Assembly: GCA_947627385.1 (NCBI GenBank) | Contig: CANQVV010000004.1 | Location: 1-37,134, forward strand | Direction of reading: 5' to 3' | DNA length: 37,134 nucleotides | Source: an uncultured Bacilli bacterium | Lineage (GTDB): Bacteria; Bacillota_I; Bacilli_A; RF39; UBA660 | Shown here: piece by piece, positions 1-37,134 of the stretch | Layout: each line of letters begins with the position of its first letter | Position numbering within the stretch: the stretch's first letter is position 1 | Translations under genes and position numbers: made by a program | The notes under the pieces: generated by a model | What the model saw: the letters and a program-made list of their open reading frames with translations, nothing else | Told to the model about the DNA's origin: nothing | Databases searched by the model: none

Positions 1-51
1 AGTGCTAATATAATTTTGTAGGTTTTTCGACATTTTTATATTCGTCTTTTC

Positions 52-870
52 CTACATTTTTATATTAGCACTATCAATTGCGCCTTCTTTAAGACCAATT
101 TTAAATCCTTTTTCTTTTCCTTCTTTTATTCCTTCTTCTAATCCTTCTTTTCTATATTCTTTTTTTAATGATCGCATTATTTTCTCTTGGTCTTCTTCAT
201 AACTTAAATGATTTATTACTACTCCATCTTTGGTTAATGTTAACATCTTCTCTTCATACTCCTTTACTACTTCATCTTTTTTACTTAACTTTTTTATTTC
301 TTCTATATTTGAATTTAACATTACTATATGTATATGTTCTTTATTCCCTTTGATACACTCATCATAACAAAGTTCTTTATATTTAGCAAGATTCACATCT
401 ATTATTTTAAAACTATTTGTATATCTTTTCCCTCTTTCTTTGCCAATTATATAATAGGTTTCTTTCATCGGTAAGCTTTTATTCATTTGATAGTTTAAAT
501 TTATTAATACTGTTTCCATCTCTTCTTCATATTCTCTTCCTCTTTCTACTATCTGAGAATAGTATGAACAATAATATGACAAGTTCCTTATCTTAATACT
601 TTTAGAATAATTACTATTTACTTCAACTAATATTTCTTTTCCTTTACTACTTGTTACTATCAAATCTGTTACTTTGACTCTTTCTTTTTTATTCCTTACC
701 TTTAAATTGGTATTCACAAATTCCTTTATATGGACTTCTTCTTCTAATATATCTTTTAAGACATATTCTAAGATTTTAGGATCTTTATGATTTCCTATTA
801 TAGTTTTAAATATGCGATCATACATTAGAATAGATTTTTCTTCTTGAAGCGTGATATTACCTCCTTTCAC
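52..870 (-). CDS. Rpn family / PD-(D/E)XK nuclease family transposase-like protein
   Basis: N-terminal YDRIFKTIIGN, then TDLIV..GKEILVEVN core, and C-terminal EGLEEGIKEGKEKGFKIGLKEG repeats typical of this family. The annotated start MKGG overlaps the apparent RBS, so the real start is uncertain. Confidence 0.75.
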   Translation of the reverse strand: MKGGNITLQEEKSILMYDRIFKTIIGNHKDPKILEYVLKDILEEEVHIKEFVNTNLKVRNKKERVKVTDLIVTSSKGKEILVEVNSNYSKSIKIRNLSYYCSYYSQIVERGREYEEEMETVLINLNYQMNKSLPMKETYYIIGKERGKRYTNSFKIIDVNLAKYKELCYDECIKGNKEHIHIVMLNSNIEEIKKLSKKDEVVKEYEEKMLTLTKDGVVINHLSYEEDQEKIMRSLKKEYRKEGLEEGIKEGKEKGFKIGLKEGAIDSANIKM

Positions 871-923
871 TTTATATTTACGCTTTTTTATCTCTATTTC
901 CTTTTTTTTAGAAAAATTTTTGC

Positions 924-952
924 AAAAAAAATCACAATTTATTATATTGTGA
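924..952 (-). terminator. Rho-independent terminator downstream of deoD
   Basis: TCACAAT (932-938) / ATTGTGA (946-952), 7-nt loop, followed on the minus strand by an 8-T run. Confidence 0.75.
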
Positions 953-969
953 CTTTTTAAATCTCATTT

Positions 970-1725
970 TTATTTAATAATGGCTTCTAAGGCCAAGGTA
1001 ATCATTTCGTTTAAACTTCTTTCTCTTTCTTCACCACTTAATACAACATTACTAAACTTTGAATCGACTGCTGTCAAAAGACAAGATGCTTCTTTTTTAA
1101 AATATTTAGCAATATGGAATAAAGCAAAAGCTTCCATTTCTTCACCAATAACATTTAATTCTTTTGGAATTCTATTTAACACTCTTTCATAATCAATATA
1201 TGGTCCAAAAACATCCATAGTGGTAATGTCACCAACATGTAATTTATAATTTAATTCTTTGGCTGTTTCAATAATCGTATCATTTAAGGCATTAGATGGA
1301 TAAGTTATATGATCTTGACAATCATTAAAAGTATAAGCAAAATTTGATTCTGAATAAGCACTACTTGCTAATATTAATTCTGGAACTTTAACAATAGGTC
1401 TAACGGCACCACAAGTACCAATTCGAATGATTTTAGCAACATCAAAATAATGGAATAATTCCCAAGCATATATACCCATACTTGGCATACCCATTCCTGA
1501 GGCCATAACAGTAACTCTTACTCCTTTATAAAATCCTGTATATCCTAACATATTTCTTAAATTAGCAACATTTTTATTATCAATTGTAAATTCTTCTTTA
1601 ATAGCGTTATCTAAAAAATTTTCAGCAATATATTTAGCTCTTAACGGATCACCAGGCATTAAAACAAGCGGAGCTATACTTCCCTTTTCAGCATTAATAT
1701 GAATTGGCTCCTCACTAATAAACAT
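970..1725 (-). CDS. deoD: Purine-nucleoside phosphorylase (DeoD type)
   Basis: HINAEKGSIAPLVLMPGDPLRAKYIAENFL, GTCGAVR, EEMEAFALF motifs. Confidence 0.95.
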   Translation of the reverse strand: MFISEEPIHINAEKGSIAPLVLMPGDPLRAKYIAENFLDNAIKEEFTIDNKNVANLRNMLGYTGFYKGVRVTVMASGMGMPSMGIYAWELFHYFDVAKIIRIGTCGAVRPIVKVPELILASSAYSESNFAYTFNDCQDHITYPSNALNDTIIETAKELNYKLHVGDITTMDVFGPYIDYERVLNRIPKELNVIGEEMEAFALFHIAKYFKKEASCLLTAVDSKFSNVVLSGEERERSLNEMITLALEAIIK

Positions 1726-1800
1726 TTAATCATCTCCTAATTATATTTTAGACTTAAATAATGCATTAATAAATGCATTTGATTTTAATTTGACAAGAAT

Positions 1801-2283
1801 TTACATAATTAATTGATTCGGATTTTTAAAATCTTTACTAGCCGTTTTGACAAAATCTGCACTACCAATAATGGTAACTAAACTATTTAAATGACTATTA
1901 TAATTTTTACTATAATCTAAATTAATTGTTACATTGACATTTAATTCTTGATATATTTTATTAACTTTTTCAACTAAATAAGTAATTGTACCTAAATTAT
2001 CTGAATTAATAAACAAGGTAAATGTTCCATTATGAAGAATTAAATCATGAATTATTCGTAAAATACTTAAAATATCACCCTCAGTTATTATTGTATTACC
2101 AACAATTGGTCCCGATAAGGCATTATCCTCTTTGGAAAATTCTAAATAATTAATAATTTCTGAACTATTAACATTTAAATCAGAAGAATTATCAGCACTA
2201 ACTAAGGCTTCAAAAATATCTTGTTCATTTTTTATACAATCTAAAAGTCTTTTAAAAACTTGATTATTCATTTTGTCCCTCAC
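1801..2283 (-). CDS. Hypothetical protein, overlaps upstream gene by about 20 nt
   Basis: Intact ORF in operon-like overlap with 2264..3754; no family recognised. Confidence 0.6.
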   Translation of the reverse strand: MRDKMNNQVFKRLLDCIKNEQDIFEALVSADNSSDLNVNSSEIINYLEFSKEDNALSGPIVGNTIITEGDILSILRIIHDLILHNGTFTLFINSDNLGTITYLVEKVNKIYQELNVNVTINLDYSKNYNSHLNSLVTIIGSADFVKTASKDFKNPNQLIM

Positions 2284-3754
2284 TTATATTACTATGCATA
2301 AATTGTAGTGCGTCTTCTAATCTATATGTCCCATTTATTTCATTATATAAATTTCTTTGCCAATTATTTATTGAAGTATGATATATTCTTCTAAATAAAT
2401 CATTAGATAGTGTCTTAAAATATTCATCTAATACAATATTAGGTGTTTTACTCATTTCCGTAAAATTATCTATATTCATAACATAACTGCAATAACCTTG
2501 GGCTGGAATATTACATTCATTATCTTCCCAAAATTTTTCTAAAACAATAACACCATTAGGATAAATAAAAGCATAATAACCATTTAAATTATTTAAGCCT
2601 TTAAGTGGTTTAGAAACAAAACCAGAATGATTTAAAATATCAATTCGCATATTAACATCTTTGATATCCTTAGTATCTAACATACTTTTAGGTATTTTTT
2701 CTTCGGCTAATAAACTTTTCCAGTTAACATTTATATCATCATTAAATAAACGATTTATTTTTTCCATTAAACTAATATCTTTATATTTTTCTTCTTCCCC
2801 TGATGCAGTAGCAATATTAGATAAATAAAATTTTTTCACTTCGGGATTTTCAGCCATTAATTTTTCATAATCATCAACAAATTGTCTTGAAGTATATCTT
2901 ATTTTTTGTCCTGACTCTTTTATATAAGTAACTTTAATAAAATAATTTGCATCTTCTTTTAGCATTTTTGTTAAAAGATTATGATAATGGAATAAATAAC
3001 TATGAGAATTATGTAATTCATGAGTTAATTTTTCAGAATTTAAATTGACTTCATATATTATTTTAGCAAATAATAAGAAAAATTTATCTGGACTAAAACA
3101 ATTATATAAAGCTTTATAATCTATATCTCTATCAAAGAAATTATCTAATTTTAAAATACCATTTTGAAATTTAGTAGTATTGTCATAAAGCATTGTTAGA
3201 TAATCTTTAAACTCCATTTCTCTTTTATAAGGAGCATAATCTTGCATGGCAGCTTCAAAATATTCGGAATTTATTTCATCTTCAATTAAAGTTTTAATTT
3301 TTTCCCCTTTTAATCTTAAAGCTTCGGAAAAAGCAGCATTAATGGCATCATTTCCCTCTTTAATATGACTTATTAATTCCTTTAAATAATTATTAGCTTC
3401 TTCTTCACTCTTCCCATAACGGTCTAAACTACCATTTAAAAAACTGCATAATTCAATATAAAAATCTGCTTTATTATAACGGAGAGTTCTACCAATATTA
3501 TTTTCCTTTGGTTTAGAAATAAGTCTCACATTAAAATCTAAAATAGCCTGAGTATCAAATATTTTTATAAGTTCATTTTCATAATTTTGATGATAAAATT
3601 CTTGAAATAAATTTTTATTATTTTCTATTTTAGCATTAGTAATTAAATTAGCAATCTCAAAAAGCCAATCACCTCGATATGAAGGAACTGGATCAAAGAC
3701 TAAACTAGCGCCATTTTGGCCTTCTAAAAATTTTTCAATTGCCATATTAACCAC
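2264..3754 (-). CDS. Hypothetical protein (about 496 aa)
   Basis: Long intact ORF; no recognisable domain. Start may be the internal MAIEKF. Confidence 0.7.
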   Translation of the reverse strand: MVNMAIEKFLEGQNGASLVFDPVPSYRGDWLFEIANLITNAKIENNKNLFQEFYHQNYENELIKIFDTQAILDFNVRLISKPKENNIGRTLRYNKADFYIELCSFLNGSLDRYGKSEEEANNYLKELISHIKEGNDAINAAFSEALRLKGEKIKTLIEDEINSEYFEAAMQDYAPYKREMEFKDYLTMLYDNTTKFQNGILKLDNFFDRDIDYKALYNCFSPDKFFLLFAKIIYEVNLNSEKLTHELHNSHSYLFHYHNLLTKMLKEDANYFIKVTYIKESGQKIRYTSRQFVDDYEKLMAENPEVKKFYLSNIATASGEEEKYKDISLMEKINRLFNDDINVNWKSLLAEEKIPKSMLDTKDIKDVNMRIDILNHSGFVSKPLKGLNNLNGYYAFIYPNGVIVLEKFWEDNECNIPAQGYCSYVMNIDNFTEMSKTPNIVLDEYFKTLSNDLFRRIYHTSINNWQRNLYNEINGTYRLEDALQFMHSNISEGQNE

Positions 3755-3812
3755 TTTCTATTCTTAATATAATTATATCATTTATTTTATTTCATCAAAG
3801 GAAAATAATAAT

Positions 3813-4277
3813 TCATTTGACATTATCTTTATTAATAATATGGACAATTTCAGGACTATTTATAATATCTAGTATTACATTCGGTAAAAATTTACTATTT
3901 TTAAGTTCTTCTAAACTTAACCATTTATATACTTCATCCTTACCTTCCACATTTATAATATCATTAATATCTTTATCTATTTTTATTTCATTTATAATTA
4001 ATATTTCATGATAATTTTTATGAGCATAGTTAGATTCAAAAAAATTTTCTATAATTGCTATTGTTTTAACAAAATTGGCATCAAGATTAGTTTCTTCTTT
4101 AAATTCTCTTAAAGTTGCTTCAATAGAACTTTCACCTAATTTGGGATGTCCGCCAATAAGGGTATAATAATCTGAGGCACCATCTTTTTGAACTAAAATT
4201 TTATTATTTTTTCTTACAACAATTCCTACTCGATAGTTAAAAACTATATCATTAAAATCAAAACGAATATCTGGCAT
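3813..4277 (-). CDS. NUDIX hydrolase
   Basis: NUDIX box GGHPKLGESSIEATLREFKEETNL. Confidence 0.92.
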   Translation of the reverse strand: MPDIRFDFNDIVFNYRVGIVVRKNNKILVQKDGASDYYTLIGGHPKLGESSIEATLREFKEETNLDANFVKTIAIIENFFESNYAHKNYHEILIINEIKIDKDINDIINVEGKDEVYKWLSLEELKNSKFLPNVILDIINSPEIVHIINKDNVK

Positions 4278-4286
4278 AGCTCCTCC

Positions 4287-5210
4287 TTAATAATGTTTAG
4301 TCAAAGTACGATGATATGGTTTCGTAATTTTACTTTTGTCTTGACCAAGTAACCAAATATAATCATTAATATCCATCCTCGATATTTTATTGTTCAATTT
4401 ATTAGCAATATAATCAATAACCACTAAGGTATTAGCGCGTATTTCTATTTCTTCTTCACTATTTTCCGGTAATTCTATCTTATTAATTATTTTATTTTCT
4501 AAGTTAGAACTATAATCTAATATACCTAAATTATTTAATACTTGGGGAATTTTATAATCAGCACAACCAACTAAGGAAGAATAATCTACCTTTATACCTT
4601 CTTTATATTCTCTTATATGTAAAATATCCGAAGTCAATAATTGAGCTCTTTTATAAAAATATACTTTTTTGCCTTTATATTCTGATATATCTTCTAAATA
4701 AGATAAATTAGTAATTAAATATTCTAAAAGTTCTATATCATTAGTTTTATCTTTAATTAAATCATAAAATTTTTGCCCATTTAAAAATTGGTGCATTAAA
4801 CATAAATTGTTATATCTATCTTTTAATAAAGGAATTGTATTATTTCCTTTTAAAAATTCTTGAAATTCTCTTTCACTCATTTGAAAAGATTGACCTTGAT
4901 GCATTCTCTTAGCTATTAAATACATAATCGCATAAGTACCATCAAGAATGCCTGTATTCGTTTTAATACTCCATTTATTATCTGCCCAAAAACAATAATC
5001 TCCGATTGTATGTAAAATAAGTAAATAATCCATAAGTTCAATAATTGACATATCTAAAATACCAAAAGGATTTGAAATTAACCAATGAGTATTATTTTTT
5101 AAATTAATATTTTTAATTATTTCATCTAATTTTTCATAATTAATTTTCACATTTTCGGAATTTTCTTGCACATATTTAGTTGATTTTTCTATTTTTAAAA
5201 ATAAATCCAT
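4287..5210 (-). CDS. Queuosine salvage protein (DUF2419 / Qng1-like queuosine-5'-phosphate N-glycosylase)
   Basis: Family-like blocks GDYCFWAD, GKKVYFYKRAQLL, ADYKIPQVLNNLGILDYSSNL, EEEIEIRANTL, DYIWLLGQ, and C-terminal PYHRTLTKHY. Confidence 0.88.
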   Translation of the reverse strand: MDLFLKIEKSTKYVQENSENVKINYEKLDEIIKNINLKNNTHWLISNPFGILDMSIIELMDYLLILHTIGDYCFWADNKWSIKTNTGILDGTYAIMYLIAKRMHQGQSFQMSEREFQEFLKGNNTIPLLKDRYNNLCLMHQFLNGQKFYDLIKDKTNDIELLEYLITNLSYLEDISEYKGKKVYFYKRAQLLTSDILHIREYKEGIKVDYSSLVGCADYKIPQVLNNLGILDYSSNLENKIINKIELPENSEEEIEIRANTLVVIDYIANKLNNKISRMDINDYIWLLGQDKSKITKPYHRTLTKHY

Positions 5211-5213
5211 AAA

Positions 5214-6410
5214 TTATTTCCTTTCTAAAACGACAAAACTTTCAACATGATGAGTCCATTCAAACATATCAAGTAACATAAATTCTTTTATTTGATAATT
5301 TGGTTGCAATATTTTTAAATCTCTTATTAATGTATTAGGTTGACAAGAAACATAAATTATTTTTTTAATTTGTGAATCAATTATTTTATTTAATACATTT
5401 TTATGAACACCACTTCTAGGAGGATCTAAAATAATTGTGTCAAAAGTATTATTAATTTTATCTAACACGGCAGCAGTATCAGCACAAATAAAATCCACAT
5501 TTTTTTGATTATTTAATTTTTTATTCACAAAAGCATCCCTTATAGCATTATTAACTATTTCTACTCCTAAAACGTAAGATTTATTAGAAGCCGCAGCTAT
5601 ACTTAATGAACCAACACCACAATAAAAATCTAATATTTTTTGCGCATTAACAGTATACTTTTTTATTAAATCTAAAAGACAATTGCAAATAAAAGGATTA
5701 ACTTGAAAGAAAGAATTATAACTTACTTTAAATAAGTAATTACCTATTTTATCAATAAAATAATTATCTCCATAAATTGTTTTATTATTTTGAATAATGC
5801 CCACTATATTATGTTTATTTATTAAGATATCTATATTTTCTATATTATCTTTTGAATCAATAATTATTAGTAATTCATTTTTATAATTACATCTAATAGA
5901 TAAATTACCATTTTGAATATTTAATAAAGAAATATCTTTTAAAACATTATTAATAGCTAAATTAACTATATAACAATAGTCTATGGCTATTAAAGTATGA
6001 GTTTCATTTAGATAAAAACCAATTTTACCATTTACAATTTTTAAAGAAATTTTATTACGATAATTATAGGGATTTAAACATTTTTTTATCTCTTTTACGG
6101 TAATATCAAAATGATTAATTTTTAATAAATCATTAATATTATTTAATTTATATTCCAATGTTTCACTTAAAGAAATATTTAAAAAATCACAACCGCCACA
6201 TTGTTCAAAATAAGGACATTTGGCCTCTACCCGTAATTTTGATGGTTTAATAATATTGATTAATTTAGCTAAATAATATTTTGGCTTTTCTAAAATTATT
6301 TCAATATTAACTATATCACCTGGAATAGTTTTAGGTATAAAAACTATTTTGTTATTTAAATAACCTATTCCTCTTCCTAAATTGTCAAATTTAACTACTT
6401 CTATTTCCAT
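5214..6410 (-). CDS. Class I SAM-dependent RNA m5U methyltransferase (RlmD/TrmA family)
   Basis: TRAM-like N-terminus, CPYFEQCGGCDFL Fe-S Cys cluster, LDFYCGVGSLSIAAA, DPPRSGVH, YVSCQPNTLIRDL. Confidence 0.93.
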   Translation of the reverse strand: MEIEVVKFDNLGRGIGYLNNKIVFIPKTIPGDIVNIEIILEKPKYYLAKLINIIKPSKLRVEAKCPYFEQCGGCDFLNISLSETLEYKLNNINDLLKINHFDITVKEIKKCLNPYNYRNKISLKIVNGKIGFYLNETHTLIAIDYCYIVNLAINNVLKDISLLNIQNGNLSIRCNYKNELLIIIDSKDNIENIDILINKHNIVGIIQNNKTIYGDNYFIDKIGNYLFKVSYNSFFQVNPFICNCLLDLIKKYTVNAQKILDFYCGVGSLSIAAASNKSYVLGVEIVNNAIRDAFVNKKLNNQKNVDFICADTAAVLDKINNTFDTIILDPPRSGVHKNVLNKIIDSQIKKIIYVSCQPNTLIRDLKILQPNYQIKEFMLLDMFEWTHHVESFVVLERK

Positions 6411-6513
6411 AAAATTAATATATCATAACTTGAAAAAAGAAAAAAGAGTTTATTTAAAAACATTAGAGTATTAAATTGGTAAAACTTGCCAATAATATTA
6501 ATAATTAAAGTAG

Positions 6514-7935
6514 GTGATTACCATAAATAAGATTGTTCAAAGAATTCAAAAGGAATTTCAAGATGTAGCAGATTTAAAAATTAAACAAATGCAAGTAAGT
6601 ACTTTTAAAAGTGTTTATGTAATTTATATTGAAACTATTTGTTCAAGTGATAAAATTAATGATTATATTTTAAAAGGCTTAACCAATTACCATAAAAATC
6701 ATAATTTAAATACTAATCTACCTGGTTCAAATACAGTTTTTATTAATAATTATGATGAAATTGAATTTTATTTAACTAATGGCTTTGCCATTATTATTAG
6801 TCATAAAGAAGTTATTGCTATTGAAGTTAAAGGAGATTTATCAAGAAGTATCTCTAATTCTATTCGTGAGCCATCACTATTTGGTCCCGAAGATTCATTT
6901 AATGAAAATTATCAAACTAATTTAGGACTTATAAAAAGAAGAATTAAAAGTAATACTTTTAAAACCAAAGAAGTTATTTTAGGAAGAAAAACAAAAACAA
7001 ATATTAGTATTAATTATTTAGATGATATTGCTGATTTAGATATGGTTAATAAAATAATTGCTAAACTGCAAAATATTGATGTTGATGGTGTTATTGATGT
7101 AGGTACTATTATTAATTATTTAGAAAGTGAAAATAAAACTGTATTTCCGACAATTAAAAGAACTGAAAGACCAGATTATGTTGTAACATCACTTTTAGAA
7201 GGTAAAATTGCCATTCTAACTGATACTTCACCTTTTGCCCTTATTTTACCAACATTTTTAGTAGATTTTATTAATCCCGTAAGTGATAATTATGAAAAAA
7301 GTATCAATGTGGGATTTATTAAAATATTAAGAGAATTATGTTTTATTTTTTCTATAATTGTTCCTGGGTTTTTTGTTGCTATCATGAATTATAATCAAGA
7401 AACAATACCATCTAGTTTACTGATTAATTTTAGTACCCAATCATCAGGAGTACCATTTCCCTCTATTATTGAAATTATTATGCTTTTAATAATTTGTGAT
7501 ATTTTAAGAGAAAGTGATTTAAGATTTCCATCCAATTTTGGTTCGGCAATTTCTATTTTAGGAGCCTTAATTATTGGTGAAGCTGCGGTTAATGCTGGAT
7601 TAGTATCACCTATTGCTATTATAATTGCTTCCTTCACTTTTATTACTAGTCTAATATTTAATGATTTAGAAATAAATAATGCTCTTCGTTTTTATCGTTA
7701 TTTATTCTTATTTTTAGCTTCTTTTTTTGGACTTTATGGCATATTTTTAGCCTTAATGATTTTCTTAATTAATGTTATTTCTATCCATTCTATTAATTCA
7801 CCATATTTTGCTCCCCTAGCCCCATATAATAAAGAATACTTTTATAAAACAATTTTAAAAAAGCAAGATTTAAAAAATACTAAAAGAAGTGATTTAACAA
7901 CCAAGAAAAATTTTAAGAAAGGAAGATTTAATTGA
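6514..7935 (+). CDS. Spore germination protein, GerA family (A subunit)
   Basis: GRKTKTNISINYLDDIAD, LLEGKIAILTDTSPFALILPTFLVDFINPVSDNY, DILRESDLRFPSNFGSAISILGALIIGEAAVNAGLVSP; probable GTG start. Confidence 0.95.
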   Translation: MITINKIVQRIQKEFQDVADLKIKQMQVSTFKSVYVIYIETICSSDKINDYILKGLTNYHKNHNLNTNLPGSNTVFINNYDEIEFYLTNGFAIIISHKEVIAIEVKGDLSRSISNSIREPSLFGPEDSFNENYQTNLGLIKRRIKSNTFKTKEVILGRKTKTNISINYLDDIADLDMVNKIIAKLQNIDVDGVIDVGTIINYLESENKTVFPTIKRTERPDYVVTSLLEGKIAILTDTSPFALILPTFLVDFINPVSDNYEKSINVGFIKILRELCFIFSIIVPGFFVAIMNYNQETIPSSLLINFSTQSSGVPFPSIIEIIMLLIICDILRESDLRFPSNFGSAISILGALIIGEAAVNAGLVSPIAIIIASFTFITSLIFNDLEINNALRFYRYLFLFLASFFGLYGIFLALMIFLINVISIHSINSPYFAPLAPYNKEYFYKTILKKQDLKNTKRSDLTTKKNFKKGRFN

Positions 7936-9002
7936 AAAAAATATTTATTTTATTAGTTATTATTTTCCTTTTAGGTGGATGTTATGATAATGTTGAATTA
8001 AATAATTTAGCTATTATCTCTGGTATTGGTATTGATTATAAAAATGATGAATTTTATTTAACTTATGAAATCCTTAATGATATTAAAACTGAAAATAATA
8101 TGACTATGAAAAGTTTTACTGAAAGTGGAAGTGGTAAAACAATCAGTGAGGCCTTCACTAATGTTAATTATAAAATTGGTAAAAAACCTTATTTTGCCCA
8201 TTTAAAAATAGCTTTATTTAGTGAAAATATTGTTAAAGATAAATTAGATCAAATAAGTGATTATCTTTTAAGAGATACTGATATTCGAGATGAATTTATA
8301 GCTATTATTACCAAAGACATTTCCCCAGAAGAAATATTAAAACACAATAGTGATAATAATCCCGTAGTTAGTGATTTAATAATTAAACTTATTGATAATG
8401 AACAATACAATAATAATTTAGCTGTAAATGAAACATTTCAAAAAATTGTTGCTAAACTTGCTGGTAATCAATATGATATTGTTTTAAATTCAGTAACTAT
8501 AAATAATGATGAAATTACTTTGGATACTTTTGGTATTTTTAATCATTATCAATTTAAAAATTATTTAAGTAAACAAAATTCCAGTTTATATAATTTATTA
8601 ACTAAAAATGTTTTTAACTTAAAATTTAATAAAGAATATAATAATAAAGTTGTTACCATTAATATAACGGGCTCTAAAACTGATATAAGTGTTAGTCAAG
8701 ATAAAATAAATATTACAACTAAATTAGAAGCTAAAATAATTGAAAACAATGCTAATTTAAATTTAAAAGAAGAAAAAACTTATCAAAAATTAAATGCTGA
8801 TTTTGATAAAGTAATAGCTAATGAAATTAATGATTTTATTAAAACATTACAAAAGAATGCAAGTGATATTTTAGGATTTTCAGATATTTACTATAAAAAG
8901 ATGCGAAAAGAAAATCATAATTTATGGCAAAATGCCGAAATAAATGTAGATGTCGATTTAAAAATAAATACCAAAGGCTTTATTTTTGAGGTGATGAAAT
9001 GA
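7932..9002 (+). CDS. Ger(x)C family spore germination lipoprotein (C subunit)
   Basis: Lipobox-like LLGGCYDNVELNNLAIISGIGIDY; overlaps flanking ger genes by 4 nt. Confidence 0.93.
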   Translation: MKKIFILLVIIFLLGGCYDNVELNNLAIISGIGIDYKNDEFYLTYEILNDIKTENNMTMKSFTESGSGKTISEAFTNVNYKIGKKPYFAHLKIALFSENIVKDKLDQISDYLLRDTDIRDEFIAIITKDISPEEILKHNSDNNPVVSDLIIKLIDNEQYNNNLAVNETFQKIVAKLAGNQYDIVLNSVTINNDEITLDTFGIFNHYQFKNYLSKQNSSLYNLLTKNVFNLKFNKEYNNKVVTINITGSKTDISVSQDKINITTKLEAKIIENNANLNLKEEKTYQKLNADFDKVIANEINDFIKTLQKNASDILGFSDIYYKKMRKENHNLWQNAEINVDVDLKINTKGFIFEVMK

Positions 9003-10018
9003 AAAATAAACTAACATATTTTATTTCCCGTTCAGCTATGTTTGGCATTGGCTTTTTCTTAATTTTTAAAAATAGTGGTAAAGATGCTTGGATTGCTATT
9101 TTAATGGGAACACTACTAGGAATAATTGTATTATATATTTATAAATATTTAAAAGATTACTTACAAAATCAAAATATTAAAGACATTTTAAGTAAAACTT
9201 TTATTGGTAAAATATATTTATTTATCTTTTTGTTATTTTATATGTTTTTAATAGGTATAATTTTAATTTTATTACCTATGTTCGTTAAATCATTTTATTT
9301 ACTTTATACCCCTAAAATTCTTATTGTTATACCATTTATTTTAATTGCTATGTATATATCTTTTAAAGATAAAAAAGTATTAGAAACTTTAAGTAATTTT
9401 CTTTTTGTTTTATGTGTAGCTAGTATTATTTTATATAGTCTTTTATTATTTAAATATATCGATATTAATAATCTATATCCTGTATTTTCAACTAAACCAA
9501 TAAGTATAATAAAATCTTCTTTAATTTATGCCTCAATTACAAGTATTCCACAAATAATAACTATTAACTATCATGGTAATACTTTTAAAGATGAATTAAA
9601 AGAATATCTATTTTCTTCTTTTATCAATTTATTAATTGTATTATTAATTATTCTTACCCTAGGTGAGCCATTACTTAAAATTTATAGTTTTCCTGAATAT
9701 GCAGTATTTAAACAAATTAAAATTTTAAATTTTATTGAAAATATAGAAAATATTTCGACTTTTATCTGGTATTTCGATATGTTTGTTACACTAGCTACTT
9801 TAACATCTAATATCAAAAGTATATTACCATATAAATATAATAAAATTTATTATTATGGAGCTATTCTAATAACTATTTATTTAGCAATTTATATTATTTC
9901 TAATAATTATCGTTTTATTATTACTGCTTTTTATTATTATCCATTAATATTATTTATTTTCTTTATTATTTTTCTGACTCTTATCATTTATTTAAAAATA
10001 TCTAAAAAAAAGATTTAA
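8999..10018 (+). CDS. Endospore germination permease, GerB/spore permease family (B subunit)
   Basis: Polytopic membrane protein, 4-nt overlap with gerC-like gene; conserved A-C-B operon. Confidence 0.88.
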   Translation: MKNKLTYFISRSAMFGIGFFLIFKNSGKDAWIAILMGTLLGIIVLYIYKYLKDYLQNQNIKDILSKTFIGKIYLFIFLLFYMFLIGIILILLPMFVKSFYLLYTPKILIVIPFILIAMYISFKDKKVLETLSNFLFVLCVASIILYSLLLFKYIDINNLYPVFSTKPISIIKSSLIYASITSIPQIITINYHGNTFKDELKEYLFSSFINLLIVLLIILTLGEPLLKIYSFPEYAVFKQIKILNFIENIENISTFIWYFDMFVTLATLTSNIKSILPYKYNKIYYYGAILITIYLAIYIISNNYRFIITAFYYYPLILFIFFIIFLTLIIYLKISKKKI

Positions 10019-10026
10019 GTTTTATC

Positions 10027-10383
10027 TTAAATCCACTTACTTATATATATTTTTCTTGTAGTATATTCTTCATAATTAGTAAATATTTTAATTATAACAT
10101 CTACTAAATTTCTAATAATATTGTTATCATTTTTAACTCTTACAGTTACTATCTCTTTTTGTAGAGTACTTCTAAATACATAATCTTTTATATAATTACT
10201 TAATACTCGATCAAATTCTTGTACTCTATTAACATCATTTAAATCATTATTATTAACAGAGAAAACATAACTCTTATATATACTTATTAACTTTTCACTT
10301 ACTAAATCACCATCAGCAAAATCAAAATTAATTATATTGTAATAATTAGGACATAATTTTAATATTTCTTCACTACTCTTCAT
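10027..10383 (-). CDS. Hypothetical protein
   Basis: Intact 118-aa ORF; no family recognised. Confidence 0.5.
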   Translation of the reverse strand: MKSSEEILKLCPNYYNIINFDFADGDLVSEKLISIYKSYVFSVNNNDLNDVNRVQEFDRVLSNYIKDYVFRSTLQKEIVTVRVKNDNNIIRNLVDVIIKIFTNYEEYTTRKIYISKWI

Positions 10384-10460
10384 ATTAATTACTCCCTCTA
10401 TTTATAATTAAATGATACTACAATGGGCCATATAAATCAAGACAAATACTAAAAAATTTC

Positions 10461-10494
10461 AAAAAAAAATAACCATTCTGATAAAATGATTATT
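10461..10494 (-). terminator. Rho-independent terminator, minus strand
   Basis: 10-bp stem (10468-10477 / 10485-10494, one G-U), 7-nt loop, followed on minus strand by a long T run. Confidence 0.7.
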
Positions 10495-10519
10495 TCTAGT
10501 TTAAATAACTTTGTCACAT

Positions 10520-10627
10520 TCATTTAAAATTACTCTCCATAATTTTAAATATTGACCAAATATTATCAGTATTTGGTGTGACTTGCTTATCTTTTGAGTT
10601 TTCTTTCTCTAAAACATATGTCCTTAC
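10520..10627 (-). pseudogene. Possible C-terminal remnant of a decayed gene
   Basis: Open frame VRTYVLEKENSKDKQVTPNTDNIWSIFKIMESNFK* without a start codon, directly upstream of the terminator at 10461-10494. Confidence 0.3.
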
Positions 10628-10775
10628 TTAGCGCAGATAAGATTATTTTTCAATAATTTATTTTGCTTAAAATATATTTTTCACACATATCAACATTATT
10701 ACTTTTACATAATAACTACTTAATATGATTACTCAATATATTCTATCTACTAAGTACTTATATTATATGCAATAT

Positions 10776-10833
10776 ATTATATTTTGTCAACCTATATTAA
10801 AAAATTTTTCACATATTTTGACAAAATATAATT
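10776..10833. repeat. Perfect 15-bp inverted repeat, 28-bp spacer
   Basis: ATTATATTTTGTCAA (10776-10790) and TTGACAAAATATAAT (10819-10833). Confidence 0.85.
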
Positions 10834-10843
10834 TTTTTATTGC

Positions 10844-10873
10844 AAAAAAACAGAGATGGATTACTCCATCTCC
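10844..10873 (-). terminator. Rho-independent terminator of the 10919..12349 gene
   Basis: GAGATGGA/TCCATCTC 8-bp stem, 4-nt loop, then T run on minus strand. Confidence 0.85.
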
Positions 10874-10918
10874 TAAGGATTGTTTGCTCTATTTTTACGT
10901 CTTCGTTGACGAGTTGTT

Positions 10919-12349
10919 TTAATTTACTATTCGATATGGATCTGTTTCTATTCCACTTCCTTCCATTTCAACAGTATTTAAAACGTAGAATACTGGAAGA
11001 TGCGAATAACCTTGGATGTAAACCATAGAACCAACAACATCCGTTTCTAAGGCCACCCCAGACCCATCCCAACTTGCAATACAAGGCAAACTATTATCAC
11101 CCGGAAAAGGAAGAGCTATATTTGGACAACTAGTCATAGTTGATAATGACTTACTTGCTAGTGTAAGTATCCAAGAATTACCTAAATCACTACTTCCTGG
11201 AATACCTCTTGTATTATCATTTAATCCATCGAAATAGGTAAAATATAAATCATGTATATATGGTAATCCTATTTTTGCTGTTACTTCATCTGTTTCTTTA
11301 TTCCATGTATATGTTCCTTCTACATAAGATCCTGTTATCTTATCTAAATATATGTATTTTGTTTCTCTATTTCCAGTTTCTACTTTATACATTTCATATC
11401 CATTATAGTCAAATAATTCTATACTATTTCCATACATCCACTCATGACTAGATATTTTGCTATACCACTCACTTGTCTTTTTCATATATGGATATTCATT
11501 GGTATAACTATCTACAAAAATATTTGTATTAGAATTATAATCATTATTTGTGCCATTAGATGATGATTGACCACTACCAATAATATTTCCATTACTAAGC
11601 CCATTTAATCTTTTATATATTACACTTTCTGGCCATGTCTCTAATCCGTTTTCAGCTGTTCCAAATAATACACCTGTGCCATCAATACCATATTGTTTAA
11701 ACCAACTAAATACAGTATTACCTTGTTCAACAATTGGCGTTTGCTTAATTAATTTCATTTCACCTTCTTCGGTGATTCCTATTATTCGGTACATATAATG
11801 ATCTTCATCACCTATACAGGTTACTTTATTATCGGTTCCAAAACATATATAATTATTATTTACTAATTCACTTGTTCCTTGATATCTATACATATCTCCT
11901 TGGTCTGCGTTCGGACTTAAACTATTTGGTTTACTTGCTACTATATCTAAGGCATTTATTGTTTTCTTTTTATCAAAATATAATGTACAATATACTGTTT
12001 TATTACTTTTTATGGTTACTGTACTGCCATTTATCGATAGTACACTACCTGGTATTACTATTGCTCCACTTCCATCACTACATTTACTATTATTAACATT
12101 TAAAACATATTTATTATTTACTGCATCTATTATTGAACCATTATATTCTTTATAACTATCAGTATCACTATCACGATACATTATCCCAAATTCTTGTTTC
12201 CCTATTTCATTTACACTAGGTATACTATTATCATTATCATCTTTATTTTTTAAACTTATTATATTTTTAAAAATAAGTGGTATTAATATTATTTCTATTA
12301 TTACTCCTAGTACTATTAGTTCTTTATGATATTTACTAATAATTTTCAT
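10919..12349 (-). CDS. Membrane-anchored/secreted surface protein of unknown function
   Basis: N-terminal TM segment, extracellular-type composition, ICFGTDNKVTC..YRIIGI block, C-terminal GSGIETDPYRI motif. Confidence 0.7.
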   Translation of the reverse strand: MKIISKYHKELIVLGVIIEIILIPLIFKNIISLKNKDDNDNSIPSVNEIGKQEFGIMYRDSDTDSYKEYNGSIIDAVNNKYVLNVNNSKCSDGSGAIVIPGSVLSINGSTVTIKSNKTVYCTLYFDKKKTINALDIVASKPNSLSPNADQGDMYRYQGTSELVNNNYICFGTDNKVTCIGDEDHYMYRIIGITEEGEMKLIKQTPIVEQGNTVFSWFKQYGIDGTGVLFGTAENGLETWPESVIYKRLNGLSNGNIIGSGQSSSNGTNNDYNSNTNIFVDSYTNEYPYMKKTSEWYSKISSHEWMYGNSIELFDYNGYEMYKVETGNRETKYIYLDKITGSYVEGTYTWNKETDEVTAKIGLPYIHDLYFTYFDGLNDNTRGIPGSSDLGNSWILTLASKSLSTMTSCPNIALPFPGDNSLPCIASWDGSGVALETDVVGSMVYIQGYSHLPVFYVLNTVEMEGSGIETDPYRIVN

Positions 12350-12437
12350 ATTATGCAGCCTCCTATATCGTAATATATTATGAGTTTCAATATAATTATA
12401 CTAGTAAAATGTTACGATGTCAATGAGGTAATAAAAT

Positions 12438-12656
12438 ATGAAAATAAAAGTTAATGATTATAAGACTAATGAAGTATTCAAATTTATTAGACAAGGATTA
12501 AATTTAACCCAAGAAGAACTAGCTAAAAAAATAAAAATTAGTAAAAGTTCTATTGAAAAATATGAATATGGTACAGTTAATTATACTTTTGAAACATTAG
12601 TTAAAATAGCTAATGCCTATGATTTAGAAATAACTATTGAAAAAAAAGACAAATAA
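12438..12656 (+). CDS. XRE-family HTH transcriptional regulator
   Basis: RQGLNLTQEELAKKIKISKSSIEKYEYGTVNYTFETLVKIANAY. Confidence 0.92.
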   Translation: MKIKVNDYKTNEVFKFIRQGLNLTQEELAKKIKISKSSIEKYEYGTVNYTFETLVKIANAYDLEITIEKKDK

Positions 12657-12679
12657 AAAAGGTTTTAAAAACCTTTTTT
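12655..12679. terminator. Bidirectional terminator between XRE gene and yqeY
   Basis: AAAAAAGGTTTT-A-AAAACCTTTTTT palindrome between convergent genes. Confidence 0.85.
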
Positions 12680-12688
12680 ATTTGTAAT

Positions 12689-13126
12689 TTAACTATTTAA
12701 TTTTTGTTTTACAATAGCACTTACTTTACTCATATCAACATTACTAAGTTTTTCAGAAACAAATTTCATAATTAAACCCATTTCTTTCATACTTGTTGGC
12801 TTAATTTCTTGGAATGCTTCATCAATTACTTTATTGATTTCATCATCACTAGCTTCTTCTGGCAAGTAAACACTCAATATTTCAATTTCTTTATTTAAAT
12901 CATTTACAACTTCATCTTTACCATAACTTTGATATTCTTTAATTGAGTCATTTCTTTGTTTAACTTGTCTTTTAATAACTGTAATAACTACATCATCAGT
13001 TAATTCTTTTTTATTATTTAATGCCTCTAATTGTAAAGCACTTTTTAACATTCTCAGAACTGAAAGTTTAAATTTATCTCCACTTTTTAAAGCCGAAGTT
13101 AAATCTTTATTAATTTGTTCTAACAT
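12689..13126 (-). CDS. yqeY: GatB/YqeY domain protein
   Basis: INKDLTSALKSGDKFKLSVLRMLKSALQ ... VIKRQVKQRNDSIKEY; adjacent to rpsU as in many Bacillota. Confidence 0.95.
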   Translation of the reverse strand: MLEQINKDLTSALKSGDKFKLSVLRMLKSALQLEALNNKKELTDDVVITVIKRQVKQRNDSIKEYQSYGKDEVVNDLNKEIEILSVYLPEEASDDEINKVIDEAFQEIKPTSMKEMGLIMKFVSEKLSNVDMSKVSAIVKQKLNS

Positions 13127-13139
13127 TTAAAATCCTCCT

Positions 13140-13322
13140 TTAATTATGATTTCTCTTATGTGAATTTTTAATGCCTTCTTCTTTTTTTATTCTTCTTTCA
13201 ACTCCTGGTTTAATATGAAATTTTTTCTTTTTAAGTGCTGAAGGGACACCACTTCTGGCAACTTTTACTTTTAATTTTCTTAAAGCTTTATCAATATCAC
13301 CATTTACTACAACCTTTGTCAT
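13140..13322 (-). CDS. rpsU: 30S ribosomal protein S21
   Basis: MTKVVVNGDIDKALRKLKVKVARSGVPSALKKKKFHIKPGVERRIKKEE. Confidence 0.93.
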   Translation of the reverse strand: MTKVVVNGDIDKALRKLKVKVARSGVPSALKKKKFHIKPGVERRIKKEEGIKNSHKRNHN

Positions 13323-13354
13323 ATTCGCCCTCCCTTCACCATTTGTCTTAAAAT

Positions 13355-13383
13355 ATTATAACACTTTGAATACTATTTGACAA
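13355..13383 (-). promoter_or_regulatory. Sigma-A-type promoter for rpsU-yqeY
   Basis: Minus strand TTGTCA - 17 bp - TATAAT. Confidence 0.7.
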
Positions 13384-13425
13384 CAAAAATCCAAATAATT
13401 GTAAATTTAATCGTCAATATTTAGT

Positions 13426-13581
13426 TTATTGACAATAATTTTTAGTTACTATCCGTTTAATAGAACTACCAAGAGAACGACCATAATTAAAAATTGCATC
13501 CATTAATTTAGTAATTGCTTCGATTATAGCTCCACTGGCTGCTCCACCTTTAACACATAATAACTCTTCATCACTTAACAT
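13426..13581 (-). CDS. Double-glycine-leader bacteriocin-like precursor peptide B (51 aa)
   Basis: Own translation: MLSDEELLCVKGG|AASGAIIEAITKLMDAIFNYGRSLGSSIKRIVTKNYCQ*. GG leader, GxxxG (GRSLG), clustered with C39 ABC transporter. Not in the supplied ORF track. Confidence 0.85.
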   Translation of the reverse strand: MLSDEELLCVKGGAASGAIIEAITKLMDAIFNYGRSLGSSIKRIVTKNYCQ

Positions 13582-13592
13582 AAATACTACAC

Positions 13593-13748
13593 CTACTTTC
13601 TACATGCATTAGGATTTAAATAGCCATCAATTAATCCTACTATAAAAACACCTATACCTGATATTATACCAGTGATGAGGGAGGCCAACCCAAAACTGAC
13701 AGCCCCTCCTTTTACTTCTAACATTTCAGCATCATTTAACTTATTCAT
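13593..13748 (-). CDS. Double-glycine-leader bacteriocin-like precursor peptide A (51 aa)
   Basis: Own translation: MNKLNDAEMLEVKGG|AVSFGLASLITGIISGIGVFIVGLIDGYLNPNACRK*. GG leader, GxxxG (GIISG), preceded by GGAGG RBS. Not in the supplied ORF track. Confidence 0.88.
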   Translation of the reverse strand: MNKLNDAEMLEVKGGAVSFGLASLITGIISGIGVFIVGLIDGYLNPNACRK

Positions 13749-13761
13749 TTATATTACCTCC

Positions 13762-14178
13762 TTACTTAAATAATTCATAAATAAATGCTATAAATTTTTG
13801 TTTATGATAGTAAAACTCCACTAAACCAACTTCATTATCATAAACATTGCCATCGATAGTTAAATAAATTTTTTGCCATATATTATTATCAATAATTTCA
13901 TATTCACCATAAGAATCTATTTGATAACCTACTTCTTTACCATTAAATGTCATATTATCACTATTCTTTAATTTATCAGAGAGTGTCCTTTCTACTTGAA
14001 TAGTTAATATACCATTTTGATAAATACCATAAGTACTATATTTATGACTGACTGTAACAAAACAAGAAATAATTAAAATTACTATAATACAGAACACAAT
14101 TATGAAAGGAAATGAAATAATAATTTTTGAAAAAGCTAAATTTTTTAATTTATCATAGTTAATTTTAAAGTATTTCAT
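13762..14178 (-). CDS. Bacteriocin export accessory-like membrane protein (reduced HlyD-like?)
   Basis: Single N-terminal TM, extracellular C-terminus, overlaps transporter gene, immediately upstream of the peptides. Confidence 0.55.
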   Translation of the reverse strand: MKYFKINYDKLKNLAFSKIIISFPFIIVFCIIVILIISCFVTVSHKYSTYGIYQNGILTIQVERTLSDKLKNSDNMTFNGKEVGYQIDSYGEYEIIDNNIWQKIYLTIDGNVYDNEVGLVEFYYHKQKFIAFIYELFK

Positions 14179-16219
14179 TAGTAACTCCTATATTAATTAT
14201 TTTATCAAAAACTCTATTTTGATTTTTATGAGAAATATAGATAATAGTTTTTTCTTGAAAATATTTACGAATATTTTTAATTATTTTACTTTCTAATCCT
14301 TTATCTACTTCACTTAGAGCTTCATCTAATATAATAATATTAGCATTATTTAAAAGACCTCTTGCTAAAATAATTCTTTGCATCTCACCTCCGGAAATAT
14401 TTTTAGAATTAGCTTCAATTAAAGAATCAAAACGCATATTTTTATTTTTAACAATACTTTCTATTTCACATATTTTTACTATATCTTGAAAATTTTGATC
14501 ATCTACTTTTCGACCTATTAAAATATTATCTTTTATAGTTCCAGTAAATAATTGTTCACTTTGAGATATATATAATATATTACTTCTAATAGTTTTAATA
14601 CTTAAATCTTTTATATTGTGATTATCAATAATTATATCTCCTTTAAAGTTATCATTTTCTAAACATAATAATTTACAAATAGTACTTTTCCCAACACCTG
14701 ATGGACCATTTAATAAAATATGTTCTCCCTCCTTTATTTCCATATTAAAATTATTTAATATATTATGGTAATTGTTGTAAGAATAAGATACATTGTTAAA
14801 GATAATATTGCCTTTTAAATTTAGACAAATATCAGAATTATTTTCCTCATCAATATTAATAAATTCACTTATTTTGTTAAAAGAGGCTTTAATAAAGTTA
14901 TATTTAGGAAGTAAATTAATAATATTTTTAATATTATCTATACAATAAGCTAATATAATATTAAAAGTAAATAAATCTATTATTGATAAATTATTATTTA
15001 AAATATTATAAAAGCCATAGGAATTTATTAAAAATAAAGATAATTCTAAAATAAAATCTTTCCCTAAGTTAGTAATATTAAAGAATTTAATAAATTCATA
15101 ATTATTATATAAATATTTTGCTAAATAATTTTCAAACTTATTTAAAATATTCTCTTTAATATTTAAGTGTTTTATACTATCAATCATAGTAATATTTTCC
15201 ACAGTTAAAGTATTAAAATCAGTTTGATAATTAATATTTTCTAAAACTTTTTTATATATAATTTTACTAATAAATATCCCATATATAATGTAAATAAGAA
15301 TACTAATTAATAATATATAAAATAATTTATTATTAATTATATACAAAATAGCCATCGATACTAGCATCATAAGTGAGTCTAGAAAACAAGAAACAAAAAT
15401 ATCTGAAAATAAATTTTTAATATTTGCTAGTTCATTTATTCTTGTCACGATTTCCCCAGTACTTCTACTTTTAATGCTTTTTAAAGGAAGGGAAAATAAA
15501 TGTCTTAAAAATTCTGGATATAAATACACATCTACTAAATTACTTAAATGATTTTCAAAATATTCTCTTATAAATAAGAATAATATTTTAAGTAAAGTAA
15601 TTAGGCAAAAACCAATAATTAAATATTTTAATAGATAGTGATTAAAATTTAATAAATTACTACCTACTTTTAAATAATAACTACTGACAATTGCTAAGAT
15701 AGTCCAAATTATACTAGTAAAAATTATTTTTATAATTAGAAACTTTTCCTTACTCAATATTTTTAAAAATAATTTTCCAATAGTTATACCTTTGTCTAGT
15801 TTAATAACTTTATCTCTCGGATATGCTAAAATAATATGACCAGTAAATAATTTATTAAACTTAGTTAAAGTCATTTTAGTATTACCGATACCTGGATCCA
15901 TTAAATATACTATATCGTTACTTATTTCTTTAACTACGACAAAGTGTTCTAAACCATTATCTAGTTCTAAATGGGCAATTAATGGAAATTTTAATTCTAT
16001 TTTGTTTAAGTCATACTCCAAAACCCCGATTGAATCAAATCCCCATTTTTGAAAAGCCTTAACAATTTGATAGGCATTGGTACCATTACTATCAGTGCAA
16101 GTATCTTCTCTCAGTTTTTCAAGTGATACATAGCCACCATAGTAAATAAATATCCATTGCATACAACTAACACCACAATCTTTTAAATCATGTTGCTTAA
16201 CTGCTTTAATTTTTTTCAA
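14165..16219 (-). CDS. Peptidase C39-containing bacteriocin processing/export ABC transporter
   Basis: N-terminal KQHDLKDCGVSCMQWIFIYYGGYVSLEKLR (C39 Cys), GLEHFVVV.. His region, 6-TM region, Walker A LNGPSGVGKST, ISGGEMQRIILARGLL signature. Confidence 0.96.
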   Translation of the reverse strand: MKKIKAVKQHDLKDCGVSCMQWIFIYYGGYVSLEKLREDTCTDSNGTNAYQIVKAFQKWGFDSIGVLEYDLNKIELKFPLIAHLELDNGLEHFVVVKEISNDIVYLMDPGIGNTKMTLTKFNKLFTGHIILAYPRDKVIKLDKGITIGKLFLKILSKEKFLIIKIIFTSIIWTILAIVSSYYLKVGSNLLNFNHYLLKYLIIGFCLITLLKILFLFIREYFENHLSNLVDVYLYPEFLRHLFSLPLKSIKSRSTGEIVTRINELANIKNLFSDIFVSCFLDSLMMLVSMAILYIINNKLFYILLISILIYIIYGIFISKIIYKKVLENINYQTDFNTLTVENITMIDSIKHLNIKENILNKFENYLAKYLYNNYEFIKFFNITNLGKDFILELSLFLINSYGFYNILNNNLSIIDLFTFNIILAYCIDNIKNIINLLPKYNFIKASFNKISEFINIDEENNSDICLNLKGNIIFNNVSYSYNNYHNILNNFNMEIKEGEHILLNGPSGVGKSTICKLLCLENDNFKGDIIIDNHNIKDLSIKTIRSNILYISQSEQLFTGTIKDNILIGRKVDDQNFQDIVKICEIESIVKNKNMRFDSLIEANSKNISGGEMQRIILARGLLNNANIIILDEALSEVDKGLESKIIKNIRKYFQEKTIIYISHKNQNRVFDKIINIGVTNEIL

Positions 16220-16352
16220 CCAAATTTTCCTCCCTTCACTTTATATTTACGCTTTTTTATCTTCATTTCCTTTTTTTTATGAAAAATTTTTTAAAAAATT
16301 GCATTTTTTTTAAATACCATCATAATATTTACTAGCAATAGGAGCGATTATA

Positions 16353-16847
16353 ATGATTAATAAACAAAATTTATGGTTTGTAACTTTATTTTCTTTAATA
16401 TTAATTTTAGGAATCTATTATATTAGTATTGATGATGAAGTAGCTAGTGTCTTAAAAAAAGAAGAAGAAAGTACCAATAACGCCGTTATTGAAATAACCG
16501 AAAATGATGCCTTAGTAGCCTTAGAAGTAGAAAATGATGAAGAAAAACAATCTTTAATGGCTGAATATCAAGAAGTGTTATTAGATACTGAAAGTACATT
16601 AGCTGAAAAAAATAATGCTTATGAAAGTTTACAAAAATTAAACAACTCCAAAGCATTAGAAAATAAAATAAAAGATATGATAAAAACTAAATTTAATTTA
16701 GATGCATTTGCCAAAATCAAAGATAAAACAATTAGTATTGTGGTAGCTAGTAAAGAACATAATACGGAAAAAGCTAATAAAATAATTCGCAGTGTTCAAG
16801 AATTATTTGATGATGAAATGTACATTACAGTAAAATTTAATGCTTAA
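16353..16847 (+). CDS. SpoIIIAH-like protein
   Basis: N-terminal MINKQNLWFVTLFSLILILGIYYI, acidic coiled region and C-terminal ring-building-like domain. Confidence 0.8.
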   Translation: MINKQNLWFVTLFSLILILGIYYISIDDEVASVLKKEEESTNNAVIEITENDALVALEVENDEEKQSLMAEYQEVLLDTESTLAEKNNAYESLQKLNNSKALENKIKDMIKTKFNLDAFAKIKDKTISIVVASKEHNTEKANKIIRSVQELFDDEMYITVKFNA

Positions 16848-16865
16848 AAAAACGATAACTTCTAT

Positions 16866-17594
16866 TTAGTTATCATTTTTTATTTTTGTTACACTTTTTA
16901 AATTAATATCATTTTTATGTTCTTTATAATATTCTGGATTTAACCAAATATTTTTAAAATTTTGCCAATTATTTTCATAATTTATTGTATCTTTCTTAAC
17001 CTTTATTTCTTTTTCATTAAAAGCATCTTTATTTATTGGCTTGAATATTTCTAATATATAACTAATTAATGTTAATATTTCCATAATAATTGTTGGTAAA
17101 AGCAAACTAAAATATAAGGAATTTTTATTTAAACTATTCAAATAATTGATAATATTTATTGGTAAAATAGTAAAATTATTTATATCACTAACTATGAAAG
17201 CTAAAACAACTGATAAAGCTAAAAACCATACTTTTAATTTACCAACTTTATTTGATTGAACATTTAACTTATGTCTATATTTAGCAATTTGGACAAATAC
17301 AATTAAAATTTCAAAAAATATTGGAATAATTGCATAAGGAGTTATTAAATATAAAATAATAAAATTAATTACTGTTAAAAGTTTATCAGCAAAACCATCA
17401 AATAAGGCACCAAAAAAAGTTGAGGCTTTTAACGTTCTTGCTAGTATACCATCAATACTATCTGTCAAATAACAAATTAATGATACTAATCCAGCATATA
17501 TTCCTCCATAGGTTTTATATATTGGTACTAAAATAATAGTTCCAATTATTCTAATAAAAGTTATAGTATTGATAAGAATTAATTTAAATACCAT
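16866..17594 (-). CDS. CDP-alcohol phosphatidyltransferase family protein (PgsA-like)
   Basis: DSIDGILARTLKASTFFGALFDGFADK matches D..DG..AR...G...D...D. Confidence 0.92.
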   Translation of the reverse strand: MVFKLILINTITFIRIIGTIILVPIYKTYGGIYAGLVSLICYLTDSIDGILARTLKASTFFGALFDGFADKLLTVINFIILYLITPYAIIPIFFEILIVFVQIAKYRHKLNVQSNKVGKLKVWFLALSVVLAFIVSDINNFTILPINIINYLNSLNKNSLYFSLLLPTIIMEILTLISYILEIFKPINKDAFNEKEIKVKKDTINYENNWQNFKNIWLNPEYYKEHKNDINLKSVTKIKNDN

Positions 17595-17604
17595 TGCCCA
17601 CCTC

Positions 17605-18201
17605 TTAATAATTAATTTCCTTAATAGCGTTTATATCACTAAATTCTAAATGATAATAATCATTATTCATAGTTATTTCAATTTTAGTTATTTGTTTTTC
17701 ATCACTATAAATTGTTATATTTTTATCACTTAAATAATAATTATATGTTTCATCAGTATTATAAGGTGTTATATCTTTAATTAAAGATTTTATATTATTG
17801 ACATCTAATAATGTACTATCAAGATTAGTATATAAATTATCTATTTGAAATAAACCACCATCTTTAACTTCATAAGTATAACCATTTTCTTTAAAATAAT
17901 TAATATTTAAATCACCTTGAATTTTAGTTCCAGCTTCTCGATCATCCATTTTCATACCAGTATAAGTTATAATTTCATTATTAATATTTATTTCATAATT
18001 ATATCTATAATTATTATTTAATTGAGATAATTTTTCAGCATAAGTTATCTCTTTTACTGATTCTTCAACATTTTCTGATTTATCATTATAATTATTTTTA
18101 TGACCACTTACTTTAATAATTACCACCATTGCTATAATAAATATTAACCAAATAGCAAGTCTAATATAAGAACTCGTTTTATCCTTTACTTCTTCTTCCA
18201 T
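17605..18201 (-). CDS. Hypothetical membrane-anchored protein
   Basis: Intact ORF, one N-terminal TM. Confidence 0.6.
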   Translation of the reverse strand: MEEEVKDKTSSYIRLAIWLIFIIAMVVIIKVSGHKNNYNDKSENVEESVKEITYAEKLSQLNNNYRYNYEININNEIITYTGMKMDDREAGTKIQGDLNINYFKENGYTYEVKDGGLFQIDNLYTNLDSTLLDVNNIKSLIKDITPYNTDETYNYYLSDKNITIYSDEKQITKIEITMNNDYYHLEFSDINAIKEINY

Positions 18202-18202
18202 C

Positions 18203-19105
18203 CTAATTACTCCTTAATCCATTTAGATAGTTTTTAATAGGCATTTCTTTTTTACCACTAGGTTTTACAATATCAAAATAAATTATGCCATCAACACAAC
18301 CAATTCCTAAACTATTTTTATCCATATATAATTTATTTATTTCACTTTTTGTATGTTGATAATGAGCTTTGATTATTTTTACCTCAATGCCATTAATAGT
18401 AGTTTTTGCAAGTGGCCAAGGACTAAATGCTCTTATTTTATTATAAATATTAACTACTTTATCATTAAAGTTTAATTCTTCCATATCCCGCTCAATCATC
18501 GGAGCATAAGAAGCAGCATCTTCATCTTGTTTAATTCTTTTTGCTTGACCATTTATTATATCATCTAAATTATCTATTAATAATTTACTACCAATTTCAC
18601 TTAATTTATCATGCAAAATACCAACATCATCATTACTATTTATAACATATTTAGAAGTTGCAATAATATCTCCGGTATCCATTCCTTCATCCATATACAT
18701 TAAAGTTACTCCTGTTGTATCTTCACCATTAAGTAGAGCCCATTGTATCGGAGCACTACCACGATATTTAGGTAAAATGGAAGCATGAATATTTATGCAT
18801 CCTAAACGGGGATAAGCAAGTATTTCCTTAGGTAATATTTTACCATAGGCACATGTAACAATTAAATCAGGTTTATAATCTAATATTTCTTGATATTCTA
18901 ATTTTAATTTATCAGGTGTTAAAACAGGAATATTATGTTCCATTGCCCACGCTTTAACAGGTGATTTTGTTAGTATTTTTTTTCTACCTACTTCGGCATC
19001 TTTTTTAGTTACTACTAAAACAACATTAACTTTATCAATTAATGCTTTTAAAGGATTGACTGCAAAATCCGGAGTTCCCATAAATACTACTCTAATTAAT
19101 GCCAT
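18203..19105 (-). CDS. fmt: Methionyl-tRNA formyltransferase
   Basis: RVVFMGTPDFAVNPLKALI, INIHASILPKYRGSAPIQWALLNGEDTTGVTLMYMDEGMDTGDII. Confidence 0.97.
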   Translation of the reverse strand: MALIRVVFMGTPDFAVNPLKALIDKVNVVLVVTKKDAEVGRKKILTKSPVKAWAMEHNIPVLTPDKLKLEYQEILDYKPDLIVTCAYGKILPKEILAYPRLGCINIHASILPKYRGSAPIQWALLNGEDTTGVTLMYMDEGMDTGDIIATSKYVINSNDDVGILHDKLSEIGSKLLIDNLDDIINGQAKRIKQDEDAASYAPMIERDMEELNFNDKVVNIYNKIRAFSPWPLAKTTINGIEVKIIKAHYQHTKSEINKLYMDKNSLGIGCVDGIIYFDIVKPSGKKEMPIKNYLNGLRSN

Positions 19106-19162
19106 ATTATCACCATACTTTTATTTTACACTAAAATTATATAAATAACTAGCCTAATTAAT

Positions 19163-20629
19163 CTAATCAACTATTTTTAAAGCTCCTTCAAACTTTTTTA
19201 AAACATTTTTTATATTTTCATTAGGCAATTTATTATATTTACACCGAGCTTGCACTACTTTACCATTACGAACTTCAATTGTTACAAAAGATTTATTAAC
19301 ATCTTTTCTTTGACGCATTAAATATATTTGTAATTCATTATTACTATAAGCCTTACAATAAGTTCTAACACAATTATCTTGTTGTCTACTTTCATCAATT
19401 AAGCTTTCTAATGTTGGTGCGGCTTTAATAATATATTTTTCATCTTCATATGTATTAATTGCTAATTTATTAGCAAGTTCTTCTATTTTACTAGCCATAT
19501 TTGGTTCTTTTAATATTTGAAATTCTAATTGTAATTTATTATGTTCAGCCAATAAATCTTTGGGAAATAAAATATTTTTATCTTTTAAATTTAAGCCCAA
19601 AGTAGAAGCAAATCTTATATAATCATAATATTCTATTAATAAATAGTTTTTATACTTATTTTTAGCAAAATAATCTTTTAACTTTTTAATATTTATATTA
19701 GTCATATTTATAATTTTTTTTAATCTCTCAATACTATAAGTCATAAATTTAAGTAAATCTTTATCATATGTTTTACATATTAAAGCAGCCTCTAAATCGT
19801 TATATTTAAATTTATTTTTAATCATAAACTTAACATAATCTTGATCTTTAAATAATTGTTTTACTTTATCTTCATAATTTATTAAATAAGCTTTATTAAA
19901 TGCCAAGGTATAAAATTTTAAATTCATTAAATATTCAAACCCTTTAAAATAAATAGGAGTATAAATTAAATCTAAAATACCTACATAGTTCTTTTTTAAA
20001 TAATTTTTAGCTTCCCATATTTTAGTATAACGATAAATAGTATTTTTTAACTCTTCTAAATTATCTGTATATAAATAATTATTAAAAATATAATCCCCAA
20101 CTAAACTATATTCAAAACTATCTTCATCTTTTTTAACTTTATTATTTATTTCTTCATAACTATAATATTTATTATTAATTAAATCCACTATTCCCTTATT
20201 TAAAATATGAAAGGCATTATTAATTTTAAGTTTACTAATACGGTAAGGAATAGATATATAAGGACTATTATAACTAATATCTTCATGAACAATATATAAA
20301 ATAACTTCACCATCTAAAACATCAAAATAAGAATAAAAATTTTCATATTTTAAATCTTTAATATTATCTATTTCCCACCAAACTTTATTGGCATTATTAC
20401 CTCTTATATTATATTTTTTCAAACATTTTGGACAACAATTATCTTTATTTAATTCTTTTAAACATAACGGACAATAATACTTTTTTAAATTTTCATCATA
20501 AATAACTGTGGAATTAGAAATATTTTGAATATATTTTTGAACATTTGCTGGAATTTCAACAGAATTTGTCCAATTTAAAGGCCTTGCTATTAAGTTTTTA
20601 AAATCACTATCAAATATTAATTGCTTCAT
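19163..20629 (-). CDS. PcfJ-domain-like protein with N-terminal zinc-ribbon-like Cys pairs
   Basis: CPLCLKELNKDNCCPKC and C-terminal LIDESRQQDNCVRTYCKAYSNNELQIYLMRQRKDVNKSFVTIEVRNGKVVQARCKYN. Confidence 0.78.
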   Translation of the reverse strand: MKQLIFDSDFKNLIARPLNWTNSVEIPANVQKYIQNISNSTVIYDENLKKYYCPLCLKELNKDNCCPKCLKKYNIRGNNANKVWWEIDNIKDLKYENFYSYFDVLDGEVILYIVHEDISYNSPYISIPYRISKLKINNAFHILNKGIVDLINNKYYSYEEINNKVKKDEDSFEYSLVGDYIFNNYLYTDNLEELKNTIYRYTKIWEAKNYLKKNYVGILDLIYTPIYFKGFEYLMNLKFYTLAFNKAYLINYEDKVKQLFKDQDYVKFMIKNKFKYNDLEAALICKTYDKDLLKFMTYSIERLKKIINMTNINIKKLKDYFAKNKYKNYLLIEYYDYIRFASTLGLNLKDKNILFPKDLLAEHNKLQLEFQILKEPNMASKIEELANKLAINTYEDEKYIIKAAPTLESLIDESRQQDNCVRTYCKAYSNNELQIYLMRQRKDVNKSFVTIEVRNGKVVQARCKYNKLPNENIKNVLKKFEGALKIVD

Positions 20630-20805
20630 AATATACCTCTCTTAAATTATAAAATAATATTTTAAAAAATGCTAGTAAAAAAGTACAAAAGTTTGCTTTT
20701 GCGTATAAAAAGCCTTAAAGCATTTCCTTTTTCTAGGAAAATTATTGCATTATTCCTTAAAAATATCAATTTATTATACTTGAATGTGACTTTTTAACAA
20801 TTATT

Positions 20806-20836
20806 AAAAAAACTGATAAAGAAATTCTCTATCAGT
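20806..20836 (-). terminator. Terminator at end of the secretion/pilus operon
   Basis: ACTGATA/TATCAGT near-palindrome (20812-20836) followed on minus by T run, 5 nt after the VirB4 stop. Confidence 0.8.
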
Positions 20837-20841
20837 ATTTT

Positions 20842-22629
20842 TTAAAAACCACCACCAGATCCAAATGAATCTAATTCTTCTTGGGTAACTACAACATTGA
20901 TACGCATTCTTCTATTACCACAAACAAATAAACCTTGACCTTGTGGATAATATTTAATACTTTCCTTTTCACTTTCATTTAAATCAATTAATTGGGCTAA
21001 ATCATCAACGGCTTGTTTTCTTAAACTCATTATTAAATAATAAGAGGCATTATCAAATATTGCTTTGCCATGTTGAATAATGGTTGGTGATGCAAAATCC
21101 GTAGGTTGTTGCGTAACAATAATAGTACCAGTATTGTATTTACGACTACGTCTTTGAATTTGCGCTAAGAACTCTGCTCCAAGTTCATTATGACTAGCTA
21201 GTAAAACGTGAGCTTCTTCAACATACATTATCGTATTAACATCTTTCTCTAAACAAAGACCCCAAGCATATTTTAAAATATTAAAGAATAAAGCATTTTT
21301 AATATTTTCATCACTATTCATAAGTTCTTTAATATTAAAGACAATAAAATCACTATTAATTTGAATGGTTGTGTGACCAGTAAAATAATATCTTAATTCT
21401 TTTACTAATGGTCTTACTTTTAACTCTAATCTTTCCATAACATCACGTTCATGGGTAGCATCAACCATTGATAAAAGTCTTCCTTTTATTGTTGCGTAAA
21501 CATCATCAAATGTTGGATAGTCTTCTCTTTTAAGTTTAGTATAATCAGTATCAAAATCTATTCTAAATCTTTTATATGTATCTTGAACTACTTCACTAAA
21601 TAATGTTAAAACATCTTCTTCAATTTCTGGATTGTAATATTTCATAAAGGCTTTTAATTGTTGGAGTGTTCTTGTTAATACAGTATAACCTAAACCTTGT
21701 GATATTTCTTCTTCATCAACATCAACAACAATTTCAAGAGGGTTAATCATTCCGAATTCTCCACCTTTTCCAAGGTCTAAGAAATCACCACCCATTAAGT
21801 TAACCATATCTTCAAGTTCACCTTCAGGATCAATAGCTACTATTTTACAACCATTTCTTAAATGAGTTCGAAGTAAAAGTTTGGCTGCGGTTGATTTACC
21901 ACTACCTGATGTACCAAGTAAAATCATATTGGCATTATTTCGATTATTTTCATTTTTAATTTGATATAAGAATTGATTGAATAAAACAACTCCACCAGAG
22001 AAATCAACACCGAATAGACAAGATAAACCTGGGTCTTTAATACTATCAAAAACAAATGGATACATTGCCGCAATTGTAATTGATGGTATTGGTGTACCAA
22101 TTCTTTGTTCAATATCTTGTGGTGGAAAAATTGGAACAATACTTTTAAGTACTTTTTCTTGTTCAAACATTAGAGCTACACCAGCCATATTCATAGCATT
22201 TAGGTAACTTTTAACTTCCATCTTTTTATTATCAAGTTCTTCTTTACTATCAGCAGTTATCATTAAATGCATTTGAAAATCAAATATTCTAGCATCAGTT
22301 GAAGCCAACATAGTAATAAATTGCTCTAATGATTCATAATCTTGACGAATTCTTTCTTGTAATGTTTGATCGTGCTCTGATTGGTATCTAGTTTTTAAAT
22401 CTGCTATTTCTTTATTAATCATTTTTTGTAAAACAGAAAATTGAATTGGAATATGTTTTACAACTACTTTAACCCCAGATATATTAGTAATATCTGATAA
22501 ATAACCAACATAAATATTTTTTGGATAAGATACAATCGTAATAATTGTTGAATATTTGCCACTTATTCTAAATTCAGTAGGTTTAAATTCCATTCCCTTT
22601 GGAGCGATAGCATTTTTTGTTGCACTCAT
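20842..22629 (-). CDS. VirB4/TraE-type T4SS ATPase
   Basis: MILLGTSGSGKSTAAKLLLR, VAIDPEGELEDMVNLMGGDFLDLG, YVEEAHVLL, QIQRRSRKYNTGTIIVTQQPTDF. Confidence 0.93.
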   Translation of the reverse strand: MSATKNAIAPKGMEFKPTEFRISGKYSTIITIVSYPKNIYVGYLSDITNISGVKVVVKHIPIQFSVLQKMINKEIADLKTRYQSEHDQTLQERIRQDYESLEQFITMLASTDARIFDFQMHLMITADSKEELDNKKMEVKSYLNAMNMAGVALMFEQEKVLKSIVPIFPPQDIEQRIGTPIPSITIAAMYPFVFDSIKDPGLSCLFGVDFSGGVVLFNQFLYQIKNENNRNNANMILLGTSGSGKSTAAKLLLRTHLRNGCKIVAIDPEGELEDMVNLMGGDFLDLGKGGEFGMINPLEIVVDVDEEEISQGLGYTVLTRTLQQLKAFMKYYNPEIEEDVLTLFSEVVQDTYKRFRIDFDTDYTKLKREDYPTFDDVYATIKGRLLSMVDATHERDVMERLELKVRPLVKELRYYFTGHTTIQINSDFIVFNIKELMNSDENIKNALFFNILKYAWGLCLEKDVNTIMYVEEAHVLLASHNELGAEFLAQIQRRSRKYNTGTIIVTQQPTDFASPTIIQHGKAIFDNASYYLIMSLRKQAVDDLAQLIDLNESEKESIKYYPQGQGLFVCGNRRMRINVVVTQEELDSFGSGGGF

Positions 22630-23201
22630 TAATTCATCACCGTCCCAAAATTAATAGTTTCTCCTCCATTAAGGAGATTATCTAGTATTATTCTTAAATC
22701 AGCATTACTGGTTTGAGTTGATTGAAGTCCACAAGATGATAAATTACTAATCATATTATGTAATTTCTTTTGCAATACTTCCAATTTTTTTTCTTGGAAA
22801 ATTAAATAGTATTCTGTATCAACTACATTATATTCTACACTCATAAATTGATTAGCTTTATTAATATCTTGTAAAATCAATTTTCTTGTTTCATTACTTG
22901 GAGTATTATTATATAATTTTTGTAATTCAGCAAGATATAAATTAATATCTACTGGACGATCAGCAATAATTAGCCAGAATTCATAATCAATTGTATTATA
23001 AAAATTTCTTAAATTATAAATAATTTTTTCTTGATCTTGTTGACTCATAATGAATATATTACGAGGATGTACCTTTATACCGGTAACATAATAACCATTA
23101 TCAAGTTGAATCATACCATTCATTATTTGTCTAATAGGTAACCAAGAACTTGTAAATTTAAAATTATCTGACGTCGTTTGAGCCGAACTCTTCATTAGCA
23201 C
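22629..23201 (-). CDS. VirB4 N-terminal partner protein (TrsD/TraC-like)
   Basis: FTSSWLPIRQIMNGMIQLDNGYYVTGIKVHPRNIF; TAATG overlap with the VirB4 gene and position between PrgI and VirB4. Confidence 0.72.
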   Translation of the reverse strand: MLMKSSAQTTSDNFKFTSSWLPIRQIMNGMIQLDNGYYVTGIKVHPRNIFIMSQQDQEKIIYNLRNFYNTIDYEFWLIIADRPVDINLYLAELQKLYNNTPSNETRKLILQDINKANQFMSVEYNVVDTEYYLIFQEKKLEVLQKKLHNMISNLSSCGLQSTQTSNADLRIILDNLLNGGETINFGTVMN

Positions 23202-23487
23202 ACCAACCTTTCCAATAATACCTTCTTCTATTTGTATAAAAATTAAATATATTTGTCAGAAGCTGCAATACATTATGATAATGGGGCACCGGCATTACTA
23301 AAAATGCTCCAATAAGTGCTGGCAACACTATAAGTATTAACACTACGATATTATAACTTCGTATTATAAGCACCATAGCAAGTGTCCATAAACATCCTAC
23401 TGAAAAGATTACTAAATCAGTCGGTGTAAAAAATCCCAGTATCAATTGTGATTTTTTTGTATTTGCAGGTATTAAATAATTATTCAC
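23164..23487 (-). CDS. PrgI/TcpE-like T4SS membrane protein
   Basis: YLIPANTKKSQLILGFFTPTDLVIF, two TM helices; immediately upstream of the VirB4 pair. Confidence 0.78.
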   Translation of the reverse strand: MNNYLIPANTKKSQLILGFFTPTDLVIFSVGCLWTLAMVLIIRSYNIVVLILIVLPALIGAFLVMPVPHYHNVLQLLTNIFNFYTNRRRYYWKGWCANEEFGSNDVR

Positions 23488-23509
23488 CTTTCTATTCCTC
23501 CTTTAAATA

Positions 23510-25618
23510 TTATTTTTTATCATCTGATGGCATTTCATGTTTTCCAAGCGGTTCATCACTTCGTACAGGAGGAATCGGTGTCTCAGCCTCATGTCTACCA
23601 TGAGGTTCATCATCTAAATCCCGCATTTCATGTCTACCGCGTGGTTCTCCGCCAGAACTAGGATAAACTGGTGGCTGTGCTTCATGCTTTCCTCTTGTTG
23701 CTGTATAATGTTTTCCTAATTCATCATCACTTGAATCACTAGATATAGGCTCTGTTTTAAGTCCTTCTCCTCTATCTTCCATATATTTCATTGCTTTGTA
23801 ACCTTTAATTTCACTTTTTGAAGCTAAAATTGTCAATCTTTGCTTCCATTCATTATCAAGTGCTTCATAAGAATCTTTATATTTATTCATAACTGCTTGA
23901 GCTTCCTGAATTTTGGCACTATCACCAGTTTTTACAGCAGCTTCATATTCAGCCTGTGCACGGAACATATTTTTTTTAGCAGTACTTCTTTCTTCATATG
24001 TTTTACCCAAATCTTTATACTTACTGCCATATTCAGAAGCAGCGGCCATATATTTAATTAATTCTCCTGATCCTACCCCCATAATTGCTGTTTTTATTTG
24101 CTCTTCTTTTGCCTCTTTAATTGATATTTCATTACCATTTTCATCTTTAATAGTTAAAACTTTACCTAGTAAATCCCTATCATCTCTTTCTAATGCTCCA
24201 TTAAGTTTTCTTATTAAATCACTTCTAGCATTATCACTAGTTGTTCTTCTTTTGGCTATTTCATGCATTTGCTCTGATGATTTTTTATTATCTTCTATAT
24301 TAGCAGCAGTATATGGCAACAATTCATTTTTCCATTTTTTAAACTTTGCATATGGACCCTTACCTTCAATACGTCTCCAACCATCTTTTAAATCTCTACC
24401 ATTTCGTTTAGCATCAACAGCAGAAATAGCCTTTTTGCCAAGGGTACCAGTAGCTGCTATTCCAGCACCAAGAAGTGGAACACCTGCTATTGCCGAAGTA
24501 ACTTCACTGAATTTGTCTTTTATACCAAGCTTCATATTACCAGAATCTATACCTGTAATTTCTGATAATAATTTTGGTGATCTCTTCATAAACATTATAA
24601 TTGCCATTAATATAAAAGCTTTTGTAAATAATCCAGTCCACCAACCATAATGATAAACAGTTTGAGTCATAAAGTTAGTATCCATTAAAGCTGTACACAA
24701 CCAGACACTAAAATAAAAGATAAATATTCGGATAAATACTTCACCCCAACAAGTCAAAGTTATTTTTAACCATTGAGTAAAAGTACCACTTAATTTACTA
24801 TTAGGAACAATTCTCAAAAATACAGGAATTGGTGCAATTAATTGATAAAAAACTAATTTTATTAAACGAAGCGCCATATCAAAACAATATGAAACACCAA
24901 TATATACTAAGGCAGCACCTGCAATCAACTCAATTAAAAAATTAAAATCAATTTCATCATCTACTATATTTTTAGCAAAATCATCATAAACTAAAAAATG
25001 AGCATTTCTATTAACATCATCTATATATGTATCAAATGTGTTTTTTTTACCATCTTCTGCTTTCACAGTTGCTTGGCATTCTTCTAAATCCATATTTTTA
25101 CAATTCTCAGTAAGATATTGTTCATTAACATTAAAGAATGCTGTGTATATCCCATTAACAATTTCATTTGCACTTCTCTCAACTGATTCAATATTGTCAT
25201 CACTTACTGTAACTTCTTCCCCAGCAACACCAATATCAAAAAATCCACCAATAACGTTATATCTTAAAATAGAATTTTGAGCATCAAATAAAAATGTAAA
25301 AATAGTTGGCAAAAAGCCTAATATTATACAAGATATAACAAAATTGATAATTAATTTTTTCACAGCAGCCGTACCTTGTTTTTGATCATCGGGATTAATT
25401 AATCCCATAAGAAGTGAAAATGCCATAATAAATAACATTACTACCCCTAAAATTAAATAGAAATTATTTATTAAATTAGTATAATTAACACTAGTTAAAA
25501 CATCACTTTGGGCTAAAATCATAAATATTTTAAATGCAAAAGCAGCTAGTTTAAAGATAGGTGTAACTAGCCATATTCCCGCTGACACTAGTAAATCAGT
25601 TATTGATAAAATTAACAT
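23510..25618 (-). CDS. VirB6/TrbL-like polytopic T4SS protein with G[KR]HE-repeat tail
   Basis: N-terminal multi-TM half, central charged region, C-terminal repeated GKHE/GRHE motifs. Confidence 0.75.
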   Translation of the reverse strand: MLILSITDLLVSAGIWLVTPIFKLAAFAFKIFMILAQSDVLTSVNYTNLINNFYLILGVVMLFIMAFSLLMGLINPDDQKQGTAAVKKLIINFVISCIILGFLPTIFTFLFDAQNSILRYNVIGGFFDIGVAGEEVTVSDDNIESVERSANEIVNGIYTAFFNVNEQYLTENCKNMDLEECQATVKAEDGKKNTFDTYIDDVNRNAHFLVYDDFAKNIVDDEIDFNFLIELIAGAALVYIGVSYCFDMALRLIKLVFYQLIAPIPVFLRIVPNSKLSGTFTQWLKITLTCWGEVFIRIFIFYFSVWLCTALMDTNFMTQTVYHYGWWTGLFTKAFILMAIIMFMKRSPKLLSEITGIDSGNMKLGIKDKFSEVTSAIAGVPLLGAGIAATGTLGKKAISAVDAKRNGRDLKDGWRRIEGKGPYAKFKKWKNELLPYTAANIEDNKKSSEQMHEIAKRRTTSDNARSDLIRKLNGALERDDRDLLGKVLTIKDENGNEISIKEAKEEQIKTAIMGVGSGELIKYMAAASEYGSKYKDLGKTYEERSTAKKNMFRAQAEYEAAVKTGDSAKIQEAQAVMNKYKDSYEALDNEWKQRLTILASKSEIKGYKAMKYMEDRGEGLKTEPISSDSSDDELGKHYTATRGKHEAQPPVYPSSGGEPRGRHEMRDLDDEPHGRHEAETPIPPVRSDEPLGKHEMPSDDKK

Positions 25619-25635
25619 ATTTTATTCACCTTCCT

Positions 25636-26379
25636 TTACTCTATTCCACACAGACTAGTATTTCTTTCAACTAAGTATTTTAAGAAAAGTTCAATTAAAT
25701 ATGGAAGTAAAAAAATTATAACACATATAATAAACCGCATTATTAGTTTATTAGTCACTTTTTTTATTACATCAGCATCATGTGAGGCAATTGCCCCCGT
25801 GAAATCCATAACTGATAAAACTACCAATAACACTAAGGCAACATATTTTATAACATGAAAAACCTTAACTAAATAATATGCAGGAGAACCTGGATCATCT
25901 GGATAACCTAATAATTCACCATTACAATCAGTTTTTTCACTTACATCACTATCAAGATTTGATTCACTATTTGTTTCTGATTCCGTTATAGTAAGATCTT
26001 TATAATCCGAAAGATTAAATATATGAGTACTTCCCTCAGTAAAAGAAATAATTCCATTAAGTGTACCTCTTAAATTAGAAGAACATTTTGTACTACTAGA
26101 ATAATAATAATTAAATAGTTCATTAAGCGTAATTTTATAACCCGTAAAAACTATTGAACCGTTACCATCCTTTAAAGGTATTTCACAAGTAGAACTTGGT
26201 CCCATTTTATCATTACCACAATAAACACTAAAATCATTATCATTGAATCTAATTTTAATATTTTTAGCTCCTTCTTGAAATTCATTTTTAAAAGTATATT
26301 CACACTCATACTCGACAGCATTAACTATTTTAATTGGTAATAATAGTACCAAAAATATAAATATTATTATTTTTTTCAT
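25636..26379 (-). CDS. Secreted N-domain fused to VirB2/TrbC-like two-TM C-terminus
   Basis: Signal peptide; C-terminal VLLVVLSVMDFTGAIASHDADVIKKVTNKLIMRFIICVIIFLLPYLIELF is paralogous to the next two ORFs. Confidence 0.68.
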   Translation of the reverse strand: MKKIIIFIFLVLLLPIKIVNAVEYECEYTFKNEFQEGAKNIKIRFNDNDFSVYCGNDKMGPSSTCEIPLKDGNGSIVFTGYKITLNELFNYYYSSSTKCSSNLRGTLNGIISFTEGSTHIFNLSDYKDLTITESETNSESNLDSDVSEKTDCNGELLGYPDDPGSPAYYLVKVFHVIKYVALVLLVVLSVMDFTGAIASHDADVIKKVTNKLIMRFIICVIIFLLPYLIELFLKYLVERNTSLCGIE

Positions 26380-26447
26380 AAATTATCACTCCAAATAGCT
26401 TACGATATATTATTATTTTAACATACCATAACAATAAAATCTACTTT

Positions 26448-26957
26448 TTAATTATTTTTTTGACAATTAGTAAGGGGATTTTTTAAACATTCTGTACAGG
26501 AAATAAATTCAGCATCATTTTCAATATCTTTGGCTTCATCTATAAAATCAATAAGCACAAAAATTAAACCTGGTATAAAAGGAATTATAATAGCTATAAT
26601 CATTCTTTTAATAAATGAAGAAGTAGCTTTACTTAAAGCTTTTTCATCATCAGATATCATTGCTTTACCATAATCTATCATTCCTAGAACAATAAGAATA
26701 AGGGGACCTACCCATTTACCAAACAAGATTATTATTCCTGCTATTTTAGCAGTAACCCGAAATCCCTCTTCATTACATAAATGTTCATAGTCAATTACAT
26801 GTTTTTCTGAATCATCAGCAATAGTTATACTAGAACCAAAATTTCTATTTTGTGAAATATATACATATTCTTTATTACTTTTTACTAAATTAATAGTCAT
26901 TAAGCTAATTAGAATAATAAATAACATCCCACTTAAAAATGCTATTTTATGCTTCAT
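26448..26957 (-). CDS. VirB2/TrbC-like pilin paralog
   Basis: GPLILIVLGMIDYGKAMISDDEKALSKATSSFIKRMIIAIIIPFIPG. Confidence 0.7.
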   Translation of the reverse strand: MKHKIAFLSGMLFIILISLMTINLVKSNKEYVYISQNRNFGSSITIADDSEKHVIDYEHLCNEEGFRVTAKIAGIIILFGKWVGPLILIVLGMIDYGKAMISDDEKALSKATSSFIKRMIIAIIIPFIPGLIFVLIDFIDEAKDIENDAEFISCTECLKNPLTNCQKNN

Positions 26958-27018
26958 TTATTATCACCCAAGAAAATTATAACATAATAATTAAAAATAT
27001 TAAATAATAATTTTAGAC

Positions 27019-27052
27019 AACAAAAAAGAAATGTGACCATTTCTTTTTTGTT
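27019..27052. terminator. Long perfect stem-loop 3' of the VirB2-like gene (intra-operon terminator/processing element)
   Basis: 15-bp perfect stem (27019-27033 / 27038-27052), 4-nt loop TGAC/GTCA. Confidence 0.75.
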
Positions 27053-27056
27053 AATA

Positions 27057-27413
27057 TTAATTACCTAATACATTTGCTTTGGCATTTTCAGCATCGGCTT
27101 CACAAGTTTGAGTTAAACATCTTACACATACTTGATAATCGGCTTCATCATTTGCTACTACACCTATAATACCGAAAATTGCATTAACAATTGTAGGAAT
27201 AAAGAACACTACAACAGCAGCAATAAATCTTTTTAATAATGAACCAACAGCTTTATTAATAGCTTTTTCATCACTTGAAATAACTGCTTTTCCTAAATCA
27301 ACCATTCCCAAAATAATTAATAAAAGTGGAATAACAATTTTAATAATTGTAACTACCATTCCTAGTAAATGCCAAATATTTGCTGTATCAGCACAAAAAC
27401 CTCCAATTAACAT
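27057..27413 (-). CDS. VirB2/TrbC-like small pilin subunit
   Basis: IVIPLLLIILGMVDLGKAVISSDEKAINKAVGSLLKRFIAAVVVFFIPTIV; two TM helices; CVRC C-terminus. Confidence 0.75.
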   Translation of the reverse strand: MLIGGFCADTANIWHLLGMVVTIIKIVIPLLLIILGMVDLGKAVISSDEKAINKAVGSLLKRFIAAVVVFFIPTIVNAIFGIIGVVANDEADYQVCVRCLTQTCEADAENAKANVLGN

Positions 27414-27441
27414 AAAATACCTTCTTTCTCTTTATATCTAA

Positions 27442-27470
27442 ATTTTATCTAATTAAAAGTTAGATGTCAA
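27442..27470 (-). promoter_or_regulatory. Consensus sigma-A promoter for the VirB2/T4SS segment
   Basis: Minus strand TTGACA - 17 bp (TCTAACTTTTAATTAGA) - TAAAAT, then RBS and ATG at 27413. Confidence 0.82.
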
Positions 27471-27568
27471 GAAATATAACTAAATTTTAAAATGATTATT
27501 TAAAAATTTGACATAAATTTAAAAAAATTTAAAAAATTAGCAAAAATTTGACATATTAAAAGTTGCCA

Positions 27569-27590
27569 TAAATAATAGGCAACTTGATTT
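27569..27590 (-). terminator. Terminator after CpaE-like gene
   Basis: GTTGCC/GGCAAC hairpin followed on minus by TTTT. Confidence 0.6.
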
Positions 27591-27596
27591 ATTTTA

Positions 27597-28577
27597 TTAC
27601 AAATGCCATCTTTTTTCAGATTCAATACTTAATCTTGAAAAACCTAAGGCAATTAAAAATTCTATTATCTTTTTATTATTATCCAATTTCTCATCTAAAC
27701 ATGGAATATTAAAGAATACTTTACTACCACTTTCTTTTTCAAAATCATGGACATCTTTATCATTTAAAACACTTCTATTTAAAACTATCTTTTGATTTTT
27801 TAATTTATCAAATATTTTATAATCACTTCTAATTAATTTATTTAATTTTAATATACCTGGTTCAATCAAATAAATTATTTCATTGCAAATACTATCAGGT
27901 CCATCATTTAAATCAACAAGTATTACATCAGCTTCACTATTATTTGCAATCTTAATTGAGGCATTCATAAAATCTGCACTTTCAAGACCTTTATCATTGA
28001 AATATTCAAAATCAGTAGAATTAATTTCTAAGGCTTTAACTTTATATTCATCTTGTAAATGTTTTTTTAACATATAAATTAAGGTTGTTGCTCCGGCATG
28101 CTCAGTTAAATTTTTAAAACCAATAATTCGTTGTTCCATTTTGGTATAAACAGGCTCATTTTTTTTAGCAGTATTAACTTTATTAGGTTCATAATTATTA
28201 AAATTTTGATAAGCTGCTACATCTTTATAGGAATTAGGGTTTTCAATTAAAAACGGAATAGCATCAACATTTTTAGTAAAATTATAAATCCCTACTGATA
28301 CTAATTGTGATAAATAATTAGCAGAATTTACTACTGGTGAGTCATCTAATAATAAAATTACTTTATCCATTTCAAAATTTAAAGATAACTCCCGCATAAT
28401 ATTAACATTTTCATAATTTTTAATGGCAGTAACATCAATAATCATTTTATTATAATAAAAATTACTAAACTGATTTACTAATTCTTCTACCGAAAATTCA
28501 CCATTTATTATTTTAATAACATCAATATTTAATGTTCCAAGCAAAGCTTGATATTTATTTGATACAATTACATTCAT
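27597..28577 (-). CDS. CpaE/MinD-like protein with degenerate P-loop
   Basis: Receiver-like N-terminus and MinD-like C-terminus (RIIGFKNLTEHAGATTLIYMLKKHL, ADVILVDLNDGPD, QKIVLNRS). Confidence 0.6.
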   Translation of the reverse strand: MNVIVSNKYQALLGTLNIDVIKIINGEFSVEELVNQFSNFYYNKMIIDVTAIKNYENVNIMRELSLNFEMDKVILLLDDSPVVNSANYLSQLVSVGIYNFTKNVDAIPFLIENPNSYKDVAAYQNFNNYEPNKVNTAKKNEPVYTKMEQRIIGFKNLTEHAGATTLIYMLKKHLQDEYKVKALEINSTDFEYFNDKGLESADFMNASIKIANNSEADVILVDLNDGPDSICNEIIYLIEPGILKLNKLIRSDYKIFDKLKNQKIVLNRSVLNDKDVHDFEKESGSKVFFNIPCLDEKLDNNKKIIEFLIALGFSRLSIESEKRWHL

Positions 28578-28589
28578 GATATCCTCCTA

Positions 28590-29048
28590 CTAACTTGTTA
28601 ACTGATTTGATGATGAATATATTTTTATTCCTTTAGTTTCTCCTGTAATATTAAAATATAATAACTCACCTATAAAAGGTAAATTAAAACGAGAAAATAG
28701 TTTTATTTTATAAAAAACTTGATTATTTTTTATATATGGATCAATACAATAAAAATAATTTTTATTATTAACTGTGGTCTCATATTTATCACCATTTAAA
28801 TCAGCTATACCATATTTATAACCAGCACAATTTTGTTTAGCAATATAACCACTATTGCTTAAATAATTATTCACAATTTTTAATGATTTACTCGATACTC
28901 CTTCATATTTTTCTAAAATTGCTAATGTTTCATTTTTTAATTTATAAGCTTTATTATAAGTTATTGCCACAGCAATAAAACCGGCAAATAAAAATGTAAA
29001 AATAAGTATAGCTTTGAAAATTGTTTGTGTCCCAATTGCTTCTCTCAT
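28590..29048 (-). CDS. TadE/F-like pseudopilin with MREA start
   Basis: MREAIGTQTIFKAILIFTFLFAGFIAVAITYNKA single TM; C-terminal FNLPFIGELLYFNITGETKGI similar to the next ORF. Confidence 0.6.
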   Translation of the reverse strand: MREAIGTQTIFKAILIFTFLFAGFIAVAITYNKAYKLKNETLAILEKYEGVSSKSLKIVNNYLSNSGYIAKQNCAGYKYGIADLNGDKYETTVNNKNYFYCIDPYIKNNQVFYKIKLFSRFNLPFIGELLYFNITGETKGIKIYSSSNQLTS

Positions 29049-29055
29049 AATTCAC

Positions 29056-29592
29056 CTACCCAAAAATAACTTTTGTTGAACCAGTTAATTTAAAATTTAA
29101 AAAATTATTTAAAAATGGTACATCAAATTGAAAGAATAATACTACATCATAGTATACTGCTGGTGGAAAGTCTTCTTCGGTAACAATACATTTATTACCT
29201 TCACATTTCTTTTTAGCTTCATCGGCATACAAACTAGCCACTTTATTAGCTCTTATACAAAAAGCAGCATGCTCATTATCTACTTTACCATCTCTGGTAT
29301 AACCAACCCAGTTATCTTTAGTACTATCATCATTTTTAGGACAAGAACCAGTAATACGATAACCGACTTCATCAAAATGAGTTTTAATAGCATCCAAAGT
29401 ATTAGTTGATAAACCATAAGTTCCATTATGAGCATTAACATCTATTTTAGAATTTTCTAAGATGGTAATTATTTCATCTTTAACCCCAAAGGCTTTGGAA
29501 TGATTAATAGTTAAGCACATTATTCCGGTAAAAACAAGAATGAAAAATATTACTATTTGAAATATGGAAATTCCACCTACTGCTTCCTTCAT
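29056..29592 (-). CDS. TadE/F-like pseudopilin with MKEA start
   Basis: MKEAVGGISIFQIVIFFILVFTGIMCLTINHSKAF; C-terminal FDVPFLNNFLNFKLTGSTKVIFG. Confidence 0.6.
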   Translation of the reverse strand: MKEAVGGISIFQIVIFFILVFTGIMCLTINHSKAFGVKDEIITILENSKIDVNAHNGTYGLSTNTLDAIKTHFDEVGYRITGSCPKNDDSTKDNWVGYTRDGKVDNEHAAFCIRANKVASLYADEAKKKCEGNKCIVTEEDFPPAVYYDVVLFFQFDVPFLNNFLNFKLTGSTKVIFG

Positions 29593-29604
29593 TTAATCAA
29601 CTCC

Positions 29605-29847
29605 TTAACCTTTATATACGCATTCAAATCCATTTCCAGGTGTATGCTCAGCATTTTTAGGATAGCAAGTCACCGTATCACAATCATGTGTTGGACACTT
29701 TTCACAAATAGCATCACTACATTTAGCGTTTTCAGCAAAATTATTCTTAATCATTGGCCACAGTGTATAGTAAAAAAAGGCTATGAAAACTCCAATAGCC
29801 AACATTACTACAACTGTTGCATTTAATTCACCTGTTGCTTCTTTCAT
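29605..29847 (-). CDS. Small Cys-rich pilin-like protein
   Basis: MKEATGELNATVVVMLAIGVFIAFFYYTLWPMIKNN plus Cys-rich ectodomain. Confidence 0.7.
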   Translation of the reverse strand: MKEATGELNATVVVMLAIGVFIAFFYYTLWPMIKNNFAENAKCSDAICEKCPTHDCDTVTCYPKNAEHTPGNGFECVYKG

Positions 29848-29849
29848 GA

Positions 29850-30137
29850 TTAATGATTTGTTTGTCCAGTAGAAGTACTAGATTCACAAGATCTAGTTGA
29901 ATTATCATAAGAACATTTACCAATACCAGCACTACTTGTTGGACCACATTCAACAGCTTTATTATCTACAGTTTGCTTATAATAAGTTTGTCCTCCATTT
30001 GATGCATTGCATGCTGATGATAAAGTCATACCTCTTTGTAATACAGGCCATATAACTAAATAAAAGAATGCTACCAATGCTGCAATAGCAACAACTGTTA
30101 CAACCGTCATATTTAACTCACCTGTTGCTTCTTTCAT
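29850..30137 (-). CDS. Small pilin-like protein, paralog of preceding
   Basis: MKEATGELNMTVVTVVAIAALVAFFYLVIWPVLQRG. Confidence 0.7.
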   Translation of the reverse strand: MKEATGELNMTVVTVVAIAALVAFFYLVIWPVLQRGMTLSSACNASNGGQTYYKQTVDNKAVECGPTSSAGIGKCSYDNSTRSCESSTSTGQTNH

Positions 30138-30252
30138 ATTTTTTATTCCTCCTTTATTATCTATATACTAGTATAAACCAAATAAATTAAAATAACAATA
30201 TATTTTTTTTAAGTTTACAATATTTGTTAATTATATGTTATACTTTTATTAG

Positions 30253-31800
30253 GTGAGCATTATGAATAAAACTAAAAACTTTTTAATAAATACTTTTTTT
30301 ATTTTATTAATTACTTGTATTTGTATGTTTACAATAACTAAAATGTGTGAAAATGATTTATTTTTTGATATAAGAACAGGTAAAGATATTTTAAAATATG
30401 GAATTGATTTTAAAGATCATTTTAGTTTTATCCCAAATTTAACTTATCTATATCATCATTGGCTTTATGATTTACTAATTTATGCAATATATAAATATTT
30501 TAGTTATGGTGGTATTTATATTTTATTTTTAATTAATTTTTCTTTACTTGGTATTTCAATCTATTTTGCTAATAAAAAATATACTAATAATACTTTTTTA
30601 TCATTTATTGTTTCTATAGTTACTATTCTTATTTGTAACTTTTGTATTGTAACTAGAGTTCAAGCTATTACCTATCTACTCTTTTTCTTAGAAACTTATT
30701 TCTTAGAAAGACTTTATCAAACCGGTTTAAAAAGATATACTATTTTTCTCTTATTAAATTCAATCATTATTTTAAATTTTCACATGCCTTTATGGCTATT
30801 TAGTATTATATTAACCATACCTTTTATGATTGAAATGTTTTTAAAATTATTAAAAGACAATTTTAAGTTATTAAAAAAAATTAATTCTCAAAAAATAGTA
30901 TTAGAAAACACTAAAAATATTCCTCTATTTATTATTACATATCTACTATTAATTTTATCAGGACTAATATCTCCTTACAGATTGCAACCTTATACATTCT
31001 TTTTAAAAGTTTTGGGTAATAAATCTTATGATATTATATTAGAAATGCAAAAAACTGTTATAATTAATTATCCTATTCTATTAATTATATTATTAATTAC
31101 TTTATTTATAATTATTGTACTAAATGTTAAAATTAAGTTAAGAGATTTACTATTATTCACTGGTTTATTTCTTTTTTCACTACTAGCTAATCGTAATATT
31201 ATATTTATATTTTTATTAATGCCTACTTTGATCACTAAGATATTATCTTATAATTTTAAATTACCAACAATTAAATTAAAATGGAAACTATTGAAAAAAA
31301 TTTATAATTTTTTATTAATTATTATTAATAATAATTATATTATTACAAGCTGTATTGTTTTACTCATAATATCTATTATACTTGGAATTAAAACATTAAA
31401 TTTAAAAACTTTTAATTTTTTAATAGATCAAGAATATCCAGTACAATCAGTAAAATATATAAAGAAAAATTTAGATTATAAAAATATAAAATTATACACT
31501 GAATTTAATTATGGCTCTTTCATTGCTTTTAATGATATTCCCATATTTATAGATTCTAGAGCTGAGGTTTATATAAAAGAATTTAATGGTGGTCAAGATA
31601 TAATTACCGATTACAAAAATATTGGAAATTATTTTTCTTATAAAAGTATTTTTAATAAATATGATTTTGATTATGCCTTAGTCTATTATGGTACTGATAT
31701 AGCTAAATCATTAGAACGTGATAATGACTATGAAATATTATATAATGAAGATAATATTTTTATTCTGTTTGGAAAAAAATTAAATAAAAAAAGTGAATAA
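30253..31800 (+). CDS. Polytopic GT-C-like membrane glycosyltransferase candidate
   Basis: ENDLFFDIRTGKDILKYG...DHFSFI...YHHWLYDLLIYAI resembles GT-C first-loop acidic/W motifs; about 10 TM helices and C-terminal soluble domain. Confidence 0.55.
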   Translation: MSIMNKTKNFLINTFFILLITCICMFTITKMCENDLFFDIRTGKDILKYGIDFKDHFSFIPNLTYLYHHWLYDLLIYAIYKYFSYGGIYILFLINFSLLGISIYFANKKYTNNTFLSFIVSIVTILICNFCIVTRVQAITYLLFFLETYFLERLYQTGLKRYTIFLLLNSIIILNFHMPLWLFSIILTIPFMIEMFLKLLKDNFKLLKKINSQKIVLENTKNIPLFIITYLLLILSGLISPYRLQPYTFFLKVLGNKSYDIILEMQKTVIINYPILLIILLITLFIIIVLNVKIKLRDLLLFTGLFLFSLLANRNIIFIFLLMPTLITKILSYNFKLPTIKLKWKLLKKIYNFLLIIINNNYIITSCIVLLIISIILGIKTLNLKTFNFLIDQEYPVQSVKYIKKNLDYKNIKLYTEFNYGSFIAFNDIPIFIDSRAEVYIKEFNGGQDIITDYKNIGNYFSYKSIFNKYDFDYALVYYGTDIAKSLERDNDYEILYNEDNIFILFGKKLNKKSE

Positions 31801-31808
31801 TCACTTTT
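31789..31808. terminator. Bidirectional hairpin overlapping both convergent stop codons
   Basis: AAAAGTGA (31789-31796)/TCACTTTT (31801-31808), loop ATAA, flanked by A and T runs. Confidence 0.6.
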
Positions 31809-32595
31809 ATAAATCCATCATTTGTAAAACTGCAAATACTAATAATATCATTACCCCAAATCCGGTTGACATTAACATACTCATAGTTTTACCTTCCATT
31901 TTATCTAGACGATTTTTATATTTTGTTTCTCTGGCTTTTTGTTGTAAGTTAGAAATAGTTCTTGAAAACATTAGCATTTGCTCTTGTTTTCGATCTTGAC
32001 TACCTAAACTTAAACGATATAATAAACGCATCATACGCATTGAATCTCGAACCGGATATTTTTTGGCAAAATTCATATAAGGATTAATTGAATCATCACC
32101 AGCATTTATTTCATTTATCATTTCTTGTAAACCATCTTTAAAAATATCTGGGGCATCAATTATAGATTTACCAATAGCAACTGGTACTGTGTAGTGTTGA
32201 ATTAAAATTTCAATGCTTTTTAAATAATGTGGTAGCATACTATCTATTTTAAACATATGTGATTTATAATAAGATTTTATATTTAAATAATCTATTTTAA
32301 ATACTAAAAATCCTAAAATAAAAGCAATTAAAACTCTTAAGGCATCAAGTTCTTGAATGAAAAAGAATAATGAAACAACAATAACCATTAAACCATTACG
32401 AATTCTTTTAATAAATATTGTATCAGAATTAGCACTATCACCATATCTAGCCTGAACATAAAAATCCCAATCTTCTTCTTTTAATTTTCGAAAAACAAAG
32501 AAATTATCATTGATTAAATCCCTAATACTAACTTGACCATTATAAGTCATAACAACAAATATTAAGATGGCTATAATTATTATTTCTACTTGCAT
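31807..32595 (-). CDS. TadC-like type II secretion F-family protein
   Basis: Position after TadB, terminal TM helices, DSMRMMRLLYRLSLGSQDRKQEQMLMFSRTISNLQQKARETKYKNRLDKMEGKTMSMLMSTG. Confidence 0.72.
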   Translation of the reverse strand: MQVEIIIIAILIFVVMTYNGQVSIRDLINDNFFVFRKLKEEDWDFYVQARYGDSANSDTIFIKRIRNGLMVIVVSLFFFIQELDALRVLIAFILGFLVFKIDYLNIKSYYKSHMFKIDSMLPHYLKSIEILIQHYTVPVAIGKSIIDAPDIFKDGLQEMINEINAGDDSINPYMNFAKKYPVRDSMRMMRLLYRLSLGSQDRKQEQMLMFSRTISNLQQKARETKYKNRLDKMEGKTMSMLMSTGFGVMILLVFAVLQMMDL

Positions 32596-33500
32596 TATTC
32601 AGCCCCCACATCTTCATTATAATATTTTTCTCCTGTAATAAGGAAATAAACATTAATCAAAATAATAATATGTAGCATTAATTGAACATACCAAATATTT
32701 AATAATTCAATATAATTTTCTTTACCTAACATAAATTCTACTACTATTACTAAAGTAAACAAAACAGCTGCAAAAGTTAAAAATCTTTTATGGAAATTTT
32801 TTCGATCCATTTGATCACGATAAACACCTTCAACTAAGGCATCGATATCCATTGACATATTTTCCAGTGATTCTCCAGCATCTCTGGCACCTTCTTTGGT
32901 AATTTGTAAAAATAATTGATGCATATTTTTAACCATATAGAAAGGATATTTAGCATTGAAATATTCAATAGATTCATCAATTGTACCATTTTGATAAGAC
33001 AATTCAATCATTTTTTTAATATCTGATAAAACTGGTTCTTCAATAATACCACTATCACGAACTCCTTCTAGACTTTTAACGAAACTTTGCGTAGTATTAA
33101 ATTCCATTATAACATTTGTCGTATATGTTTGAATTTGTTCAAAAATAAATTCACTATAAACTCTTTGACATCTAAGATAAGCCAAATATGGAATAAAGGC
33201 AATTGTAGCAACCGCATAAACAACAGCCCAAATAATACTATAAAAATAGAAATAACCAATTAAAGCAGCAAAGCCACCTAATAAAACTATTTGAGCAACA
33301 TATTGCTTTATTGTATATTCTTGGCCTAATTCTTTAGTCTTTTCTCTTACAACTTTAAAAGAATATGGTGCATATTTATCATATATTCCTTCAACTTTAC
33401 TTAAAACTTCTTTATAAGATTTACCATTTTTATTATTACGATAAATAATAACAAAGATAGCAAGACCTAATAATATAATTAATTCTGGTAATGTTCTCAT
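32595..33500 (-). CDS. TadB-like type II secretion F-family protein
   Basis: Four TM pattern with cytoplasmic T2SSF-like domain; adjacent to CpaF. Confidence 0.75.
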   Translation of the reverse strand: MRTLPELIILLGLAIFVIIYRNNKNGKSYKEVLSKVEGIYDKYAPYSFKVVREKTKELGQEYTIKQYVAQIVLLGGFAALIGYFYFYSIIWAVVYAVATIAFIPYLAYLRCQRVYSEFIFEQIQTYTTNVIMEFNTTQSFVKSLEGVRDSGIIEEPVLSDIKKMIELSYQNGTIDESIEYFNAKYPFYMVKNMHQLFLQITKEGARDAGESLENMSMDIDALVEGVYRDQMDRKNFHKRFLTFAAVLFTLVIVVEFMLGKENYIELLNIWYVQLMLHIIILINVYFLITGEKYYNEDVGAE

Positions 33501-33512
33501 CTATGCACCTCC

Positions 33513-34625
33513 TTATAGGGAATCTATTACTTCTTCATTGACAGTATTTTGATTATTATTCTCATTTTCACTTTCAACAAATAAATTTTCTTTAAGTGTT
33601 ACACCTTGACTGCCTAAATATTCTTTCAAATATTTAGTTGGATTATTGAAATGAATAGCACCATCTAGATTCTTTTTATATATAATATTTGAACCAGCAT
33701 TATTTTCTTCATCAACATAAAATTCACATACTTCTACAATTTCTCTTTGAAATCTACCAAGTTCAGCACTCATATATCCTTTAACATGAATAGCTATTTG
33801 AACATATCTATGAATTGATTTCAAAAATTGATCAATATCTTGATTAGATTCCAGTAATGAATACATCCGCATAGGAACATTTACAGCTCTATCAGAGTGA
33901 ATTGTTGAAATAATATTGTGACCTGATGATATAGAGTTACGAACGGCTGTAACAGCTTCGGCACTACGAACCTCGGATAGTAAAATCCAACGTGGATTTT
34001 GTCTCATACAAGCTACTAAAACATCTGAATATGAGGCAATATTATTTGTTTTTATAGCTACTATGTCACGATGAGGAAATATTTTATCTAAGTGCAATTC
34101 CAAAGTATCTTCGATAGTTATTATTTTTTCATTTTCTTTGGTATGACTAGCTAAATATTTAACTAATTCTGTTTTACCTGAACCAGTTTCACCACTTACT
34201 ATAATATTACAATGTCCTTCAACACAAGTAAGTAGGAAATTAAGTAAATCTTCGGTAACATATTGTTCACTTAATAATTTCTCTTTATTTAAACGAATTT
34301 TTGCTGGTGTCTTACGAATAACACAAGCAATACCATTAGTAGCAATGGAATCATGAATAAAATTCAAACGTAACTCAGCTGACTCAGCATCTAAGAATGG
34401 ATGAGCCATATTAAATGTTTTTCCCATTACATTGGAACATTGAAAGGCTAATTTTTCCAATAAGGCATTATCTATATCAGGTCTTTCGATTCGATAAACA
34501 CCTTTATCAAGAGTCTTTAAATGAATTTCACCACCATTACCATAAGAAACGTCAGTAATGTTATCGTCATCTAAAAATTCTTTTAATGGTCCAAAATCTA
34601 TTTGTGAAAATATAGCATCATTCAC
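33513..34625 (-). CDS. CpaF/TadA-family secretion ATPase
   Basis: IIVSGETGSGKTELVKYLASH, ITIEDTLELHL, RQNPRWILLSEVRSAEAVTAVRNSISSGHNIISTIHSD. Confidence 0.96.
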   Translation of the reverse strand: MNDAIFSQIDFGPLKEFLDDDNITDVSYGNGGEIHLKTLDKGVYRIERPDIDNALLEKLAFQCSNVMGKTFNMAHPFLDAESAELRLNFIHDSIATNGIACVIRKTPAKIRLNKEKLLSEQYVTEDLLNFLLTCVEGHCNIIVSGETGSGKTELVKYLASHTKENEKIITIEDTLELHLDKIFPHRDIVAIKTNNIASYSDVLVACMRQNPRWILLSEVRSAEAVTAVRNSISSGHNIISTIHSDRAVNVPMRMYSLLESNQDIDQFLKSIHRYVQIAIHVKGYMSAELGRFQREIVEVCEFYVDEENNAGSNIIYKKNLDGAIHFNNPTKYLKEYLGSQGVTLKENLFVESENENNNQNTVNEEVIDSL

Positions 34626-34659
34626 TTAACGCTCATCCTTCCCTTTTTATTTTTTTTAA

Positions 34660-35430
34660 TTAATCTTCTCCATATATATTAGCTTTGTTTAAAATATAAG
34701 CTCGTAATTCTTCACTAGAAACATTAGTTTCACCTGGATTTTGAGTATAAGATGCTCCTCTTAATACAGGAGTTATTGTAACATTAATCATTTTTGCAAT
34801 ATTCAATAAATTAGCATAATCATCTGGAACAATAAATAATAGTGAAGCAGGATCTCCTGCTGAACTATCCCAGAATACATTTTTACCACTGCCATCTCTT
34901 ACTTCTTGAACTTCAATACTTTCAATTAATTTACCAAAAATAATAGTTCCTGAATCATCTCTGGCAGACATTTGTAAATCAATATAATCATGAGGTGTAA
35001 TCGAATTAGCATAAGTTGTTTCCATTGTTACAGGAAGTGAGAACAAAGTATAACCTGGCTCAACATTTTCCAAAACAGAATTTGGCAATTCTTCATTATC
35101 ACATATTTGTGATCTATGAAAGAAACCATTTTTAGGAATACTTGTTCCCATACAAACATATTTATCGACCAATTCATCAACATTTTGAACTATATCATTA
35201 TCTTTAAGTGTACTTTGAGTTATTTCCATATAATCAATATTATCGGTTTCTATTGGTTTATTTGTATCTATTCCCTCTTTGGCATAAGGAACTTTTATTG
35301 TCGTAATTGCTTGATTTACACGATAATTATAGAAATACCATAAAATTATAATTCCTGCTAAAACAGCTAGTATCGTTACTGTGTTTTTATTTTGTATAAA
35401 CCTTTTTAAAGTTGCAACAATATTACCCAT
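34660..35430 (-). CDS. CpaB/RcpC-like SAF-domain pilus assembly protein
   Basis: N-terminal TM, SAF-like segment, VEPGYTLFSLPVTMETTYANSITPHDYIDLQM. Confidence 0.75.
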   Translation of the reverse strand: MGNIVATLKRFIQNKNTVTILAVLAGIIILWYFYNYRVNQAITTIKVPYAKEGIDTNKPIETDNIDYMEITQSTLKDNDIVQNVDELVDKYVCMGTSIPKNGFFHRSQICDNEELPNSVLENVEPGYTLFSLPVTMETTYANSITPHDYIDLQMSARDDSGTIIFGKLIESIEVQEVRDGSGKNVFWDSSAGDPASLLFIVPDDYANLLNIAKMINVTITPVLRGASYTQNPGETNVSSEELRAYILNKANIYGED

Positions 35431-35442
35431 TTTTTATTCCTC

Positions 35443-35850
35443 CTATTCTGCACCTTGCTCTAAAATGGCATCAATTCTATTAACCATATTCATACTCGTT
35501 GAATCATTAGCAATGAAATAAGTATTTGTGTCACTACTTATTTCTACTCCAACTTTTGGTGGTGCTTCATAAATACCAGCAAAAGTTATTGTATAAGATG
35601 TTGATAGTGATGCATTATCAGCAAATCTTCTTAAAAAACTTTCAATAAATTTTTCACGATTAATTTTAAGTTCTCCGTATTCTCTATAATAAGCATAATC
35701 AACAGCATCAAACATTGCTGCTTCACTTATTTGCTTAACGGTATAATTATCTTCGGTGTTATTTGAAGTAATATTTTGAATTAACAAAAGTATTACAACA
35801 ACTAAGACACCTAATAATATTAACCAGTAGCCCCAATACGATTCCTTCAT
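35443..35850 (-). CDS. Single-TM pseudopilin-like protein with MKES start
   Basis: MKESYWGYWLILLGVLVVVILLLIQN, ectodomain; N-terminus resembles the other MKEA proteins. Confidence 0.55.
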   Translation of the reverse strand: MKESYWGYWLILLGVLVVVILLLIQNITSNNTEDNYTVKQISEAAMFDAVDYAYYREYGELKINREKFIESFLRRFADNASLSTSYTITFAGIYEAPPKVGVEISSDTNTYFIANDSTSMNMVNRIDAILEQGAE

Positions 35851-35869
35851 TTTCTAAACCTTCTTTCTT

Positions 35870-37134
35870 TTACTTCCAAGATGGACCAACGTGATAATCT
35901 ATTAATTTATCATTTGCCGTATTAAATACTAAACCAAAATTATTAGTGTAATAACTCATATCATCACGATGACTAAGAGCCACTGTTGTATCTACTTGCC
36001 AATTACCACTTGCCCAGCTAGTAAAATATTTTAAATTTTGACTGTTTTTACGATCTTTTTCCCCACTTGGCCTTGCAATTGTAAATTGAATATTTGAACT
36101 ATATTTTTCAACTAAATCATCTATAAATGTACTATAACAATAAATATTTTTATACACCGTATCACCAATAGTATGATCATAACATTTTAACGTATCATTA
36201 GCATAGTTTTTACCTTTATTATAATCCTTGATATAATTAATTAATTTTCCATCCATTTTAACTTTCATTGCAAATGGTTCATCATCACCAAGATGATCCC
36301 AATTAATATCAAAAATATCTTCATTATCTTCTTGTATTTCTTGGGTTGTAACATAAGCCTTTAATTCAAGTGATGTATCTATTGGCTCTTCCCAACTCCA
36401 ATTAACTCCTAAATTTCGATCATTCGGATTTAAATCCTCAGGTGTTACAGGTCTAAATTCTGCATTTAATTTTTTATTATATAAGCAATATTTACATATT
36501 ACTGGACATTTGCCATTCGGACAACATCTTGATTTAAACAAGGCACTATCCTCAGTTGTACTACTATCATCTAAATAGTAAGTAATATTACCATCTGTAT
36601 CAGCAACTGGTGTACATTTAAATGTTACTGGACAATTTCCATCTGGACAGCAAATTGTTTTTCTTTCAGTTTCTGTTTTATTTTCATATAAACCATCTGT
36701 TCCAGCATCATAAGATTGATTATAGAATGTATATTTACCATTACCAGTACTTAGAGGTCCTGGATGACCATTACTTGTATCACATGATGTACAATCTTTA
36801 TAATATTGTTCTTTGGTTCGATTACTATATTGTGTTTCACCTATTTTATAATTATATAAACCATTTGTTATTATTGGATTTTTACAAGTATTAGAGTTTG
36901 GATCCTCACATTCTTCTTTATATTTATCTTCATCACAAACTTCACCATTTTTGCAATGCCATTTGTTATCAGATGATTCATTTGGTTTTTTACAGCTATT
37001 ATCATTGTTGTTTTCACACTCTTCTTTGTATTTATTCTCATCACAAACTTCACCATCTTTGCAATGCCATTTGTTATCAGATGATTCATTTGGTTTTTTA
37101 CAGCTATTATCATTGTTGTTTTCACACTCTTCTT
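35870..37134 (-). CDS. Large Cys-rich extracellular repeat protein (C-terminal part; 5' end beyond window)
   Basis: Manual translation shows ORF 35870..36541 continues upstream in frame to the edge: EECENNNDNSCKKPNESSDNKWHCKDGEVCDENKYKEEC... through ALFKSRCCPNGKCP. The listed M at 36541 is an internal TTG. Confidence 0.88.
   Translation of the reverse strand, partial: EECENNNDNSCKKPNESSDNKWHCKDGEVCDENKYKEECENNNDNSCKKPNESSDNKWHCKNGEVCDEDKYKEECEDPNSNTCKNPIITNGLYNYKIGETQYSNRTKEQYYKDCTSCDTSNGHPGPLSTGNGKYTFYNQSYDAGTDGLYENKTETERKTICCPDGNCPVTFKCTPVADTDGNITYYLDDSSTTEDSALFKSRCCPNGKCPVICKYCLYNKKLNAEFRPVTPEDLNPNDRNLGVNWSWEEPIDTSLELKAYVTTQEIQEDNEDIFDINWDHLGDDEPFAMKVKMDGKLINYIKDYNKGKNYANDTLKCYDHTIGDTVYKNIYCYSTFIDDLVEKYSSNIQFTIARPSGEKDRKNSQNLKYFTSWASGNWQVDTTVALSHRDDMSYYTNNFGLVFNTANDKLIDYHVGPSWK
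36917..37132 (-). repeat. Two near-identical 108-bp (36-aa) tandem coding repeats plus a degenerate third
   Basis: EECENNNDNSCKKPNESSDNKWHCKDGEVCDENKYK at 37132-37025 and 37024-36917, only a few codon differences. Confidence 0.93.

Follow-up and report, generated by a model that had tools for sequence, protein, structure and literature searches.

The DNA analysed here (the window: 37,134 nucleotides, positions 1 to 37,134 of contig CANQVV010000004.1 in GenBank assembly GCA_947627385.1, from an uncultured Bacilli bacterium of the RF39 lineage) carries on its reverse strand an operon encoding an exporter, an accessory protein and two small precursor peptides, A and B. We propose, with a probability of roughly 0.6, that it specifies a competence-coupled, two-peptide, class IIb-like membrane-active system that is served by its own exporter and works in the manner of CibABC. 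The gene order exporter - accessory - A - B is repeated in more than 100 other loci, the accessory gene being absent in some, and this recurrence is far beyond chance.

The operon and its two peptides

The two 51-aa double-glycine peptides that an earlier note had placed downstream of an accessory protein and a C39 exporter are there exactly as described, in coordinates as well as in translation. The accessory and exporter genes lie directly upstream of pepA and pepB on the same strand, and plausible ribosome-binding sites are found 5' of pepA (GGAGG) and of pepB (AGGTG).

14165-16219, reverse strand: exporter gene; C39 peptidase ABC exporter of the PCAT type, 684 aa
13762-14178, reverse strand: accessory protein gene, 138 aa
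13593-13748, reverse strand: pepA, precursor peptide A, 51 aa; leader MNKLNDAEMLEVKGG at 13704-13748; mature peptide AVSFGLASLITGIISGIGVFIVGLIDGYLNPNACRK, 36 aa
13426-13581, reverse strand: pepB, precursor peptide B, 51 aa; leader MLSDEELLCVKGG at 13543-13581; mature peptide AASGAIIEAITKLMDAIFNYGRSLGSSIKRIVTKNYCQ, 38 aa

The exporter contains the Pfam domains Peptidase_C39 (9.9e-31), ABC_membrane and ABC_tran, and 20 relatives all retain its catalytic residues Cys15 and His92. It matches TIGR01193 at 2.6e-109 with 366.7 bits, under the cut-off of 523.85, and NF045998 (the Mbov_0121 family) with 321 bits, under the cut-off of 500. Judged by this architecture, it would be expected to cleave the GG leaders and secrete both peptides. 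The accessory protein was modelled with AF2 (pLDDT 88.6, pTM 0.69) as an N-terminal transmembrane helix followed by a small beta domain, with no coiled-coil hairpin, and a fold search with this model returned no PDB match at E<=0.001. Weak, low-TM likenesses to beta-barrel parts of membrane-fusion proteins were seen among many others, and the protein is therefore left unassigned. A gap big enough for the accessory gene is present in 104 of 132 loci. Roughly one locus in five thus lacks the gene or has it elsewhere; export can accordingly proceed without it, and it cannot serve as the immunity factor in every case.

Mature A forms a hydrophobic helix (Kyte-Doolittle maximum averaging 2.3) with the C-terminal pattern G-x-x-D-G...P-x-K-C, whereas mature B is a cationic amphipathic helix (mean maximum moment 0.66) with the pattern G-R-x-x-G...I-R-R...C; the AF2 model of pepB is a single helix of modest confidence. 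Of 122 distinct pairs, 117 have GxxxG in mature A and 120 have it in mature B, where composition predicts 49% and 25%, and the GxxxG columns are strictly conserved in the alignments of both. The earlier count of one GxxxG per peptide needs correcting for the window pepA, which has two (GIISG and GLIDG, the latter alone conserved), while the motif itself is indeed kept in both families; the window pepB has GRSLG, and each peptide ends in the C-terminal Cys. Equal length, which had been taken as a hallmark, is incidental: the mature peptides measure 36 and 38 aa here, and mostly 29-36 versus 37-44 aa in the family.

The C-terminal Cys is distributed in an all-or-none manner, being present in both peptides of 115 distinct pairs, in neither peptide of 7 and never in only one of the two. 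On an informal reading, the seven Cys-free pairs perhaps reflect three independent events, namely a related group with a Cys in GxxCG, the first pair of locus L045, and locus L028. This joint behavior suggests that an intermolecular disulfide may join A and B into a tethered heterodimer. Three loci (L011, L043 and L045) carry tandem A-B pairs, the second of which has no C-terminal Cys and has GxxCG in its A peptide, and three others (L014, L044 and L136) encode an additional divergent GG peptide.

As for class membership, two adjacent short GG-leader precursors next to a C39-ABC exporter are a class IIb feature. The window pepA matches TIGR03949 (lactobin A/cerein 7B) at E 0.0014 with 18.3 bits against a cut-off of 21.5, as do 22 of 30 pepA relatives at E<=0.05, and NF038034 reaches 14.2 bits against 37. 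What survives of the class IIb-like label is thus the anatomy together with sub-threshold matches to class IIb models, no curated cut-off being reached; the statement that the pair works like class IIb rests on this anatomy, and antibacterial activity is predicted from sequence. PF10439, the model recommended in the earlier note, has no match in the window peptides and matches 16/30 A and 3/30 B relatives at E<=0.05. A PDB sequence search with pepA gave no match, and the PDB matches of pepB were discarded as being at chance level (E about 0.5).

Breadth, inheritance and a third gene

Of 291 genomes sampled from the host's family, 247 have an exporter match (E<=1e-60), nearly always one per genome. 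In the DNA surrounding 147 exporter loci, 128 have the A-B pair, 14 have one peptide and five have none, several of the incomplete loci being cut by contig ends. The pepB profile matches 270/288 sampled genomes of the family, in 97 of 102 genera, the named relatives being rabbit, ruminant and poultry gut MAGs that include Candidatus Pelethosoma and Candidatus Scybalousia. The order-level sample held same-family genomes only, and breadth was therefore judged on the class-level sample, where all full-length pepB-profile matches fall in the host's family and weak partial ones, mostly to the leader, occur in nine of about 300 genomes from other families. Leader-only matches to a 139-codon open frame were seen in four genomes (G408, G420, G495 and G565) of another family of the class, f4, which has small genomes.

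The exporter tree and the rpoB tree of 62 genomes have 36 of 59 splits in common, where label shuffling predicts 0.29, and the corresponding distances correlate with a Mantel r of 0.62, a value reached in none of 999 permutations. The same neighbours recur beside the exporter (rpsU in 61 loci, yqeY in 49 and a spoIIIAH-like gene in 51), and the pN/pS of the mature peptides in close pairs is 0.02-0.32. Taken together, the congruence, the recurrent neighbours and the pN/pS values argue for a mostly vertically inherited locus under purifying selection. The locus had previously been treated as an isolated bacteriocin locus, a view that does not hold for an operon that is near-universal in its family, is vertically inherited and has an apparent sigma-H promoter. 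The papers on RF39-type bacteria that were searched leave bacteriocins unmentioned, and the larger of them do not mention competence.

In about 45 of about 142 loci (L018, L029, L062, L140, L171 and about 40 others), clustering of open reading frames around the exporters placed a further gene, which we call gene C, directly 3' of pepB. Its product, leaderless and about 50 aa long, has a transmembrane stretch in its N-terminal part and the segment G-x-x-x-G-T-x-I-R in its C-terminal part. Profile comparison matches gene C with the C-terminal half of pepB (29 aligned columns, E 1.2e-6, probability 90.8); the gene C profile gave no alignment with pepA and no match to known families. We propose gene C as a candidate immunity protein that would act through mimicry of B. 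Its presence is clade-structured (17 changes versus 39 when shuffled), and it was found neither in the window's genome, which is 71% complete, nor in genomes of the same genus, where the lone exception is a weak partial match over the pepB-like region. The earlier remark that no dedicated immunity protein is evident stands for the window's genome and gives way to a candidate in relatives.

Elsewhere in the window, positions 20842-36541 (reverse strand) encode a TraG/VirB4-like ATPase, a T2SSE/TadA-like ATPase, T4SS pilins and DUF5411 proteins, that is, a hybrid pilus or secretion system, and pilin-like genes similar to these lie just upstream of the exporter in loci L030 and L032. A GerA-type germination operon occupies 6514-10018 (forward strand), and a spoIIIAH-like gene, the frequent divergent neighbour of the exporter operon in the 51 loci noted above, lies at 16353-16847 (forward strand). 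These spore genes agree with the published prediction that RF39 bacteria are able to sporulate (PMC10868615).

A promoter-like element and its apparent link to DNA uptake

A search for enriched k-mers upstream of the exporters detected a common element, AAAGGAAAT followed after about 13 nt by a G/C-N-T/A-A-T-A box; its separation from the start is constant at about 49 nt. AGGRWWW is found in this region in 91 of 131 loci against 26.5 expected. The features concerned in the window are as follows.

16244-16274, reverse strand: promoter-like element of the exporter operon, AAAAGGAAAT-N13-CGTAAATA, about 50 nt upstream of the TTG start
875-905, reverse strand: second promoter-like element, before the PDDEXK_2 gene, score 20.9
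52-870, reverse strand: PD-(D/E)XK nuclease family transposase, Rpn-like (PF12784, 8.4e-13), a predicted regulon mate

With a matrix built on other loci, the two best sites of the window are at 16271 (exporter) and 902 (PDDEXK_2), both scoring 20.9, and a strict pattern has 10 copies in the window's genome, 6 in a congener and 0 control matches. Published SigH promoters have AGGA at -35 and GAAT at -10 with 17-18 nt between them (PMC12456013). The -35 box and spacing of the element agree with this type; loci L009, L039 and L054 have an exact GAAT where the window has CGTAAATA, and L009, with AGGA-N18-GAAT, is an exact match to the published motif. An earlier, stricter sigma-H pattern found nothing upstream of the exporter, and patterns for sigma-70 and for sigma E/F/G/K were set aside as not enriched there. 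From these likenesses we infer that the operon is under sigma-H control. The elements of the PDDEXK_2 gene (52-905) and the exporter operon are nearly the same, and several copies in the genome have the same spacer, while a congener (G212) has a different spacer shared by its own copies, as if each promoter had travelled with its gene inside the genome concerned.

The comEA-comEC genes of the window's genome likewise have the element directly upstream, with a score of 20.6, and ComEA domains were confirmed for the comEA gene. Because only exporter promoters went into the matrix, comEA provides an independent test. Of 44 genomes, 24 carry a site scoring at least 15 in the 100 nt preceding comEA, where shuffles predict 0.65; of 609 other open reading frames, 18 (3%) have such a site, which makes the enrichment at comEA significant with p 9e-21. 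Among the 37 genomes scored at both genes, 19 have the element at both, 10 at only one and 8 at neither. A full-length SigH-like factor and ComEC are present in 10 of 10 genomes, the SigH candidates scoring well below the curated NCBIfam cut-off, and ComEC was found in 50 of 53 further genomes. In Lactobacillus sakei, the level of comEA transcripts rises over 300-fold when sigma-H is overexpressed (PMC3364868).

The element is likewise found in front of genes that have no connection with DNA uptake. Thioester-domain adhesins, PDDEXK_2 nucleases, dnaG, small HTH proteins and a RhuM-Fic protein are its other predicted targets, and the regulon is thus wider than competence. Its position before the primase gene dnaG (G000:C1:48937, L366, L368, L375 and L390) can be set beside the sigma-H promoter that Bacillus sigA operons carry, and together the two would add support to the sigma-H identification. 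A small conserved open reading frame of the IDEFTNNYSELLVE type, which has the strongest class of element, lies one operon upstream of comEA-comEC in L314 (reverse complement, about 1170-1430), L315 and L316.

Proposed mechanism, alternatives and relation to known systems

In the model that we favour, a sigma-H-type RNA polymerase, apparently also transcribing comEA-comEC, would turn the operon on, whereupon the C39 domain would strip the GG leaders and the ABC exporter would secrete A and B. Contact between the two peptides would be made by the GxxxG faces conserved in each, and a disulfide joining the one C-terminal Cys of A to that of B would probably lock them together. The pair would then enter and permeabilise the membranes of neighbours in a different state, so that the freed DNA and nutrients could be taken up by the producer through ComEA-ComEC. 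Gene C, in the relatives that have it (about a third), would serve as a membrane-anchored mimic of B that shields the producer by capturing A. The disulfide, the killing through membranes, the role of gene C and the benefit for DNA uptake are the steps that we infer. We hold only tentatively, and with less than even odds, to the most specific form of the model, in which a core, vertically inherited competence effector of the host's family, a disulfide-tethered pair co-expressed with comEA-comEC, lyses neighbours to feed DNA uptake while the producer is protected, where such a gene is present, by a membrane-anchored mimic of its own peptide.

Several observations speak against the main model. 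Gene C was not found in the window's genome or in most operons, which leaves producer immunity unexplained there. Weapons are seldom near-universal or so strongly constrained. The element is at neither of the two genes in 8 of 37 genomes and at only one in 10. The SigH candidates score well under the curated cut-off, and the operon contains neither a histidine kinase nor a response regulator. Should the pair instead be a conventional class IIb bacteriocin, fixed in the clade for general competition, functionally unconnected with competence and driven by a promoter shared with a broad stationary-phase sigma-H regulon, its class IIb-like anatomy would be accounted for, as would the element before PDDEXK_2 nucleases, a thioester adhesin, dnaG and RhuM-Fic. 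We consider this unlikely, however, given the strong enrichment at comEA and an inheritance whose near-universal, vertical and constrained character fits a core programme better than a labile weapon.

It is quite improbable, in our view, that the peptides help to build the producer's own envelope or its DNA-uptake apparatus, for instance as a disulfide-linked helical pair with C as an anchored third component. Near-universality, purifying selection, the frequent absence of an immunity gene, co-regulation with comEA-comEC and the frequent position beside a spoIIIAH-like gene would all suit such a role, whereas PCAT processing and export, class IIb-like leaders and class IIb family matches speak against it, and PCAT-type exporters typically release free peptides. 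Poorest of all are the prospects of autoinducing pheromones of the sigma-H/competence programme, for although C39-exported GG-leader peptides include competence pheromones (ComC/ComAB), a ComC model is weakly matched by 3/30 A relatives and the operon lies within the apparent competence regulon, the two peptides are conserved together and have membrane-type GxxxG helices as well as paired Cys, the operon contains no histidine kinase acting as receptor and no response regulator, and the motifs are kept across more than 90 genera when pheromones usually diversify.

If the competence-coupled model is true, a very large, uncultured, genome-reduced gut lineage would have, as an old core programme, the link between peptide killing and DNA uptake that some streptococci are known to possess, and this would offer a concrete, testable explanation of the way in which these bacteria acquire DNA or nutrients. 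The all-or-none Cys pairing predicts a covalently linked two-peptide bacteriocin, and a peptide-mimic gene C would represent an unusual style of self-protection.

With respect to known systems, the exporter has the C39-ABC architecture and the catalytic Cys and His of PCAT exporters (TIGR01193, NF045998) and differs from them in scoring below both cut-offs and in being tied to a peptide pair throughout the family. With class IIb bacteriocins (TIGR03949; lactococcin G/enterocin 1071, NF038034/NF038035) the locus has in common GG leaders, short GxxxG helices, adjacent genes and a PCAT exporter; unlike in that class, the window peptides lie below curated cut-offs, both have the paired Cys, a classical immunity protein is lacking and the locus is core and vertical. 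Sigma-H (Spo0H/ComX-type) competence regulons, such as that of L. sakei, likewise comprise comEA-comEC, a sigma-H-like factor and AGGA/GAAT-type spacing (PMC3364868, PMC12456013), but here the regulon apparently also includes a two-peptide operon, PDDEXK_2 nucleases and thioester adhesins.

CibABC of Streptococcus pneumoniae would be the closest analogue in mode of action, a likeness of organisation and regulation rather than of compared sequences; Cib-named models did not appear in the family-model searches. CibABC, a two-peptide bacteriocin with an immunity factor, belongs to the late competence genes (PMC5295010); it is expressed with the DNA-uptake genes under the competence sigma factor and lyses non-competent kin (PMC5295010, PMC13059744). 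Both systems have two GG-leader peptides and a small third gene (here in relatives only), both are near-universal in their clades (PMC5295010, PMC13059744), and both depend, here apparently, on the type of sigma factor that drives the DNA-uptake genes, through a promoter common to late competence genes (here in 24/44 family genomes, with scores of 20.9 for the operon and 20.6 for comEA in the window's genome). Unlike CibABC, the present operon includes its own C39 exporter and accessory gene, both of its peptides have a conserved C-terminal Cys, its gene C is similar to pepB and lacking in the majority of operons, and it extends across a whole family of uncultured gut Bacilli.
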